Made by a program: the position numbers and the translations under genes. Source: Sulfobacillus thermotolerans (GTDB lineage Bacteria > Bacillota > Sulfobacillia > Sulfobacillales > Sulfobacillaceae). Taken from it: a DNA stretch of 64,000 nucleotides. Where the stretch lies: NCBI GenBank assembly GCA_002951815.1, contig CP019454.1, positions 3,235,837 through 3,299,836 of the forward strand. The letters are read 5' to 3'. Below are positions 1-64,000 of this stretch, one piece after another (position 1 is the first letter of the stretch; each line of letters begins with the position of its first letter). The notes under the pieces were generated by a model. The model did no database searches. It had not been told where the DNA came from and worked only from the letters and a program-made list of their open reading frames with translations.

Positions 1-383
1 GCTTGCTGGGCTTCTTGATGCGTGAGCTTACGTTCTTGTCCCGCAATGCGGCGGGCATTCGGATGCGGGGAGGCCCGGAGTGCGGTCAACCGTTCTCGGG
101 TTTTTTTCACGCGTTGCGTCCATAAAGTCGCCCCGTCTTTCATGGCTTGATGGCGGGCCCGAATGAGGTCTTGCGCTTCTTGCACCGCATCTTTGGCGTA
201 ACGCAGCGGCAACTCCGTTTCACTGGCACAGTGACGTTCCAAACCGCCGATGTTTTGTAGTCCTCCAACCAAGCGTTGAAAGGCAAACCGTAGCATGAAC
301 CCATATTTGCGCATCAAACGGCGTAACACCGTGTCCTGATCGGGCGTGACATCGAGCAAGACACCAAAAATGGTTGTCTTCAT
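1..383 (-). CDS. tnpB: IS607-type element TnpB-like protein, N-terminal part (cut by window edge)
   Basis: The reverse strand is open from an ATG at 383 to the window edge, giving about 127 residues that begin MKTTIFGVLLDVTPDQD. The start overlaps the tnpA stop by four bases (ATGA), the usual tnpA-tnpB coupling in IS607 elements. The visible part is helical and basic and matches the position of the N-terminal wedge region of TnpB, the RNA-guided nuclease related to Cas12. The RuvC residues and zinc finger lie outside the window. Its sequence is clearly unlike the TnpB of the two other IS607 copies here, so it is a separate lineage. The assignment rests mainly on partner and position. Confidence 0.6.
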   Translation of the reverse strand, partial: MKTTIFGVLLDVTPDQDTVLRRLMRKYGFMLRFAFQRLVGGLQNIGGLERHCASETELPLRYAKDAVQEAQDLIRARHQAMKDGATLWTQRVKKTRERLTALRASPHPNARRIAGQERKLTHQEAQQ

Positions 384-1030
384 TCGGGGACTCCTTCCTG
401 AGCTAAGGTCGCCATCGCTTGACGCACGGTCGACCCCATCTTTTCCCCTCCGCGTTTGCCATAAATGCGGGCCGAGAACGACGTGGTAATGGCAATCAAG
501 TCCTCCACGAGTTCCTGCTGATCGTCTTTCACCGTGTGTTCCATGACAACAACACGCACGCCAAAGGCGTGCAGGTAACTTTCCAGATAAGTAAACCCGA
601 AGCGTGCCAATCGATCCTGGGATTCCACAGCCACAATGCCCGCTTGGTGTTGCTGAGCAAGATCCAGCAACCGATGGAGACCCCGCCGTTTTTCATTCAA
701 GCCGCTCGCGACATCGGTAAGAGCCGCCACCACAGTCCATCGCTGCTCCGCAGCGAACGCGGTTAACCGCCCGAGTTGACGATCCAAGTTCCCCGCGTCT
801 TGTTGTTTTGTGGTCGAGACTCGGGCATAGAGGAGACAACGAGTATCCCTAGCAACATCAGGCGCATCCTCGTGCATCAGGGCGCGTAAGTCCGCGACCC
901 GATAGCGCCGATGATTCGTCACGGTACGCACCGGAATCAGGCGCCCTTCGCGTTCCCACTTCCGGAGTCCGTCGATGCTCATGCCGAGCATCTTGGCCGC
1001 CTTGCCGATACTGACAAACTGCTCATCCAT
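380..1030 (-). CDS. tnpA: IS607-family serine recombinase TnpA
   Basis: A 216-residue site-specific recombinase. Residues 1-55 form a MerR-type helix-turn-helix (SIGKAAKMLGMSIDGLRKWE followed by NHRRYRV), and the rest is a small serine resolvase/invertase catalytic domain with the nucleophile in YARVSTTKQ and the downstream LARFGF segment (DRLARFG). IS607 TnpA assembles as a tetramer and inserts the element at GG dinucleotides without target duplication. The frame is open to an upstream ATG at 1069, but the start MDEQF at 1030 agrees with family length and begins right before the HTH. It overlaps tnpB by ATGA. It shares the domain plan but not close sequence with the TnpA at 31525-32154. Confidence 0.88.
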   Translation of the reverse strand: MDEQFVSIGKAAKMLGMSIDGLRKWEREGRLIPVRTVTNHRRYRVADLRALMHEDAPDVARDTRCLLYARVSTTKQQDAGNLDRQLGRLTAFAAEQRWTVVAALTDVASGLNEKRRGLHRLLDLAQQHQAGIVAVESQDRLARFGFTYLESYLHAFGVRVVVMEHTVKDDQQELVEDLIAITTSFSARIYGKRGGEKMGSTVRQAMATLAQEGVPE

Positions 1031-1373
1031 AATACAATCACCTAATAACATATTATCAGAGATCATCATAGATTGACAGCAAGCAGCTTAAACCTCCTTA
1101 TATACCCACAGATGCCCACGGGATAATCACCGGTGCATTCTGGTCGTCAAAATTTGAAAGAAGCTTCACCATACACCGGCCTTTTACCGTCCGGGACGAA
1201 GTCATCTTGCGCAGCCCCTTATATTACAAAACGATAGGTCCCAAAAGTCTTGTTCATGACGACCAAAAAACCGTGCCTATGGCGAGGTTTTTCGCGTGCT
1301 ATCCAAGGTAAAAATCATAAAAATTCTGCTGTTCCCACGGTTATACCGGCGTTGGACAACGGCTTAGCGTCTG
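1031..1373. other. IS left-end region and intergenic spacer
   Basis: No convincing gene. Bases just right of 1030 should contain the left end and promoter of the IS607 element, since tnpA is the first gene. The exact end cannot be placed because no second copy of this lineage is in the window. The right part holds the hairpin at 1265-1292. Confidence 0.4.
1265..1292 (-). terminator. Probable intrinsic terminator of the GGDEF-EAL gene
   Basis: On the reverse strand AAAAACC pairs with GGTTTTT around an inner GCC-ATA-GGC stem, and the T run forms the 3' side. It lies about 80 bases after the stop of the reverse-strand gene ending at 1374. The stem is short with internal mismatches. Confidence 0.5.
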
Positions 1374-3596
1374 CTATCCGGCTACATCTTTGGGACTCTC
1401 ACCAGCTGTCATGAGGCGGGATACGGTCTGGGGCACATCCCAGCTAGGCCGGCCCCATAAATATCCTTGCGCCGCATCGACGCCGCAGTGCTGAAGTATA
1501 AGAGCTTGCTCACGAGTTTCGACCCCTTCGCCAATTGCATAACTATCCCTTTGATGCAGCCACGAGACCATCATCGCAATCAAATCCTGGAGCGCTGCAT
1601 CAACAGGCAAGCGAGAGACCAAGGCACGATCAAACTTGAGCCATGCCGGGCGGCGCTGATGCATGCGCACAATATCCGCCTCTCCCACGCCAAAATCGTC
1701 CTGGGCAAACGCGATCCCTGCATATGATTTCGCCACACTAGCCCAATCGCGATCAGAGGATGTCGCATGCTCATAAACTTCTAACACAATCTGGCTTCGT
1801 GGCAGCACCGTCATGATTTGCTTAAGCACGAGTTCTACACGCTCGGATTGTTCAAGCGTCGCCTCTTGGATGTTAATAAATAATTGAGCTCCTTCTGGCC
1901 AAAAACCCATTTCTTGAATGCGCCTCGCAATAGCGGAAAGACAGGCCAAATCTGCCTCGATACTTAAAGCGTTCTGCGCGCATTCCGAAAAAAACTGCAA
2001 AGGACTGACCATCTCTCCTTTAAAGGATGGCCGAATCAACGCCTCATAGCCAATAATGTGTTCATCTGCTAGGTGCACAATCGGCTGAAACGCCACTCGG
2101 TAACTAAACTGTTCGAGCCACGAAGACGGTACCGTAGGCGATTGAGCCGTTTGCTGTTCTTCGGAACAGTCCTCGACCAAGGACCAATATCCGACTAAGC
2201 GTCCTCCCAAATGAATGGGCATAATCTCTTCGCAAGCCCACCAAAGGGTGCCGTTCGGTCGCTGATTTTCAAGGCGCCCTTGCCACGGCTTTCCTTGCGT
2301 CAACTGCTGCCACATTTGTTGATAGACCGCTTTAGGCGTCGTTTTTGCACTGTTAATCGCAGGGCTTTGTCCTACGAGTTCATCGGCACTCCGCCCCGTC
2401 ATGCGTTCAAACGCCGGATTGACCGCCACAATACGGCCATCGACACTGGTCATAACCGTCCCCAACTGGCAATATTGCCATAAATTCAGCGCTGCATCGG
2501 CTAGCCATCCTAACTCATTGCGATAGATCGGCTCTGCATCGGCGTCCGTGATGGGGGTATCTGCACCTACCACGTAATTCTTGCCGTGGCGCTTGGCATA
2601 AAGCAGATGCACATCGGCATCTTCCAACAAACGATCGGTCAGCGGGCCCACGACGTAACCCATGGACACTCCCAATTGCACAAGCCCAGCCGCTGTCTCG
2701 TAAGATCTGCCCGTCACCTCCGCATGCAACGTGGCCGTTAACTTTGTGGCTAATTCCGGGTGCGCAAGCTTCGACACCCAAGCAAACTCATCACCGCCAA
2801 ATCGCACCACGGCATCCTCGGGATGACATTGGCGTAACAAGCGAGCCGCGAATTGGGAGAGAATCTCATCGCCGACCATGTGGCCCCAGGTATCATTAAT
2901 GGATTTAAAATCATCAATATCAAACGCCACAAAGAGCCAATCCGTATCTGCATGGCTTTGGGCCCGTTCTCGCCACCTTTGCCAACCATGACGCGTCAAG
3001 GCGCCCGTCAACGCATCATGTTCCGCCCGCTCTTTATCATCCGCCCACACTTTTTCCCGCCGCGCGCGTCCGGTAATGTATCCGGCCAACAACAACCCGG
3101 TCGTGACGGTGACAATAAAATCATGCATCCCATTGGGATTCATGATGACACTTGTTAAAGACACCGCCAACAATGCTAAGTAAATTAACACAGGATGGCG
3201 CCACGGCATAACGGTCAGGGCTGCCACAGCGCCGGTCATAACCACAACGTCCATCACCGTGTGAGGTGACCATCCATGATATCCGACGGCACTCAAAAGC
3301 ATCGCGCCAAATACCACGCCTGAGGCCACGAGAGACCACGTCTTCTCGGCCAGCAGATACCACATGGCCATCATGACCACAAAATAGACCCCATAGGGCA
3401 TGTCCATGCCGCCCCATATCGCAATCGTCAGCAAAGACAAAGGGGCGCCCACAATCATCAGAATGCGCGCTATGAGTGGCGTGGTCTTAACCGCCGCTAA
3501 ATCCGCCAATTCCCACAACGCAACCAACAACCCGGCGAAGAGCACCCCATGAATGACATCTGCGGGCCAGGACGTAGCCCCACTCTCCCAATGCAT
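1374..3596 (-). CDS. Membrane GGDEF-PAS-EAL c-di-GMP signalling protein
   Basis: A 740-residue protein. Residues 15-175 contain about six hydrophobic segments forming a membrane sensor region of no recognised type. GGDEF lies at about 190-345 (motif GGDEF at 267-271), a PAS domain at about 370-480, and EAL at about 495-735. The cyclase motif is intact, but the inhibitory I-site RxxD is HPED, so product inhibition is probably lost. The EAL domain keeps EAL at 518-520, INIQE, the DDFG pair, the LKFD lysine and GEGVET, so phosphodiesterase activity is plausible. The start has purine-rich GGAGGG and GAGGGG upstream. It is divergent from a second GGDEF-EAL gene. Which activity dominates cannot be told from sequence. 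Confidence 0.9.
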   Translation of the reverse strand: MHWESGATSWPADVIHGVLFAGLLVALWELADLAAVKTTPLIARILMIVGAPLSLLTIAIWGGMDMPYGVYFVVMMAMWYLLAEKTWSLVASGVVFGAMLLSAVGYHGWSPHTVMDVVVMTGAVAALTVMPWRHPVLIYLALLAVSLTSVIMNPNGMHDFIVTVTTGLLLAGYITGRARREKVWADDKERAEHDALTGALTRHGWQRWRERAQSHADTDWLFVAFDIDDFKSINDTWGHMVGDEILSQFAARLLRQCHPEDAVVRFGGDEFAWVSKLAHPELATKLTATLHAEVTGRSYETAAGLVQLGVSMGYVVGPLTDRLLEDADVHLLYAKRHGKNYVVGADTPITDADAEPIYRNELGWLADAALNLWQYCQLGTVMTSVDGRIVAVNPAFERMTGRSADELVGQSPAINSAKTTPKAVYQQMWQQLTQGKPWQGRLENQRPNGTLWWACEEIMPIHLGGRLVGYWSLVEDCSEEQQTAQSPTVPSSWLEQFSYRVAFQPIVHLADEHIIGYEALIRPSFKGEMVSPLQFFSECAQNALSIEADLACLSAIARRIQEMGFWPEGAQLFINIQEATLEQSERVELVLKQIMTVLPRSQIVLEVYEHATSSDRDWASVAKSYAGIAFAQDDFGVGEADIVRMHQRRPAWLKFDRALVSRLPVDAALQDLIAMMVSWLHQRDSYAIGEGVETREQALILQHCGVDAAQGYLWGRPSWDVPQTVSRLMTAGESPKDVAG

Positions 3597-4067
3597 CGCC
3601 CCTCACACCCTCCATTCACACAAACACCCGCGCCTCTTCGTCCACGGTAGCGGTTAACTTCGCCAAGGTGCACAAAACACCCGCCATAAGAGCCCTAAGT
3701 CCATGATTCTTTCGGGCGTGGGACGTTATCTATCCGAGAGTATAAAGGACTGTCGCGCGCACAATGCCACATTAATGGCCATTTTCCCCTAAAAAATTCA
3801 AAAAAATTCCACAACCAGGTTTGTTATTGCCTTTTTTAAGGAACATTTCCGTAAATCCTTCCTATCATTTGGAGCCCTTCTTGTTCATTCAGTACAATAA
3901 ACCCATATCACTGTCGAATTTCGCGGTCAATGAGTCCCATTCATCCGCGCATAACAACAACAGGTTTACGTGATAAAGCATGGTGTCTCCCCCAGCAAGG
4001 ACGCGGGGCGCAAGAGACCGCCCAAAAAACATTTTGGAGCGCCGTATATAAAAAGGAGTCCAATGCG
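3597..4067. other. Divergent intergenic region between two c-di-GMP genes
   Basis: This AT-rich stretch, with A and T runs around 3790-3850, must carry promoters for both flanking genes. The + reading frame is open from 3930, but the segment 3930-4067 lacks domain content and a ribosome binding site, so I treat it as leader. No clear palindrome was seen. Confidence 0.4.
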
Positions 4068-6548
4068 ATGGTTGTTCGCCGTGGAAAGTCTAGAAGCCGG
4101 GGCCGTTTCCAAACGGATTTGGCAAACGCCCGCCTGCACATGCTGTTGAAAGCATGTCCTGATCCTGTATTAATTAAAGATGCAGAAGGTTTTTGGTACC
4201 GCATGAATCAAGCCGCTCAACGGCTGTTCGCAATCCATAGTCCCCAGTCCTCAAAACTGTCGCCAGAAGAAGCCCGGCAACGCTATCCCCATTTAGCGGA
4301 AAGCTTCGTGTGTAACCGCCAAGAGGATGAGCACGCTTGGCAAGCCCATCAGACGCTATCCGAACAGGTCGTTTTTTGGGGGCCCGAGCAAACTCCGCAA
4401 CGGTTGCAAGTGCAACGGACCCCCTACTACTATCCCGATGGCTCGCGGTGGTGTTTGGTCATCACGGCCACGCCTGCCGCCAGTCCTCCCTCTCAAGGTT
4501 CCTTACACCAATCCCTTTTTGAACTGGAAATGATTATGGAGGCAACCGATACCGCGGTGTGGCAATTTGATGCCGGTCAGCACCTCTTGCGCGCCAACCA
4601 CATTGCCTGGCATTGGATGGGCTACCCCGCGTCTACCCCGCCAGAGGTGCCCAACACCTGTCTTTTATTTCAAAGTAACCCCTGGCAAATCGGCTTCCAA
4701 GAGGCCTTGCGGTCCCAACAAACCACCCGAACTTCGATTGAAACATGGCCTTTAGCATCGGGTGCCCTTTTAGAAGTGGAAGTCGATCGCATTCCCTATC
4801 GACACGGTTCGACTTTAGCGGGCATCGTGGTGCTGGCACGTGACATTACCGCCTACCGCGAAACTGCTCGCGCGCTCGCCGATAGCGAAGAACGATACCG
4901 GACGATCTTAAATGAAATTCAAGACGGCTATTTTGAGGTGGATTTAGCAGGCAACCTACGCTTTTTCAATCCCGCCTTGAGCACGATTCTCGGCTACACG
5001 GCACAAGAACTGGCGGGTCTGAACTACCGCGCTTATACGAATGAAGACCAGACCCAATTGTTATATCAATCTTTTCACAGCGTATACCGTAGCCGCCACT
5101 CGGCAATGACCGAGTGGCAAATTATACGCAAGGACGGAACGCCGCGCTATGTCAATGCCACCGTCTCTCTTATCCTCAATGCGGACGACCAGCCTGCAGG
5201 ATTTCGGGGCTTGGTCCGCGACATTACGGACCATAAACAAGCTGAGCTGGAACTGCGCTACCTCGCCCACCACGACCCGCTTACCGCCTTGCCCAACCGC
5301 AGCCAATTTATTGCGGAAATTCAATCCGCTATTGCCGAATCCCAAGACCATCAGCAATCCTTTGCCCTGCTATTCGTGGATTTGGACCGGTTTAAAAATG
5401 TGAACGATACCTTAGGCCACCCTGCGGGTGACCAATTGCTTCAGCAAGTGGCCGATACGCTTAAGAAAGTCATCCGCCAAAAGGACATGGTAGCCCGCAC
5501 CGGTGGCGATGAATTTGCCGTCCTTTTGCGCCCGATGACCCGCGCCGAAGATTTAAGTGCCATTGCTGCACGGATCTTAGAACAGTTGCAAAAGCCGTGG
5601 CACATTGCGGGTCAGGAATTCCGCTGCCCCGGCAGTATTGGGATTGCGCTTTATCCTCACGACGGCAGCGACCCGGATACCTTGCTCAAACATGCTGATG
5701 TGGCCATGTACCGCGCCAAAAATTTAGGTGGGAACCGGTTCGTACTCTATAACGCCACCATGAACCGTCAAAGCAGCGACTATGTCTTGCTGGAAAGCGA
5801 CCTCAACCAGGCGCTGAAACAGCGTCAATTCATTCTCCACTACCAACCGCAAATGAATAGCCAAACCGGACAAATTTATGGGGTCGAAGCCTTGGTGCGG
5901 TGGCAACGCCCCAACGGCTCCTTAGTGCCCCCGAATGACTTTATCCCATTTGCTGAGCATTCCGGTCTGATTATCCCCATTGGCCAGCAAGTCTTCGCGG
6001 AAGCTTGCCGTCAAACCGCTCAGTGGCAAGCCAAAGGACGCCCTTTGCACAAAGTGGCAATCAACCTCTCTGCTCGACAGTTCCAGCAACCCGATCTTCA
6101 AGCGATGATTATGCAAATCCTTGAAACCACTGGATGCCCTCCACAAGCCGTGGAGATTGAAATTACGGAAAGCGCGGCCATGGAAAATGTGGCTTATACT
6201 TTGCGCATCCTTAAAGCCTTTCGGGACATGGGTATGTCCATTGCGCTAGACGATTTTGGCACGGGATTTTCGTCCCTACGCTATCTCAAAGAGTTTCCGA
6301 TTACGTCCTTGAAAATCGATCAATCCTTTGTGCACGATGTCCTCTACGAAACAAAAAGTCGGGCGATTGTCAAAACCGTGATTGAACTCGCCAACAATTT
6401 AGGGGTTGCGGTGATAGCGGAAGGCGCTGAAACCCAAGAACAGGTCAACGCCTTGCAGGATCTAGGCTGTAGCGTCATTCAAGGCTATTATTTTTCCCGC
6501 CCTTTGCCGGCGGACGCCCTTGAACACTTCATGAACCGCTACCGCTAA
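4068..6548 (+). CDS. PAS-GGDEF-EAL c-di-GMP signalling protein
   Basis: An 826-residue soluble protein. Three PAS-like regions (about 20-120, 150-265 and 270-400, the last followed by the PAC-type end RGLVRDITDHKQ) precede GGDEF (motif at 479-483) and EAL (motif at 607-609). GGDEF is intact with an I-site RQKD five residues before it. EAL keeps the N of INLSARQ, EIEITE, ALDDFGTGFSS, LKIDQSF, AEGAET and IQGYYF, the full catalytic set. I chose the ATG at 4068 because AAGGAG sits nine bases upstream; the open frame extends to 3930 without an SD. It has no membrane segment, unlike the divergent neighbour, so PAS ligands or cytosolic partners probably set its activity. Confidence 0.9.
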   Translation: MVVRRGKSRSRGRFQTDLANARLHMLLKACPDPVLIKDAEGFWYRMNQAAQRLFAIHSPQSSKLSPEEARQRYPHLAESFVCNRQEDEHAWQAHQTLSEQVVFWGPEQTPQRLQVQRTPYYYPDGSRWCLVITATPAASPPSQGSLHQSLFELEMIMEATDTAVWQFDAGQHLLRANHIAWHWMGYPASTPPEVPNTCLLFQSNPWQIGFQEALRSQQTTRTSIETWPLASGALLEVEVDRIPYRHGSTLAGIVVLARDITAYRETARALADSEERYRTILNEIQDGYFEVDLAGNLRFFNPALSTILGYTAQELAGLNYRAYTNEDQTQLLYQSFHSVYRSRHSAMTEWQIIRKDGTPRYVNATVSLILNADDQPAGFRGLVRDITDHKQAELELRYLAHHDPLTALPNRSQFIAEIQSAIAESQDHQQSFALLFVDLDRFKNVNDTLGHPAGDQLLQQVADTLKKVIRQKDMVARTGGDEFAVLLRPMTRAEDLSAIAARILEQLQKPWHIAGQEFRCPGSIGIALYPHDGSDPDTLLKHADVAMYRAKNLGGNRFVLYNATMNRQSSDYVLLESDLNQALKQRQFILHYQPQMNSQTGQIYGVEALVRWQRPNGSLVPPNDFIPFAEHSGLIIPIGQQVFAEACRQTAQWQAKGRPLHKVAINLSARQFQQPDLQAMIMQILETTGCPPQAVEIEITESAAMENVAYTLRILKAFRDMGMSIALDDFGTGFSSLRYLKEFPITSLKIDQSFVHDVLYETKSRAIVKTVIELANNLGVAVIAEGAETQEQVNALQDLGCSVIQGYYFSRPLPADALEHFMNRYR

Positions 6549-6571
6549 GCATCATGAAAAGCCATCAACGG

Positions 6572-6619
6572 CCTTGAGCCCACCCCATGGCTCCATAACT
6601 CCATGGGGTGGGCTCAAGG
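6572..6619. terminator. Perfect 19-bp inverted repeat between convergent genes
   Basis: CCTTGAGCCCACCCCATGG at 6572-6590 and its exact reverse complement at 6601-6619 are separated by ten bases. It lies 24 bases after the EAL gene stop and before the 3' end of the convergent LysR gene. There is no T tract on either side, so a bidirectional or Rho-independent-like stop is likely but not textbook. Confidence 0.55.
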
Positions 6620-6770
6620 ACACCGTCATATGCGAAGCGCCAACGCACCGTGGAAACAGCCCTTGGGCATTCTTGCAACAAGAGAAGACCCGTTCAGTTA
6701 TGACAAGGGGCCACGTTCAAAAGATCACAGAGCGTATAATCCGACTTCTTGGTGCTAACACCACTTGCCG

Positions 6771-7679
6771 CTACAAGCCGTCAACGTCTTGCAGCGCGGT
6801 AGAAAAGTAGCGGCGCGTCATCTCAATAAAGCCCCGAGCCGCTGGGGAAAGCCATTTGTCATGGCGCCATACTAATTGGCTTACGACGGGAAATTCCGGC
6901 CCATTCCAAGGGAGTTCCACCAACTCGTGCGCTTCCAACTCCTCTTGCACGGCCATCGAAGGCAAGAGCGATACCCCTAATCCCGCTTGCACACACTGCT
7001 TAATCGCTTCCACACTGAAGAACTCCACACGGGGATGATGAATGCCCGTGCTCTCTAGCGCACTCTCAAACATAACGCGATAACTACATCCCGGTTCGGT
7101 CACTAATAAGGTCTCGTGCTCCAAATCTCCAGGCCCCACTTCTAACGCCCGTGCTAAAGGATGATGCACCGGTGCCACCACACGCATTGGCTCATCTCTT
7201 AGTATTTCGCAGTGCAAGCCCGGGTCCTGACAGGGCGATTCCAATGTGACCGCCAAATCCAAACTTCCATGCCATACGGCTTGGCGCAAATCGCGACAAA
7301 TCCCCGTACGAAAAATTAATTCGACCTGGGGAAAGTGGGCGCGATACGCCTTCAACACCGGTGCCAAACGATATGTACAAAGACTTTCGACAGACCCAAC
7401 GGTCAACGTTCCAACCACCTCAGAGGAATTTCCCACCACCTCATGCGCTTCATCGGCCAGATTCAATAAGCGGTGGGCGTAACTAAGAAACTGCGTGCCA
7501 GCATCGGTAAGCCGAATGCGTTTCCCGCTTCGCTCCACTAATAATACCCCGAGTTCTTCCTCCAAGCTTTGGATCTGAGCACTGACACTCGACTGCGCAT
7601 AATTTAGCCGTTCCGCGGTGCGTGTGAAGCTCAACTCTTCGGCTAGCACCCGAAACGTTTGCACATTCTTGAGCTCCAT
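6771..7679 (-). CDS. LysR-family transcriptional regulator
   Basis: 302 residues, typical LTTR length. The N-terminal winged HTH runs from MELKNVQTFRVLAEELSFTR through the helix AQSSVSAQIQSLEEELGVLL, followed by the linker helix and a two-lobed periplasmic-binding-like effector domain from about residue 85. The start at 7679 (MELKN) has GAGG seven bases upstream; the in-frame ATG at 7697 overlaps that ribosome binding site and is less likely. It is divergent from an APC amino-acid permease with 131 bases between starts. This is the classic LTTR arrangement, suggesting the permease gene is the target and an amino acid the effector. The effector identity is not visible. Confidence 0.9.
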   Translation of the reverse strand: MELKNVQTFRVLAEELSFTRTAERLNYAQSSVSAQIQSLEEELGVLLVERSGKRIRLTDAGTQFLSYAHRLLNLADEAHEVVGNSSEVVGTLTVGSVESLCTYRLAPVLKAYRAHFPQVELIFRTGICRDLRQAVWHGSLDLAVTLESPCQDPGLHCEILRDEPMRVVAPVHHPLARALEVGPGDLEHETLLVTEPGCSYRVMFESALESTGIHHPRVEFFSVEAIKQCVQAGLGVSLLPSMAVQEELEAHELVELPWNGPEFPVVSQLVWRHDKWLSPAARGFIEMTRRYFSTALQDVDGL

Positions 7680-7810
7680 AAACGCACCTCGTTTCATCGG
7701 TTTGGCCGATACATTCTATCGCGTCTATCGTATGACACCCTGATAGCGAAATGCTAGCATCAAGAAGTAGAACCTCGTAAATTCCCTAATATATTTAAGG
7801 AGAAATTACC

Positions 7811-9085
7811 ATGGAGCATCCCCGCGAATTGGCACGCCGTTTGACCTGGGTGCACGGATCTGCCCTCGCGATTGGCGCGGTATTGGGCTCCGGCATTCTC
7901 GTCCTCCCGGCCACTACCGCCCAGCAAGCCGGACCTGCCGCAATCGTCGCATGGATTATCATGTCGGTTTTGGCCTTTCCGCTCTCATTGACCCTTGGCC
8001 AACTTGCCGCCCAACATCCCCACGCTGGAGGCATCGTCGAATACGTCAGACTGGCATGGGGGAATTCCGCCAGCCGGTTGACGGCGTGGCTCTTTCTTGG
8101 GACCATCCCGATAGGAGTCCCGATCATTGCCATTTTGGGTGCTGACTATACGGCCACGACATTGGCCCTGCCCACATGGACAATCCCTCTCATCGCTGCA
8201 CTAATGTTAGCCGGTTCTTTGGGATTACACGCTGCCGGAGTAGAGGTTGCCAGTTGGATGCAAATCGCTGTTCTGGCAATTATCGGTGCATTGATCGTCA
8301 TAGCGATCCTTTTTGCCGCCCCTCACATCCATCCCAGGGCTTTTCATCCATTCGTGCCCCATGGTTGGTTACCCGTTGGCCAAGCAACCGTCTCGGTTTT
8401 CTGGTGTTTTGTCGGGTGGGAAATGGTTGGGCATCTTGCGGAGGAATTCCTTAATCCCCGTAAAGATTTGCAACGGACATTTCTCGTGGCCCCCAGTGTG
8501 GTAGGACTGCTTTATGTCGCCCTAGCGTTTGTTACAATAGGGATTCATGCCTACGGCCGCACCGAGCTCCCCATTCCTTTTAGTCAATTACTAGCCACCG
8601 GCTTTGGCCAAAGTGGCCCTGTCCTAGCTGGATGGACCGCGCTCGTCATCACAATCGTCTCCATTCATGGGAATATCGGGGGATTTTCACGGATGGTGTT
8701 CAGCCAAGCCCGGGCTGGCGTGTTTCCGCGCTTTCTTAGCCACGTGCACCGGATACGACGCATTCCTACGGCGGCTTTATGGGCATTGGCGCTGGACTTT
8801 GCGGTCGTACTGACCATTGACACTATGGTCCATATCAACCTTCCCCACCTTATCCTCTTGCCCAGCACTGTCTTCCTTGTTCTCTATACCGTAGCCATGA
8901 TTTCTGCTGTCAAACTCTTTGCCCACGTTTCCAAAAAAAAGTTCGTGTTAATGGCGGGCCTAGCGGCGATAGTCTGCGTTGCCTTATTACCGTTCAGCGG
9001 TTGGGCCCTACTATATCCCCTAAGCCTGATCACCGCGGGATGGTTTGTCTCGGTGAAACGTCGCCCCGCTAGGAATGTTGAATGA
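7811..9085 (+). CDS. APC-superfamily amino-acid permease (YjeH-like)
   Basis: 424 residues with about 12 hydrophobic segments. The first helix carries GAVLGSGILVLP, the unwound glycine-rich motif of APC transporters that binds the substrate backbone. Length and the WVHGSALAIGAVLGSGIL start resemble the YjeH-type group, known to export methionine and branched-chain amino acids, but the substrate cannot be fixed here. AAGGAG lies eight bases before the ATG. The divergent LysR gene probably controls it, in line with LysR-controlled amino-acid exporters. No partner gene follows in the same direction. Confidence 0.82.
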   Translation: MEHPRELARRLTWVHGSALAIGAVLGSGILVLPATTAQQAGPAAIVAWIIMSVLAFPLSLTLGQLAAQHPHAGGIVEYVRLAWGNSASRLTAWLFLGTIPIGVPIIAILGADYTATTLALPTWTIPLIAALMLAGSLGLHAAGVEVASWMQIAVLAIIGALIVIAILFAAPHIHPRAFHPFVPHGWLPVGQATVSVFWCFVGWEMVGHLAEEFLNPRKDLQRTFLVAPSVVGLLYVALAFVTIGIHAYGRTELPIPFSQLLATGFGQSGPVLAGWTALVITIVSIHGNIGGFSRMVFSQARAGVFPRFLSHVHRIRRIPTAALWALALDFAVVLTIDTMVHINLPHLILLPSTVFLVLYTVAMISAVKLFAHVSKKKFVLMAGLAAIVCVALLPFSGWALLYPLSLITAGWFVSVKRRPARNVE

Positions 9086-9231
9086 TCGTCTAATTTTGTG
9101 GACACCTCGAATTGACACGCGATAGTACAATCATAAATCCGGTGACCAATTACTATGGTTGAGCGTTTAAAGAGAGCCTAATCTGCCTACAAGCGTATCG
9201 CTGACGCAATGCCATTGCTTCCCTAGGGCGC

Positions 9232-9281
9232 TTGACACTCAAATCAGGGCCGAAGTAATATATCGATTAACATCGATGAAT
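9232..9281 (+). promoter_or_regulatory. Promoter and operator of the arsR-like gene
   Basis: TTGACA at 9232-9237 and TAATAT at 9256-9261 are spaced by 18 bases. A 23-bp site at 9259-9281 built on ATCGAT-N4-ATCGAT overlaps the -10 and likely start point. A nearly identical site (22 of 23 bases, inverted) lies before the next gene, so this is very probably the ArsR-type operator and the gene is autorepressed. Confidence 0.7.
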
Positions 9282-9295
9282 TGGAGACAAAAACC

Positions 9296-9646
9296 GTGGA
9301 TCTTGTCGCGATTTTTAAGGCCTTGGGTCAACCGCAACGCTATGCGCTATTTCTCGACCTACTTAAAGGAGACGGCTCCTCTTGCTGTGCAGATGTCGCA
9401 CCAGATGAATCCGCATGCTGTGTCATCGATTTCACTCAACGGCACCGTCTAGCCCAGTCGACCATTTCGCATCATTTGCAAGTGTTGGTGGATGCCGGGT
9501 TGATAACAGTCGAACGACGCGGCACATACCGAGTCTACCAAGTCAATCAGCCGATGTGGGAGTCTTTTCAGCGTCATGTCGCGTCGTTAACGGCTTGTGT
9601 CGATACGGAACACCGCGGAGCCATGGGGCAGATCCCCCATGCCTAA
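9296..9646 (+). CDS. ArsR/SmtB-family metalloregulator
   Basis: 116 residues with a winged HTH whose recognition helix is QSTISHHLQVL followed by the wing ITVERRGTYRVYQV. Before it lies SCCADVAPDESACCVIDF, two adjacent Cys pairs that look like a thiol metal or metalloid sensing site. The open frame begins at a TTG (9281), but the GTG at 9296 has GGAG nine bases upstream and gives the better start. ArsR proteins repress their own operon and release DNA when metal binds. The mirrored operators and following Cys-rich protein and MFS gene suggest a resistance unit; arsenic, antimony or another soft metal cannot be distinguished. Confidence 0.88.
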   Translation: MDLVAIFKALGQPQRYALFLDLLKGDGSSCCADVAPDESACCVIDFTQRHRLAQSTISHHLQVLVDAGLITVERRGTYRVYQVNQPMWESFQRHVASLTACVDTEHRGAMGQIPHA

Positions 9647-9660
9647 ATTTTTTTGGCTTA

Positions 9661-9683
9661 ATTCATCGATGATAATCGATATA
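9661..9683. promoter_or_regulatory. Second ArsR-type operator, mirrored copy
   Basis: Reading the reverse strand, this 23-bp segment matches the site at 9259-9281 at 22 positions, with only the central base different. It sits between the arsR stop and the AGGAG of the next gene, so the regulator can probably bind at both ends of its own gene. Confidence 0.7.
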
Positions 9684-9692
9684 GGAGTGATA

Positions 9693-10010
9693 ATGATGTC
9701 AAAGATGTCTGCGGTTGGATACCCCCAAGAAGAACCGAATGGTGTACGCATTCAGTTTTCAGCCAATATCCCTTTCGAGCCCCTACAAATGATGGTTGAG
9801 AATTGTACGACGGGGGCCTGCGGTTGCGCCTGTGCGGCGGACGTCGAATCGATAACGGTGGAAAAAACTGCCCAAGGACCTCAAATCCATGTGAAGGGAT
9901 CCCGCGTCTCGGTAACATCCATTACCCATGCGATGGAGGAGTGTGAGGCTCCCGATGCCATAGTCAGGCCGAACAATCCCTTAGATGGATCAACGGACGA
10001 CACACGGTAG
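9693..10010 (+). CDS. Small Cys-rich protein of a metal-responsive unit, function unknown
   Basis: 105 residues (two adjacent ATGs; AGGAG is five bases before the first and eight before the second). The middle carries NCTTGACGCACAADV, four cysteines in a C-x5-C-x-C-x-C pattern, and a further Cys near the end (EECEAPD). There is no signal peptide or membrane segment. I do not recognise the family. The cysteine cluster, position behind an ArsR-type gene and own operator suggest binding of a soft metal or metalloid, as storage or chaperone, but this is inference only. The frame is open upstream to 9597, overlapping arsR, and I reject that longer form. Confidence 0.7.
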   Translation: MMSKMSAVGYPQEEPNGVRIQFSANIPFEPLQMMVENCTTGACGCACAADVESITVEKTAQGPQIHVKGSRVSVTSITHAMEECEAPDAIVRPNNPLDGSTDDTR

Positions 10011-10038
10011 GCACTGCCGCCTAGAATTCCTTAAAAGA

Positions 10039-10077
10039 TTGACACTTTCCGTCAAATACTATATTTATTATAGTATT
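10039..10077 (+). promoter_or_regulatory. Promoter with palindromic operator before the MFS gene
   Basis: TTGACA at 10039-10044 is followed by a perfect 9-bp inverted repeat, AATACTATA at 10055-10063 and TATAGTATT at 10069-10077, which covers the likely -10 region. A smaller repeat TTGAC-N7-GTCAA overlaps the -35. It is unlike the ATCGAT operator upstream, so a different repressor may act here. Confidence 0.55.
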
Positions 10078-10120
10078 GAGTTTCGAGTGCGCTACGCGTT
10101 AAGAAGAGAGGGGGGTAGGC

Positions 10121-11389
10121 ATGACACTGCCAGGACACGCAGGTCAGCTCAACAAAGGACCCAAACAAAGGCCTCCCGCCTCGCGTTGGCGTGCGCTCGC
10201 ATGGATTACTATCGCCGAGCTTTTAGCCATGAGTGTGTGGTTTAGTGCCTCAGCCGTCGTTAGTGCCTTAACTCGGCAATGGCAGCTGACAGGCTCAGCC
10301 GTGATATGGCTTACGTCCACCGTGCAGCTCGGATTTGTAGGCGGCGCACTGTTAAGCGCCACATTAGGCTTCGCAGACCGCTTTCGTCCGCGCATGTTGA
10401 TGGGCTGGGGCGCGATGGGAGCCGCTCTCACAACAGCGGCTCTACTGGCTTTGCCACACGGAGGATGGATGGCCTTTGTCCTACGCACCCTCACCGGAGC
10501 TTTTTTGTCCATCGTCTATCCCGTCGCGGTCCAGTGGGTCGCTAGCTGGTTTCCTACACAGCGTGGCTTGGCAGTAGGCATTTTAATTGGGGGATTAACC
10601 GTCGGATCCGCCTTGCCCCATTTACTCGTAGGGGTGCCACTATTACAACACTGGCAAGCTGTTCTGGCCGGCAGCGCAGTGCTTGCCGTTATCTCGTGGG
10701 CGATTGTCTTGTGGATCGTGCCTGAGCATCCGGGGCCATTTTCGCCCCCCGTCTTTCGTTGGAACCGAGTTGGCGCCGTACTGCATGATGGCCCTGTGAT
10801 GTGGGCTAATCTCGGCTACTGGGGCCACATGTGGGAGCTATACGCCATGTGGGCATGGCTTCCGGCCTTTCTGCTCTCCAGTTGGCACGTCTACTGGCGC
10901 GGCCCAACCCTTATCACCCTCGCTGGCAGCGCTAGCTTCGCCGTCATTGGACTGGCCGGTTTTGCCGGGGCCCTGGCCGGAGGCTGGGCGGCTGACCGTT
11001 ACGGACGCACGTGGGCAACGATTATGGCGATGAGTGTGAGCGGTTCGATGGCCCTGATTATTGGCTTCACCTATCACGCTAGACCGTTGTTAACGTTGGT
11101 TATCGCGCTCATTTGGGGCTTTAGCGTGATTGCCGATTCTGCTCAGTTTTCTGCCTCTGTGACCGAATTAGCTCCAAAAGACCTGCAAGGCAGCGCCTTA
11201 ACATTGCAAATGGCCGTGGGCTTTCTGATTACCATTGGCTCGATTAACCTCATCGGCTTCCTAGCGGCTGTGATAAGCTGGCATTACGTGCTGATGTTTT
11301 TAGCCATTGGCCCGGCCGTCGGTATTTGGGCCATGGCCCGCCTGCGTCGTCTACCCGATGCGTTGAAACTAGCCCACGGTCGGCGTTAA
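10121..11389 (+). CDS. Major facilitator superfamily transporter
   Basis: 422 residues with about 12 hydrophobic helices. The loop between helices 2 and 3 reads GFADRFRPRMLMGWG, a variant of the MFS signature, and the equivalent loop of the second half is GGWAADRYGRTWATI. A basic N-terminal tail of about 25 residues precedes helix 1. A GAGGGGGG ribosome binding site lies before the ATG. It follows the ArsR-type and Cys-rich genes by 110 bases but has its own promoter, so metal efflux is possible but not proven; nitrate/cyanate-type or drug transport are alternatives. No substrate residue can be read with confidence. Confidence 0.85.
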   Translation: MTLPGHAGQLNKGPKQRPPASRWRALAWITIAELLAMSVWFSASAVVSALTRQWQLTGSAVIWLTSTVQLGFVGGALLSATLGFADRFRPRMLMGWGAMGAALTTAALLALPHGGWMAFVLRTLTGAFLSIVYPVAVQWVASWFPTQRGLAVGILIGGLTVGSALPHLLVGVPLLQHWQAVLAGSAVLAVISWAIVLWIVPEHPGPFSPPVFRWNRVGAVLHDGPVMWANLGYWGHMWELYAMWAWLPAFLLSSWHVYWRGPTLITLAGSASFAVIGLAGFAGALAGGWAADRYGRTWATIMAMSVSGSMALIIGFTYHARPLLTLVIALIWGFSVIADSAQFSASVTELAPKDLQGSALTLQMAVGFLITIGSINLIGFLAAVISWHYVLMFLAIGPAVGIWAMARLRRLPDALKLAHGRR

Positions 11390-11439
11390 ACCTTTGGGCA
11401 TAATACCTGTTCTATCCATCTCTGAAAGAAGGGTTCTCT

Positions 11440-12225
11440 ATGGAAAAAACTCCGCTGCTTGCTGTAAGCGCCACACCCGTTGACATCTGGTATGAAGGCC
11501 CGCACTTTGTTGTCGCAGATAAGCCGCAAGGACTTGCAGTTCATCCCGACACGGTAGACACTACCAACGCTTTAGTGAACAGCCTGCTTCAATCGAATCG
11601 TTGGCTTGCCGAAATGGAAACGAGTCATGCCCCTGGCGTCATTCACCGTCTCATGGCTGGCGATCGCGGCTTGGTTGTCGTCGCCAAATCCGACGACAGC
11701 GTCAAAGAGCTCCGTCAACTGTATAACGATTATCGCTTTCTCTTTTCCTACCGCGTCCGCCTGCCTAAAGACTTAATGCCACGAACCATCGATAGCGTGC
11801 GAGTTCTTGACCATCAAATCTATGATGAGGTGGCTATTTGGGACATTGATACGCCCCTAGGTGATACCGCCCTTTTGCGTCAAGACTGGCTTTTAGACCC
11901 ACAGGCGGATGCTTATTTCGTATGCTACCGCGTCGCCATCCCGTTAGCTGACAAGCTCACCCACGTAGCCTTGGGAGAACGCATGAAATTGCCCGCTATT
12001 GATCTCTATACGGTACCCCCCTGCAGCATCTGTAACGGCACGAAAGCCTTGCTATCCTATAACGGATTTGGCTATGTCGATCATACCCTCGACAATGATG
12101 CGACGATTCAAACCATGCGCCAACTGCGGGGTGACGAGCGCGGGATTCCGGTCATCGTCATAAACAATACCGTATCAGTCGGATTTGACCGTCACCGTTT
12201 GAAACAGGCCTTGGGCCTATATTGA
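11440..12225 (+). CDS. RluA-like pseudouridine synthase domain fused to a glutaredoxin domain
   Basis: 261 residues, two domains. Residues 15-175 follow the RluA fold: YEGPHFVVADKPQGLAVHP is the usual opening and GVIHRLMAGDRGLVVVAK at 67-83 is the active-site loop. The family has HRLD with the catalytic Asp; here it is HRLM (Met 72), so uridine isomerisation is doubtful. Residues 187-261 are glutaredoxin-like: a beta strand, TVPPCSICNG with CxxC at 195-198, then RGIPVIVINN with the cis-Pro at 237. No linker insertion or stop separates the parts. GAAGGG precedes the ATG. It lies 50 bases after the MFS gene and may be cotranscribed. Possible role: redox-active RNA-binding protein. That is inference. 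Confidence 0.75.
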   Translation: MEKTPLLAVSATPVDIWYEGPHFVVADKPQGLAVHPDTVDTTNALVNSLLQSNRWLAEMETSHAPGVIHRLMAGDRGLVVVAKSDDSVKELRQLYNDYRFLFSYRVRLPKDLMPRTIDSVRVLDHQIYDEVAIWDIDTPLGDTALLRQDWLLDPQADAYFVCYRVAIPLADKLTHVALGERMKLPAIDLYTVPPCSICNGTKALLSYNGFGYVDHTLDNDATIQTMRQLRGDERGIPVIVINNTVSVGFDRHRLKQALGLY

Positions 12226-12243
12226 TCATCCATCCTGCGCCTA

Positions 12244-12288
12244 GCTTCCACCCCCGGCCATTTACCGAGGCCTTCGAAGGGTGGAAGC
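12244..12288. terminator. Terminator-like hairpin after the fusion gene
   Basis: GCTTCCACCC at 12244-12253 pairs with GGGTGGAAGC at 12279-12288, with inner GGCC pairing in the loop. It lies 19 bases after the stop. There is no U run, so strength is uncertain. Confidence 0.5.
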
Positions 12289-12427
12289 CCCTCAAAGTAT
12301 CCGCTATCTGACCAGTTCATCAAAACGGACGAAAATATAGGTGCTATTGTTTCAAGACCTTCTGGCTGGTGTGATAGCATGGGTCGTGACAATAGTGGGC
12401 GTCAAGGTCCACGAAAGAGGGACCGGT

Positions 12428-13057
12428 ATGAATTTTAATGAGCTGCCTGTTGAGACCCAACAACGTCTTTTATCCTGGCAAGATCAGATTGAGCCGATTC
12501 AAGGCTGGTGCTCTCCTGTGGCTGGTGCCACTTTATATCACTTGGTCCAGAACAAAATCCCGGTTCCCGTAGTGGTAGAACTAGGGTCGTGGAAAGGCCG
12601 CTCCAGTGCATGGATGGCCGCCGCTTTAGCGGATCAACAGTCGCCCGGGAAGATTGTTTGCGTAGATACTTGGCAAGGCACCCCGAGCGAAAAAGAACAC
12701 GCAGACCTTCTTGCCCAGTATCATCCCGACCAACTCTACCAAGAATTTCTAGGCAACATGGAGAAATTAGGCGTGCGGGATTGGGTTGTCCCGGTACGCA
12801 TGACAACGGTCGAAGCCGCCAAAGCATGGCCCCTCGATCAACCCATTGGTTTGTTATTTATTGACGCCGACCATGATTATTATGCTGTCCGGCGGGACTT
12901 CGAACTCTGGAGTGGTTACGTCAAAGACGGCGGTGTGATTGTCTTTGATGATGTCCCCAATTGGCCAGGCCCTACCCGGTTAATTTCGGAACTCCCTTCA
13001 TGGTACAAACACATGGCCTATTCGCATAATCAGTGGATTGTTTTGAAAACGAACTAA
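12428..13057 (+). CDS. Class I SAM-dependent methyltransferase (Methyltransf_24 type)
   Basis: 209 residues. VVVELGSWKGRSSAWMA is motif I of the Rossmann SAM site (residues about 48-62), IVCVDTW is the acidic loop after strand 2, and LLFIDADHDYYAVRRDFELW with GGVIVFDDV are the later strands typical of Methyltransf_24/CmcI-like enzymes. These often act on sugars or small molecules and carry a metal-binding DADH motif, seen here. The ATG at 12428 has GAGGG six bases upstream; the open frame to 12341 adds a hydrophobic stretch without SD, so I exclude it. It stands alone between two unrelated genes; the substrate is unknown. Confidence 0.85.
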   Translation: MNFNELPVETQQRLLSWQDQIEPIQGWCSPVAGATLYHLVQNKIPVPVVVELGSWKGRSSAWMAAALADQQSPGKIVCVDTWQGTPSEKEHADLLAQYHPDQLYQEFLGNMEKLGVRDWVVPVRMTTVEAAKAWPLDQPIGLLFIDADHDYYAVRRDFELWSGYVKDGGVIVFDDVPNWPGPTRLISELPSWYKHMAYSHNQWIVLKTN

Positions 13058-13325
13058 CCCATGCTACGCCTCAACGTCGTTGCTATGGGACAGCCCGGGC
13101 ACGCAGACGCTTTGCCAGTATCCTGGTGTCGGGACCGACTGCATAGCGCGAACAACTCCCCTTGACCCTTATCATTGTCTTTGTCACCGTCACCTTGGAC
13201 TAGCAGGTCAGGCTACGTGAACATGCGACTTTTGTGGGCATAGCACGCTTCTTCTCGGCGTATATGACTTCCCTTTTTTCTAAATAAGGCACTTCACAGG
13301 GACCGTGAGGAAGCCAATACCAGAG

Positions 13326-14114
13326 TCAATCCTGAGGACTGCGGTCCTTCCATACCGGCTCACGCTTGGACAAAAAGGCCGCAATGCCCTCTTTCGCATC
13401 AGCATCGGCGGCTTGGCGGGCGATGACTTCGGTCGCGAAGTCCAAAGCTTGATCGTCATTCATTTGCCACTGAGCATGAAGTGTGCGCTTGCCGACTTCG
13501 AGAGTATTTAACGAATACTGCGCAATCGTTCGCGCCAATTTCCATGTTTCTTGCTCCAGTTCTTCATCATCGACGACGCGGTTGACTAAACCATACGTCA
13601 ACGCATCCGCCGCCGACATAAACTCTCCCGTAAATAGTAGTTCCGCCGCCTTCTTTCGGCCTATATTGCGCGTCACATGCACCGCCGGCGTACTGCAAAA
13701 GAGTCCGATTTTGACACCGGGTGTCGCGTAACGGGCTGAACGTGCTGACACCGCCAAATCACAGGCTGCAACCAATTGGCACCCTGCCGCTGTGGCAATA
13801 CCCTGCACTTGCGCAATATAGACCTGAGGTGCATGACTTACCGCTCGCATCGTCTGACCACAGGCGAGAAAAAGACTATGCACATCTTCTGGCGATTGGT
13901 CCAGCACTTCCGTCAGGTCATGGCCTGAGCTAAACGCAGGCCCACTAGACTGAATGATGACCACATTTACTGATCGCTTAGCAGCCAATTCCTTCACCGC
14001 GTGTTCTAGTTCCGCAAGCAAGGCATAAGACAAAGCATGGCGCCGTCTGGGATTATTCAGCGCAAGCGTCGCAATGCGTTCTTCGGCGAAAACGTTCATC
14101 TCAATCAACGACAT
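13326..14114 (-). CDS. Enoyl-CoA hydratase/isomerase family protein, ECHDC3-like
   Basis: 262 residues of crotonase fold. FSSGHDLTEV supplies the first oxyanion segment and QGIATAAGCQLVAACDL the second, followed by ATPGVKIGLFCSTPAV and ELLFTGE. This last stretch matches the ECHDC3 branch. The two glutamates of hydratases are missing: the GGGCEL position has Gln (AAGCQL), and the second Glu position has no Glu in VKIGLF. Simple hydratase activity is therefore unlikely; the family's reaction is not well established. AAGGA lies seven bases before the ATG. Flanking genes give no pathway, with no other beta-oxidation genes in the window. Confidence 0.85.
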   Translation of the reverse strand: MSLIEMNVFAEERIATLALNNPRRRHALSYALLAELEHAVKELAAKRSVNVVIIQSSGPAFSSGHDLTEVLDQSPEDVHSLFLACGQTMRAVSHAPQVYIAQVQGIATAAGCQLVAACDLAVSARSARYATPGVKIGLFCSTPAVHVTRNIGRKKAAELLFTGEFMSAADALTYGLVNRVVDDEELEQETWKLARTIAQYSLNTLEVGKRTLHAQWQMNDDQALDFATEVIARQAADADAKEGIAAFLSKREPVWKDRSPQD

Positions 14115-14475
14115 AGATCCATCCTTCTTTCTAAGGAACTCAAACGAATAGGTCCGTCATAGTTTTTTGAGCCAGCGGTTCCTTTCCGCTAAAAACTTGA
14201 GACCTCTTAACGCCGGTTATAGCCTTGTAGACGATCCTTCTAGCGTCTATTATATTACCAGCTAAAACGCTATTTTCTGATATATTGAAAATCTGGTCGA
14301 TAGATTAATTAAGAATGGCTTTTGATTGATACCAAAACAGGGATTGAAACGAAACGACCCTATTGACCTGCGTGAGGGACTTATCCAAAATTAATCATCA
14401 GTAGGCCCATGAGCAACCTTATTGCTACCTTCCTAGGTTCAACGCATCCTCAAGAATCCTTGTACCGAATATATG
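14115..14475. other. Intergenic stretch without visible gene
   Basis: Relatively AT-rich, no ORF with a ribosome binding site and no strong hairpin. It should carry the promoter of the reverse-strand crotonase gene. Confidence 0.35.
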
Positions 14476-14694
14476 TTAGCCATTCCATAACATACGGCTT
14501 AATTGGATCAGATATCTCCCAGCGATGAGCCACATAATGCCCGCAGAAAGCCGATTAAATCCCTTTAAGAGTCTAAACGAATGCGGCAACTCAACCAATA
14601 GACGCCCGGCCAGCGAAAGGGCAACGAACCACATCCACGATACGAGCATGGCCGCTATGGCATAAGCGAGTTTGTCATCTGGTCTGCTATACAT
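14476..14694 (-). pseudogene. C-terminal remnant of a LysE/RhtB-type amino-acid exporter
   Basis: 72 residues resembling only the last two helices of LysE/RhtB exporters: AAMLVSWMWFVALSLAGRLL, then FNRLSAGIMWLIAGRYLIQL, which corresponds to the family's terminal helix with the conserved N-R-hydrophobic-G start. Intact members have about 200 residues and six helices, so two thirds are missing. The ATG at 14694 has no good ribosome binding site. Immediately upstream in gene sense is a GC-rich structured stretch (14700-14925), which may be the remains of the element that cut the gene. A genuine small membrane protein is the alternative. Confidence 0.5.
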
Positions 14695-14699
14695 GACCG

Positions 14700-14925
14700 A
14701 GCCTGGTTAAAAAAACCTACGATAATCTCTTTCGGCTTTTCTCGGCCCCTCACGGGACCCGCAGTCCTCACAGGATTCGTCTGCTCGGGGGTGGCTTCCG
14801 CCCCATCGCGTGGGGATGTTTTCCCCCCACGCACCGCTCAAGATCCCGGCAGGAGAAGGATGGCAGGAAACTCCCCTCGGTGTCCCGTCGGTGGTGCCCT
14901 AGTTTAAGATGCCACGCACTGCCTA
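14700..14925 (-). other. GC-rich structured non-coding stretch, possible IS end or omega-RNA remnant
   Basis: No gene fits. On the reverse strand several hairpins follow each other: GCGTGGGG with CCCCACGC, then GGGGCGGAAGCCACCCC, then CCTGTGAGG. The dense GC stems differ from the flanks. This resembles right ends of IS200/IS605-type elements, where the TnpB guide RNA lies, and the truncated lysE next to it fits a decayed insertion. A cis-regulatory RNA is the other option; no known riboswitch signature was recognised. Confidence 0.3.
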
Positions 14926-14932
14926 TTTGGAC

Positions 14933-17014
14933 TTAGTGTGGTTTATGGTGCTCGGGCAACATGCGGATCATCGTGCCAATCGGCTCGTACAACGCTTGAA
15001 CGACTAAGCATTCATGAGAATCGGCCAGACAGCCGGGGCGTGGTTGCAAAGTCACAAATTGAGCCAGTAGCGATGGGGAGAGAGAGTTGAGATCGGTGCG
15101 CAGAGCATGCTCAATGGCTTCCAACATCTGCGCCATGGACCGGCTGAATTCCGCCAAATCCATGGTATTGGAGGTACGAGTGACAGTTGTACGCAGAGGT
15201 TTTTGCACACAATAGGTTCGGACAACCTGTAAAGCGTCGTCGAAGCGACGCAGGGCTGTCAGTAGTCCCACAGCAGATTCCGCGTCTACCGGTCTTTTAT
15301 CGCGGCGACTCAACACATGATTGAGAGAGGACACCGCATTCGTGCGAGCCAATTGGATCTGCTGTTGATAGAAGGCGGTTTGGTCCTGCGATAACGCAGG
15401 GCTTTCACAAAACGCAATCAAAAACTGAAAGTACAGACGCTCGCTTTGCACCAGATCGGCAATCGTATTGGTAAGGGAGGTACGCTGCCAGCGAGGCCAT
15501 AGGAAATACGCGAAAAAGGCGAGAGCTGCGCCAATCAGCGTGTCGACGGTGCGTGCCTCAATGGTCTTAACCGGTGACAACCGGTCAAAGAACGAGAGCA
15601 TGATGACAATCTCTGCGGTCATAAACATGCTAAAGAGCGTGTAGTTGTAAGAAAATACGGTGTATAGCCCGATGGCGAAGAGAACTAACGCGATTAATGT
15701 GAGACCTATCGAGTGAATGGGGAGGGCGAAAAGGGCGGTGGCGATCACCACCCCACCAATCGTGCCCAACACCCGAGCGATACCCCGGATAATCGTAGAA
15801 AAAAAGTCGGGCTTTAATATGACTAACGTCGTAAGGGGCACCCAATATCCGCGCGGCAACGATAAAAGGCCATACAGCCATACCGCAATCCCCAAAATTA
15901 CTGTCATACGCAGGGCATGACGAAACGCTGCCGAATGCCCTGTCAGGTTGGCCCGTAACGTGAAAAGAATCGGATGATGGGATTTGAGTAGATGGCCTTC
16001 GTTCCCTATAACATGGCGAGATCCAACGGTAACGGGCGATTTCGCCAATGTGACCAAGTCCTGTAAGGCTTGGTCAATATCCATAGCAGAGCGGCTGGAC
16101 TCCACACTTTCCGCCCCCACCATTTTGACGGCGTGCCATGCGGGCCAAATGGCGGGTCTGTTCAACAGGCCATCTTGAGATTTTTGGCGTAATGCTGCGG
16201 TAGCCGTGTCCAACCAAGCCCTTTGCTTCGTGATCGTTATCTTCTCACTAATGGGTGGTATGCTGCGTGTTTTGCCTACCAAGATATCATCTGCAAACAT
16301 CCATCGCAGCTCTTGCGTGTTCCGTAAGATATCCCATAAATAGTGCTGGTACTCGGGAGACAACAACGAATCACGCACTTGAGCTTCAGCCACAGCCATG
16401 GCATAGGATAACGCCAAATCATTTTGCCGATTCGGCTGTTCAATGTATGCGCTAAGCGCTCGGAGTGCCGCCAATACACTCTTGACTTCCGTTGCCGGCG
16501 GTAGCACATAAGAGAACGCCATCATAAGCAAGAGCTGAAGAAGTCCGCCTGATATAACAAAGATGGTTTGAATCAAAGCGAAATACGGCGTAGCAGGGAA
16601 AGCAGAAAAAATCACCAAGCCCATCGTAGCCAATGTGCCGACTTGCGTCGCTTGGGGCGAAATGGCGACCATCAATCCCGCTAAGAAGCCACTTACCATA
16701 GTGAGAATAATAATGTTCACCAACGAATGTCCTACAATACTGCCAAGAAATGACGCAAGGCCCATCCACAAGACGGCTAAAATCATGGTACGAATGCGTT
16801 GCACCATAGGACCGGAAAGTCCTGCCAGCCCCGCGACTAAGGCGCCCACTGCCATCACCACGGCCGTCTGGACGTGACCTATTGCCGTACCGACAATCAA
16901 AGGTAACACGATGCCTACCGCATTGCGCACTCCCGAAACCACTTGAAGCTGGGCCGGATCATGGGTGGCTAAATTTGTGACGATATGCCTAGCGTCTATC
17001 GCCTTCATCCGCAT
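14933..17014 (-). CDS. FUSC-family (aromatic acid exporter-like) membrane protein
   Basis: 693 residues with the duplicated plan of FUSC/YccS/AaeB proteins: about six helices at 30-185, a soluble helical region, six more helices at about 375-525 (ALRMTVILGIAVWLYGLL, then RGYWVPLTTLVILKPDF, the FUSC hallmark), and a helical C-terminal domain. Family members are linked to efflux of aromatic carboxylic acids or similar. The reading frame is open to a TTG at 17050, but AGGAG lies seven bases before the ATG at 17014, so that is the likely start. No adaptor gene of AaeA type is adjacent. The tail lies against the structured stretch to its left. Confidence 0.85.
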   Translation of the reverse strand: MRMKAIDARHIVTNLATHDPAQLQVVSGVRNAVGIVLPLIVGTAIGHVQTAVVMAVGALVAGLAGLSGPMVQRIRTMILAVLWMGLASFLGSIVGHSLVNIIILTMVSGFLAGLMVAISPQATQVGTLATMGLVIFSAFPATPYFALIQTIFVISGGLLQLLLMMAFSYVLPPATEVKSVLAALRALSAYIEQPNRQNDLALSYAMAVAEAQVRDSLLSPEYQHYLWDILRNTQELRWMFADDILVGKTRSIPPISEKITITKQRAWLDTATAALRQKSQDGLLNRPAIWPAWHAVKMVGAESVESSRSAMDIDQALQDLVTLAKSPVTVGSRHVIGNEGHLLKSHHPILFTLRANLTGHSAAFRHALRMTVILGIAVWLYGLLSLPRGYWVPLTTLVILKPDFFSTIIRGIARVLGTIGGVVIATALFALPIHSIGLTLIALVLFAIGLYTVFSYNYTLFSMFMTAEIVIMLSFFDRLSPVKTIEARTVDTLIGAALAFFAYFLWPRWQRTSLTNTIADLVQSERLYFQFLIAFCESPALSQDQTAFYQQQIQLARTNAVSSLNHVLSRRDKRPVDAESAVGLLTALRRFDDALQVVRTYCVQKPLRTTVTRTSNTMDLAEFSRSMAQMLEAIEHALRTDLNSLSPSLLAQFVTLQPRPGCLADSHECLVVQALYEPIGTMIRMLPEHHKPH

Positions 17015-17115
17015 TCTCCCACTCCTCACAGAACCCCTCTTTGTGGACAAATCTACATTTAGCCACTGATCTCTATGCTAGCACACTAGCTGGCTGACCT
17101 CTTAGTGTCGGAATT

Positions 17116-17328
17116 TTACCAACGACGTGGGTTTAGGAGAGCTGCGAAGAAGTCTTTGTCCACCCCAGTGATGGTTGGAACCAGCACCTGGTAAAAGGGG
17201 AATCGGTCCTGCCATGAGGCTGGTTCATACGCTAGCACCCCATGCCCATAACACGTACCACAGCTCATAATGTCACACACTCCCTTCGCCCATAGTCGTT
17301 GACGACGAAGACACCTACGGCACACCAT
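17116..17328 (-). CDS. Small protein with two CxxC pairs, function unknown
   Basis: 70 residues starting MVCRRCLRR and continuing to MSCGTCYGHG: CxxC, about 16 residues, CxxC. This spacing suits a small zinc ribbon. AGGGG lies six bases before the ATG. No signal peptide, no membrane helix. It is in the same orientation as the FUSC gene, about 100 bases upstream of it. I do not recognise the family; a chance ORF is possible, but the Cys spacing and ribosome binding site argue for a real gene. Confidence 0.5.
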   Translation of the reverse strand: MVCRRCLRRQRLWAKGVCDIMSCGTCYGHGVLAYEPASWQDRFPFYQVLVPTITGVDKDFFAALLNPRRW

Positions 17329-17441
17329 CCATTGCCCCTCCCGACGCCTTTCAAGACGTCTGACTACGGAAACTTCCGGGCAGGACAGCTATCGGTAACG
17401 TGCGCGCCAATCCGCGCGCGCAATCATCAGGACCATAATCT

Positions 17442-17485
17442 GACGCCGTAACCCGTTGGCGTGTAGACCAAAGGGTTACGGCGTC
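17442..17485. terminator. Hairpin downstream of the MacAB-like operon
   Basis: GACGCCGTAACCC at 17442-17454 and its exact complement at 17473-17485 form a 13-bp stem. It lies about 110 bases after the permease stop. The T-rich tract TCATTTCTTT is on the + strand side. Confidence 0.55.
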
Positions 17486-17593
17486 TCATTTCTTTGCATT
17501 CCTTGCGTCTTAGCGGTTTTCACAAACCGCTATCCCATCAATCGCCAGCATCTTGCCTCTCTCAATCTTCGGGCAAACAACTTGCCAGGGTCA

Positions 17594-18811
17594 TCATTCA
17601 AACCGCAAAGCGTCGATCGGGTTCAAGTTGGCCGCTTTCCGAGCGGGATAGACACCAAAGATAATGCCTACCAACGCGGCAAATCCAAAAGCGAGCCCCA
17701 CCGCATTCATCCCCACTAATCCTGATAAATGGAAGACAGAGCCTCCAATAACCGCGCCCAAGACCCCAATGGCGACTCCAATCAGACCGCCAATGATGCT
17801 CACAAGCACGGCCTCCACGACAAACTGGGCTAAGATAACGCCTTTGGAGGCCCCAATGGCTTTGCGAATACCAATCTCCCGAGTGCGCTCTGTCACCGAC
17901 ACAAGCATGATATTCATGATACCAATACCGCCAACGACCAACGAAATTCCGGCCACCCCAGCTAATAAATCGGTAAGAATTCCGGTAATCGAAGTCAATG
18001 TGCTAAGAAACGTCGCAGACGTTAACAGCGTAAAATTGTTTGCTTGCCCGGGCAGAATCTGATTGGCTACCCGTAACGTCGAGGTAATTTCGGCTTCGGC
18101 CATAGCCATGTCCGCAGGGGATTTGGCTGCGGCATAAATCCCTGTCAGATAAGTAGTCCCATCGAGTAAGTTCATATCCGTCGTAATCGGAATGACAATC
18201 CGGTCATCTTGATTAATAAAGCCATTGGTCCCTTCGGACTTTAACACGCCGATTACACGGAAGGGAATGCCATTGACGTCAATGGTTTGTCCTATGGGGT
18301 TCATTCCCGAAGGGAAGAGATCGCTTTCAACCGTCGTGCCAATAATGGCAACGGTCGCATTGTCTTGGACTTCTTGATTGGTGAAATTACGCCCACTGCC
18401 TAAAGGCATGTTCTCAATTTGAGGATAGTTCGCTGTCGTCCCTTGAATCGAGGTCGAGTAGTTGTTGGCGCGCCAAACCACTTGCCCCTGGGTGCTCAGT
18501 AACGGGGCTACGGCTTTGACCGCCGTATCTTGTTGCGCAATTGCTTGCACATCCGCCATGGTTAAAGTCGGCGCACTGCCCTGGCCCTTGTTAATCCCCC
18601 CTACACTCGTTGACGAGGACATGATTTGAATCAAATTGGTGCCCAACGATTCCACTTTATTGGTCACCATATCAGTGGCTCCTCGTCCAACCGCAGTCAA
18701 TAAGATCACAGCGGAGACGCCAATGATAATGCCCAGCATCGTCAGCAGCGACCGCATTTTGTTGGCCCGAATGCTGCGCAATGCAATTCGTAAGATCTCC
18801 AGTGCGGGCAT
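17594..18811 (-). CDS. MacB-type ABC transporter permease
   Basis: 405 residues. One N-terminal helix (about 20-42, after ALRSIRANKMRSLLTMLGII), a large extracytoplasmic MacB-PCD domain (about 45-275), then the FtsX domain with three helices, including GGIGIMNIMLVSVTERTREI and the coupling segment REIGIRKAIGASK. This topology is that of MacB mechanotransmission exporters. The start codon shares one base with the stop of the ATPase gene (TAATG), so the two are translationally coupled. In MacB of E. coli both parts are one protein; here they are split. Likely cargo: peptides, lipoproteins or drugs. Last gene of the three-gene operon. Confidence 0.92.
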   Translation of the reverse strand: MPALEILRIALRSIRANKMRSLLTMLGIIIGVSAVILLTAVGRGATDMVTNKVESLGTNLIQIMSSSTSVGGINKGQGSAPTLTMADVQAIAQQDTAVKAVAPLLSTQGQVVWRANNYSTSIQGTTANYPQIENMPLGSGRNFTNQEVQDNATVAIIGTTVESDLFPSGMNPIGQTIDVNGIPFRVIGVLKSEGTNGFINQDDRIVIPITTDMNLLDGTTYLTGIYAAAKSPADMAMAEAEITSTLRVANQILPGQANNFTLLTSATFLSTLTSITGILTDLLAGVAGISLVVGGIGIMNIMLVSVTERTREIGIRKAIGASKGVILAQFVVEAVLVSIIGGLIGVAIGVLGAVIGGSVFHLSGLVGMNAVGLAFGFAALVGIIFGVYPARKAANLNPIDALRFE

Positions 18812-19569
18812 TAGTGTCCCTCCCCTTCATCCGGTAACGGGGTCTGGTGACGCAGGGGATGCGGGTTCGGCTCATCCGACTGCACCAATCCATCACGAAA
18901 GCTAATAATGCGGTGGGCATGTTGGGCCACGTCTGTTTCATGGGTCACCATGACTATCGCATGACCTTGATCATGCAGCGCTTGAAACAGCCCCAAAATT
19001 TCATCGGTCGAGTGACTGTCCAATGCCCCTGTGGGTTCATCCGCAAGAATCAAGGCGGGATTCGTCACCAAAGCCCGCGCAATTGCGACGCGTTGTTGCT
19101 GGCCTCCGGAGAGCTCATTGGGTTTGTGGTGCATGCGGTTGGCTAAGCCTACCTGGGCCAAGGCCTCCTGAGCCCGTTCATGACGCACTTTCTTCGGCAC
19201 GCCCGCGTACAACATTGGCAGTTCCACGTTTTCAATCGCCGAGGTGCGGCTTAACAAATTGAAGCTCTGAAACACAAAGCCAATTTTTTGATTGCGCAAC
19301 AAGGCCAAGTCATCATCGGACAGCTTTGAAACGTCATAGCCGTCCAACTGATATACGCCCGCACTCGGGGTATCTAAACAACCCATAATGTGCATTGTAG
19401 TCGACTTACCCGATCCGGACGGACCAATGATGGCCACATATTCTCCCGATGCGACCGACACGGACACATCCCGCAAGGCAGGAAACGCCTGTTGTCCCAT
19501 CCAATAAGTTTTTTGAATATGCTCCATCATTACAATCGGCCGAGTCGGCGAGATCGCTTGGGCACTCAT
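18811..19569 (-). CDS. MacB-type ABC transporter ATP-binding protein
   Basis: 252 residues with all nucleotide-binding motifs: Walker [11 protein letters not shown] (about 52-61), Q-loop FVFQSFNLL, signature [15 protein letters not shown], Walker [14 protein letters not shown] and switch His in VMVTHET. The sequence is typical of the LolD/MacB subgroup. The start overlaps the adaptor stop by ATGA and the stop touches the permease start, giving a tightly coupled adaptor-ATPase-permease operon. The C-terminal tail of about 25 residues after the H-loop region is polar. Confidence 0.95.
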
Positions 19570-21728
19570 GACGCCGCGCCTCCGCCGCCGGCACCGGCTC
19601 CTCCACCATGTCCACCAAAGCCTCCGTGACCACCAAATGCGCCCGGACGCCCGCCAAAATGGAATCCTTTACTGACCGTCAAATTTAACGACGCGGGATC
19701 GACCAGCAAGATTTTTTCTCCGGCATAAACCCCATGCAGCACTTCAACATTCGTTGATCCAAACAGTCCCACCGTGACCGGCACAAAGATGACCCCGGAC
19801 CGGACTTTTGCTGCAGCTTGGGCAAACTTTCCGGAAAACTTCTTGTGCGCAGCCGCAAACTTCTTGGGAATTTTAAACTTTGCCCCGCTGAAACTCGGAT
19901 GTATATACACCCCTTCTTGGGTCCCGACCGTTTGCAGCGCTACAGCCGGAATTGTGAGCACATGGTGCGCAGTGGCAGTTTGAATAGACACGCTGGTGGT
20001 CATGCCGGGTAACAAATCGCCCGAACTGTTGTTAACCGACGTGAGCACCGTATATTCGGTCACGTTGTTAACAACCGTTGGTGTCGGCTCTACTTCCAAA
20101 ACCGTTCCAGAAAACGTCTTGTTGGGATAAGATGCCGCACTCACCGTGACCTTCTCACCAGGCTTGACCTGAGCAATATCTGCTTCACTCACTTGCACAT
20201 TATCTTGCAGATCAGATTTCAGGCTGTCATCGAGCACGAACACCGGCGTTGCGCCACTTAATGTATCGCCGGGTAAATAGTTGGATTCCACGATGACGCC
20301 ACTGACGGGAGCAGTTAAGATGGTGTCGTTCTCCGCCACCTTAGCCGATGCCAGCTGGGCTTCCGCTGACATCAAAGACGCTTTCGCCGACGCAATTTGA
20401 GCAGAAGTTGCGGGGGCTTCCGTTTGCGCCAATGATGCCTCAGCCGACGTCACCCCATTTTTAGCCGCCGCAATGTTGTTGAGATCGGCATCTAAGACTT
20501 GTTTTTGTGTTGTGGTGTTATTCTCAACATTCTCGGTCGCTTGCAAAGCCGCTTCTGAGGCTTGATAGGAGGTTTGAGCATTGGCCAGCGCCGTTTGCGC
20601 CTGTTGCAAAGCCACTTGGGCCGCGCTCACTGTCAAAGGATTGTTCGCTTGATCACTCGTTTGCTCCTGTTCGTCGCTCGTCAATTGCGCCTGGGCATTG
20701 GCTACTGCGGCATTCGTGCTTTGCACCGAGGCTTCATCATTTTGAACCAATTTGGTCGCCGCTTCGACAGCGGATTGCGCACTTTGGATCGTGTTATACG
20801 CCGATTGCGCAGCGCTTGCGAGTTGTTCGGCAGACGCAGTGGTCGTGCTTGATGCGCCGGAAGTAAGATCATTTTGATACGCCGCTTCATCCGCCGGATA
20901 TTGCGAAGCCAATGTCCCATACAGTGATTGGTCTTGAGTCAATGTCGCTTGATCAGACGCAAGAGTGCTTTCATCCGTAGACAACGCATTCGCAGCAGCC
21001 GAAGCTTGAGCTTGATCCGCGGCAAGAGCCGCTTGCGCTGCCGTAATCGTCGCCGGCAAATTAGATCCGTTAGCGCTCGCTTGCGCTTCAGCTTGTTGAA
21101 GCTTAACTTGTGCCGCATTGACAGCATCCTGGTCAGCAGCCACGACCCCTTGGGCTTGCTGCACTGCCGTGCCCGCGTTTAAAATCGCCTGTTGCTGAGA
21201 GGCGCGGTTGTTATCAATGGCCTCTTGATCCTGATATGTTTTTTCTGCACCGGCCAATGCCACTTGCGCTTTCTGCACGGCCGCTTGAGCAACCGCTACG
21301 GCTTGGGGCGTAGGCCCCGCCTCATCTTGCTGCAAAGTCGCTTGAGCAGCGGCAACCGCGGCTTGTGCTGATTCCACGGCCGGTATGTCGGTGGCATCGT
21401 TGAGTGTGGCGAGCACTTGGCCTGCACTGACATGTTCGCCCACTGACGCCTTGACCGTCGCGAGAATGCCGCTGGCGCCCGTAAAATTCAAACTAATGGA
21501 CTGCAGCGGCTGAATGGTTCCGGCTGCAGAAATCGTTTGCACCACGTTGCCATAACGCACCGTAGCATAATCACTAGCAGGAATAATGGCAGCCGGGTGA
21601 TGAAAAGCCTTGACATACACGCCTGCGCCGACGGCCAGTACGGCGGCACCTCCTACAAGATACCACCAGCTCCGTTTGCGCGGCCTGATGAGCCCTAACG
21701 GTTGTGAGGGTGGGACTCCAACAGACAT
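19566..21728 (-). CDS. MacA/HlyD-like adaptor with very long coiled-coil hairpin
   Basis: 720 residues, about twice the usual MacA length. An N-terminal anchor helix (about 20-40) is followed by the first lipoyl half (GNVVQTISAAGTIQPL onward), a long Ala/Gln/Asp-rich helical region from about 115 to 460, the second lipoyl half (APVSGVIVESNYLPGD), a beta-barrel and a membrane-proximal domain. The C-terminus is Gly/His-rich (GGHGGFGGHGGGAGAGGGG). AAAGGAG precedes the ATG. In Gram-negative MacA the hairpin docks with TolC; with no outer-membrane partner expected, the long hairpin may cross the cell wall or bind cargo. First gene of the operon. Confidence 0.88.
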   Translation of the reverse strand: MSVGVPPSQPLGLIRPRKRSWWYLVGGAAVLAVGAGVYVKAFHHPAAIIPASDYATVRYGNVVQTISAAGTIQPLQSISLNFTGASGILATVKASVGEHVSAGQVLATLNDATDIPAVESAQAAVAAAQATLQQDEAGPTPQAVAVAQAAVQKAQVALAGAEKTYQDQEAIDNNRASQQQAILNAGTAVQQAQGVVAADQDAVNAAQVKLQQAEAQASANGSNLPATITAAQAALAADQAQASAAANALSTDESTLASDQATLTQDQSLYGTLASQYPADEAAYQNDLTSGASSTTTASAEQLASAAQSAYNTIQSAQSAVEAATKLVQNDEASVQSTNAAVANAQAQLTSDEQEQTSDQANNPLTVSAAQVALQQAQTALANAQTSYQASEAALQATENVENNTTTQKQVLDADLNNIAAAKNGVTSAEASLAQTEAPATSAQIASAKASLMSAEAQLASAKVAENDTILTAPVSGVIVESNYLPGDTLSGATPVFVLDDSLKSDLQDNVQVSEADIAQVKPGEKVTVSAASYPNKTFSGTVLEVEPTPTVVNNVTEYTVLTSVNNSSGDLLPGMTTSVSIQTATAHHVLTIPAVALQTVGTQEGVYIHPSFSGAKFKIPKKFAAAHKKFSGKFAQAAAKVRSGVIFVPVTVGLFGSTNVEVLHGVYAGEKILLVDPASLNLTVSKGFHFGGRPGAFGGHGGFGGHGGGAGAGGGGAAS

Positions 21729-22011
21729 CGTCCTTTATTCTCCTTTATCTTGCCGTCTTTACACGATAGGCCCGCAAAGGACGCATAGGGTCCTTTTTGT
21801 CTCTTTCTAAGCGTTGGCATGTGAAACCGAAGCCAAGACACAAAGTGCTCAGGAACGAAGTGCCTATGGTGGTAGCTTATTATGCATCGGAGATTGTTAC
21901 CAAATTGTTACCGAATCGAATTATTTGAGGATTATTGTAAAACGACCGGGATCGTTTTTATGGCGCCACCGGAGTTTCCATCTATAAATACAGACGTATT
22001 TTAGGGCAGGC
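21729..22011. promoter_or_regulatory. Upstream region of the MacAB-like operon with 11-bp direct repeat
   Basis: Contains TTGTTACC twice, at 21894-21901 and 21905-21912, one helical turn apart, the arrangement of OmpR-type response regulator sites. It lies about 165 bases upstream of the adaptor start. No regulator gene is adjacent. Confidence 0.35.
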
Positions 22012-22332
22012 TTGGATCACGCCCACATAAACCTGGAGATCAGGAATTCGACGTGCAGTGGTTGGGGGCACGCGTTGTGGGTAATGATGAAAGAGGTCTT
22101 AGGTCTTTTAGCATTTAGAGTACCGTTGCAAGCAGGTCAATCAGGGCGGGGACTGCCACTGATCTTTGGCCTATATAGATTGCCCATCATCCCCCATGGT
22201 TGGGAGGATGCTCTGTGGTATGCCACAGCAACGGGTCCCAAAATGATGCGCCAAGCCCAGTGGGCCGCGGCAGTCTTAGCGATTATCATCATGGGCGTTT
22301 CGGGAAGAACTAATGGAAATCACACTAATTAA
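22012..22332 (+). CDS. Uncertain small ORF, possible remnant before the decayed ABC gene
   Basis: Up to 106 residues from a TTG, or about 83 from the ATG pair near 22081 (MMKEVLGLLAF). It has one clear hydrophobic stretch near the end (QWAAAVLAIIIMGVSG) and no recognised domain. Its end overlaps the start of the ABC-like ORF by 20 bases. No good ribosome binding site. It could be what remains of an ABC-2 permease or a chance ORF. Confidence 0.25.
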   Translation: MDHAHINLEIRNSTCSGWGHALWVMMKEVLGLLAFRVPLQAGQSGRGLPLIFGLYRLPIIPHGWEDALWYATATGPKMMRQAQWAAAVLAIIIMGVSGRTNGNHTN

Positions 22333-22843
22333 CGCCCAAGGGGAAGGCATCACGCGCTGTATATCTTGCGACCTCAGAGCAGGCACCACTTGGCTTTCCG
22401 GATCGCATCCTCAAGGGTTAGCCACACTGCTCGCGTGGTGGTCTCTTTCTCGTATTCCTGTTCATGGCACCTTACAAGTCAATGGTCAGACGTGGCAGAC
22501 GCTTACACCGTATGCCCAAACACATTACAAACGGCGTATTGGATTTAAGCCACGGTTGGATACATTGCCTGCAAAGCTGCGCGTAGATCGTACCCTGACT
22601 TATTGGGCTGCACTGTGGGAACTCGATAACCCCTGGACAGCCGCTCATAACGCGATAGCTGCATGGGAGCTCGAGAGTGTGGCTACACAGCATCTCGGCA
22701 CGCTGTCCTTTGGGGAGCAACAGCGATTGCTGCTACAGGCGCCTTGTGGCACCCGGACATTCTTGTCTTGCTATCATCATTACTGGGAATCTGAAAGAGG
22801 TTCTGTCCCACTGAACGCACGCAAGACCGCAAGCGCCCCTTGA
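22313..22843 (+). pseudogene. Decayed ABC transporter ATP-binding protein
   Basis: 176 residues by translation. The region reads like an ABC ATPase: a strand-rich start, WLSGSHPQGLATLLAWW where Walker A should be (the GKS/T lysine is absent), HYKRRIGFKP before the Q-loop position, and a good signature LGTLSFGEQQRLLLQA. Just after it the frame breaks: in the shifted frame the DNA encodes ALWHPDILVL, the usual lead-in to Walker B, but the D-E pair does not follow and a stop comes soon. A two-base (net) shift near 22740 plus a truncated end explain this. It precedes the glycosyltransferase genes, so it may once have served polysaccharide export. Confidence 0.65.
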
Positions 22844-22877
22844 CCCCCGCAACTGGCTATATGATAATTGGAGCACC

Positions 22878-23693
22878 ATGGAAAGACAGGATGATTTCGG
22901 AATATTTCCCCACAGCATGCCCTCCTTAGGGGAATGGCTATATCTAACTCTTCATAACGCGTTTCCCGAACGACATATTGGCCTTCTTGCAGACGAGGAG
23001 ATGCATCAACAACATCCTGAAGCCTTAGTTTCCGCCCACTTATCACAGGTTTGGGACGCCATTATTAGCGTGCACCCAGAGCCTTTAGCGTTTATTCCGG
23101 CACACAGATCCGTGGTGCATTTTGCCATCTCGTCCACCGCGGTACCCTGTGATATCCTCATCCGTGTCGTCTGGCATCCCATGTTGGAGTTGACTGTCTT
23201 AACCGACCCGTCAGACCTCGGACACTGCACGTCGGCAAAGGAGATACCGATTGGGTATATTTGTGGATGGGGTTCCTTAACGCACCTGACTGAATACGCG
23301 GCCATCTTAGGCCCTATTCCGACGCATGCAGCAGCACTTCGTGAAATGGATATTCTCTTTAAAGAACGCACGACCTTAAAAACCCAACACCGCGCTCTGC
23401 TGAATGAAAAGGAGCAGTTGCTTGCCGCCTGGCATGAAGAACAAAGCAGCATGGCGGCTAAAATAGCCCATCTGGCCGACCAATACCAAACCCTAAGCGC
23501 CGATTATGCCGCACTCAGGACAAAAGCAACCCAACAAGAAGAGGAAATTCAGCAATTACGCCAAACGTTATCCGCCCGAAACGCCATCATTGCGGCTTTA
23601 GAGCAGGATCTCGAGTCTATTCACCAATCACCTTTTTGGAAATGGCTGCATCGTTATTGGCGTCTTATGGCTACACTGCGCAGAGAGGGGTAG
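22878..23693 (+). CDS. Coiled-coil protein of a glycosyltransferase cluster, function unknown
   Basis: 271 residues. The first 150 have no recognised fold. From about 155 to 250 a coiled coil runs with heptad-like L/A/E/Q spacing (MAAKIAHLADQYQTLSADYA; EEEIQQLRQTLSARNAIIAA), and the tail SPFWKWLHRYWRLMATLRR resembles the short aromatic-basic end that follows coiled coils in many surface-glycan glycosyltransferases and methyltransferases. GGAG lies four bases before the ATG. It ends six bases before the next glycosyltransferase gene, so the two are likely one operon. It could be a scaffold or chain-length factor; this is inference. Confidence 0.7.
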   Translation: MERQDDFGIFPHSMPSLGEWLYLTLHNAFPERHIGLLADEEMHQQHPEALVSAHLSQVWDAIISVHPEPLAFIPAHRSVVHFAISSTAVPCDILIRVVWHPMLELTVLTDPSDLGHCTSAKEIPIGYICGWGSLTHLTEYAAILGPIPTHAAALREMDILFKERTTLKTQHRALLNEKEQLLAAWHEEQSSMAAKIAHLADQYQTLSADYAALRTKATQQEEEIQQLRQTLSARNAIIAALEQDLESIHQSPFWKWLHRYWRLMATLRREG

Positions 23694-23699
23694 ACGGCC

Positions 23700-25667
23700 A
23701 TGGAAATTTGGATGATTACGCCCCGTTACTCCCTACACCTGTGGGATGAAGTCGGGCGCTTTAGTTACGATTGGGCGCACTATCAAGCTCGCCAAGGCCA
23801 TGTCGTGCGTGTTCTTACGCTGTATGCAGACGTATTGCCGGAAACGTTGCCGATTAAAGTCATTCCCTTAGTAGATAATCCCCTCACTTTTTTGGCAAGT
23901 TCGTCACGCAGAGCTTGGCACGTCGCGACCTATGTGCTCAACGCGGCAGAGCGCGGTGAAATTCCCGACGAAATTCATACCATTACAGATTGGGGTCTGG
24001 GTGCAATCGTTCTCCAGCATTATTGGACCTTGCATCGTCTGACCAAATCCCTAAGGTTTGTTACGATCCCGGTAGAGCCTCTCATTTTAACAGCGTATGA
24101 TAACACCTGGCCACGCTACCGTCTGGATTATTTTTGGGCTCAACAAATGGAGCAATGGGTCATAAAGGCCTCGCAGTCAATCCAAACGAACTCCCTAGCT
24201 ATGATAAAGGCTTTAGGCTCTCCTGCCCATGTTACGCCGCTTCCCACCATGAATGGCGACAACGTTCCGACGTTTTTCCCTCCTGAGCGGCTCGTGATGC
24301 TGGGGCCTGTTGCACCACTCACCCACATAGCCCTGTGGCTTGAAGCGCTGTCCCTCTTATGGGCTCAAGGGTTTTCCTTACCCCTGGAAATTTATGGACC
24401 TGACCGCCTTTACACCATGACGCAAAGGCCGTACCGGGAATACCTCACCGAGCGATTTTCGAAGGACGTGGAACGCGGCCACGTGCGCTTTTTATCCACC
24501 GCGACCCCGGTTCAGGTCCATCAGATGCACAACGCGCTTGTCCTTCACGGGGTCACGGCCCCCACGTTATCTTGGGGCTTGGCGACACTTGTTCGTCACA
24601 ACATTCCTGTGTTGGCGTTGACATCAGAACGCACACAAGAGCTTTTACCTCCCGAACAGCTCACGATGCCCATTGCGGCGGTTATGGCTGATGCCATTGC
24701 CGCACAATGCGCCAAGAATTCAGAACGGTATTCGCCCACCACACCGCATCCTATTGTTCTTGAGCCCGCGCGCGATTCAGATGATTCGATAGATATCTTC
24801 CCTTTTCTTCATCCCGTGGCCACCGTACCCACGGACGCTATCACGCGCTCAACGGGAACTTTATCCGTTGTCATTCCCTATTACAACGCGGGCCCGTTCA
24901 TCTTCGATGCCATTGACAGTGTGTTTCAGTCCCGACGCATCCCCGACCAAGTGATCATCATGGATGACGGCAGCACCGACCCAGGCAGTATTGCGGCGCT
25001 CTATGAGCTGGCTCATCGGTATCCCGCGGTGCAGGTCATTCACGCCCCTCATGGCGGCATTGTCACCACCCGAAACCGGGGAGCGAAACAGGCCAGCGGC
25101 GATATCCTGGCTTTTCTCGATGCGGATGACATGGTCACCCCTGACTACTTCGCCCGGTGCGTGGAGATCCTAGCCACCTACGCTAATGTTGACTTTGTCG
25201 GATCGTGGGTGGAATATTTCGGTGATACCACCGGCATCTGGGCGGGGTGGAATCCTGAGCCCCCTTATGTGCTCTATCATAATCTCATTAACAGCAGCGG
25301 CATTGTTGTGCGCCGTCCAGCTTTTCTTGCTGCGGGTCTCAATCACGAAGAAATGGATCAGGGACTCGAAGACTATGAGTCCATAATCCATTTGATTGCT
25401 GCAGGCTATCAGGGCGTGGTCATTCCCGAACCACTCTTTCGTTACCGCGTGCGCAGCACGTCGCGGTCGAAGACCAACCGCCATGACGAAAAGCTGATGG
25501 TGTTATATGACCGGATCCGCCGTCACTATCCCGCTGTTTATGCACGCTTTAGCGACGACTTGCTGGGCTTATTCAATGCCAATGGTCCACAATACCGCAT
25601 TGATTCTCCGCTCAATCCGCCTCACGACTTTATTGCAGATCAAGGCGACGGAGAAGCACACGCTTAG
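23700..25667 (+). CDS. Two-domain glycosyltransferase (GT4-like plus GT2)
   Basis: 655 residues. Residues 1-365 look like a GT-B glycosyltransferase (MEIWMITPRYSLHLWDEVG, later LVMLGPVAPLTHIALWLEAL) though the usual E-x7-E motif is not obvious. Residues 385-640 are GT2, GT-A fold: LSVVIPYYNAGPFIFDAIDS, VIIMDDGSTD and ILAFLDADDM, the last supplying the metal-binding DxD. It likely adds two sugars in a surface glycan. GAGGGG lies about ten bases before the ATG. Its 3' end overlaps by 38 bases the 3' end of the convergent gene at 25630-27738, which has the same two-domain plan. Confidence 0.85.
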   Translation: MEIWMITPRYSLHLWDEVGRFSYDWAHYQARQGHVVRVLTLYADVLPETLPIKVIPLVDNPLTFLASSSRRAWHVATYVLNAAERGEIPDEIHTITDWGLGAIVLQHYWTLHRLTKSLRFVTIPVEPLILTAYDNTWPRYRLDYFWAQQMEQWVIKASQSIQTNSLAMIKALGSPAHVTPLPTMNGDNVPTFFPPERLVMLGPVAPLTHIALWLEALSLLWAQGFSLPLEIYGPDRLYTMTQRPYREYLTERFSKDVERGHVRFLSTATPVQVHQMHNALVLHGVTAPTLSWGLATLVRHNIPVLALTSERTQELLPPEQLTMPIAAVMADAIAAQCAKNSERYSPTTPHPIVLEPARDSDDSIDIFPFLHPVATVPTDAITRSTGTLSVVIPYYNAGPFIFDAIDSVFQSRRIPDQVIIMDDGSTDPGSIAALYELAHRYPAVQVIHAPHGGIVTTRNRGAKQASGDILAFLDADDMVTPDYFARCVEILATYANVDFVGSWVEYFGDTTGIWAGWNPEPPYVLYHNLINSSGIVVRRPAFLAAGLNHEEMDQGLEDYESIIHLIAAGYQGVVIPEPLFRYRVRSTSRSKTNRHDEKLMVLYDRIRRHYPAVYARFSDDLLGLFNANGPQYRIDSPLNPPHDFIADQGDGEAHA

Positions 25668-27738
25668 CCCATCGCCGAACAGGACGCCGAATGAACCCCG
25701 GCACGCCCCGAGACAAAAACACGATCAAACGCACAGGCTTGGAATTGAGCGTAATGCGTCTAATCCATTCGCGGTGACTTTCTTGCGCCCCATTGCCCCC
25801 GCCCATGTCCCGGTATTGCAACACCTCTTTCTCCAACACGAAGTAGGCCGCAGGCCCGAGCACGTCTTGATGTTTAGTCCACATTTGTCGCTGGATTTTG
25901 CGCCGGTGGATTTGCGACGTGGTCCGCACCATCGAGTCGGCACGCACTCGGTAATGGTAATGGGGATACGGCACCACTTCGCCTCGGTCCCCAGCTTTGG
26001 CCAACCGCAAGAGAAACTCCCAGTCTTCCCACCCATATTTAAACGCCTCATCATAGCCGCCGAGCGCAAAAAACCGGTTCCGGCGAATGACGATGCCCGC
26101 ATGGGCTTGATTCTGAGCTAAAAGTGTGGGGGCGTGAAGATCCTGGGGTGCCCAATAGCCGGCAGCGCCTTCAAAATATTCAATGATAGGGTACACCACG
26201 GTGAGCTCAGGATTTTTCTGCAACGCCTGCACACTGTGGTGCAAGGTGGCCGGATCCAACAAATCATCGGCGTCACAAAACGCCAAAAGCTGTCCCTGTG
26301 CCTTTTTGGCCCCATAATTGCGCGCCCCAGGCAGTCCGCTATTTTCTTTATGAAATACCCGGACCTGGTCGTGAGCTTGACCTAGTTGATCCAACATCTG
26401 GGCAAATTCTTGATCGGTTGACCCGTCATCGACCAAGATAATCTCAAAGTGAGGATATTGTTGCGCTAATAAACTGTCCACCGTCTCTTTAATCGTCGCG
26501 GCTGCATTGTAGCACGGCACCACGATGCTAACCAGCGGACCTGGTTGGCTAGAGGATGAACCATCATCCTTGGGACCCATGGTGCGGATAAAGTCTTCCA
26601 CGTTACCCACCGTGCGTGCATCAGCCCACCTAGCATACGCGTCGCGGGCTCTTTGACCTAATGCTAGACGCTGGGCGGGGTCATCGAGAAGTGACATTAA
26701 GGCCTCACTAAAGGCGTTCATATCGAGCGGATCTATTACCAGACCGGCCCCTTGAGCCAACATCTCCCGCATTCCCCCATATTGGCTGGCAATAATGGGT
26801 TTGGCCAAAGACATCGCTTCGAGGCAGACATTGGGCCAATTTTCAAACCGGCTGGGAAAGACGACGACGTCGGCGGTTTGGTACTCCGTGACAAGGTGTG
26901 CGCGGGACACCGGACCGACAAATTCGAAATGGTCCTGCCACTTTTGCGGGATCATTCCCATCAAATAAGCACGGTAAGATTGATCATGCCATGTGGTATC
27001 TCCGCCAATTAGACGCACGGTCATTTGGCGGCCCGACTCCAACACCGCCAGCGCGCTTTGAATAAGCAAATCGACGCCTTTTCGGTGCTCCAAACGCCCC
27101 ACGTACAACACCCTTGGGGTCGAAGAAGAAATGGGTTCGAGTCGGGGCGTGTCAAATACGGGGACGGGATGGCGCTTCAGCTCATAGTCCCTTGGAACAA
27201 ATTGTTGATATTGCTGCCCCAAGTCCTCACAGGGAACTGTCACAACATCCGCATAGCGCAAGCAATATTGTTCGATATTATAAATAGCTTGACGCTGCAG
27301 AGACAAATTTTCTTCATTGAGTATATCGCAGAATTCCAACGTCATATGGCCATGCACTAACAACGTGGTCTCGGCAAATTCACCCAGCAGGCGTTTGGCC
27401 TTAATGGTGTAATAACCCTCACCATGGTAATCAGGAAACTCGACAATATCGATCGGCTCTTTGGCAACCATCGCTTTAAGCTGCCTATAAACCGCATAGG
27501 CATGTCCATGGGCGGCGGTACGAAATCCCTCTACCGGCCGAATCGGAATAATCTGGTAGGGACGTTCGGGCGGTAGAGCAATTTCCGGACTGTCGGGCAG
27601 AAATTTTGCGGCCGTGATGACTTGGACTTTGTGTCCATGACGCACGAGATGTCGAGCCACTGCATCTGTATAGACCCCAATGCCTCCCGACACGTTGTAG
27701 CCAGTCAGTTCGCGACTGGAAATAATAATATTCTTCAT
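25630..27738 (-). CDS. Two-domain glycosyltransferase (GT4 plus GT2)
   Basis: 702 residues. Residues 1-400 are GT4: ELTGYNVSGGIGVYTDAVAR at the start with the glycine loop, RVLYVGRLEHRKGVDLLIQS, and an intact E-x7-E in SRFENWPNVCLEAMSLAKP. Residues 430-690 are GT2: LVSIVVPCYNAAATIKETVD, EIILVDDGSTD, LLAFCDADDLL. The frame is open to 27930, but the ATG at 27738 matches the GT4 start and has AAGGA about 12 bases upstream. It is convergent with a similar gene, overlapping by 38 bases, and divergent from the secreted protein gene at 27925. Probably cytoplasmic, acting on a lipid-linked or protein-linked glycan. Confidence 0.9.
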   Translation of the reverse strand: MKNIIISSRELTGYNVSGGIGVYTDAVARHLVRHGHKVQVITAAKFLPDSPEIALPPERPYQIIPIRPVEGFRTAAHGHAYAVYRQLKAMVAKEPIDIVEFPDYHGEGYYTIKAKRLLGEFAETTLLVHGHMTLEFCDILNEENLSLQRQAIYNIEQYCLRYADVVTVPCEDLGQQYQQFVPRDYELKRHPVPVFDTPRLEPISSSTPRVLYVGRLEHRKGVDLLIQSALAVLESGRQMTVRLIGGDTTWHDQSYRAYLMGMIPQKWQDHFEFVGPVSRAHLVTEYQTADVVVFPSRFENWPNVCLEAMSLAKPIIASQYGGMREMLAQGAGLVIDPLDMNAFSEALMSLLDDPAQRLALGQRARDAYARWADARTVGNVEDFIRTMGPKDDGSSSSQPGPLVSIVVPCYNAAATIKETVDSLLAQQYPHFEIILVDDGSTDQEFAQMLDQLGQAHDQVRVFHKENSGLPGARNYGAKKAQGQLLAFCDADDLLDPATLHHSVQALQKNPELTVVYPIIEYFEGAAGYWAPQDLHAPTLLAQNQAHAGIVIRRNRFFALGGYDEAFKYGWEDWEFLLRLAKAGDRGEVVPYPHYHYRVRADSMVRTTSQIHRRKIQRQMWTKHQDVLGPAAYFVLEKEVLQYRDMGGGNGAQESHREWIRRITLNSKPVRLIVFLSRGVPGFIRRPVRRWAKRVLLRRLDLQ

Positions 27739-27924
27739 CCGAGCGAGGCATCCTTTTTTGTCGAAAATGGCTTCATTACCGAGTATACTCGATGCCGTCT
27801 TGGCAGAACAACCACATATGCCGCCAATATTCTCGCTACCCTGCCAGTGGATGCAGGAAGTCGTAAGATATTTGGTGAATTTAGGAAGAGCAAATCTGAA
27901 ATTAAAGCGAGGGATCAAGACCTT

Positions 27925-28974
27925 ATGCAAACCCCATGGCGCGCAAGCGCGGCCATTTTGGGCGTGCTAGCATTGTCCACGGCCATTCAGGCCCCCTTGG
28001 CCGATGCTACCACACCCGTTGCCGCCACGACTGTGCCGGTGGCTTTATATGCGACCACCCCACAAGTCCGCACTGGCCAAAGCGTCACCTTAATGGCAGC
28101 AACCCCGTCGCCGCTGACAACGGGTGAATCCCTATCGATTGTCAACCTCACGACAGGGCAAACGATTAATACCGTGACATCGGGATCGTCGGTCAGCACA
28201 ACGATTTTGCACCATCAACCGCAAACGGACCAATATGCTGCTATCCTCACCCGACAGACGCACCCCATCGCGGTGACGTGGGTTGTGCGGGCGATTGGCA
28301 ACAACGCCGGCTACGAAAATGCCGCAGGCCAGTCCGTGACCTTAACCGCCCCTGCGCAAGGCACCCCACAGCAAGCCTTTACGGTCATAGCCAACCCCAC
28401 CGGATTTCATCACCCGGTCTATCAATTTTGGTGGGCCATGCAGGGCGGACAATGGCATTCCAGTGGAGCCTTCAGCAACCAGAATACCGAAACCATTACC
28501 CCACCACGCGCAGGGTTCCTGTCAGTTCTGGTCTATGCTCGGTCCCAAAGCGCCCCCACGGGCGAATCCGCTGATCAGGAAGCCATCTATGAAGCCAAAT
28601 CCGATACCGCAGTCGTCGACGTCGGGAATGCTTCCGCGACGCAGACGACAACGCCCACGTCTTCGAATAACTGGGTAGGCATGGAAATGCCTAACCAAGT
28701 CGCGGTGGGCGACAACATCACCTTGACAGCTACCGCAAGTTCAGGCATCATCGATCCCCTTTACCAATTCTGGTTTCAAGCACCTGGACAAGCCTGGCAG
28801 AGCAGTGGCGTGTACACTGCCAGCAACACCTTTACCATTCCAGCAACCAGCCCAGGGATTTGGCACGTCGTCGTCTATGCGAAACCCCTGACGGCGCCAG
28901 ATAACGCCACAGCAGCCGAGCGGCAAGCCTTAGAAGTGGAAAGCCCGGTATCCTCCATTACGGTTCACCCGTAA
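27925..28974 (+). CDS. Secreted protein with two Y-x-W-type repeat modules
   Basis: 349 residues with a signal peptide (SAAILGVLALSTAIQAPLADA) and a Thr/Ala-rich region. Two modules of about 95 residues end the protein; each contains YQFWW or YQFWF, then GQWHSSGAF or QAWQSSGVY, then VLVYARS or VVVYAKP. The same module occurs twice near the N-terminus of the 1004-residue protein at 48075-51089. It looks like a beta-sandwich akin to the triple-Tyr (Y_Y_Y) type. The frame is open further upstream, but the signal peptide fixes the start near 27925, with GAGG 12 bases before it. Likely cell-wall or sheath component; function unknown. Confidence 0.8.
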   Translation: MQTPWRASAAILGVLALSTAIQAPLADATTPVAATTVPVALYATTPQVRTGQSVTLMAATPSPLTTGESLSIVNLTTGQTINTVTSGSSVSTTILHHQPQTDQYAAILTRQTHPIAVTWVVRAIGNNAGYENAAGQSVTLTAPAQGTPQQAFTVIANPTGFHHPVYQFWWAMQGGQWHSSGAFSNQNTETITPPRAGFLSVLVYARSQSAPTGESADQEAIYEAKSDTAVVDVGNASATQTTTPTSSNNWVGMEMPNQVAVGDNITLTATASSGIIDPLYQFWFQAPGQAWQSSGVYTASNTFTIPATSPGIWHVVVYAKPLTAPDNATAAERQALEVESPVSSITVHP

Positions 28975-29034
28975 CATGTGAACATGGGGGTCTCCAAGAA
29001 TTTTCGCTGACATCCCTCAGCGGAATTCACCACA

Positions 29035-29081
29035 TCGGGGCGGCGCGCTATACGCGTGCAGACACCAAAGCGCCGCCCCGA
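29035..29081. terminator. GC-rich hairpin after the secreted protein gene
   Basis: TCGGGGCGGCGC at 29035-29046 pairs perfectly with GCGCCGCCCCGA at 29070-29081. A smaller hairpin, CGCTGA with TCAGCG, lies at 29005-29022. No U run follows. Confidence 0.55.
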
Positions 29082-29423
29082 CACATAACAAGGACACAGA
29101 CGGACAGTCCATGATTAATGGGTTTTTGTGATAGCTGGTATAAGAAACTATGACGGCCCTTCGAAGATCGTGTTGATTTCTTAGACGATCCAGCCTCGTG
29201 GAACGAGGCATTTGATAACGGTTTTGACTTATATCATTCGTTGTGGGAGATGAGCGGATTATTTCACCGCAGCGTGCTACCGCACCTGCAATGCCGTGCG
29301 GATTACTGTAGCTCATAGCTTCATGACGCCATGCTATATCGAGCACATTCACCGCCCAATACCTCAAGTTCGAGCACAGGTTCCACATTGGTGTGAACTC
29401 TTCCACGCCTCCGTGAGGATCGC
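29082..29423. other. Intergenic stretch without convincing gene
   Basis: A reverse-strand frame of 129 codons (29017-29406) spans this area and the GC hairpin, but has no ribosome binding site or recognisable composition, so I leave it out. Confidence 0.35.
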
Positions 29424-30190
29424 TTAATCGCTAACGCGAACGCCGTTGTTCCATGTTCTTAGAGCACCGGCCGCTAATGGAATCATCACCGAGATGAAGC
29501 TGACCACAAGTAATCCTCCAATCACGCGGTGCCATAACCCTGCTAATATCGTCCCCAGCCCCATAAGAACTGACGAATAGCTTGCACTTAAAGTTTCGTA
29601 GCGCCCCATTGCATTTTCTGGAATAGTCCGTTGGACCTGGACCACATATAGAACGTAGAGTATCTCGAGACAAAGGCCGCCAATGAACATCGCGCCCACA
29701 ATGATTGCTGGCGTGTGAGCAACGGCAATCAACAGTAATGTAAGCCCGTTGAGCGCCGCCAAGATTCCGTAGGCCATGGGCCGAAATTTCCTTGGCAATC
29801 GGGCAAGAACCCACGATGACGCCATCCCGGCAATGAGGTCGGCCACTGTGCCTGCTGTCATGACCCACGAATACAGAGAATCGTAATGCAGCTGCTGAAC
29901 TATAAGCATGGGTAACAACACGGCCACGGCACCTTGCGCAAGGTATGTCCCCCCATTGGTGACGACCATCACCAACAGATCCGTACTCTTCTCGAAAAGA
30001 CGCAAAAGCCATACTCCCATACCAAGAAGCCCTATCGGAATCATGCCATGATCATTGTCTTGGTCCGAGTTCTTACCGTCCACAAGGCGCCCTACCGCAA
30101 CAATCGTCGTCATCGCCATGATATACGACCCCGCATCTAAGAAAAATCCGGAAGCAAAGTGGTGAGATACCAGAAAATATACCGATCCCC
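29424..30190 (-). pseudogene. MFS transporter, C-terminal part, split by IS607 element
   Basis: The second part of an MFS transporter. Helices from GSVYFLVSHHFASGFFLDAG through to the C-terminus correspond to helices 5 or 6 to 12. The matching first part is at 32213-32666 on the other side of the IS element. Joining the flanks at one shared GG gives ATG GGG GGA TCG in frame and a 406-residue protein of normal MFS length. The open frame continues to 30248 inside the element, but that lead is IS sequence. The original gene was probably a drug-type exporter; residual function of the halves is unlikely. Confidence 0.88.
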
Positions 30191-30390
30191 GTTCTGATGG
30201 ACTTATCCAAGTTTGATCATCGTTAATCAATTGATCAAACGGAGCCACCTTCCTGTGTCATCATGCCACCGCTTCTTAGGGCCATTGGCCGGTCGTCCAC
30301 GGGCGGGCACTCCACAGGCTGTCACCGAGCAGGTCTGCCGTCAGGCAGACACGGGTGAGGAGCTCCTCACCGAACTCTCGGCCACGGTTC
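30191..30390 (-). ncRNA. Candidate TnpB omega-RNA at the right end, copy A
   Basis: The 3' end of tnpB and following non-coding end contain a chain of strong hairpins: an 18-bp palindrome at 30354-30371, GTCTGCC-GTCA-GGCAGAC at 30333-30350, and TTTGATCA paired with TGATCAAA at 30212-30239. TnpB guide RNAs (omega-RNAs) are known to span this part of IS200/IS605 and IS607 elements and to take their guide from the flank. The RNA limits here are an estimate. Confidence 0.5.
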
Positions 30391-31528
30391 GCAAATTAAT
30401 CGCCGCATTGATGTCGCGGTCGTGGTGTGTGTGACATTCTGGGCACGTCCACTCCCGCATAGCGAGCGGCATTTTCGGCATTTTGTATCCACACGCGGAA
30501 CACGTTTTGCTGCTCGGATACCAACGGCTCACGATGACCACCGTTTTCCCGCATTGGGCCGCTTTGTATGCGAGTTGCCGACGGAATTCCCCAAAGCCCA
30601 TATCAGCAATCGCCCGGGCGAGAGGATGATTTTTGAGCATCCCGGCGACGTTCAGGTCCTCGATGGCAATGACATCGAAGCGCTGCACGAGATCGGTGGT
30701 CAGTTAGTGTAACGCATCCGCCCGGATATTCGCAATCCGCGCATGGAGTCGGGCCATGCGCCGCTGCGTCTTTCGCATATTCTGGGACAAGGGCATGGGC
30801 ATCCCTTTCGGGGTGGGCTGGCCGGGCTGAAGCCCGGCGCGGACTTTGGCGACTTCCATCTGGCGACTGAATTGTTTCGATAACCGCCGAAGCTGTGCCA
30901 AGGCGTCCGCATAGGCTTTCGGTCCCACGATCTTCTCTCCGGTCGAGAGCGTCGCCAACGCCGACACGCCCAAATCCACGCCGACTACCGCTTGGCTTTC
31001 GCGGCGGACACTGGGGGGATCGGGAAGTTCGACGGTGACGCTCAAAAACCAGCGATCAGCGATCCGCGACACGGTGCCTGCTACCACTGTGCCGATAAAT
31101 CGCAACGGTTCGTGCATGCGCACCCAGCCTAATTTGGGAATATGCACTTTTTGCCCTTTGACCGTGAATGGGTCGTTGGTGAGCGTAAAGCTGTCGTGTC
31201 GGCCCTTTTTCTTAAACGTGGGATACTCGGCGATCCCCGCAAAGAAATTCTTGAACGCTTGACCCAAGTGCATAATCGCCATCTGGGGGGCGTTCTTGGT
31301 AACCTCCAGCATCCAGGGGAAGGCGGCGCGCTTGAGTGCATTGAGTTGACGCCGCAGAGCGGCTTCGGTCGGCTTGGGCAACGTAGGATCGGCTTTCCAT
31401 GCGTCGAACTGTTGTTGCCACTGATCCAAGGCCCAATTGTACGCGAAACGGGCCGTCCCGGCGGCCTTGCGGAAATGCGTCTCTTGAACGTTATTCGGGT
31501 CGAGCGCAATCTTATGGGTCAGAATCAT
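30341..31528 (-). pseudogene. tnpB: TnpB RNA-guided nuclease, copy A, with premature stop
   Basis: Nearly identical to the intact 395-residue TnpB at 62410-63597, but codon 275 is TAA instead of CAA (stop at 30704-30706). The product of 274 residues keeps the first RuvC Asp (GVDLGVS) but loses the RuvC Glu (AIEDLN), the four-Cys zinc finger and the last RuvC Asp, so it cannot cut. The rest of the frame remains open to 30341. The start overlaps tnpA by ATGA. It is presumably recently inactivated, as few other differences are seen. Confidence 0.9.
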
Positions 31529-32154
31529 GATGACGCCTCCTCCACGGCGTGTTTCACGCCGTCGAGCAATTTTTGGTTCTTGCGGGAGCGGCTGCCGTAG
31601 AGCCGAGCCGAAAACACGGTGATTATTTCGAGGACGTCTTGAGCCAGCTCTTCCTCAAAGGTCGTGTCCTCGCCTTGATTGAGAATCACCACCTCCACCT
31701 GCTTGGCTTCGCAGATCGCAAAGACGAGCTCCGCCCCAAAGCGCACGAGACGGTCCTTATGGGTCACAACCAGCCGACCGACCCGGTCGGCGAGGATGTC
31801 ATTTAAGAGGCGCTTGAGACCCTTTTTGTGATAATTCATCCCGGATCCGAGATCCGCCACGACCTCAAAGGTCCACCCTTGACGGGCACAATAGATCTCC
31901 AGCACTTGCTTTTGCCACTCCAGATCGTCTTTCTGGTCGTGGCTCGATACGCGGGCATAGGCGACGGTTTTGCGAGGCGGGCTGCGTCGGTGAAACTGGT
32001 CAGGTCGCAACCGGGCCAAGTCGTAACGCCGATACCCACCCGCTGTGCGTTCATCGGGCAACAACGTTCCTTCGTGTTCCCATCGACGTAACGTCGATGG
32101 GGTCACACCTAAAAATTCCGCCGCTTCACGAATGCCGACAAGTTTTCTATGCAT
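31525..32154 (-). CDS. tnpA: IS607-family serine recombinase TnpA, copy A
   Basis: 209 residues: MerR-like HTH at the N-terminus (GIREAAEFLGVTPSTLRRWE, then AGGYRRYDLARL) and a small serine recombinase domain with the nucleophile in VAYARVSSHDQ and the segment KDRLVRFG. It catalyses transposition of the element. I chose MHRKL at 32154 because the HTH follows at once; the open frame adds five residues to 32169. The promoter lies in the 56 bases to the element end, where TATAAT-like TTGTATAATTTAGG is visible on the reverse strand. All catalytic motifs are present, so this copy may still move, or mobilise copy B. Confidence 0.92.
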   Translation of the reverse strand: MHRKLVGIREAAEFLGVTPSTLRRWEHEGTLLPDERTAGGYRRYDLARLRPDQFHRRSPPRKTVAYARVSSHDQKDDLEWQKQVLEIYCARQGWTFEVVADLGSGMNYHKKGLKRLLNDILADRVGRLVVTHKDRLVRFGAELVFAICEAKQVEVVILNQGEDTTFEEELAQDVLEIITVFSARLYGSRSRKNQKLLDGVKHAVEEASS

Positions 32155-32212
32155 ACCTAAATTATACAATAATGGGTAACCATAGGTAAACTTTTAGCAA
32201 ACTGTTAAAACC

Positions 32213-32666
32213 CCATCCCAATAAGATTGGCCGAGGCATAAAACACCTGAAATGCACCATTGGCTCGTTCAAGGTCTGCATCATCTACCAAATGAGGTAT
32301 GTAGATACCCACGGTAGGGGCAATGAGCGCCATGCCACAACCCAAGACCACATACGAAACAATTATCAGCGGTTGCCAGTTAGCGTCAAATGGTATGCTC
32401 CCCACCGCCAAAGCGCTAAGACTTAATGCGATAAGCGTTGTGTTGTAACCGCCCACCTTGTCGACGACTGCTCCTAGCCATGGCGAACACAAGATGACGG
32501 ACACTTCCCTCCCCCCGAGAACAATTGCCAAAAAGAGCGCACTGTGATACCGATTAAGCACGAAGATGGGAAGAATTGTGCTTGTTACGCCCGATCCCAT
32601 GGTCGACACAAACACCCCCAGCAGGAACAGGAGCAGTCGCCGGTTCTTTTGCAATAGAAGGATCAT
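32213..32666 (-). pseudogene. MFS transporter, N-terminal part, split by IS607 element
   Basis: About 151 codons with the first four to five helices, including GVFVSTMGSGVTSTILPIFV and the MFS loop GAVVDKVGG. Translation now runs into the element and stops after two codons (GGG TTT TAA). The start at 32666 has AGGAG eight bases upstream; the GTG at 32675 lies within that site. Joined with 29424-30190 it gives 407 codons in one frame. Confidence 0.88.
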
Positions 32667-32675
32667 TGTCCACAC

Positions 32676-33060
32676 TCCTTAGCGTGGTCTTCTTACCGTC
32701 GTTACAGCCTCCAATCACTCGCGAAAACTAAAGAGCCAAGGTTTTTGTATCCGGTGTAAGCGATGCATGAGGTTCGCTGTATGCGGGATATTTCGCAACA
32801 CGAGCCAAGCTCAGTAGACTATGTCCCTTAGAATAACGCAAAAGGCTCCCCCTTCTAAAGAGAACTCATTGCCTATGCGCCCCTTGATATAGCTTGGCGT
32901 ATATGTTCGTCTGAATGTCTAATATTGAAGTTCATAGGGGGCGGATGCAAGACTTCTTTGCAATATCTTGCGGACCCAGATGAATGTTACGCGATGCACG
33001 CGAGGTCTTTTGATCGAAGCACCTTGCATCAACCAACCAGTTGGGTCTATAGTGATATAC
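32676..33060. other. Divergent intergenic region
   Basis: Between the reverse-strand MFS start and the lipoprotein gene. No ORF or strong palindrome stands out; promoters for both genes should lie here. Confidence 0.35.
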
Positions 33061-33636
33061 ATGAAAAATTTGCCTATTGTGTTATTAATTAGCACTCTGT
33101 GCTGGTTATCCGGATGTGGTACATCTCCACAATCTTCCGCCTCTTCACCTACCACACCGTCTAAGCCCCCGCAGTCCGCACAGTCCGCCACCCCATCATC
33201 TTTACCCAGTGCTTGCGGACTCATATCCAGCGCAACACTCACACGGACGATGCACTTGACCATGGTGCGAAACGGTCCGGAACAGTCTGCCCCCTATGGT
33301 CCACAACAAGGCGGAACCGGGTGTTCATGGATAGCGACAACTAAGTCGCTGACAGGTGGGATTGGCTCGAACATGATGATTACGGTTGTCCATGCCACGC
33401 AATCTCTCAACGCATTACAGTCTCATCTCAACACCGATAATACCAGTACGTGGCAACTGATAAAGTCCCAAGGAATTCCCTTGATTGAAGATGGCTCTGC
33501 CGCTTATGCTATTGCGCACGGAGTGGAAGTGGGCGTCACGGCGGACTTTACGGCACAACCTCCCCATCAGACCGCGCAAGAAGTGACGAAGGTCACGACG
33601 TTGATTATGACGCAACTCCAACACCAAAACTTTTAA
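33061..33636 (+). CDS. Lipoprotein, DUF3558-like
   Basis: 191 residues with a lipoprotein signal: a hydrophobic core (IVLLISTLCWLSGC) ending in the lipobox LSGC, so Cys 18 or so is lipidated and the protein is anchored outside. A Ser/Pro/Thr-rich spacer (about 20-45) follows. The mature domain has ACGLISSATLTRTM and later GGTGCSWIATT, a Cys pair and order of elements like DUF3558-type lipoproteins of Gram-positive bacteria. The frame extends upstream to 32968 but the signal peptide fixes the start at 33061; the ribosome binding site is weak. Function unknown, perhaps ligand binding at the surface. Confidence 0.75.
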   Translation: MKNLPIVLLISTLCWLSGCGTSPQSSASSPTTPSKPPQSAQSATPSSLPSACGLISSATLTRTMHLTMVRNGPEQSAPYGPQQGGTGCSWIATTKSLTGGIGSNMMITVVHATQSLNALQSHLNTDNTSTWQLIKSQGIPLIEDGSAAYAIAHGVEVGVTADFTAQPPHQTAQEVTKVTTLIMTQLQHQNF

Positions 33637-34169
33637 TAGACACGTCTATATAAACTGCGAAAAGAACCGCGGTTCCTTTCGCTCAAAAGGCACGCCAGCA
33701 CGCTCGCCGCGACAATGACGACACACAAAAAGAGAATCATGGAGTTACCCACCTAGAACGGTCCCCAAAGGCCACACATTCTCGGGCAATAACTGTGCTT
33801 TGCATTCAATCCTCATCAGTACCCCATCAAAATTCCTACCAGTGACATGGCAAGCCCCATCACTGGGTGGTTCGCACCGTGAGTTGCCCGTGGACATCCT
33901 ATGAACAGAACAATCTTGGAGTGCCGCCATGATAGGGACCTCATCTTATATCCATACGTCTTAGCTGCCGATTACTTGTCAATCAGCGTGTCGAGCCTCG
34001 TGCCTGACGAGGCGTTTTTGGGGATCGCTAAGCACGAATCCGCCGGGCCTGTGGGGGTGTGTGAGTCAGCGTCAGAATCGTCCGGTCGCCTCGGTCTGAA
34101 TTGGTCAATAAGAACGTCCGAGAACGAAGGGAGCAATTTGAATTACGGGCCATGACGGACTCCGTTGCA
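33637..34169. other. Intergenic stretch without convincing gene
   Basis: Short open frames at 33745-33930 and 33901-34155 have no ribosome binding site or recognisable content. No strong hairpin was seen. Confidence 0.35.
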
Positions 34170-34565
34170 TTATTCTTCCTCATGTCTATTGCCTGATACG
34201 GCATCCACAAACTGTTTGGCTTCGTTCAGCGTGCAGTGTCGAACGGCTTTTACCCAGCGAATAGCCTCGATTTTCCCTACTCTCTGAATGAGCAGCCCTA
34301 CAAGGGGTTCCAATTCCTCGTCCGAGATCGTCGGCGATGTTGCCGGGGTGGCTACTCGCGCGCTAATCCATGCTAACGTTTGCACGAACCCCGTCGCCAA
34401 CCAAATGCCCGCGAGTAACAATGCCTTCACTTGCTGGGCCATAGAAAGATGAGGCCACAACTCGGCCACTAGACAAATCGCCGCCGCAAGGATGCCATAT
34501 AGCGCCGGAACGGCCAGCGAACCACGCACACCCGTAACACGCTCTAACCACCATCGAGAGGACAT
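34170..34565 (-). CDS. Small membrane protein with ribosomal L7/L12-like C-terminal domain
   Basis: 131 residues. Two hydrophobic helices (about 15-35, ALYGILAAAICLVAELW, and about 45-65, VKALLLAGIWLATGFVQTLA) are followed by a short linker and a C-terminal segment IQRVGKIEAIRWVKAVR then TLNEAKQFVDAV. This matches the L7/L12 C-terminal fold pattern (KI-x-x-IK-x-VR ... L-x-EAK-x-x-V). In the ribosome that domain binds translation GTPases; here it is tethered to a membrane, with unknown partner. GGAGGG lies six bases before the ATG at 34565; the frame extends to 34649 but that part lacks an SD. Confidence 0.65.
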   Translation of the reverse strand: MSSRWWLERVTGVRGSLAVPALYGILAAAICLVAELWPHLSMAQQVKALLLAGIWLATGFVQTLAWISARVATPATSPTISDEELEPLVGLLIQRVGKIEAIRWVKAVRHCTLNEAKQFVDAVSGNRHEEE

Positions 34566-35466
34566 CGCATTCCCTCCCTCACGTGAACCATCACCATGGG
34601 CCGCGGACGACGGAGACGAGGAAGACCTCTTCATCCAGTACAGCCACATCTATCATCCCCGACAATCACGAACCTCAGGCAGTAGCCTGCATTGCGTCCA
34701 CTGCTATTTGTCAACCGCATCGGTTCGCCACCGGACGCCCACCAAGAGGCACGAAGCCGCTGTCCTCCAAGCGCTCTATCTCAAAAGAGCCGCAAAGCGA
34801 ACAGATCCTCACGTCAATCGTGGTCACACCCCAGGTGACCAATCCCCGGGTCACTGCGCCCGTGACATTGCTCTTCTCGAACCTTGTGCGCCGTCTTCCA
34901 AAACGTAGCGATCAGTCTCTCGCGATTCAAACCAAATCACCGATTAGCCAAGTCGTCGTCGATATCCGTATCCATCGCGCGCCAAATCTGCTATGGTTGC
35001 GACAACGGCTAAGCATTCCCGCGCCCCGCCACTTTGCCTGCGGTCATGAACCCATTCGTCAGGGGGAACGGAATGAGAAGTACTTCTTGGAATCCATCTT
35101 GCTCGATTAGGGCGCTTACTGCAATGGTTCCATCAATATTGGCAAAGGTTGCCTGATGTCCTGCCGGTCTTATTTTCACCGGAAGTTCGGTTACGGGTTA
35201 TTGTCCGCCTTCCTAGAGCTTTGGTACCGAATCGCGCCCCTGGGTTCCCAAACCTTATGCCTGATCATTACCCAAGAAATCCCTTAACAAATATGCTGTA
35301 CCGGAGACATGTTATCTCATCACCCACCAAGGACTCGCGTCCATGCTATACTCAAAAACGGTCGAGCGCTCGCTTTGTTACAAACCTGCACCAGCAATTT
35401 ATGCCAGCAATGTGACGTTCGAATCCAAATCGTCGTTAAGAACCATAGTAAGGAAGGATGCACCTC
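34566..35466. other. 900-base intergenic stretch, only weak coding signals
   Basis: The + frames at 34492-34908 and 34583-35110 are low-complexity and lack ribosome binding sites. On the reverse strand a 47-codon frame at 34711-34854 from a GTG contains RICSLCGSFEIERLEDSGF, which looks like a small zinc-ribbon-type piece, possibly a gene remnant. Otherwise nothing supported. Confidence 0.3.
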
Positions 35467-36687
35467 ATGAAATCGCATGGGTCGCAAAATGCCTATATCA
35501 TAGCGGATAAGCGAGAGCTTTCGACCAGTGCGCACCTTATCCCATGGTTTTGGATCGTCCGTGTATTCTTGGCGTCCCGCGCGCTTTACCTGATCATTAT
35601 CTGGATTATTCCCGCGCTGACCGTCGGTCATGACGTATACGGAGGCGGGAAAGGTTTCCACCAACCGTGGGGACAATGGCTTCTGCAATCTTTATATAAC
35701 GCGGATTCTGGGTTTTACTGGACCATTGCCACGCATGGCTACGACCATGCACGATTTAATACGCATCATTTATATAACTGGGCCTTCTTCCCCTTGTATT
35801 CATGGATAACACGGTGGGTCGCAATCCCATTGGGGCCTCACGCCATCATTCCTGTGGGCATTATCTTATCCAATGCGTTCTTTTTCATGGCCCTGGTTGT
35901 TCTCTATCGCTGGATGAGTCGGTATACCTCGCCGAAGAATTCACGATTTGGCGTGCTTTTAGCCGCCTTCAATCCGATGACGCCCTATTTTGCCGCCTAC
36001 CGTGCGGCCTCGCTATTTTTTCTATTGGTTGTCGCGACCCTCGATGCTATCGACCGCCGGGCGTGGGGATGGGCGCTAGTCTGGGGGGCTCTGGCCAGTT
36101 TAACCAAAAACACAGGAATTCTACTTGCCATTCCCTATGCGTTTGCGCTCTGGACCCGTCCGTGGACAGCCAGTTTGTGGCGGCGCTGGGCCTGGTTTGT
36201 CAGCGGCATTGGATTCGGCGTTGGATTTGTCGTAGTGGGTCTCATTGATGCTCATGTGGCTGGCACTCCCGTAGCCTTTCTGAAAATCCAGGCGGCCTGG
36301 GGGCGTGAATCAGCCTTTCCCTTTTACGAAACGCTGCACTGGATGAGAAATCCTGTCAACGCCCTCACCGCCTCCGGCGGATGGTCGCTACCCATCTGGG
36401 CCATTTTCCTGAGCGTCATAACAGGGCTCTTGGCGTTGTGGATGCTACGGGAACGTATCTGGTGGCCGGCTGCTTGGTACATGGGTCTGACCGTCATTTT
36501 GGCCAACAGCTATAACATGTTTGAAGGCATTCCGCGATTTATTGCCGAATTACCTCCCTGGTATTTGGGTTTAACCTTGTGGCAACATCAGGCGCATAAA
36601 CGAGAGCTCGTGCTCATGGTAACCATTGCATCGATGGTTTTGTATTGTGTACTCTGGGTTCTTGGAGTGCACGCCGTGCAAAATTGA
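35467..36687 (+). CDS. PIG-V-like polytopic mannosyltransferase
   Basis: 406 residues with about ten hydrophobic helices, GT-C type. Diagnostic stretches are ADSGFYWTIATHGYD near residue 80 (the acidic loop with D-x-x-x-Y), NWAFFPLYSWITRWVA, FNPMTPYFAAYRAASLFF, and LASLTKNTGILLAIPYA, matching the order in PIG-V/GPI18-type and bacterial relatives. These enzymes use a lipid-linked sugar and act on the outer face of the membrane. GGAAGG lies nine bases before the ATG at 35467; the ATG at 35458 overlaps the SD. It may modify surface glycans or the secreted proteins encoded nearby; target unknown. Convergent hairpin follows at once. Confidence 0.82.
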   Translation: MKSHGSQNAYIIADKRELSTSAHLIPWFWIVRVFLASRALYLIIIWIIPALTVGHDVYGGGKGFHQPWGQWLLQSLYNADSGFYWTIATHGYDHARFNTHHLYNWAFFPLYSWITRWVAIPLGPHAIIPVGIILSNAFFFMALVVLYRWMSRYTSPKNSRFGVLLAAFNPMTPYFAAYRAASLFFLLVVATLDAIDRRAWGWALVWGALASLTKNTGILLAIPYAFALWTRPWTASLWRRWAWFVSGIGFGVGFVVVGLIDAHVAGTPVAFLKIQAAWGRESAFPFYETLHWMRNPVNALTASGGWSLPIWAIFLSVITGLLALWMLRERIWWPAAWYMGLTVILANSYNMFEGIPRFIAELPPWYLGLTLWQHQAHKRELVLMVTIASMVLYCVLWVLGVHAVQN

Positions 36688-36703
36688 GGGGCCCACGGGC
36701 CCC
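36688..36703. terminator. Tight GC hairpin at the mannosyltransferase stop
   Basis: GGGGCCC and GGGCCCC are separated by two bases, followed by GTTTAATT. It begins directly after the stop codon. A usable intrinsic terminator, though the loop forces the top pair open. Confidence 0.6.
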
Positions 36704-36710
36704 GTTTAAT

Positions 36711-36803
36711 TCACCCGCTCAAGTGAGACTCTTCCGACTCAACCGGGTCCACAATCACTCGTATACCAACAAGAATCCCAATAGCCAGCATAAGATTGGC
36801 CAT
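36711..36803 (-). CDS. Candidate 30-residue membrane peptide
   Basis: Reverse-strand ORF from ATG at 36803: a hydrophobic run (MANLMLAIGILVGIRVIV) and an acidic tail ending EESHLSG. It points towards the hairpin at 36688-36703, which would serve as its terminator. GGAG lies about 14 bases upstream, too far for a good site. Chance is a real possibility. Confidence 0.2.
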   Translation of the reverse strand: MANLMLAIGILVGIRVIVDPVESEESHLSG

Positions 36804-37170
36804 TCATACGTCTAGCCGCTCCGCAACGTCATACGCAGCGACTTGCCACCACCTCACTGGCAATGTACATGGGACGCACGCACCTTCCTTTCAAGGAACA
36901 TGAAGAACACTCTCTTTGAACACAAATCCCACTTTATGGAATACTAGCTGTTTTTTGATTCCATATTTGTAAAAAGAGTATCAGAATACACGCCGGGATT
37001 GTTCGCTCATTGGTAGCTCCTTTATACTAGGTGTTGCGAGGGAATTATTTCCAAGCACAGCATCGACCTCTTAATAACACGAAGAAGCCTTCCGCATCGC
37101 GACCTCAAATTCTATGCTCCACGATGCCGACCTTCTACTCCGTGAAAGAAAAAAGGAGGCTAATCTCGGG
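36804..37170. other. Upstream region of the YVTN propeller gene
   Basis: No gene seen. A-rich purine tract with AGGAGG just before 37171 is the ribosome binding site; a promoter should lie between 36960 and 37060, where the sequence is AT-rich. Confidence 0.35.
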
Positions 37171-38625
37171 ATGTTTTTGACCCATTCAAAATCCCCCAAA
37201 GCACCGCCCCGGCGGTTGCTGATCCGCACGTTTGTACTGACCGCTACACTCGCCGGTGGTCTCATCGCGGGTCCCGCCATGTCGGTCGAGGCCGCCACAC
37301 TGCCGAGCATTACCGTCGGATCGGATCCGTATGATGTGGCGGTGAATACTGCCAATGGCGATGTGTACGTGACCAACCAAGACTCCAACACTGTGTCGGT
37401 GATTAACGCCGCGACGAATCAAGTCGTCAACACCCTCCCGATCGGCACCGACCCCACATACCTCGGCACCAATCCGACCAATGGCGACGTTTATGTGGCT
37501 AATAACAACTCGGGGACGGTCTCTGTGATTAATGAGGCGAATCAAGTGGCCGATACCATTGCGGTCGGGAATACGCCCAGCGGGATAGCCGTCGACGTGA
37601 ATACCGGCAACATCTATGTCTCCCAGTGGTCCCCGGGCACAGTCACCGTCATTGATGGCGCCACCAACACGGTGTCCCAAACCATCACGGTCGGGGGCCA
37701 GCCCTTTACGCCCGTCTTCGATCCCGCCAACGGGAATCTCTATGTGCCCTGTTGGTCGACGAGTGCGGTGGACGTCATTAATAGCCGCACCAATCAGGTC
37801 GTCCAAAGTATCCCCGTGGGCTCGGGGCCTAATTATGCGACGGTCGATCCCGCCAACGGCGATGTGTACATCGCCAACTGGGAATCGAACACGGTCTCCG
37901 TCATTAATGGCGCGACGAATAGCGTCGTCGCCACGATTGAAGTTGGCACCCATCCCCGCGCGATTGCGGTCAATCCTCTCAATGGCAACCTCTATGTGAC
38001 CAACAATGGCAGCGATACGGTCTCGGTGATTGACGGCACCACCAACACGGTAATCCAGACGATCGGTGCTGGCGCGAGTCCGGCAGGGATCGCGGCGGAC
38101 TCGGCGCACGGGACAGTCTATATTGTGGATTCCGGCTCGAACACCGTGTCGATGATTCTGCCGCCGCCCGCGCACTGGGTTCCTCCCGTCTTGACGCCAG
38201 AACCGGTGACGATAGGCCCAGTGAGTAGCCAAGCCATCGGCAATCTCGGGTTCAACCCGGTAGGCGCCATTCAAAACGGGAGCTACATGGGCTACGTGGA
38301 AGAACGCGCGGCGTTAATGGCGGGGGCCTCATTCACGGGCGAAGGCACGGATTCGAGTTATCTCTCGGCGATTTTGGATGGATCGGGCGTGGGGCAACAA
38401 CACCAGGTTTCTGCCGTGCAACAAGGGCAGTTTGCGGCCCTCTATCAAAAACTGGGAATCATCCCCACATGGACCAATAATACGGTTTCGATTGCCCAAG
38501 GAGTTACCGCCCTGCGAAAAGCGCACGCGCCGACATTGGCCGTCGAGAACTATCTGGTGCAATTTGGCGGCTATTCCTGGCCTGTTGCGCAGCAACAGGC
38601 GGCTCTGAACTTCCCCGGAAGTTAA
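37171..38625 (+). CDS. Secreted YVTN-type beta-propeller with a novel C-terminal domain
   Basis: 484 residues. A basic N-terminus and hydrophobic core end at a VEAATLPS-like cleavage site, so it is exported. Residues about 45-330 are seven YVTN repeats of about 42 residues (for example NGDVYVTNQDSNTVSVINAA), which form a beta-propeller like those of surface-layer and quinoprotein-related proteins. From residue 335 a Pro-rich hinge (HWVPPVLTPEP) leads into a 150-residue domain that is also the end of the protein at 44405-45742, where the propeller is of another type. I do not recognise that domain. AGGAGG lies 11 bases before the ATG. Probably a surface adhesin or ligand-binding protein. Confidence 0.85.
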   Translation: MFLTHSKSPKAPPRRLLIRTFVLTATLAGGLIAGPAMSVEAATLPSITVGSDPYDVAVNTANGDVYVTNQDSNTVSVINAATNQVVNTLPIGTDPTYLGTNPTNGDVYVANNNSGTVSVINEANQVADTIAVGNTPSGIAVDVNTGNIYVSQWSPGTVTVIDGATNTVSQTITVGGQPFTPVFDPANGNLYVPCWSTSAVDVINSRTNQVVQSIPVGSGPNYATVDPANGDVYIANWESNTVSVINGATNSVVATIEVGTHPRAIAVNPLNGNLYVTNNGSDTVSVIDGTTNTVIQTIGAGASPAGIAADSAHGTVYIVDSGSNTVSMILPPPAHWVPPVLTPEPVTIGPVSSQAIGNLGFNPVGAIQNGSYMGYVEERAALMAGASFTGEGTDSSYLSAILDGSGVGQQHQVSAVQQGQFAALYQKLGIIPTWTNNTVSIAQGVTALRKAHAPTLAVENYLVQFGGYSWPVAQQQAALNFPGS

Positions 38626-38736
38626 TGCCGTTGGAGGATGCCGACCTCCTCGCCCTATGACAGACCGGGACTACAAGAACCAATCCCCAAAATCCGCCCA
38701 ATGGCGAACCCTCTGAATGCGCGATGTCCTTTTCCC

Positions 38737-38765
38737 AACCCTTGCTCTTCATGAGCAAGGGTTTT
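38737..38765 (+). terminator. Intrinsic terminator of the YVTN propeller gene
   Basis: AACCCTTGCTC pairs with GAGCAAGGGTT around a TTCAT loop, running into TTTT. About 110 bases after the stop. A textbook hairpin. Confidence 0.8.
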
Positions 38766-39248
38766 ATCGCGTCTTCCGCACCTAAATATTTACGTCGAGA
38801 GGACGCTGCTCGAGCAGCAAGCGCCCTGCTATAGCTCCTTATGGCGTGCTTTTTTGAAGTCTGATGGCTCACGCACCTGATGGGCCACGAAGTCATCGGA
38901 CATCGCCCCATTCTACCCTGTTCCGCATTAAAATTAGAGCCCAGCCGTTAATTAGCAGGAAAGCATAAAGCCCGCAGATTTTGGGGCTTCTAACCCCACT
39001 GGTCTTTTTATCGATTAGCCTGCTCCATGACCTTCTCAACACACACCCATTTCGGATATCAACAACACGGACGTTCCCCACTTATGGTTGCCCATCCTGA
39101 ATTTTTCCTAAAGTCTCTTGCGAGGCATAGCTCTTGCGTTTAACATAAAAAAGATTAGTGATGCTAAGAGATTTTTATCTCGATCCACGGAGATGCCCAT
39201 CACATACGGCGCCACGTCGACACATTCCATTGAGACACTGGAGATAGA
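38766..39248. other. Intergenic stretch before the RND gene
   Basis: No supported gene. Several short reverse-strand frames have no ribosome binding site. The last 100 bases are AT-rich (GCTAAGAGATTTTTATC) and may hold the RND promoter. Confidence 0.35.
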
Positions 39249-42200
39249 TTGAAGGAGGGCTCTATTATTTACCGCCTAACTCGTGCAGCATTGCGCAACG
39301 TAACCTTTATTGTCATACTCGTTTTCATTGGCCTGGCCGGTGGCATTTGGTCCTTGCTGCAAATGCCCATGGAGAGCTTTCCCAGTATTTCGGCTCCCAT
39401 TGTCAACATCGTCACGCAATACCCATCGGCTCCGCCCCAAACGGTTGCCACACAGGTCACGACGCCAGTCGCTAACGCCTTGGTGGGCTTGGCCCATATT
39501 AATACCGTCAATTCCACATCCAGCGAGGGCTATTCCGTGGTCACGGCCGAATTTAATGTCGGCGCATCGACCCAAGAGACGGTCAACGAGGTCACCCAGG
39601 CGCTACAAGGTCTGACCCTTCCGTCCGGAGCTACAACGCCGGCCATCAGTACGGTCAGTTTTGGTGCTCTCCCCATCGTGCGCCTCGCCTTGTCCGGGGC
39701 CTCATTGGCTGAACTAGGTCACTTGGCCAATCACCTAATTCAGCCGAGTCTCACCAGTGTACCAGGAGTCTCCTCCGTCACCGTCAATGGGGCAGCCAGC
39801 CGCGATATCCAAATATCCTTAAATCCGGCCGCCATGGCGGATCATCATATCAATGCGTCAGAAGTCAGCTCAGCCATTCAAGATGCCCTCAAATCCTTCC
39901 CCTTGGGGCAAACCACGGTGGCTGGCAAAGGTGTCGCCGTCGTCGCCCAAAGTATGGCCAATAGCGCTGACACATTAAAGACTTTGCCGCTGACGTCCTC
40001 CACAGCAAGCCCGTCCTCGTCCCAAGCATTTCCAGGAGGCCACCCATCGGTTGCAGGCCTCAAAGCCTCCCCCGTCACATTAGGTCAAGTCGCGACGGTC
40101 ACAGAAGCTCTATCCCCAGCCGATACGATTAGCCGCCTTAACGGACGACCAAGCGTCACGCTCAATGTCATTGAAACCGCTAATGCCAACACCGTGACGG
40201 TTGCCAACGGCGTGATGAAACAAATTGCGGCCTTGAACAATCAATTGCCTCATGGCGTGCACTTCCAGGTGCTTGAGAATCAAGCTACTAGTGTGACCCA
40301 ATCAGTCGATGGGATGGCACGCGAAGCGCTTTTAGGAGCTGTGCTTGCGGTCATTGTCATTGCCTTCTTTCTCGGCAACGGACGCTCGACCTTGGTCGCG
40401 GTAGTGGCCATTCCCTTGTCCATCCTCATTAGCATGATTATTCTCAATGCCATGGGCATTACCTTGAACATGATGACCCTTGGAGGTATGGCGGTAGCGG
40501 TTGGACGTGTGGTGGATGATAGTATTGTGATGCTTGAAAGTGTATATCGCCGGATCCAAACCACTGGCAAACGCGGGACCGACACGATTGTTCACGGTGC
40601 GAAAGAAGTGGCCTCAGCTATTACCGCTTCAACGCTCACCACGATTGGTGTGTTTTTCCCGATTGCATTGGTCAGTGGCATCGTTGGGGAATTCTTTCGG
40701 CCGTTCGCCTATACGGTGGTCTTTTCGCTCATTGCCTCGTGGTTTGTGGCGCTAATGGTCAACCCCATCTTGATTCATCTTTTCTTGCGCAAAGGGCATA
40801 TTGAGACCCGCTCTGAATGGCGTCCGGCCGCCACGTATCGCCGAATATTACAGTGGAGTCTCTCTCATCAAGGGCTGGTGTTAGGGACAGCCGGCGTGTT
40901 GCTGTTAGGCAGTCTAGCATTAGTGCCGAGCATCGGCACATCGTTCTTGCCCATCACCGCAGCTCCCTCTTTGGATGCCACAATGCAGCTGCCGGCCGGT
41001 ACGACCTTAGCTGCGACCAATCAAGACAGTCTCGCTGTGGAACACGTGATTCGCCAACTTCCGGGCGTCACACAGTATCAGACGACGGTCGGCGGAGGCG
41101 GGAGTGCTTTTAACCCCGTGGTTAAGACCAATACCGCTAGCTTCTATGTTAGTTTGTCCTCCTCCGCCAATCCCCAAGCGCTTGCGACCACTTTAGCCAA
41201 CCGCCTAAATGCCTTGCATATCGCGCAGGCTACGTTTTCCGTTACCCCAGGCAGTTCATTTCAAGGTGGGTCGTCGACCAACCAAGCCCAAGTGTTGGTT
41301 CAGTCTAACAATCCCGTCCACCTCGCCCAAGCCAGCCGAACTGTAGCTCATTTGATGCAAGAACAAGGCGTCACGCAAGTCACGAATCAGTTAAGCACAA
41401 GCCAACCGGAAGTCGAAATCGCGGTGAATGCCCAAAATGCGAGCCACTACGGATTAAATGCGACGGATATTATCGGCCAGCTCGAACCCTATCTCAACAA
41501 TCAAGACGTCGGCAATATTCCGGCGAACTCCGCCTCATCGGAGCCCACGCCCGTCTATTTGCAACTCAAATCGTCTAGTGCCACCTCGCTTGCCGGTCTG
41601 CAGCAGCTACCTATTGAGACCCTAACGGGGACCACCATCCCGTTAGATAAAGTGGCGGCTGTCACGATGCAGAACGTGCAAACCACCATTACGGAGACGA
41701 ACAACATTCCTACCGCAACCGTCTCAGGAGTCATTACCTCATCCAATGTGGGGAAAGTAACTCGCGATATTCGCCAAGCCATTCAAGCGGCGCATCTGCC
41801 GTCCGATGTGAGCATCGTCATGGGTGGTGTCTCGCAAATGCAGTCCCAAGCTTTCTCCCAATTAGGTGAAGCGATTGTCACGGCCATCGTGCTGGTCTAC
41901 CTCATAATGGTGCTGGCTTTTGGTGAGGGGCGTGCGCCATTGGCGATTTTGTTCTCCTTGCCCTTAGCCGTCATTGGCGCCCTTCTGGGACTATTTATCA
42001 CTCACCAGTCCTTGGGAATTCCCGCCCTCATCGGCTTTCTCATGCTCATTGGCATTGTCGTCACCAATGCCATTGTTTTGGTCGATCTTATTCAACAACA
42101 CCGGCGCAACGGCATGGCCTTAAACGACGCCATTGTTCAAGCGGGTTCGACGCGGCTCAGACCCATTTTAATGACCGCGCTGGCCACCATTGGGGCCCTG

Positions 42201-42377
42201 TTGCCCCTGGCCCTTGGCGCTAACGACAGCAGCATTATCTCCGCGTCATTAGCCGTTGTCGTGATTGGCGGTCTTTTGACCTCAACCCTTTTGACGTTGG
42301 TGGTCGTGCCCATTATGTACCGCATTTTGCACCGTAAAAAGGACCAACAACACCACGCTGTAGAACGATTGGCGTAG
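39249..42377 (+). CDS. RND-family efflux transporter (AcrB/SwrC type)
   Basis: 1042 residues with the RND plan: helix 1 near the start, a large extracytoplasmic loop, helices 2-6 at about 335-500, helix 7 near 545, a second loop, and helices 8-12. The proton relay Asp pair is present in VGRVVDDSIVMLE on helix 4. Gram-positive RND pumps such as SwrC work as single genes, and no adaptor is adjacent here. The start is unclear: a TTG at 39249 has GGAG five bases upstream, but AAGGAGGG lies inside the first codons, followed by ATT codons at 39264 and 39267 at proper spacing. No ATG fits. Substrate unknown. Confidence 0.9.
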   Translation: MKEGSIIYRLTRAALRNVTFIVILVFIGLAGGIWSLLQMPMESFPSISAPIVNIVTQYPSAPPQTVATQVTTPVANALVGLAHINTVNSTSSEGYSVVTAEFNVGASTQETVNEVTQALQGLTLPSGATTPAISTVSFGALPIVRLALSGASLAELGHLANHLIQPSLTSVPGVSSVTVNGAASRDIQISLNPAAMADHHINASEVSSAIQDALKSFPLGQTTVAGKGVAVVAQSMANSADTLKTLPLTSSTASPSSSQAFPGGHPSVAGLKASPVTLGQVATVTEALSPADTISRLNGRPSVTLNVIETANANTVTVANGVMKQIAALNNQLPHGVHFQVLENQATSVTQSVDGMAREALLGAVLAVIVIAFFLGNGRSTLVAVVAIPLSILISMIILNAMGITLNMMTLGGMAVAVGRVVDDSIVMLESVYRRIQTTGKRGTDTIVHGAKEVASAITASTLTTIGVFFPIALVSGIVGEFFRPFAYTVVFSLIASWFVALMVNPILIHLFLRKGHIETRSEWRPAATYRRILQWSLSHQGLVLGTAGVLLLGSLALVPSIGTSFLPITAAPSLDATMQLPAGTTLAATNQDSLAVEHVIRQLPGVTQYQTTVGGGGSAFNPVVKTNTASFYVSLSSSANPQALATTLANRLNALHIAQATFSVTPGSSFQGGSSTNQAQVLVQSNNPVHLAQASRTVAHLMQEQGVTQVTNQLSTSQPEVEIAVNAQNASHYGLNATDIIGQLEPYLNNQDVGNIPANSASSEPTPVYLQLKSSSATSLAGLQQLPIETLTGTTIPLDKVAAVTMQNVQTTITETNNIPTATVSGVITSSNVGKVTRDIRQAIQAAHLPSDVSIVMGGVSQMQSQAFSQLGEAIVTAIVLVYLIMVLAFGEGRAPLAILFSLPLAVIGALLGLFITHQSLGIPALIGFLMLIGIVVTNAIVLVDLIQQHRRNGMALNDAIVQAGSTRLRPILMTALATIGALLPLALGANDSSIISASLAVVVIGGLLTSTLLTLVVVPIMYRILHRKKDQQHHAVERLA

Positions 42378-42383
42378 TCCCTC

Positions 42384-42413
42384 ACCCCCGGGAAGAGTCT
42401 TCTTCCCGGGGGT
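42384..42413 (+). terminator. Intrinsic terminator of the RND gene
   Basis: ACCCCCGGGAAGA and its exact complement enclose the loop GTCT, followed by CATTCTTTC. Seven bases after the stop. Strong 13-bp stem. Confidence 0.8.
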
Positions 42414-42920
42414 CATTCTTTCACCCTGACCCGCTTCTTCACACGCTTGGAGCATTAGAACCGGACTACGACGAGGCCTTTTCGGGTCTGCAGCGGCTTG
42501 AATTACCTTGTAATGACCCCCCTTGTGAATCAACAAAGCGTATCCCTTGGTGGAATTTTGACCCTTCGCAATGAATCCGGCAAAGCGCTATTTATCTGAT
42601 GAAAGGCCACGACATGGACGTATCAGTCCACTCACTCCCAAGCACGCTTTGACATCGCCCATGGGGCTTTCGTCGTGGGACAGCACCTCACGCGCTTAAA
42701 CTTCGAGAACTTCGAGAGCTCCCCCTCGTCTGCCATAAGCAACACCCGCATGGGGTTCCTAGATTATGACGTCTCGAATTAGGGAATCCCCTCTTGCCAA
42801 CGCTGCGAGGTATTCCTCTGATGAGGAAATGGATGAATCGGGATAAACCCTTCGCTATTTTCATCCTGATTTTGGTAATATGATAGCGTTTCGAGATCAA
42901 CTGTCCGAGGAGTGGACACC
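42414..42920. other. Intergenic stretch before the NERD gene
   Basis: No gene supported. A short direct repeat AACTTCGAGA occurs near 42705. The promoter of the NERD gene probably lies at 42850-42900. Confidence 0.35.
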
Positions 42921-43862
42921 GTGGCCAGAATCTATACACAGTCTCCTGACTTAAAAAGAGAATTCTTAAAACGAATACAAGAGAAAATGGATAGGCACGA
43001 ACAAGATGTCAAGAACCGCATGACGGCGCAAACACCACATTTTCTTCATTGGGCACTCAAACCCTTAGTCACCAAAATGGTACGAAGCAAACAACATCGC
43101 GATGCGCACCAGGGAGCGCATGGTGAATTTTCGGTGGGACTCTGGCTACGAGCTCGCCTGCCTAACACTTGGGCCATCATTAACGATGTTGTTCTCGAAT
43201 ATCAAATGGATGAGTATGCGCAAATTGATCACATCGTCATAGGACCGGCCGGGGTATTTCTGTTGGAGACAAAAGCTTGGGATGGAGCAATTTTGCTGAA
43301 GAAGGACCAGAGTTTTCGTAAAGAGGGCGGAAAGTGGGTTAAAGCGTCCAGTCCCATTAGACAAAACAAGACGCATCAGCGGCGTTTTCAACAGTGGTAT
43401 ACCCTTCACCATTTACCCAAACCGATTCCACCCATTGAGCCCATAGTCGTGTTCTCTCACGCCACGTGGCTTGCTGTCGATGAATGTTCCATGAAAGTTT
43501 TGACGCCGCGGCAAACCGCCTCCTATCTCTCTAAACAATCGAGCACCCTATTAGATGATGTCACCATAGAGCGTATCGTAGGCGCCATTCTCGCTCCTCC
43601 CATCTCCCCTTTGAAGGAGTTCTCAAAAGAGCAGCCACCTATATCGTCATCTAATGCCGATAGAAGGGAAGCCCCTGCACGTCAACAACCTGAAAACACC
43701 GTGAGCATCCGCGAAGGAACCACCCGGCGTGGAAGAAAATATGTTCGGATTCGTGGTTCTTACGAAGAGGCGGAAAATATATGGAGACAATATGGAAAAC
43801 CCGGACGATTAAATAAGGATCAATTCGAGTCGGACACGTTTTTCTTTTATCGCGATGAATAG
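42921..43862 (+). CDS. NERD domain protein (nuclease-related)
   Basis: 313 residues. After a helical N-terminus, residues about 65-185 form a NERD domain: GAHGEFSVGLWLRARL, then AQIDHIVIGPAGVFLLETKA, which carries the D-x(n)-E-x-K core of the PD-(D/E)XK-like nuclease fold. The middle is polar and disordered (SSSNADRREAPARQQPEN), and the C-terminus (RGSYEEAENIWRQYGKPGRL) is a small separate segment. The GTG at 42921 has GAGGAG eight bases upstream; a GTG at 42912 overlaps that site. NERD proteins are linked to DNA processing, but targets are unproven. No partner helicase or methylase is next to it. Confidence 0.85.
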   Translation: MARIYTQSPDLKREFLKRIQEKMDRHEQDVKNRMTAQTPHFLHWALKPLVTKMVRSKQHRDAHQGAHGEFSVGLWLRARLPNTWAIINDVVLEYQMDEYAQIDHIVIGPAGVFLLETKAWDGAILLKKDQSFRKEGGKWVKASSPIRQNKTHQRRFQQWYTLHHLPKPIPPIEPIVVFSHATWLAVDECSMKVLTPRQTASYLSKQSSTLLDDVTIERIVGAILAPPISPLKEFSKEQPPISSSNADRREAPARQQPENTVSIREGTTRRGRKYVRIRGSYEEAENIWRQYGKPGRLNKDQFESDTFFFYRDE

Positions 43863-44366
43863 GGGCATGGTGTATTGATTCTAAGGCGTAAAAGGGCAGT
43901 ATGCTAGGCGATTTAGAGTGCTAGCGTTCACCCACCACGCAACATTCAAGGAAAGATGCATGCCCCTAGTTAAGTCATAATGGAAAAATTTCATCGCAAC
44001 AAGGTAACGTCACTAAAGCCAAACGCGGTTAAATTTCTTGGGGAGTAAAGGAATCCCCATTCACAAAGTCCCTATCCATCCACATAATGGGGTTGATGTC
44101 ATTCTCCAACAACTACGCTAGCATAGCATTCTTTAAAGCCGTACGGATGGCTGGGGTGTACAGCATATCCAGCATCCCACGCCCCTTATACCTAAAGGGA
44201 TGGCATAACCCCTAAATGCCGAGTTACTTCTATGAGGGACTAAGAATCTCGACAGCGGAATGTGCTTGTAAGGCGACAATCTTTGTTAGCATTTGAAGCG
44301 CAAGCAGTTCTTGGATCAACCGCTCGCGGAGTCTTTCTTAGGAAATGGCGCAGCCAAAGTCCACAA
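43863..44366. other. Intergenic stretch between convergent genes
   Basis: No ORF or strong repeat supports a gene in these 500 bases. The area could hold decayed sequence. Confidence 0.35.
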
Positions 44367-44395
44367 AGCCCGCACGACCAGTAGGTCTGCGGGCT
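44367..44395 (-). terminator. Terminator of the second propeller gene
   Basis: AGCCCGCA pairs with TGCGGGCT around an inner GACC-AGTA-GGTC stem. In the reverse direction it runs into TTTGTGG, ten bases after the stop at 44405. Confidence 0.75.
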
Positions 44396-44404
44396 CTTAT
44401 GCGT

Positions 44405-45742
44405 TTACTGGACTTGATTAGAAATCCCAAATTGCGCTTGGCTCTCAGCCACGGGCCAAGAGTATCCCCCCATCTGAACCAGATAATTGGCGATTGCTAG
44501 ACTTGGGGCATGCGCTTTGATTAAGGAGCTCACGCCTTGGCCGATATTCACCGTATTATTGGTCCATGTTGGAATTATGCCCAACTTTTGATAGAGTGCA
44601 GCAAATTGACCTTGCTCTTTTGCAGTCACAGGGGAATCATAAAGAGCCACACCCGAACCATCTAAGATGGAGGAGAGGTACGCCGAATTTGTTCCTTCAC
44701 CCGCAAATGTGGCCCCTGCTTCAATGGCCGCTCGCTCCTCAATATATCCGGCATAAGAGCCATTCCCCACGGCTACAGCGGGGTTAAAGCCAAGATCGCC
44801 AATAACCTGACCATTGACATGGCCGACCGTAACCGGTTCTGGGGTCAATACCGGCGGCGTCCAGTGTGGCACAGCGGGCGGATATTCTGAGATCGTGTTA
44901 TTCGCGAAATTCGATACATAAATAGCCCCCGTACTACTGACGGCAATGCCTTCGGGATAATTGACAAGCTGCCCGTCAGCGAGGTTCGTCCAGGTATTGC
45001 TCCCATACGGCAATTCCTCAACCGCAGTCGTGTTGTGATTAAAGTAGGTTACAAAAATGTCGCCGGACCCATTCACGGCCACATCATTGGGATAAATAGG
45101 CGCCGACGTCGGAGCAATGTCTTTCCACGTACTGCTGCCATTAACCAATTCCACGATACCATCTGAACCGGTATCACTGTTATTCACCACAAACAGATCG
45201 CCCTGGGCATTAATCGCAATGCCTTGGGGCATATTGAAAGGTCCGGAAATAGTGTGCCACTCGTTGCTTCCGCTGGGGAGTTCCACGACCGTATTGTTCC
45301 CGTTATTTGCTACGTAAATGTCGCCATGACTATCGACGGCAATACCCCATGGGTTATCAAACGGTCCCGATATCGTTTTCCATGTGGTGGATCCTTGGGG
45401 TAATTCTACGACTGTATTGTTCCCCTCGTTCGTTACAAAGAGGTCTCCATTTCCATCAACTGTGACGTCAGCAGGAGACTCAAACGGTCCTGAAATCGTT
45501 TTCCATGTGGTGCTGCCGCTGGGAAGTTCTTCTACGCTTTGGCTGCCGCTGTTGACAACAAAGAGATCTCCATGGCTGTCAACCGCCATCCCTAGAGGCC
45601 CGTTAAATGCCCCGTTATTGGTCACATTGACCCAATTAGTGGTTGCGGCATAGACATTCTTCCCGTGTTGAATCCCCATCACCGTGAGCACTGTAGCTGA
45701 AACTACGATTCCAGCTACTCGCATTGATTTCCGCATCCTCAT
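44405..45742 (-). CDS. Secreted NHL-like beta-propeller with the shared C-terminal domain
   Basis: 445 residues. Signal peptide (MRVAGIVVSATVLTVMGIQH, cleavage near VYAA). Residues about 35-290 are six to seven NHL/SBBP-like repeats of about 40 residues with the pattern GIAVDSHGDIYVANNGNNTV then ELPSGS and WKTISGPF. At residue 293 the hinge HWTPPVLTPEP starts the same 150-residue C-terminal domain as in the protein at 37171-38625, with long identical runs such as GQFAALYQKLGIIPTWTNNT. The propellers of the two are unlike, so this is domain sharing, not simple duplication. GAGGGG lies nine bases before the first ATG. Surface binding protein by inference. Confidence 0.85.
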   Translation of the reverse strand: MRMRKSMRVAGIVVSATVLTVMGIQHGKNVYAATTNWVNVTNNGAFNGPLGMAVDSHGDLFVVNSGSQSVEELPSGSTTWKTISGPFESPADVTVDGNGDLFVTNEGNNTVVELPQGSTTWKTISGPFDNPWGIAVDSHGDIYVANNGNNTVVELPSGSNEWHTISGPFNMPQGIAINAQGDLFVVNNSDTGSDGIVELVNGSSTWKDIAPTSAPIYPNDVAVNGSGDIFVTYFNHNTTAVEELPYGSNTWTNLADGQLVNYPEGIAVSSTGAIYVSNFANNTISEYPPAVPHWTPPVLTPEPVTVGHVNGQVIGDLGFNPAVAVGNGSYAGYIEERAAIEAGATFAGEGTNSAYLSSILDGSGVALYDSPVTAKEQGQFAALYQKLGIIPTWTNNTVNIGQGVSSLIKAHAPSLAIANYLVQMGGYSWPVAESQAQFGISNQVQ

Positions 45743-46453
45743 TCATGGCCACCCCTCATCTGAAATCGCGTAAGTCTCATGGGTTGACTCCTCAAACTGT
45801 TTTCAATAAGCCACCGGTTTCATTGACATGATGAATCAAGGCCTTTTCCACGGTAGCATAGAAGGAAAAAGGCTTCAGTATCACATTAGGTCTCACAAAA
45901 CATCTTAGTGAGTAACCAGTGTCAGCTTAGTGGTCGAGGTGGGTGTCTCAGGTGACCATTCTCGCATAAGGGGTAAGGACGGTAAGTGATCAGATCGTGG
46001 TTTGGCGGCAGCCCAATGCTAGCAATACGATCAACGATAGTGGTAGCGCCAAACCAGTATTCGGCAATGAAGTCGGGACGGAGTGACTCGAGGGCGATCA
46101 AAGTTCTTTATCCCTAACATTGTTTATAAAGAAATACCCCAATGGGCAGTGACCATATATGCAGACATATCAGCATTATCTGTCTCGATTCGGACCTTTA
46201 ATTTAGTAGTTATGGCTGTAACGATTGGTAGGGATACATGCGATGTTTGCGCAAGTATGGGGCTATTACTGACGTACTCGGCTCAGGGTAACAGAAGGAA
46301 ACTTGAGACCATTGCTTCAGCGAGCGTTGTCGCCTCTTAGCCATCTATGATTGCGGTCAAAGTTCATAACTTAGGATTTTGGAAATTTGCGACTTTTTAG
46401 TTGCCTTAGCTCTTTTTAGTCCGGAGCGTAGAAAGAATTCAATTCAATAGGAA
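45743..46453. other. 700-base intergenic stretch without supported gene
   Basis: One + frame at 46083-46340 (85 codons) has no ribosome binding site or recognised content. Upstream part should carry the promoter of the reverse-strand propeller gene. Confidence 0.35.
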
Positions 46454-46477
46454 GCCGCGACACGTAGAAGTCGCGGC
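46454..46477 (-). terminator. Hairpin after the TPR-glycosyltransferase gene
   Basis: GCCGCGAC and GTCGCGGC form a perfect 8-bp stem with an 8-base loop, nine bases after the stop at 46486, then TTCCTATTG. Confidence 0.65.
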
Positions 46478-46485
46478 CATCGCAC

Positions 46486-47967
46486 TTATTTTACCGGTTT
46501 AATGCCTTGAGGGGGTAACTTAAATGGCTCTTGGAGGATCCGCTCTGCCTCTATTCGCAGGCGATTTAACTGCTGCTGTACACCAGCATGATCTGGTTTA
46601 ACTCGTGCTGCTCCGGAATACTTTTGCCATGCTTCGTGCAACCGACCTTGCATTTTTAGCGCATCGGCCTCAACTACGGGCGCAAGGAACATAGGTATTT
46701 CTGGACTAAAGGAGACAAGTCCCCGATACGTCGGCGCTACTGCCTGCGCTTGCCTTGCGCTCTCAACGGCTCTATTTATCCTCTCGTCGGCCTGCAAGAG
46801 GGCAACCTGTGCCTGCCAATACCACCCAGAGGGATGTTGAGGGTCAGAAGCAACAGCTCTTTCAGCAACGACCCGTGCCTCATCGAGGCGCTTGAGCCGC
46901 ACGAGGGCTTCACATAGTACCGCGCGCACCTCAACGATACGACCGTACGTTTTGTCATTCATTGCATTGGCTTCTGCGCGGTATAATGCATCAACGGCCT
47001 CTTCGACCTTTCCGGAAATAAATAAATCACGTCCCAGAAATCCCCACGCTGCAGCGTTGTTCGGTTCGTCTTTTGTCCACTCCCGCAACAACCGAATGTT
47101 TCGCGCGTACTTATCGCGTTGCACCATAACATCTCGTTCGTAACCCCAATGATCCACCCGAATCCGCGCAACACCCCGTTGCATAGGTTGGGGCCCATTT
47201 AGAAAACCAATTTGTTCGTGAATCCGTCCCAACCAACTAAGTCCACGACCCAGGGGATACATTCGGGTCGTATCGTAATTGGGCTCAATTCTCTCTCCCA
47301 AATGATTGACCTGGACAAAGCGCAGTAACATGGGCGGATCCCATTTATCGTATAGCCCCGCGACAATACGGGGGACATGCACATCTTCTACATTGAGAAA
47401 TTCATCCGCATCAACCCATAATACCCAACCTGTATCTCCAAGAACTTGATCAGCGGCTCTGCGAGCTGCACCAAAATCATTTTGCCATTCGACTTCGATG
47501 ACGGTCGCACCCGCCCCTCGAGCAATCGCCACCGTATCGTCGGTCGAACCTGTATCTACAACCACAACGTCATCGACCGCAGGTTTCAGTGCCTCAATAC
47601 ATCGTTGAATTTGACTGGCCTCATTTTTAGCCAAAATTGCACCCATAACGCGAACAGGTGGCACCTCTAACAACTGGCTTACCCAGGGAGTAATCGGGTC
47701 ATCCTCATGTCCTCTCAGCCGTTCAAAAACACGAGGTGCCCACGCTGCCGGTGGGTCCAGTATCCACCCACGATCGTAACAGGCCCATGCACTCCCATAG
47801 TCATCTATGTGTTCAAGTGCCTCACCAAGGAATACCCATGCCTGTGCGTCAGTAGGTACTTTCTCCAGTTGCGGCCTTATGACGTCAATGGCATCTTGCC
47901 AATGTTTAGCACGTAACGCGGTTTCTGCTAGAACACGCCATGGGCTATCGGATGTTGCTACGGACAT
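46486..47967 (-). CDS. GT2 glycosyltransferase with TPR repeats
   Basis: 493 residues. Residues 10-75 hold a TPR pair (DAQAWVFLGEALEHIDDYGS), 105-330 a GT2 domain (VMGAILAKNEASQIQRCIEA, VVVVDTGSTDDTVAIARGAG, VLWVDADEFL with the DxD), and 320-480 further TPR units (AWGFLGRDLFISGKVEEAVD; PSGWYWQAQVALLQADERIN). This plan is found in protein or peptide glycosyltransferases such as the SunS group and other TPR-GT2 enzymes. AGGAGG lies seven bases before the ATG. It is directly downstream of the large surface protein gene, separated by a terminator, so glycosylation of that protein is an attractive but unproven idea. Confidence 0.85.
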   Translation of the reverse strand: MSVATSDSPWRVLAETALRAKHWQDAIDVIRPQLEKVPTDAQAWVFLGEALEHIDDYGSAWACYDRGWILDPPAAWAPRVFERLRGHEDDPITPWVSQLLEVPPVRVMGAILAKNEASQIQRCIEALKPAVDDVVVVDTGSTDDTVAIARGAGATVIEVEWQNDFGAARRAADQVLGDTGWVLWVDADEFLNVEDVHVPRIVAGLYDKWDPPMLLRFVQVNHLGERIEPNYDTTRMYPLGRGLSWLGRIHEQIGFLNGPQPMQRGVARIRVDHWGYERDVMVQRDKYARNIRLLREWTKDEPNNAAAWGFLGRDLFISGKVEEAVDALYRAEANAMNDKTYGRIVEVRAVLCEALVRLKRLDEARVVAERAVASDPQHPSGWYWQAQVALLQADERINRAVESARQAQAVAPTYRGLVSFSPEIPMFLAPVVEADALKMQGRLHEAWQKYSGAARVKPDHAGVQQQLNRLRIEAERILQEPFKLPPQGIKPVK

Positions 47968-48000
47968 TACATTTCCTCCTAGAAGAGCGGGATTAAATCG

Positions 48001-48029
48001 ACGGGGCTTCCTTAGGTGGGAAGCCCCGT
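48001..48029 (-). terminator. Terminator between surface protein and glycosyltransferase genes
   Basis: ACGGGGCTTCC pairs with GGAAGCCCCGT across a 7-base loop; in gene sense it is followed by CGATTTAATCC. 46 bases after the stop at 48075. Confidence 0.7.
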
Positions 48030-48074
48030 GATTAAATCTATATCTTTATTGTAACTCTGACAATATGGTGCTCC

Positions 48075-51000
48075 TTATGGTTGTTGCATCAGAACTGGGT
48101 ACACCACAGTCGGCCCGTTAGTCGTTAGCGATACCTTTGTGTTGACCACAAAGGACTGGGATGGCGCGACTGTCCACGTTCCACTGCTGTTTTCGGTAGC
48201 AATCGCCACGTATGCGGAATCCGTTGTAACGCTGTTACCGTCATACGCACCGCTGTTTACAGCCATTTCTACCGTGCTACCGCTATAGGGGCTCGTAATC
48301 GTGACACCCACGTAATCGGTGCTCGCTGCGGCACCTGTACCTGGAGTTTCGTCAAGAGCCACGTAATATGCGCTACCAGCAACTTCCCACACAGCTACAG
48401 TTGCTGTAGTGACAACGCCTGACGAATTGGAAATTGTCACACTAGGCTCAATAACTGGGGTGAGCACAGTAAATTCACCCGTAGCTTGATTATAGGTTGC
48501 AAAGTCTGTAACACTCGCAGCGTAGTCTGCGGTTACAGCTTTACCGTTTACCGTTACTGCTGCAGTGTCACCACTTACGTTTCCAGCGCCCGACTCATTA
48601 GCTGCTGACATGGTCGAAGATGCCAATGGTTGCACATCGACTGTAAAGCTGACTGGCGCCACGCTCGGATCGCTCGTGTCTGTTACGGTGACGGTTGCTG
48701 TGCCGGCTGTGCCACCCACTACTTCAAACGAAACCGTCTCAGCCCCACTAATAGACAAGGTCGTTCCCGACTGAATAACTCCAGAATTTGTCGCAAGCAC
48801 AACATCGCCGTTGGAAGTAGACACGTTCAGATTGTCGGTTGCCTCCGAAACACCAGCTTGGATGGCATTTTCTTCAGTAATGGTCGCAGTAGCACTGGAC
48901 AATCCCGGTAACGTCAGTGTCGTGCCTGAGTAACTGTTCGCGGTGGGTCCAACAACAGAAAGCCCCAGTTCCGCCACAGTGGCTGCAGGAGAGGTAACAG
49001 TAGCCGTTACCGCACTAGTCGGCTCGGTTAAGCTAGGCGAAATGGTCGCTGACACGGTGTAGGTTCCAGCACTCGTAGCCGCATCAACGGTGACAGACGC
49101 AGCGCCACTGGCATTGGTCAATTCCGTCAAAGTCGTAGCTCCGTTGGCAAACGTTCCACTACCGGTTATGGTAAAGGTAACAACCGCGTTAGCATCAGCC
49201 ACAGCATTGCCTACGCTGTCCTCGACTTGGGCCGTGTAGGTCGCGCTCTTACCTTCCGCAATGCTCTCCGTACCGGTAACGGCCAACTGATATGCAGGGC
49301 CCGTTACAAACATGTAGCTGGTTGACGCAGTAGTCGATAACGGCGCATTTGTGGCGACGTTTGCCACGTCCCCACTTTCTGCAGTGAGGGTCAACGTTGC
49401 CGGAGAGGCCTGTGTTGTCGTATTGACAACAGTAAATGTCGCCGTTGTATCATTGGTAGCTACCGTAACTGCAACGGTATCTCCTGTTTGAGGGATGAGT
49501 GTTGCGGAAGTGCCATTTACGACATATGCCATTCCGGTCGTAGCATTGTCTGTTAGATAGAAAGTTTCTGCTGACGGTGCGGTTACGGCCTGACCAGCCG
49601 CGTCCTCAAGCGTTACCGTGTACGTCGTTTCCGTCGTGCCTGAAGCCAGCGTAAAAGAGCTTGATGAGCTTACAGTGTAAGTCGTCGCGGCGCTTAGCGT
49701 TCCTGTGGTTGAGGAGACACCCAATTGAGCGGCTTGGCCTACGCCAACAGCTTCAATGGTGGTCGTACCCGTCGCGAGATTCTGGGCGGACGCCATTATG
49801 CCAATGCTACCCGCCACATCTGGTTCACTGTATACAGTAAACGAAGCTGGAGCCCCGTCTCCAACGAATTCAGTCGTTGAGGACGCCCCTCCCGAGAGAG
49901 TCCCGGCCCCTACAACATCAGCCGTTACCGCATAAAAGGTAGATGTGACGCCCGTTGGCAAGGGGTTGCCCGCTTGGTCGCCTAGGGTAATCGTGACGGT
50001 GTCTGATGTCGAGGTATTGTTAGGAACGGTGGAGGTTGCTGCACTAACCAACAACTCCGTAGCAACCGGGGACACGGTTGTCACCGTAACAGAACCGTAG
50101 CTCACAACACTTGCAGTCGATTCACCGGAATTCGCCACTAATCCACTTGTTGTGATGCTTTCGGAACCAATCAATGAAGTGGATGCTGTCACCGTAACGG
50201 CTGCTGTTCCATTCGTGATGGTTAACGTCGTCGTGTCTGACCCATTCGCGAAGGTCATTCCCGACGGCGCTGTCAAGGTAACGGTTCCATTGAAATTCCC
50301 CACTGTATTGCCGTTGTTGTCCACAACCATAGCAGTAATGGTATCGCTAGCCGCGCCGTCAGCTACCAAACTGGAGGACGTTGCTGAGAGTTTAACCGCT
50401 GCTGCCTGACCAAAAGCATCAAACGTAGCCTTGGAGTACTCGGAAAAGGCCGCGGTTTGAGGAGCATTTAAGTCCTTGGCATACAACACCGCGTGGTAAT
50501 CACCAGCTAGCGCGGCGGTAACTTGGAAGGTTGGAGAGCTCTGGTAGTCTCCGCTAGCAAACCAGTTGCCATCCGGGCTTTGAATCCACAACTGGTATAC
50601 CGGATCCGTCAAATTCTTGGAGCTGGCGGTAAACGTAAGGGTTGTGCCGGGCGCCACATTGGTCAATGTCGGAGCCGTCAAGGTTGCACTCGAATCTACG
50701 TTGACGAATTGATTGCTGTTGGTGCCTTCAGAGTTGGCCGGAATCGCTTGGCCCTTGTCTTTAGCATACACAACCACTTCGTAACTTCCTTGTTTTAGTG
50801 GGGGCAAGGAGAAGGAATTGCTGGTTGACCAGCTGGTTGAATGCCAGTTTCCATTGACGCCCTCATACCAGAACTGGTATAGAGGTGTACCCGTTCCACT
50901 CTGAACCGCAGTGGCCGTGAAGCTGACGGTGTTTCCAACAGCTACGGTGCCTTGTTCAGAGCTCAGAGTTACACTAACAACAGCCGGAGCAGTTGCTGCA

Positions 51001-51089
51001 AAGGCGCTGGCAGCAGGAATCATAGACATTAACAACATGGCTGATCCCAGCGTTAAGCTACCGGCTTTTCTCGAAATATTCTTTGCCAA
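48075..51089 (-). CDS. Large secreted Ig-like surface protein (S-layer or adhesin type)
   Basis: 1004 residues from a TTG with GGAGGG nine bases upstream. A signal peptide (SLTLGSAMLLMSMIPAASAFA) is followed by two Y-x-W modules (YQFWYEGVNGNWHSTS and YQLWIQSPDGNWFASG, each ending VVYAKD- or VLYAKD-like) shared with the protein at 27925-28974. Then come at least four Big_1/invasin-like domains rich in Thr/Val/Ala (for example GAASDTITAMVVDNNGNTVG and GKSATYTAQVEDSVGNAVAD). There is no sortase motif, SLH domain or membrane anchor at the C-terminus. Very low Lys/Arg content suits acid-exposed surface proteins. An S-layer or sheath protein is the best guess. Confidence 0.82.
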   Translation of the reverse strand: MAKNISRKAGSLTLGSAMLLMSMIPAASAFAATAPAVVSVTLSSEQGTVAVGNTVSFTATAVQSGTGTPLYQFWYEGVNGNWHSTSWSTSNSFSLPPLKQGSYEVVVYAKDKGQAIPANSEGTNSNQFVNVDSSATLTAPTLTNVAPGTTLTFTASSKNLTDPVYQLWIQSPDGNWFASGDYQSSPTFQVTAALAGDYHAVLYAKDLNAPQTAAFSEYSKATFDAFGQAAAVKLSATSSSLVADGAASDTITAMVVDNNGNTVGNFNGTVTLTAPSGMTFANGSDTTTLTITNGTAAVTVTASTSLIGSESITTSGLVANSGESTASVVSYGSVTVTTVSPVATELLVSAATSTVPNNTSTSDTVTITLGDQAGNPLPTGVTSTFYAVTADVVGAGTLSGGASSTTEFVGDGAPASFTVYSEPDVAGSIGIMASAQNLATGTTTIEAVGVGQAAQLGVSSTTGTLSAATTYTVSSSSSFTLASGTTETTYTVTLEDAAGQAVTAPSAETFYLTDNATTGMAYVVNGTSATLIPQTGDTVAVTVATNDTTATFTVVNTTTQASPATLTLTAESGDVANVATNAPLSTTASTSYMFVTGPAYQLAVTGTESIAEGKSATYTAQVEDSVGNAVADANAVVTFTITGSGTFANGATTLTELTNASGAASVTVDAATSAGTYTVSATISPSLTEPTSAVTATVTSPAATVAELGLSVVGPTANSYSGTTLTLPGLSSATATITEENAIQAGVSEATDNLNVSTSNGDVVLATNSGVIQSGTTLSISGAETVSFEVVGGTAGTATVTVTDTSDPSVAPVSFTVDVQPLASSTMSAANESGAGNVSGDTAAVTVNGKAVTADYAASVTDFATYNQATGEFTVLTPVIEPSVTISNSSGVVTTATVAVWEVAGSAYYVALDETPGTGAAASTDYVGVTITSPYSGSTVEMAVNSGAYDGNSVTTDSAYVAIATENSSGTWTVAPSQSFVVNTKVSLTTNGPTVVYPVLMQQP

Positions 51090-51165
51090 AGTTCAAAACC
51101 CTCCTCAAAATCACTCATGCATAGATCGGGTATGAAAAATCCTTAATGAGATCTCCGGAGTGTCT

Positions 51166-51375
51166 CTAAGCTTCCGGCTTTCCCGACGGTTCTTTGCTCA
51201 TTCCCGGCAAACTACCGCCTACGTTGTCGAGATAATACTCCAAAGCCGCATTAACGATGGCCACCTGGCTTTGCCCGGTCTCATACGAGTGGCGCAAGAG
51301 CCGTTCTTTTAGCTCAGGAGTAAGGCGGACTTGGAATGATACGTAGGCTCGGGAACGTCCATAGAAATTTGCCAC
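51166..51375 (-). CDS. Ribbon-helix-helix (CopG/Arc-like) DNA-binding protein
   Basis: 69 residues from a GTG with GAGGTGG six bases upstream. YVSFQVRLTPELKERLLRHS is the beta strand and first helix of the RHH fold, SQVAIVNAALEYYLDN the second helix. The C-terminal 20 residues are Gly/Pro/Ser-rich. RHH proteins bind DNA as dimers through the paired strand. It lies 76 bases upstream of the large surface protein gene in the same orientation, so it may control that gene or itself. No toxin gene is next to it, arguing against a toxin-antitoxin pair. Confidence 0.8.
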   Translation of the reverse strand: MANFYGRSRAYVSFQVRLTPELKERLLRHSYETGQSQVAIVNAALEYYLDNVGGSLPGMSKEPSGKPEA

Positions 51376-51760
51376 AACGTACCACCTCTCACCTCCTGCA
51401 ACTCTCAGGCTCTGACCCGAATGCGTTGCCTTTTTAGACGCGAGGCTCGTCTTATATCGTCGGGGTGACAGGCTCTTCCAGATTTCTGTCAGCTATGTGG
51501 CAAGGAAGTGGCCTCTATCCCCAACTCTGTTCAGTTAGGCGTTCAACAACTTATTTGTAAATCAGTGGATTCGACACCAAATTACGGTATCTTTTCCAGC
51601 TAATACTTAGCGTAACGATCTCGATGCCATACGTCAATATATCAATCAACCAATCAATAACTTTTTTATTGAGGCACGCAAATATTTCATTCCCCTTGTC
51701 GATTGTGGTAAAATACGCAACTTTACACCCTATGCCCAAACTGGCGAGTTAAGAACGGGA
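51376..51760. other. AT-rich intergenic stretch
   Basis: The area 51540-51740 is distinctly AT-rich. A 62-codon reverse-strand frame at 51551-51739 exists but has no recognisable content; I leave it out. The promoter of the RHH gene should lie near 51400-51480. Confidence 0.35.
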
Positions 51761-54001
51761 TTAAGGGCTTGGGCGTGTCCGAGCATGAAAGACCCAAGGC
51801 TTTGGTACGTCGTGCGCTTTCAGCCGCTTCCCATCTGAGATCAACGTAAATGTCACACCCAGCGACAGAGGAATTTCTTTGATTGTAAAGGGCCCTAAGG
51901 CTTGTGGAGGATTGGCCCAGGCATGAATTTTATGCTGCAAGGCATCAATCTCAAGGCCTAAGAGTGTTTGCATAAGATGAAAAGGCGCGGCGGACGCCCA
52001 TGCTTGCGGTGCACACGCCTCAGGGTAAGGTACAGGAGCCACACCCTGTTCCCCGGCAAACAGTTCGGGCAGTCGGTACCAGGGAAAATGCTCAGCGGCT
52101 TGCATGAGCGCCAGAGCTAGGGTTTCAGATTCCTTAGCTGCTCCGGCCTTTAGCAGTCCCGCAGCAATAAGACTTGTGTCATGCGGCCAGACGCTTCCGC
52201 GGTGATAGCTGTAGGGATCATAGGCACTCTGACCGGCCGCCAAGGTCCGAATTCCCCATCCCGAGAACAGGTCGGGAGCGAGTAAGCGCTGTGCCACCGC
52301 ACGCCTCTTGGTGCGTGGTACTATGCCGGCCCATAGGCATTGTCCGGGATCAGAGGTCACCGCATCCAGCAACCGGCCATTCCCGTCCACCGCCAACCCA
52401 TAAAACAGCTGATCTGGCAGCCAAAAGAGCGCATCAAATTGCCTTTGCAGTTTTTTCGCTCTTTTCTCCAAGTCGCGTGCCCAGTCATCTTGTCCCTGGA
52501 CGTGGTAATAATCGGCCATGGCCCGAAAGGCGCGGTATACATAGCCTTGGACCTCCGCCACTGCGAGTGGCGGGGACGCGTGCTCACCATCCGCAAAAAC
52601 CATCGAATCCGCGGAGTCTTTCCATGACTGCACCGCAAGACCTTGGGCGGAGCGCGGGGTAAAACTTAGAAGTCCTAAACGGTTGCGGTCTTGAGCCCGC
52701 AGCAAATAATCCAGCGCCGCTTGGGCCGCAGGCTTCATCGTATTCATCAGCGCATCGTCACCCGTACGCCGCCAGGTTTCTACAAGGAGAATCAAAAAAA
52801 GCGGAGTGACGTCCACAGAGCCGTAATAACGCGCAAACGGCACGTCATGAGTCCGGGCCATCTCCCCGAACCGCACTTCATGCACCATTTTCCCAAGCTC
52901 TTCCTCCCGTTCGGGGTCATCTTGGTGTCCTTGCCATGCCGCGAGCGTATGAAGAGTGTGATACGCGTAAGAGGGATTCCACGCCAACATTTGATAGGAC
53001 GCAATCACCGCATCACGGCCAAAGAATGTGCCAAACCAGGGAATGCCCGCCATGGGCACCAGGCCCTGACCATAATCGGTCGCCAGCATCTGCATATCAC
53101 TGCCAGCCCGGCTCATAACGTGTTGCCAGAGTTCGCGCTCAAAAGAAAACTGAGGAAAAGGGTCCGCACCCTGCTTTCGGCCCGTGGCAATTTCCGGCAC
53201 GGGATTGTGCCACGTGGTTTTCAGCACAATCTCTCCAGAAACCTCTTGCCCATCAATCATCCATTCCCACTGGCCTGCAGCATTGTTCTGGGCGGCGCGT
53301 GTTGATGCCATAGTCACCTGCCGGGCGATGCCGTCGCGTCCTTCATAGCGATACTGCGCTTGATAAGCATCTTGGTCCACCGTTTTATGCCCCACATGCC
53401 GCGGATCAGATCCGCGCAGTTCGAAGATATCGGTAAAATCTGCCGCAAAAGCCAAGGAGAGCCGCCACGGCTCGGGCGCGCCATAATGCTGCCATGCCCA
53501 GCGGTCTTCCATGCCCTCCGGGTAAAGCTGCCATGTTCGTTCGATTACCCGCGTCATACCCGCGTGTTGAAATACATACCGGGCGCGGAGTACATCCGTT
53601 GTCACGGTCATAGCCAAAGGCGCGGGCACTTCTCCACTGATGCGCCACTGGTAGGTTGAAACCATGCGGGTATCATAGAGATAGACCCCTTGGCGCAAGG
53701 AGGATGCTTCAATGCGCCCGGCCGTAGACAGCACCGCAAAGGCCGCCCCGGCCTTTAAAACCGGCTCCCCGGGATTGGTCCGCGGCGTCTGATAAAGAGC
53801 CGGCACGCCCGTCGATTCTCTGACCTTGAGGACGGGCCGTACGCGTTCGCAGAGCACCTCTTCCCCATGAATCCGGCAAATCAGCATCTCGGCCAAGCGC
53901 TCCCCCGCTTGCATCCCGTCATGCTCCACCGTGGTTAAAAAGCCCGCGTCAAAAGCCCCTGCTTCGCGCCCAAAACCCACAATCGACAATTGACGAGGCA
54001 C
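51761..54001 (-). CDS. Glycogen-debranching-type glycosidase, fused to LacI C-terminus
   Basis: The frame encodes 746 residues. About 1-65 are the end of a LacI regulator (RQLSIVGFGREAG, LTTVEHDGMQAGERLAEMLI, LKVRESTG). At about 80 a GDE_N-like beta domain begins (LKAGAAFAVLSTAGRIEASS, GVYLYDTRMVSTYQW), then an (alpha/alpha)6 catalytic domain from about 300: GIPWFGTFFGRDAVIASYQM, SWKDSADSM, YSYHRGSVWPHDTSLIAAGL, features of amylo-alpha-1,6-glucosidase/GH63-like enzymes. No Met or SD lies between the parts, so the enzyme is probably made as a C-terminal domain of the regulator. No signal peptide: cytoplasmic, acting on imported glucans. Confidence 0.8.
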   Translation of the reverse strand: MPRQLSIVGFGREAGAFDAGFLTTVEHDGMQAGERLAEMLICRIHGEEVLCERVRPVLKVRESTGVPALYQTPRTNPGEPVLKAGAAFAVLSTAGRIEASSLRQGVYLYDTRMVSTYQWRISGEVPAPLAMTVTTDVLRARYVFQHAGMTRVIERTWQLYPEGMEDRWAWQHYGAPEPWRLSLAFAADFTDIFELRGSDPRHVGHKTVDQDAYQAQYRYEGRDGIARQVTMASTRAAQNNAAGQWEWMIDGQEVSGEIVLKTTWHNPVPEIATGRKQGADPFPQFSFERELWQHVMSRAGSDMQMLATDYGQGLVPMAGIPWFGTFFGRDAVIASYQMLAWNPSYAYHTLHTLAAWQGHQDDPEREEELGKMVHEVRFGEMARTHDVPFARYYGSVDVTPLFLILLVETWRRTGDDALMNTMKPAAQAALDYLLRAQDRNRLGLLSFTPRSAQGLAVQSWKDSADSMVFADGEHASPPLAVAEVQGYVYRAFRAMADYYHVQGQDDWARDLEKRAKKLQRQFDALFWLPDQLFYGLAVDGNGRLLDAVTSDPGQCLWAGIVPRTKRRAVAQRLLAPDLFSGWGIRTLAAGQSAYDPYSYHRGSVWPHDTSLIAAGLLKAGAAKESETLALALMQAAEHFPWYRLPELFAGEQGVAPVPYPEACAPQAWASAAPFHLMQTLLGLEIDALQHKIHAWANPPQALGPFTIKEIPLSLGVTFTLISDGKRLKAHDVPKPWVFHARTRPSP

Positions 54002-54780
54002 ATGAATGCCAATGTCCCTAAAGAGACGGCCGTATTGACGGCAAAAATTGCGGAGGGCCGACTGGGCGATGTCAACAGCTCATACGTCCTTTCATATCCG
54101 CTGCTTTGAGTCATCGGTCCTTCGGTAATCCAAGGAGCCAATCCGCGCGCCACCATCGCTTCGGTATAGCCTTGGCGTCTTTGCTGAGCCGTTTGACAGC
54201 TTCCTGGTCCTGCTAAGTGCACAATCCGCCGGTGCCCGAGATCTAACAAATGCTCTGTCGCCAACCAAGCCCCCTGGCGATTGTCTACGTTGTACCAAAC
54301 GTACGGCGGTTCTCCGCCATAGACGACACAAGGCACCTGCTCGTCTTCCAAAAACCGCACCGCTGCCTCCATATCGGCGTCATAGATTAACACCATACCA
54401 TCCACCCGACGGGATCGTGCAACCCCCTCCAAATACGACACAAGATCGTGCTGCGAGGGTTCGGGAGCCAATACGATTAAGTGATACCCCGCGCGTTGAC
54501 ACGCGCGGATGAGGCCCGACATCACGAACGTCGGCAGGGTCCCCGTGCTGGCCACCGATGGCGGAACCACCACGCCAATCGTCTCGGATTGGCCCCGCAC
54601 TAAAAATCGCCCCTGCGCATTGGCCCGGTAATGCAACGCTTCCGCAGCACGGCGGACACGCTCGGCGGTTTCTGGCGAAATATTGCCCCGGTTATTCAAA
54701 ACATAGGAAACGGTTGCGGTTGACACCCCAGCTAATTTCGCCACATCGCTAATGCGGGCGGGGCGATTTCTGTGATCCAA
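53935..54780 (-). pseudogene. LacI-family regulator, frameshifted; N-terminal part of a LacI-glycosidase fusion
   Basis: From a TTG with GAGGTG seven bases upstream. Residues 8-60 are the LacI HTH and hinge (ISDVAKLAGVSTATVSYVLN), then the sugar-binding domain (GVVVPPSVA, GMVLIYDAD, SAIFAVNTAVSLGTL). After this the frame drifts to a non-LacI tail. In the other frame the missing part continues (RLFRDIGIHVPRQLSIVGF). Inserting 19 nt at 54010-54027 restores exact family alignment and joins the whole 51761-54780 region into one frame of 1012 residues. It probably regulates the divergent uptake genes. As written it lacks the C-terminal subdomain and is likely inactive, unless the deletion is an assembly error. 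Confidence 0.8.
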
Positions 54781-55004
54781 ATATTTTCACCTCAGCACTT
54801 AATCGTTTCACTTAAACGATTGAATTATATGGAATATCGTGCCATAATACTAGAAGTTTTCTGTATTGCATACATAATCACGCAGAAAACAATCGCATTG
54901 GCAGGATTCTTTCGCCATCATACTGCCTTTCGGGTCATAGAATGACCAGGCGCCGCCGTTGCTTCTGACAACGCGCTGCCTACCAAAGGATAGGAGGATG
55001 CCCC
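54781..55004. promoter_or_regulatory. Divergent regulatory region of the glucan locus
   Basis: AATCGTTT at 54801-54808 and AAACGATT at 54814-54821 form an 8-bp inverted repeat with CG in each arm, the style of LacI-family operators, lying next to the regulator's ribosome binding site. A second inverted repeat, GTTTTCTG at 54856-54863 and CAGAAAAC at 54883-54890, lies towards the transport genes. Confidence 0.6.
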
Positions 55005-56282
55005 GTGAACATGCCAAGACAGGTTCGCCGCCGCACTGTGGCCGTCATGAGCAGCACAGCCTTGCTACTCACCCTCGCCGGTTGCGGATCTAGTGCCACA
55101 GGCGCCAGCGGTCCCCATAACGTCACCATCGTCTTTGCCACCCAAGGGCTCGGAACCGAAGCCCAAGCTACACAAGCCGCTGTCAACGCGTTTGAAAAAC
55201 TTCATCCCCATATTCATGTCCAAATTGAAACCTTGTCGGCCTCCTCGAACGACGCTTATCAAACCCTTATTACCGATTTAACGTCAGGATCGGGTACGCC
55301 CGACGTTATCACCGCCGATGTTATTTGGCCCGCCACATTTGCCGCCGCCAAATGGATTATGCCTCTAAACCAATTTCATCCCAATACCAGCACATTTTAT
55401 CAAGGAATGGTCAAGTCAGGAGAGTATCACGGCAAACTCTATGCCATGCCTTGGTTTATTAATGTGGAAGGCTTGTATTACCGCACCGATCTCGTCAAAA
55501 CTCCCCCTAAAACTTTTGCTCAGCTCACCGCTGATGCCCGGGCCGCTATGAAGAAAAACCCCAAATTGATTGGGCTGGCCTTTGAGGGGAACAAATATGA
55601 AGGAGCCGTCACCGTCTTTCAAGACATTTCAGGCGGCTTTGGTGGGTCATTTCTTAACGCTCAAGGCAAGCCGGTCTTGAATTCTCCTCAAAATATCAAG
55701 GCCTTGACGTGGCTCGACAACGCCATAAAGACAGGATTGTCGCCCACCGCAGTGACCGGGTGGGAAGAGGGAAATGTTCAGCAAGCTTTTCTCTCGGGTG
55801 ATGCCGTCTTTGCCACCAACTGGCCCTATCTCTATCCCTTAGCGGAAGCATCAGGATCTGCTGTGAAAAACGAAGTGGCTTTTGTCCCCACGCCTATAGA
55901 TGGAGGGCAACCTACAGCCTCATTAGGCGGCGATGACCTCGTCATCAACAAAAATACCAAGTATCCCAAACAGGCCTGGGAACTGGTGAAATATCTCACC
56001 TCCGCTAAAACGATGACAGCGCGGGCGCTCATCTCAGGCGATCCTCCCGCCCGGACCGATGCTTACACCCCGAGCTTATTGGCCAAAGCCCCGTGGTTCA
56101 AACAAGAAGAGGTGGTCTATGCCGACGCGACCCCACGTCCCGTCACCCCTTTGTATCCCCAAATCTCGGCCCAGATTCAAGAAGCCCTATCGGCCACCTA
56201 TTCCGGGCAAGAAACTCCCACCCAGGCGCTCAATCAAGCCCAAAAGGCTGTGGAAGCGATTGTGAGCGGCCATGGCAGCTAA
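55005..56282 (+). CDS. ABC transporter sugar-binding lipoprotein (family 1)
   Basis: 425 residues from a GTG with AGGAGG seven bases upstream. A lipoprotein signal ends in the lipobox LAGC (about residue 26). The mature protein has the family-1 solute-binding pattern: NVTIVFATQGLGTEAQATQA, DVITADVIWPATFAAAKWI, PWFINVEGLYYRTDL and GDDLVINKNTKYPKQAWELV. It captures an oligosaccharide, probably maltodextrin- or trehalose-like given the neighbouring glucosidases, and passes it to the two permeases that follow. The gene end overlaps the first permease start by 11 bases. No ATPase gene is present; as in many sugar systems, a shared MsmK-type ATPase elsewhere would be used. Confidence 0.92.
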   Translation: MNMPRQVRRRTVAVMSSTALLLTLAGCGSSATGASGPHNVTIVFATQGLGTEAQATQAAVNAFEKLHPHIHVQIETLSASSNDAYQTLITDLTSGSGTPDVITADVIWPATFAAAKWIMPLNQFHPNTSTFYQGMVKSGEYHGKLYAMPWFINVEGLYYRTDLVKTPPKTFAQLTADARAAMKKNPKLIGLAFEGNKYEGAVTVFQDISGGFGGSFLNAQGKPVLNSPQNIKALTWLDNAIKTGLSPTAVTGWEEGNVQQAFLSGDAVFATNWPYLYPLAEASGSAVKNEVAFVPTPIDGGQPTASLGGDDLVINKNTKYPKQAWELVKYLTSAKTMTARALISGDPPARTDAYTPSLLAKAPWFKQEEVVYADATPRPVTPLYPQISAQIQEALSATYSGQETPTQALNQAQKAVEAIVSGHGS

Positions 56283-57225
56283 GACGCAACTAGCTCCTGC
56301 ACTAGGCACAGGCTCTCCCCAGCCAAAGCGGCGCCGTTCCTATATGGCTGCCCGTTCGCGGGTTGGGTATCTTTTGGTCTTACCGGCAGTGGCGGCCTTA
56401 GCCGCCATTGCCATCTATCCTCTTGTATACAATTTGGTGTTGTCGACCCGGTTTGATGTGCTGACGGAGCCGGGCACCGGCCACTTTACCGGGTTAGCCA
56501 ACTATAAACAGATGGTCACTGACCCTAATTTCTGGGGGGACTTAGGTCGGACGGGGATTTTTATGGTCGTCTCCGTCACCCTGGAATTTGTCGCGGGCCT
56601 CATTTTGGCTCTCATTGTCCACCGGCAGTTTAAGGCGCGTGGCTTGGTCCGCGCATCGATTCTTATCCCCTGGGCCATCCCAACCGCGGTATCTGCCCTG
56701 CTTTGGAAAATGTTCTTTGATATCCGCTCAGGCTTTGTCGACTTCGCCCTCAAGGCTTTGCACCTGCCCGGTTCTCAACTCGTGTGGTTCAACTCGCCGA
56801 CGCTAGCTTGGGTACCCATTATTCTGAGCGATATGTGGAAGAACACACCTTTCATTGCGCTATTGCTGCTGGCAGGCTTGCAAACCATTCCGCAAGAGAT
56901 CTATGAGAGTGCACGCATCGATGGCGCCAACAGCTGGCAAGCGTTCTGGGCGATCACGCTTCCCTTGCTGCGCCCAGCCATTATGGTCGCTCTCATTTTC
57001 CGCACCTTAAGCGCTATGCTCGTCTTCGACACGATTTTTGTGATGACAGGCGGCGGACCCGGCCAAAGCACCGAAGTCGTAGCTTATTACGATTGGTACA
57101 AATATATGGTGTCCTTGAACTTCGGCTTTGGGGCAGCGGTGGCGGTCGCGATTACGGTTCTCGCGTTAATATTGGCCGCCATATATGTGCGCCTGTTGCG
57201 CCAAAGAGGAGGGTTTATGGCATGA
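56272..57225 (+). CDS. ABC sugar permease, MalF/UgpA type
   Basis: 317 residues with six helices. RVGYLLVLPAVAALAAIAIY is helix 1. The EAA coupling loop is YESARIDGANSWQAFWAITL, followed by PLLRPAIMVALIFR, and the late segment MTGGGPGQSTEVVAYYDWY is typical of the MalF-like group. It overlaps the binding-protein gene by 11 bases and the next permease by ATGA, so the three form one operon. It forms the heteromeric channel with the next gene product. Confidence 0.93.
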   Translation: MAAKTQLAPALGTGSPQPKRRRSYMAARSRVGYLLVLPAVAALAAIAIYPLVYNLVLSTRFDVLTEPGTGHFTGLANYKQMVTDPNFWGDLGRTGIFMVVSVTLEFVAGLILALIVHRQFKARGLVRASILIPWAIPTAVSALLWKMFFDIRSGFVDFALKALHLPGSQLVWFNSPTLAWVPIILSDMWKNTPFIALLLLAGLQTIPQEIYESARIDGANSWQAFWAITLPLLRPAIMVALIFRTLSAMLVFDTIFVMTGGGPGQSTEVVAYYDWYKYMVSLNFGFGAAVAVAITVLALILAAIYVRLLRQRGGFMA

Positions 57226-58049
57226 AATCACGCCTAGGCCGGACAGGATTCAATGCATTGGTGGCGATTATTATCCTCTACTCGCTCTTTCCCTTCTATT
57301 GGGTCTTCAAGTCTTCGCTCGAATCCTCATTTGCGCTGAACCGACAAACATCGAGCATATGGCCCACACAGTGGACCTTTGTGCACTATGAAGCCATATT
57401 TGCGGTCGAAAACTTTCTCAGGCCGCTCTTAAACAGCATGTTCGTCGCAGGCATGGCAACGTTGTTATCGGTCGTGCTGGGATCGATGGCCGCTTATGGG
57501 CTCTCACGCATGCCGATTAAAGGAAAAGTCCCCATTCTTGGTTTTATTCTGCTCGTCTCGTTCTTTCCCCAAATCGCTATGGTCGGTCCCTTATTCCTGG
57601 TGTTCCGCCATCTGCATTGGCTCAACACCTATCAGAGCTTGATTATCCCCTATCTCATTTTGTCGTTGCCCATCACCACGTGGATTTTGACGGCATTTTT
57701 CAGCCAAATCCCGGCAGACATTGAAGAAGCGGCCATGGTGGACGGCGCTACCATCACCCAAACCATCACCCGCGTATTTGCACCGATTGCCATGCCTGGC
57801 ATCTTTACAGCCGCCATTTTAGGCTTTCTTCTCTCGTGGAATGACTTTCTCTTTGCGCTCTCGTTCATTCAGACGCCTAATATGGATACCGTTCCGCTAG
57901 CCCTCGTCAATTTCCGCAACGCCTATTACGTGCATTATGGGCAAATTTATGCAGGCGTCGTGATTGCATCTCTGCCCATTGCCTTGATTGTTTTGTTCTT
58001 GCAAAAGCGGATTGAATCGGGGCTCACCGCAGGCAGTGTGAAGGGTTAG
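57222..58049 (+). CDS. ABC sugar permease, MalG/UgpE type
   Basis: 275 residues with six helices. The start at 57222 overlaps the stop of the first permease by ATGA, and GGAGGG lies eight bases upstream; a longer open frame back to 57093 only shadows the first permease. SLFPFYWVFKSSLESSFALN is the typical opening, AAYGLSRMPIKGK the cytoplasmic loop, and EEAAMVDGATITQTITRVFA the EAA motif. The end reads ALIVLFLQKRIESGLTAGSVKG, the MalG-type tail that reaches the ATPase. It pairs with the preceding permease. Confidence 0.94.
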   Translation: MKSRLGRTGFNALVAIIILYSLFPFYWVFKSSLESSFALNRQTSSIWPTQWTFVHYEAIFAVENFLRPLLNSMFVAGMATLLSVVLGSMAAYGLSRMPIKGKVPILGFILLVSFFPQIAMVGPLFLVFRHLHWLNTYQSLIIPYLILSLPITTWILTAFFSQIPADIEEAAMVDGATITQTITRVFAPIAMPGIFTAAILGFLLSWNDFLFALSFIQTPNMDTVPLALVNFRNAYYVHYGQIYAGVVIASLPIALIVLFLQKRIESGLTAGSVKG

Positions 58050-58115
58050 ACGCCCAATACCCCCTCATCACATCCATCGTCATGCCCACACAGAAAGGCA
58101 GGTTTTCGTCTCACC

Positions 58116-59903
58116 ATGAAACCCTTTTACGCCCTGTTGGCCAATGGCCTTACGACGGCTCTCGCCGGTCCCACGGGGGCCGTAGACTGGTGGCCGGTTC
58201 CAAGATTTGATGGACCCACCATCTTTAGCCGCCTGCTCGATCATCACGCTGGGGGCTATCTGAGTCTGGAGCCCGAAGGGTATACCACCGTCACGCAGCG
58301 CTACCGTCCCGAAGGGCTGTTTCTGGAAACGCATTTCGAGTGTCCCGGTGGCTTCGCCACCATAACTACGGGTCTAGAAGTGGGACGCAATGCGCTGTGG
58401 CTGACCGCGAATAGTACCGTTCCGCTGGTCTTGACGTGCCGACCCAGCTTTAATTATGGCGTCGTCAGGCCCTCTTTTGTGCCACTGCCCCACGGCATGC
58501 GCTTCATTAATCCTGTAGGGCCTGGCCAAGCCGCCCTCATTATCCAAGGTCCGGCCGAGCTGATGAGCCGCATGGACCAATGGCGATGTGGCCCTGGACG
58601 CCTTACGGTGGTCTTCCGGGTATTGATGGAAGCCAAACCCGACTGGCGTTGGCTCTCGGCCCCAGTTCCAACCGATGCAGACCGCATTTGGGTCAAATCT
58701 TCTGCCTTTTGGGCGCTGCCCACGGCGGCGCAAGATGCCGAAGAGCCTATTAGACGCAGCTTGCAAATCATTAAAGGCTTGACGTTTCGTCCCACCGGCG
58801 CCCCGGTAGCGGCAGCCACGACCTCTTTACCGGAAGCTCCCGGCGAGTCCCGACAGTGGGACTACCGCTACGTATGGGTTCGCGACAGCGCCTATAGCGG
58901 CGAATCCTTGCTGTTAACAGGAAACGTCGTAGAGGCCAAGCGTATTACCGAATTTTTGCTCAACAGTGTGCTCATCACCGGCCGGGTCTACCCCACGCCG
59001 TTCTTGCGGGTAGACGGCACCGTTCCGGAACGCGAGCACGATCTGTTATGGCTCAGGGGCTATGAACAGACCCGCCCGGCGCGGGCCGGCAATGGAGCGA
59101 TTTCTCAACGACAGTTGGATTTAGTCGGCAGTGTCTTATGGCTTGTCTACCGCATTTGGCAAGAGACCCACGATGACCTATTTGTCCAGTCCTACTGGTG
59201 GGCGATTACGGCTCTCGCGGAGTGGGCTCAAAGAACGTGGTACCAAGACGATGCCTCCTTATGGGAATACCGTACGATCCGCGGCCAGCATACCCATTCG
59301 CGCATGATGAACTGGCTAGGGCTCACCACCGCAGCAGCAATGGCACGCCATGCTATGCACGATGACATCGACGCCAAGCGGTGGCAGGACAGCGCCGAAA
59401 AAATCGCCACCGCTCTATGGAAAGAGGCACAGCAAGCGGGCTCGTTCTTACCGCGTTCCACAGGTGGCATTCCCGACGCGGCGCTTCTCACCTTGCCCCT
59501 TTATGGCTTCGTCTCCGTGCATAACCCATACTTTATCAATACATTAAAAACCATTGAGAGCACACTCGTTGACAATGGGCTCGTCTACCGATACCGTGCC
59601 GATGACTTAGGCAAGGCGCGCTTTCCATTTTTGTTGGTTGGGTTTTGGTATGCCCGCGTGCTGTTGCGGCAAGGGCGGCACGAGGAGGCCCAGCACGTGA
59701 TTGAGCGGCACTTGGCACAAGCCACGCCCTTAGGCTTGTACGGCGAACATGCTGATGAAAAAACGGGAACCGTACGGGGAAATTTTCCCCAGCTCTTCTC
59801 CCATAGTGCGTTGGTGACTACCCTGATGGAGCAAAAGTTTCTCGCCCAAGGGCGACCCTTACCCGAATATGCCTTATTGACCGCAACAAAACTTATGGGC
59901 TAG
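58116..59903 (+). CDS. GH15 family glycosidase (glucoamylase/trehalase type)
   Basis: 595 residues, cytoplasmic. An N-terminal beta-sandwich (about 1-215, opening ALLANGLTTALAGPTGAVDW) is followed by the (alpha/alpha)6 barrel: RQWDYRYVWVRDSAYSGESL, then ASLWEYRTIRG with the general acid Glu and SRMMNWLGL, and GLYGEHADEKTGTVRGNFPQ with the second Glu before FSHSALV. All GH15 landmarks are kept. The family includes glucoamylases, trehalases and glucodextranases; which applies is not clear. It lies 66 bases after the permease genes and likely hydrolyses the imported sugar. The ribosome binding site (AAAGGCAGG) is distant and weak. Confidence 0.9.
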   Translation: MKPFYALLANGLTTALAGPTGAVDWWPVPRFDGPTIFSRLLDHHAGGYLSLEPEGYTTVTQRYRPEGLFLETHFECPGGFATITTGLEVGRNALWLTANSTVPLVLTCRPSFNYGVVRPSFVPLPHGMRFINPVGPGQAALIIQGPAELMSRMDQWRCGPGRLTVVFRVLMEAKPDWRWLSAPVPTDADRIWVKSSAFWALPTAAQDAEEPIRRSLQIIKGLTFRPTGAPVAAATTSLPEAPGESRQWDYRYVWVRDSAYSGESLLLTGNVVEAKRITEFLLNSVLITGRVYPTPFLRVDGTVPEREHDLLWLRGYEQTRPARAGNGAISQRQLDLVGSVLWLVYRIWQETHDDLFVQSYWWAITALAEWAQRTWYQDDASLWEYRTIRGQHTHSRMMNWLGLTTAAAMARHAMHDDIDAKRWQDSAEKIATALWKEAQQAGSFLPRSTGGIPDAALLTLPLYGFVSVHNPYFINTLKTIESTLVDNGLVYRYRADDLGKARFPFLLVGFWYARVLLRQGRHEEAQHVIERHLAQATPLGLYGEHADEKTGTVRGNFPQLFSHSALVTTLMEQKFLAQGRPLPEYALLTATKLMG

Positions 59904-59923
59904 CCCTATCCTCGAAGATCGCT

Positions 59924-59957
59924 ACAGGCCTCCGCATAACCAACGTCGGGGGCCTGT
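59924..59957 (+). terminator. Terminator of the sugar uptake operon
   Basis: ACAGGCCTCCG pairs with CGGGGGCCTGT (one G-U pair), 21 bases after the GH15 stop. No long U run. Confidence 0.65.
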
Positions 59958-60086
59958 GGCCTTTACCGCGCTACAGTGAGCCGCCCCGAAAACAATATCC
60001 ATGCTATACTCTATACAAATTGCTATCATACCCTTACGAAGTGAAATTCATATGATGACCAATCCCATAAACCCATAGGCACCGCC

Positions 60087-60278
60087 ATGGATCTAGTGGC
60101 GCTTGCATGGGCCGTACGGATACGCCAATTCATCTGGGATGCGTCGCCTGGGCGATTCTATATTGAGAGATCTCAGAGGCCTCGTGAGACATTATCACGG
60201 TGCCTCTATGAAGGGGGATGGGGAATGCTAGGAGAGTCTCTTGCCATAGCGGTCTCTTGGGTTCCTACCGCGGTATGA
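60087..60278 (+). CDS. Small upstream ORF coupled to the STAND gene
   Basis: A 63-codon frame starting at 60087 without a clear SD. Within it an ATG at 60225 has AAGGGGG seven bases upstream and gives a 17-residue peptide (MLGESLAIAVSWVPTAV). Either form ends in a TGA that overlaps the ATG of the STAND gene (ATGA at 60275). It may act as a leader whose translation delivers ribosomes to the next start. No domain is seen. Confidence 0.4.
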   Translation: MDLVALAWAVRIRQFIWDASPGRFYIERSQRPRETLSRCLYEGGWGMLGESLAIAVSWVPTAV

Positions 60279-62245
60279 ATCTGGGGGATGAGGTGGTTCT
60301 GTGGCCATCCGAACGCCTGTTTATTGGGCGGGAAGAAGAATGCCAAGCGTTAAGAGATTGGTTAGCAGAAAAAGTCGCGCCGACGTTCGTGGTCGGACTC
60401 CACGGGATCGGTGGCATCGGCAAATCGACGTTGTTGCTGCGGTTTTTTCAAATCGCTCGTGACGCGGGCGCATTGACCGCGTGGCTCGACGCGCGGACCG
60501 TGGACAATACGGCCCAATCCTTTTTATCGGCCTTGCCTTCCGTTTTTCACAGTACCACCCTGGCTTCACAACTGACCGCGCAACACGCTGTGCTCGCCAT
60601 CGACAACTATGACGAAATTTACGGACTCGATGCGTGGTTGCGAGAAGTGCTCCTGCCCTCTTGGCCGTCGCACAATCTGCTTGTCGTCTTGGCCTCCCGC
60701 CAAAGCATTCTTTCCCGGTGGCGTCTAGACCCAGGCTGGCAACGACGTGCTATTGATCTCCCGCTCAAACCCTTTACGTTAGCCGAGATCCGTCAATGGC
60801 AAGCACACGTGTCACGCGTGCCAACCCAGGAAATGCCGGCCGAAACCTTATACGAACAGACGCGAGGACTACCTCTGGCGCTGGCCTTGTCGCTCGAGAC
60901 GCCCGGCACACCAGACGCTACTGGGCTACCTGCGTTATGGAACGAACTAGAAGAGCATTCGCCGTCGCGCGACGCCGTTGACATCTTAGCCCTAACCCTA
61001 GTGGCTCCGTGGAATTTCATTCAAGAAATATTGCACCGTCCCGTGAGCCTTGCGGAATACCAATCCTTAAGCCAGCTGGCCTTTGTGCGGCGCACGCCGC
61101 AAGGCCTGACCCTGCATGACTTGGTCCGGCATTATTGGTATGAGCATCTGCGGGCGCAGCGCCCCGAGCACTTTACTCAGCTCCGCGACAAAATCTTCCG
61201 CTATTTCATCCACCATTGCCGCGTTGGCACGCCCACAAGCGGAACCTTTATGTCCCAGCAATTTTTCTGGTTGTTCCGCGACGTTTTTGGCATCACCACG
61301 CCGTACGCGAATCTAAGGGCCCTCTTGGATCAATTCGAACCCACGCCCTTCCGGCGCGAGGACACCGAGTGGTTGCTTAACGTCAGCAGGTTATGGCAGC
61401 GTGAAAGCCTTCCCATAAGCGCGGAAGACGCCCAGGACTTTCTCTACGAGGTCATGACCCGTTTCCCAGAACTCTTGCGCATCTTGCGCCGGCAAGACAC
61501 GGGACAACCTATCGCCTATATGATGTCGATTTGGCTTACGCCGGCAACGGTCGATCTGATGCGCGCCTATCATCCGGCGTTTACGGACGCATTGCTCGAT
61601 GCTTTACACCTATCCCAAGAGAATCTGGGGCAGTCCAATACCACCTATCATCTCACAGCAGGCGTAGACCCCACGCAACAAGATTATCCCCGTGATGAAC
61701 TCATGGGCATCGTCATTCGCGATGCCTTTGGGTTGATGGCAGGAAACCGCAATTTGGTCATGGCCCAAGTCCCAGCACTGCAGCAATTTCTACAAACGTT
61801 TGGTTATCATGCGACAACTTTTCACAGTGGTGACGCCATACTTTATGAGCTAGACCTCAGACAACTGCCGTTTGCGCGCTGGATTGTCCCAGTGTTAGCG
61901 CGCTTGTCCCACAGCGCCTTAATACGTCGGACAGACATTACCAGTGCTGAGGTCAAAGCGGCCTATGAGCACCTTCATGACCATTCCTTTCATCTCGCCG
62001 ATGACAGTGTATTTTCCGCAGACGCTGGACCCATTTGGCGCCGGGGCCTGAAAGACTTATTAGAGCCGCCATTTATTGCCCCTTTAACGGCAGAGGATGC
62101 CCAGGTCTTGCACTGGGTCTATGTCGAGCGCCACACTGATCCCATCTCGGCCATGAAACGCTTTGCATTCAGCCGTGCTAGCTTTTATCGGCACTTACGC
62201 ACCGCCCTCGAACACGTGACAGAGGTTGTGCAAAAAACATTCTAA
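60275..62245 (+). CDS. STAND-type ATPase with C-terminal helix-turn-helix
   Basis: 656 residues from the ATG at 60275 (a frame from 60218 adds 19 residues). Walker A is GIGGIGKST at about 44-52 after RLFIGREEECQALRDWL; Walker B is HAVLAIDNYDE; LLVVLASRQ is the sensor strand; RGLPLALAL is the GLPL motif and GLTLHDLVRHY the winged-helix MHD-like region. These mark STAND/NB-ARC-like switches. The middle (300-590) is helical without clear repeats. The end SAMKRFAFSRASFYRHLRTA looks like an HTH, so it may be a ligand-triggered transcription regulator. It has no SD of its own, consistent with coupling to the upstream ORF. Target genes unknown; a defence role is possible but not supported by neighbours. 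Confidence 0.78.
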   Translation: MNLGDEVVLWPSERLFIGREEECQALRDWLAEKVAPTFVVGLHGIGGIGKSTLLLRFFQIARDAGALTAWLDARTVDNTAQSFLSALPSVFHSTTLASQLTAQHAVLAIDNYDEIYGLDAWLREVLLPSWPSHNLLVVLASRQSILSRWRLDPGWQRRAIDLPLKPFTLAEIRQWQAHVSRVPTQEMPAETLYEQTRGLPLALALSLETPGTPDATGLPALWNELEEHSPSRDAVDILALTLVAPWNFIQEILHRPVSLAEYQSLSQLAFVRRTPQGLTLHDLVRHYWYEHLRAQRPEHFTQLRDKIFRYFIHHCRVGTPTSGTFMSQQFFWLFRDVFGITTPYANLRALLDQFEPTPFRREDTEWLLNVSRLWQRESLPISAEDAQDFLYEVMTRFPELLRILRRQDTGQPIAYMMSIWLTPATVDLMRAYHPAFTDALLDALHLSQENLGQSNTTYHLTAGVDPTQQDYPRDELMGIVIRDAFGLMAGNRNLVMAQVPALQQFLQTFGYHATTFHSGDAILYELDLRQLPFARWIVPVLARLSHSALIRRTDITSAEVKAAYEHLHDHSFHLADDSVFSADAGPIWRRGLKDLLEPPFIAPLTAEDAQVLHWVYVERHTDPISAMKRFAFSRASFYRHLRTALEHVTEVVQKTF

Positions 62246-62259
62246 AGACAACGGGGACC

Positions 62260-62459
62260 GTTCTGATGGACTTATCCAAGTCTGATCATCGTTAATCAAT
62301 TGATCAAACGGAGCCACCTTCCTGTGTCATCATGCCACCGCTTCTTAGGGCCATTGGCCGGTCGTCCACGGGCGGGCACTCCACAGGCTGTCACCGAGCA
62401 GGTCTGCCGTCAGGCAGACACGGGTGAGGAGCTCCTCACCGAACTCTCGGCCACGGTTC
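62260..62459 (-). ncRNA. Candidate TnpB omega-RNA at the right end, copy B
   Basis: Same hairpin series as in copy A: the GGTGAGGAG palindrome, the GTCTGCC hairpin, and TCTGATCA with TGATCAAA, one base changed. The guide would come from the flank left of 62258. Limits are estimated. Confidence 0.5.
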
Positions 62460-63597
62460 GCAAATTGATCGCCGCATTGATGTCGCGGTCGTGGTGTGTG
62501 TGACATTCTGGGCACGTCCACTCCCGCATAGCGAGCGGCATTTTCGGCATTTTGTATCCACACGCGGAACACGTTTTGCTGCTCGGATACCAACGGCTCA
62601 CGATGACCACCGTTTTCCCGCATTGGGCCGCTTTGTATGCGAGTTGCCGACGGAATTCCCCAAAGCCCATATCAGCAATCGCCCGGGCGAGAGGATGATT
62701 TTTGAGCATCCCGGCGACGTTCAGGTCCTCGATGGCCATGACATCGAAGCGCTGCACAAGATCGGTGGTCAGTTGGTGTAACGCATCCGCCCGGATATTC
62801 GCAATCCGCGCATGGAGTCGGGCCATGCGCCGCTGCGTCTTTCGCATATTCTGGGACAAGGGCATGGGCATCCCTTTCGGGGTGGGCTGGCCGGGCTGAA
62901 GCCCGGCGCGGACTTTGGCGACTTCCATCTGGCGACTGAATTGTTTCGATAACCGACGAAGCTGTGCCAAGGCGTCCGCATAGGCTTTCGGTCCCACGAT
63001 CTTCTCTCCGGTCGAGAGCGTCGCCAACGCCGACACGCCCAAATCCACGCCGACTACCGCTTGGCTTTCGCGGCGGACACTGGGGGGATCGGGAAGTTCG
63101 ACGGTGACGCTCAAAAACCAGCGATCAGCGGTCCGCGACACGGTGCCTTCTACCACTGTGCCGATAAATCGCAACGGTTCGTGCATGCGCACCCAGCCTA
63201 ATTTGGGAATATGCACTTTTTGCCCTTTGACCGTGAATGGGTCGTTGGTGAGCGTAAAGCTGTCGTGTCGGCCCTTTTTCTTAAACGTGGGATACTCGGC
63301 GATCCCCGCAAAGAAATTCTTGAACGCTTGACCCAAGTGCATAATCGCCATCTGGGGGGCGTTCTTGGTAACCTCCAGCATCCAGGGGAAGGCGTCGCGC
63401 TTGAGTGCATTGAGTTGACGCCGCAGAGCGGCTTCGGTCGGCTTGGGCAACGTAGGATCGGCTTTCCATGCGTCGAACTGTTGTTGCCACTGATCCAAGG
63501 CCCAATTGTACGCGAAACGGGCCGTCCCGGCGGCCTTGCGGAAATACGTCTCTTGAACGTTATTCGGGTCGAGCGCAATCTTATGGGCCAGAATCAT
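62410..63597 (-). CDS. tnpB: TnpB RNA-guided endonuclease, intact copy
   Basis: 395 residues with the complete TnpB set: RuvC Asp in VVGVDLGVSAL (D185), Glu in MAIEDLNVAGM (E290), zinc finger Cys at 343, 346, 362 and 365 (TCSACGYKM and WTCPECHTHH) and the last Asp in HDRDINAAINLR (D372). The N-terminal part has the OrfB HTH-like region (TARFAYNWALDQWQQQFDAW). TnpB is guided by an RNA from the element's right end and cuts DNA next to a short motif, favouring retention of the element. It overlaps tnpA by ATGA. The copy at 30341 differs at codon 275, where this one has CAA. Confidence 0.95.
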   Translation of the reverse strand: MILAHKIALDPNNVQETYFRKAAGTARFAYNWALDQWQQQFDAWKADPTLPKPTEAALRRQLNALKRDAFPWMLEVTKNAPQMAIMHLGQAFKNFFAGIAEYPTFKKKGRHDSFTLTNDPFTVKGQKVHIPKLGWVRMHEPLRFIGTVVEGTVSRTADRWFLSVTVELPDPPSVRRESQAVVGVDLGVSALATLSTGEKIVGPKAYADALAQLRRLSKQFSRQMEVAKVRAGLQPGQPTPKGMPMPLSQNMRKTQRRMARLHARIANIRADALHQLTTDLVQRFDVMAIEDLNVAGMLKNHPLARAIADMGFGEFRRQLAYKAAQCGKTVVIVSRWYPSSKTCSACGYKMPKMPLAMREWTCPECHTHHDRDINAAINLRTVAESSVRSSSPVSA

Positions 63598-64000
63598 GAT
63601 GACGCCTCCTCCACGGCGTGTCTCACGCCGTCGAGCAATTTTTGGTTCTTGCGGGAGCGGCTGCCGTAGAGCCGAGCCGAAAACACGGTGATTATTTCGA
63701 GGACGTCTTGAGCCAGCTCTTCCTCAAAGGTCGTGTCCTCGCCTTGATTGAGAATCACCACCTCCACCTGCTTGGCTTCGCAGATCGCAAAGACGAGCTC
63801 CGCCCCAAAGCGCACGAGACGGTCCTTATGGGTCACAACCAGCCGACCGACCCGGTCGGCGAGGATGTCATTTAAGAGGCGCTTGAGACCCTTTTTGTGA
63901 TAATTCATCCCGGATCCGAGATCCGCCACGACCTCAAAGGTCCACCCTTGACGGGCACAATAGATCTCCAGCACGTGCTTTTGCCGCTCCAGATCGTCTT
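63594..64000 (-). CDS. tnpA: IS607-family serine recombinase TnpA, copy B (cut by window edge)
   Basis: The last 135 or so residues of TnpA, nearly the same as 31525-31931, including THKDRLVRFGAELVFAICEA and the C-terminal FSARLYGSRSRKNQKLL. One visible difference is HVLEIYC where copy A has QVLEIYC. The HTH and catalytic Ser lie beyond the window. Confidence 0.9.
   Translation of the reverse strand, partial: DDLERQKHVLEIYCARQGWTFEVVADLGSGMNYHKKGLKRLLNDILADRVGRLVVTHKDRLVRFGAELVFAICEAKQVEVVILNQGEDTTFEEELAQDVLEIITVFSARLYGSRSRKNQKLLDGVRHAVEEASS

Follow-up and report, generated by a model that had tools for sequence, protein, structure and literature searches.

The SLH domain (PF00395) is a common S-layer anchor, a modular unit attached terminally to extracellular heads of many kinds. 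A constant C-terminus on varied exported heads is also seen in LPXTG/sortase and PEP-CTERM tails, which are short and comprise a transmembrane stretch and a basic end. The C-terminal domain of SbsC (SbsC_C, PF18316) is extracellular and belongs to a surface protein of a Gram-positive bacterium, and DUF732 (PF05305) is an exported helical domain of mycobacteria and their phages. In the present study we examined a window of 64,000 nucleotides from the genome of Sulfobacillus thermotolerans (CP019454.1), in which two propeller proteins end in a common domain of about 150 residues, here called the tail. As a putative modular anchor on varied heads it resembles SLH, but neither the tail nor any of 34 Sulfobacillaceae genomes gave a PF00395 match (a control search was positive in 4 of 14 known genomes), and the absence of SLH from the family makes another anchor plausible. 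It shares with LPXTG/sortase and PEP-CTERM tails the constant C-terminal position behind varied exported heads, but is 150 residues long, predicted to be mostly helical, and lacks their transmembrane stretch and basic end. SbsC_C, the presumed extracellular setting of which would be the same, precedes the tail in two of the proteins that carry it but is a different domain, with no PF18316 match in the tail itself in tail-only scans.

The first tail copy (38173–38622, + strand, 150 residues) starts at an HWVPPVLTPEP hinge and forms the end of a YVTN propeller protein encoded by the frame at 37114–38625 (+), which measures 503 residues from its first ATG, a start at 37171 being more likely. The initial annotation had translated this tail correctly, and its placing of the hinge at residue 335 is true if translation begins at Met-20 of the frame (37171). 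It also reported a second copy at the end of an NHL-like protein, at 44405–44866; this copy exists, but it lies on the minus strand and spans 44408–44866 (153 residues), as the end of an NHL propeller protein of 445 residues encoded at 44405–45742 (−). The high similarity described between the two ends is real, with 104 of 144 residues identical in a BLASTP alignment (72%, E 1e-76), far above chance. The genome, a single contig of 3,317,203 bases, contains these two copies and no other. At the nucleotide level they are 64% identical, with saturated synonymous sites, indicating that the two tails are old. The annotation had named two outcomes that would undo its reading; a recent gene conversion limited to two paralogues is ruled out by the saturation, and relatives carry the tail as well, while the other, a clear hit to a described domain, did not occur in the profile searches reported below.

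Both proteins open with a hydrophobic segment that we regard as an export signal, judged by eye and hydropathy without a signal-peptide predictor. In the YVTN protein it occupies 37171–37293 (+) and ends in SVEA, followed by ATLPS; in the NHL protein it occupies 45647–45742 (−) and reads MRMRKSMRVAGIVVSATVLTVMG...VYA. The YVTN head (37297–38160, +) matches TIGR02276 (1.8e-65) and also NHL (2.5e-15), and its only orthologues within the family are in G026 and G025, both of which bear the tail. The NHL head (44876–45640, −) matches PF01436 (5.9e-30) and, at a threshold of E 1e-20, is matched in none of the 33 remaining family genomes. The two propellers had been called unlike and of different repeat types. 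The repeat types stand, but "unlike" is too strong for the window pair, given a weak mutual alignment (E 9e-9, about 30%) and the NHL match of the YVTN head; heads that are truly unlike occur in relatives.

The proposal that one constant tail is joined to different heads holds in these relatives, since across related genomes the tail follows YVTN and NHL propellers as well as non-propeller heads. YVTN heads with a tail occur in G026 and G025, and a remnant is present in G022:C37, where a decayed YVTN-tail gene (L045:240–850) holds an insert of ~150 bases with inverted ends inside the tail; a piece of the insert resembles what we take to be an ISAs1-type transposase. GLUG-like beta-helix heads are indicated by sub-threshold Pfam matches in G020, G022:C15 and G014:C11, and by similarity to G022:C15 in G014:C22. 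The tail protein of G014:C40 carries Ig repeats (He_PIG, 2e-33) and an SbsC_C match, that of G013 (940 residues) a sub-threshold GH5 cellulase match and S-layer SbsC_C domains, and that of G027:C115 a head consisting of a glycine-rich stretch, and G024:C65 is an almost headless frame of 226 residues. Heads are exchanged or lost and the tail is kept. In a tail tree with most forks unresolved, the window NHL tail groups with YVTN tails (support 90/92, drawn open), as would be expected if an NHL head had captured a tail of YVTN type.

An N-terminal hydrophobic segment was found in 12 of 16 tail-encoding frames examined, the remaining four being frameshifted or truncated. The tail is terminal in nearly all copies, G024:C65 being the single open frame with further residues (~20) beyond it. 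This position, behind a PP-rich hinge, would suit an export or maturation signal that is recognised and removed by a dedicated machine, as happens with T9SS or PEP-CTERM tails, and is absent from the mature protein. Against such a signal, the tail proteins already possess Sec-like N-termini, the tail is 150 residues long, folded in prediction and devoid of a hydrophobic or basic end (maximum 19-mer hydropathy 0.67–1.48 over the 16 frames, none with a transmembrane-like stretch), and no partner gene lies beside it. The organism is, moreover, described as Gram-positive, a trait of the genus Sulfobacillus and one stated in the literature for S. harzensis. We therefore regard a removed signal as improbable.

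Alignment of 15 tails (A1), which are 51–84% identical to the first, contains 23 columns without variation, which are most closely spaced between GEG-x-D/N-S-x-YL and FAALYQ-x-LGIIPTW. Cysteine is absent from 14 of the 15, and tail pI ranges from 4.05 to 5.39. Invariant or nearly invariant polar residues are E43, E44, R45, E57, S61, Y63, Y91, Q92, T99, N126 and Q130. Such residues (EER, GEG, YQ, NYLVQ) may suit an anchor, but equally well an enzyme or a ligand-binding domain with a substrate outside the cell, the heads then serving only to position the tail; the sub-threshold GH5 cellulase match in one tail protein speaks for this second possibility. An enzymatic or ligand-binding role is nevertheless unlikely in our estimation, as no enzyme family or fold was matched in the profile and fold searches described below, and the substitution of E57 by Q in G020 and of EER by EKW in G014:C39 is unlike the behaviour of a catalytic set.

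The tail is predicted to fold as an alpha-helical bundle preceded by a short beta-hairpin, based on the best AlphaFold2 model of the first copy (pLDDT 83.1, pTM 0.81; the other four models 57–69.5); the core of the second copy was modelled with a similar helix order at lower confidence (72.9, 0.71). The initial annotation knew no family name for the domain, and our profile searches gave it none, with no tail match above cut-off in Pfam, NCBIfam or PHROGs. DUF6162 and tRNA_Me_trans_C were each matched below threshold by 4 of 15 members and were set aside as chance. By sequence, no significant tail match was obtained in the PDB; a VopV chain (E 0.0015) was rejected because the match extended over a long protein with no stretch passing alone. 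Foldseek returned no PDB match at E 0.001 for either tail model, and among the folds listed by Foldseek or VIA, which define the scope of this comparison, the best VIA values were Z 3.1 (rmsd 3.9, 67 aligned) and 3.6 (rmsd 2.3, 46 aligned), the second model being of modest confidence. Viral fold models gave no significant match to the first tail model.

The insignificant viral matches did include phage proteins of the DUF732 family, and one of the 15 members matched PF05305 over residues 86–142 (E 0.03; 15.2 bits, below the cut-off of 22.4), so that the C-terminal half of the tail might be a distant DUF732, which is likewise exported and helical. The profile-profile probability assigned by hhalign was, however, 0.2% against 13 DUF732-type sequences, of phage origin or from a single plasmid, and the invariant cysteines of DUF732 are missing, 14 of 15 tails having none. 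Typha gp55 has a DUF732 Pfam match (3.4e-15), and FF47_60, a candidate DUF732 protein from the viral fold list, has no Pfam match. We rejected this kinship as most improbable.

A profile built from the 15 tails had matches in 16 of 34 Sulfobacillaceae genomes. At class level the same 16 were the only matches among 154 genomes (0 of 120 outside the family), and in a phylum sample of 398 genomes the single match was the window's own. When 84,980 species were scanned by pattern, 15 loci were recovered, with titles of Sulfobacillus or Bacillota MAGs, and the comparable contigs were those of family genomes matched by the profile; the scan depends on a pair of short motifs, and distant relatives would escape it. 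Viral, plasmid and phage sequences contained no tail match, and an origin in any of them was rejected. Judged by these searches, the tail domain is lineage-specific to Sulfobacillaceae.

Within the family many copies are damaged. In the family profile search, 15 of 37 match rows span at least 130 of 150 positions, and the others are fragments or copies that are frameshifted or lie at a contig edge, assembly errors being a possible cause in some cases; in G004, a genome of two contigs, the tail copy carries several lesions. The lack of a tail in 18 of 34 genomes, together with the many broken copies, indicates that the tail is no essential anchor. The lesions in G004, G022 and G029 are multiple or accompanied by an insert or deletion, and phase variation by frameshift was rejected because they are not single repeat-tract slips. 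In L048 and L049 (G018:C1 and G016:C44) the same 68-residue tail fragment is present with several common flanking ORFs, and as the two genomes are placed in different genera this reflects either transfer or a binning error.

The prevalence of fragments and frameshifts, the multiple lesions in G004, and the dispersal of copies with no common neighbours are what would be expected if the tail had no common function and were a C-terminal cassette, selfish or neutral, that duplication and recombination had spread and of which most copies were decaying. Relatives have, however, kept long open frames, and purifying selection on intact tails is strong across genera as estimated from codon substitutions, which makes a cassette unlikely. 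The tail also evolves more slowly than the head before it in the two comparisons possible for the window YVTN protein, with dN/dS estimates of 0.09 (tail) and 0.15 (head) against G026, and 0.06 and 0.12 against G025.

We propose that the tail is a lineage-specific, non-covalent surface-retention or assembly module of Sulfobacillaceae, and assign this reading a probability of roughly 0.5. Proteins exported by Sec would be kept non-covalently at the cell surface by the tail, which would bind a wall or surface component, or assemble with itself or with an S-layer-like lattice, and the heads (propellers, beta-helices, Ig repeats, glycosidase) would act outside. We infer the surface location, the binding and a partner molecule. 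The initial annotation had suggested cell-surface attachment, export or polymerisation as possible roles. Surface retention or assembly is favoured over the alternatives by indirect evidence, namely the export signals, the SbsC_C partners, the absence of SLH and the lack of a link to sortase. The 34 family genomes contain three SbsC_C stretches, all within two tail proteins. Sortase (PF04203) is found in 19 of the 34, some of which are incomplete, and does not track the tail, since 8 of the 16 genomes that carry the tail have it and so do 11 of the 18 that lack the tail. No LPXTG-like motif was detected in the tail alignment. The three sortase matches of S. thermotolerans itself were counted against the proposed anchor.

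No conserved neighbour gene that could be a partner or receptor emerged among 329 ORFs around tail loci. Of 29 tail loci, 5 have a large Y_Y_Y/Ig-like gene no more than 10 kb away, compared to 0.49 expected, in a test that was selected with the neighbourhood already in view, treats contigs as unbroken and rests on these five loci. The window has one such gene at 48075–51089 (−), encoding 1004 residues with Y_Y_Y and Ig-like matches; its family is present in 30 of 34 Sulfobacillaceae genomes, with up to 12 matches per genome, and may be a major surface-protein family.

Other genes of the window are recorded here as observations. Large glycosyltransferases are encoded around the two tail genes (25630–27930, −; 46486–47967, −), and glycosyltransferases are also near tails in G024, G004, G014 and G022. 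A NERD-domain protein (42912–43862, +) is encoded between the two tail genes and adjoins a 1042-residue frame that is RND pump-like by eye. A protein combining MerR and resolvase is encoded at 31525–32169 (−), presumably the pairing seen in IS607-type elements. The window and G027:C172 have a gene block in common (53938–57998; L034:1572–5686), beside which G027:C172 carries a transporter-permease match and an alpha-amylase gene, with a tail gene directly adjoining.

In a more far-reaching version of the proposal, the tail would found both a new fold and a non-covalent surface-display system specific to Sulfobacillaceae, by which these acidophiles shuffle propellers, beta-helices and enzymes onto one anchor that may belong to the little-characterised S-layer or mineral-contact matrix of Sulfobacillus; we consider this doubtful, if conceivable. 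Literature searches on Sulfobacillus returned nothing on the tail domain. The main text of the genome paper (PMC6803676) does not mention propeller, YVTN or S-layer, and PMC7409299 does not mention propeller, YVTN, NHL or S-layer. An S-layer has been reported on some Sulfobacillus (PMC4378227).

How proteins are retained on the surface of Sulfobacillus, a bacterium used in bioleaching, is poorly known at very low pH. If the tail is a private anchor, it would provide a handle on Sulfobacillus surface proteins and a tool for acid surface display. If it is no anchor, it would still represent a clean, undescribed domain family in which heads turn over and the tail is kept.

Follow-up and report, generated by a model that had tools for sequence, protein, structure and literature searches.

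LacI-GDE, in which a LacI-type repressor continues into a GDE-type glycosidase, is on the evidence of sequence comparison a genuine and conserved family present in dozens of genomes. Its gene is an intact single frame in relatives of Sulfobacillus thermotolerans and is broken in the strain from which the analysed DNA came. We put at roughly 0.78 the probability that the product of the intact gene is a single polypeptide, autoregulated and enzymatically active, that unites a LacI-family repressor with a GDE-type amylo-alpha-1,6-glucosidase.

The fused gene and its broken copy

The window, the whole stretch of S. thermotolerans DNA that was analysed (64,000 nucleotides), is part of a single 3,317,203-bp contig. 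Its copy of the gene comprises the following features.

53935..54780, minus strand: LacI half (HTH, hinge and most of the sugar-binding domain), an ORF of 281 aa with a TTG start at 54780
51761..54001, minus strand: enzyme half (remainder of LacI, linker, GDE_N_bis and (alpha/alpha)6 glucosidase barrel), one open frame
54016..54018, minus strand: 19-nt deletion (frameshift) in the LacI domain, from DNA alignment with relatives L002 and L003
53765..53823, minus strand: junction, LacI C-terminus (RESTG) and short linker, from a 52-sequence alignment
53255..53758, minus strand: GDE_N_bis domain (Pfam PF14742, 1.2e-22)
51989..52990, minus strand: MGH1-like/GDE_C glucosidase barrel (Pfam PF22422, 7e-17; PF06202, 1.2e-8), with a 7vma-like fold in the model of an orthologue

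The LacI half matched the Pfam domains LacI (7e-17), Peripla_BP_1 (4e-15) and Peripla_BP_3 (1e-10), and its TTG start is also present in the nearest relative. Its frame ends at 53935 because 19 nt, located at about 54017 by DNA alignment, are absent relative to the two closest relatives. Outside this deletion both halves remain open. The open frame of the enzyme half has 772 codons, with a GTG at 54001 and its end at 51761, and within it the end of LacI (VRESTG, about 53806–53823) continues in frame and without a stop into GDE_N_bis and the GDE/MGH1-like barrel. The first-pass annotation had described this read-through, which is kept in 20 complete orthologues and one partial orthologue. It had also proposed that correcting one frameshift yields a 1012-residue protein; the interruption is present in the sequence as a 19-nt deletion instead of a one-base slip, and the uninterrupted protein would be nearer 1,018 residues.

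The fused gene occurs in 17 of 42 Sulfobacillales genomes, as 20 complete genes and a further one truncated where its contig stops. These are single open frames of about 995–1064 codons that run through both halves in the order LacI HTH, sugar-binding domain, short linker, GDE_N_bis and (alpha/alpha)6 glucosidase. Sixteen of the proteins, aligned end to end, share a mean column identity of 57%, and each half contains many invariant columns. In all seven fusions tested, LacI and GDE Pfam domains lay above cut-off on one ORF, a check that the first-pass annotation had proposed for homologues; PF00356, PF00532 and PF13377 passed in 7/7, and PF14742, PF22422 and PF06202 were found in the tested fusions and in the window enzyme half. 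An alignment-based scan of named contigs recovered 29 fused loci (26 complete), including those of Sulfobacillus sp. and S. benefaciens and partly from the same genomes as the 42-genome set. A single-protein query with the window enzyme half gave no match against the named contigs. Three artefacts were rejected: a chance open frame, by the read-through kept in the orthologues of 17 genomes, and both a pseudo-fusion by assembly and a programmed frameshift, since the relatives are in frame without any shift.

The fused proteins carry the HTH and the periplasmic-binding-protein-like sensor of LacI/GalR regulators, and their GDE half belongs to the 7vma-type family of GDE_N_bis plus (alpha/alpha)6 barrel. 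An AlphaFold2 model of the L031 fusion, built from 52 aligned sequences of the window and the loci, reached a pLDDT of 90.5 and a pTM of 0.77 (a single-sequence input gave a pLDDT of only 34.5), and its predicted linker is short and mostly confident. In structure searches the N-terminal 330 residues of the model matched CelR, RbsR and PurR, and residues 345–1002 matched 7vma (Z 53.6, rmsd 2.3, 616 aligned); the 7vma sequence match had an E of 2.5e-153 at 31% identity. The 7vma structure is that of the amylo-alpha-1,6-glucosidase of Thermococcus gammatolerans STB12, which debranches maltodextrin at alpha-1,6 bonds (PMC9142091). The fused enzyme half is very probably an active alpha-1,6-glucosidase, as predicted from this kinship; the GDE subfamily is broad, and the substrate of the fusion could differ from that of 7vma.

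Because of the 19-nt deletion, the window strain does not make LacI-GDE as a single chain; the gene is broken in its regulator half. The deletion would have split it into a truncated regulator and an enzyme part that might arise only by re-initiation, which is conceivable given an in-frame ATG at 53914, 3' of the LacI stop at 53935, with a weak GGTGGAG-like sequence upstream. Since both halves are otherwise open, the break is either recent or an assembly fault. We think it unlikely that the frameshift is a sequencing or assembly error and that the strain carries an intact fusion. Errors of 454 sequencing are typically of one or two bases in runs, whereas the gap here is 19 nt long and is not a homopolymer slip. 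Retention of the operator-like sites in the window, together with the openness of both halves, speaks for an error, as does the sequencing of the S. thermotolerans Kr1 genome by Roche 454 and Sanger methods (PMC6803676). Far less probable still is that two proteins arise from one frame through an internal start or re-initiation near 53808, a GTG start that the first-pass annotation had named as grounds for giving up the fusion. In all members a native LacI end (VRxST-like) is followed by a linker of about 16–20 residues and then by the GDE start (VLKxGxxF-like). The window and several relatives do have GTG codons within the junction, and in the broken window copy candidate re-initiation codons follow the LacI stop. 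However, the junctions of four members (L033, L034, L044 and L047) lack ATG, GTG and TTG altogether and so hold no internal start, and no start is conserved among the remainder.

Operator-like sites and neighbouring genes

The region between the broken gene and its divergent neighbours, and those neighbours themselves, were assigned as follows.

54788..54793, minus strand: RBS GAGGTG of the TTG start, from sequence; same motif in L002
54801..54808: AATCGTTT, the first of two tandem operator-like cores; fused genes show upstream enrichment of AANCGNTT
54814..54821: AAACGATT, the second operator-like core, at a distance of 13 bp from the first; same AANCGNTT enrichment
54824..54829, minus strand: likely -10 TATAAT of the regulator-enzyme gene, adjoining the operators
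54820..54848, plus strand: importer promoter-like TTGAAT-17-CATAAT (1 found against 0.5 expected, weak alone)
55005..56282, plus strand: solute-binding protein of an ABC sugar importer, divergent (Pfam SBP_bac_1, 5e-45)
56272..57225, plus strand: ABC importer permease, an ORF in conserved neighbour cluster c2
57093..58049, plus strand: second ABC importer permease, an ORF in conserved neighbour cluster c3, true start probably about 57220
58116..59903, plus strand: GH15 glucoamylase/trehalase-like enzyme (Pfam GH15, 2e-51; NCBIfam TreH1, 525 bits, cut-off 820)

The operator-like core AANCGNTT occurred at 5.4 per kb in the 250 bases upstream of the fused genes and at 0.33 per kb elsewhere in the same loci, a 16-fold enrichment, and at least one core lay upstream in 26 of 27 fused loci. 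Paired cores exactly 13 bp apart were present in ten fused loci and in the window. The sites are palindromic, with a central CG, and lie near the gene's own promoter. No operator core was found upstream of L058. The TATAATTYAATCG context of the TATAAT is common to relatives in the genus, and the -35 of the importer promoter-like sequence overlaps the second core. In loci where the importer follows the fused gene codirectionally, a single promoter would serve both. Dimeric binding to the upstream sites with autorepression is, we infer, highly probable.

The first-pass annotation had noted divergent sugar-uptake and GH15 genes, and we found these as described: a solute-binding protein, two permease genes (56272–58049), whose family assignment draws on sequence and neighbourhood and is to be read as probable, and the GH15 gene. 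The GH15 product is closest to the archaeal trehalase TreH1, at a score below the family cut-off, so the pathway sugar could be trehalose or another alpha-glucoside. Importer genes adjoin the fused gene in most loci with enough flank, and GH15 glucodextranase-like, MalK-like and GH13 genes lie near some of them. Three loci have operons downstream of the fusion with extra genes (L056:16330-19872, L041:16589-18835 and L037:9940 onward), which encode a separate second (alpha/alpha)6 enzyme of 740–750 aa, a GH127/GH88-like protein of 413 aa, or a sulfatase. On its other side in the window (48075–51089, minus strand), the fusion gene adjoins a gene for a 1004-aa secreted-looking protein with a signal-peptide-like start, Y_Y_Y and Big_1/invasin-D3-like Ig repeats, which is probably a surface or adhesion protein.

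Constraint and origin of the fusion

Purifying selection acts on all domains of the fused gene. Nearly all close pairs gave dN/dS estimates of about 0.02–0.2 for the HTH, sensor, beta domain and barrel; the exception, the HTH of L052/L058, is an estimate from 19 codons where a contig ends. Over the 18 codons of the linker, dN/dS was 0.02–0.08 in six of the eight computable pairs and 0.38 and 0.50 in the other two. In the barrel, seven acidic positions of the active site (in GRD, HE, GSVD, WKDS, EVQ, WPHD and LPEL) were invariant in all 29 rows where present; they include the Asp of WKDS and the Glu of LPEL, which we take, by analogy to YgjK, to act as acid and base.

The sensor pocket was less uniform. 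We mapped by alignment the positions equivalent to Arg197 and Asp274 (E. coli LacI numbering), presumably effector contacts given the residue roles in LacI and PurR. In place of these two residues the S. benefaciens group has Tyr and Glu, the Actinomycetota group Trp and Gly, and L043/L048 Ile and Gly; in the window/L031/L032 group and in L040 only the Asp274 equivalent is replaced, and canonical pocket residues were retained in about half of the fusions. Thus, residues related to catalysis are retained throughout and the classical sugar contacts are not. With these contacts gone in several lineages, sensing in the textbook manner may fail there; their loss could reflect a changed inducer, an enzyme domain that has taken over sensing, or weaker control by the repressor.

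Separate, neighbouring lacI and gde genes followed by an importer were found in Alicyclobacillus, Tumebacillus, Alkalicoccus and several Sulfobacillaceae, with operator-like sites at the same position in most of these unfused loci. One Sulfobacillus genome (G001) carries both the fused gene L031 and an unfused neighbouring lacI-gde pair (L133). The side-by-side arrangement is likely the ancestral layout, and the fusion would most likely have arisen by loss of the stop between the two genes. Separate genes with a stop and a start between them had been named at the outset as evidence against the fusion; such genes do exist, in more distant relatives only, where they point to its ancestry and leave the fusion standing.

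Among 55 sampled Bacillota genomes outside Sulfobacillales that have the enzyme, no fused frame as long as those of Sulfobacillales was found. The fused gene is also present in metagenome-assembled genomes (MAGs) of Actinomycetota (L042, L044, L049 and L053) and of an Alicyclobacillales-like bacterium (L046). In an rpoB tree the L042, L049 and L053 hosts grouped with Actinomycetota, and the L046 host with Alicyclobacillus and Tumebacillus, so the fused unit has probably moved between acid-dwelling lineages by horizontal transfer among acid-mine bacteria, with the caveat that MAG contigs may be misbinned (the contigs of L046 and L049 are 216 kb and 84 kb). In a tree of GDE sequences 26 fused genes formed one clade (100*), with L058 elsewhere, and a single fused clade was rejected (P = 0.021, AU test); GDE proteins of the unfused lacI-gde operons formed a clade of their own. 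In the LacI tree, in contrast, all fused rows fell on one side of one branch (93). Given this disagreement, either one or two fusion events are possible. L052 and L058 are closely related fused genes in two Bacillota MAGs, and the enzyme half of L058, which groups with the unfused operons, may represent an independent second fusion.

Mode of action and known systems

In the reading that we prefer, that of an autoregulated single chain with an active enzyme, the dimeric LacI half would bind the upstream sites and repress its own gene and the importer, and an imported alpha-glucan fragment would lift the repression. In the cytosol, the attached enzyme would cleave alpha-1,6-linked glucose off these fragments and, if inducer and substrate are the same, the fused molecule would shut off its own signal. 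Judging from relatives and neighbouring genes, there is about an even chance that the inducer is an imported alpha-glucan fragment. The further step, a self-resetting switch in which the enzyme consumes the regulator's inducer, as the first-pass annotation had proposed, is plausible but tentative, and somewhat more doubtful than the inducer itself.

A plainer history, in which two neighbours were joined, each half acts on its own and their connection does no more for regulation than fix the stoichiometry, is possible and in our judgement rather unlikely. It accords with the unfused lacI-gde-importer loci and the common position of their operator-like sites. Against it stand long conservation without splitting, occurrence in three lineages, low dN/dS and a conserved linker size, which suggest that the link is useful and do not thereby prove coupling. 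We regard as improbable, though worth keeping in view, a trigger-enzyme arrangement in which the glucosidase domain is the real sensor of the LacI protein: substrate or product in its active site would alter DNA binding, the ancestral LacI pocket would be decaying and becoming dispensable, and catalysis would reset the switch intramolecularly. The invariant active-site acids, the replaced Arg197/Asp274 equivalents and the short, mostly confident linker are consistent with such an arrangement, but nothing comparable is known in this family, the canonical pocket residues persist in about half of the fusions, and an altered pocket may simply bind another sugar.

LacI repressors are textbook sugar switches, and classically the inducer is removed by an enzyme with a gene of its own. 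In LacI-GDE, repressor and enzyme share one chain and have stayed together across dozens of genomes in three lineages. This permits a direct test of whether a genetic switch behaves differently when its sensor is tied to an enzyme that uses up the signal; the protein is also a ready-made part for self-limiting circuits. We found no description of a LacI repressor fused to a glycoside hydrolase in the open-access literature searched, and the domain combination of this conserved family is apparently undescribed.

The fusion shares with LacI/GalR repressors such as PurR, RbsR, CelR and LacI the HTH, the hinge, the two-lobed sugar-binding domain and operator-like palindromes with a central CG at its own promoter. 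Unlike them, it carries a whole glycosidase after the native LacI C-terminus and has lost effector contacts in several lineages. With the 7vma-type enzyme of T. gammatolerans STB12 it has in common the beta domain, the (alpha/alpha)6 barrel and the conserved active-site acids, whereas the fused GDE is covalently attached to a DNA-binding repressor. The unfused lacI-gde-importer operons of Alicyclobacillus, Tumebacillus and Sulfobacillaceae (L082, L062 and L021–L023) resemble it in gene order, neighbours and, in most, the operator-like site; they differ in the stop and start between the genes and in their separate GDE clade. Single chains that combine DNA binding with an enzyme or enzyme-like fold are known in BirA, PutA, NadR and MocR/GabR, but to our knowledge a LacI-type repressor is not linked to a glycoside hydrolase in any of them, and their halves are unrelated to those described here. 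The lac operon limits itself indirectly, through destruction of allolactose by beta-galactosidase; compared with it, the new element in LacI-GDE is the covalent link.
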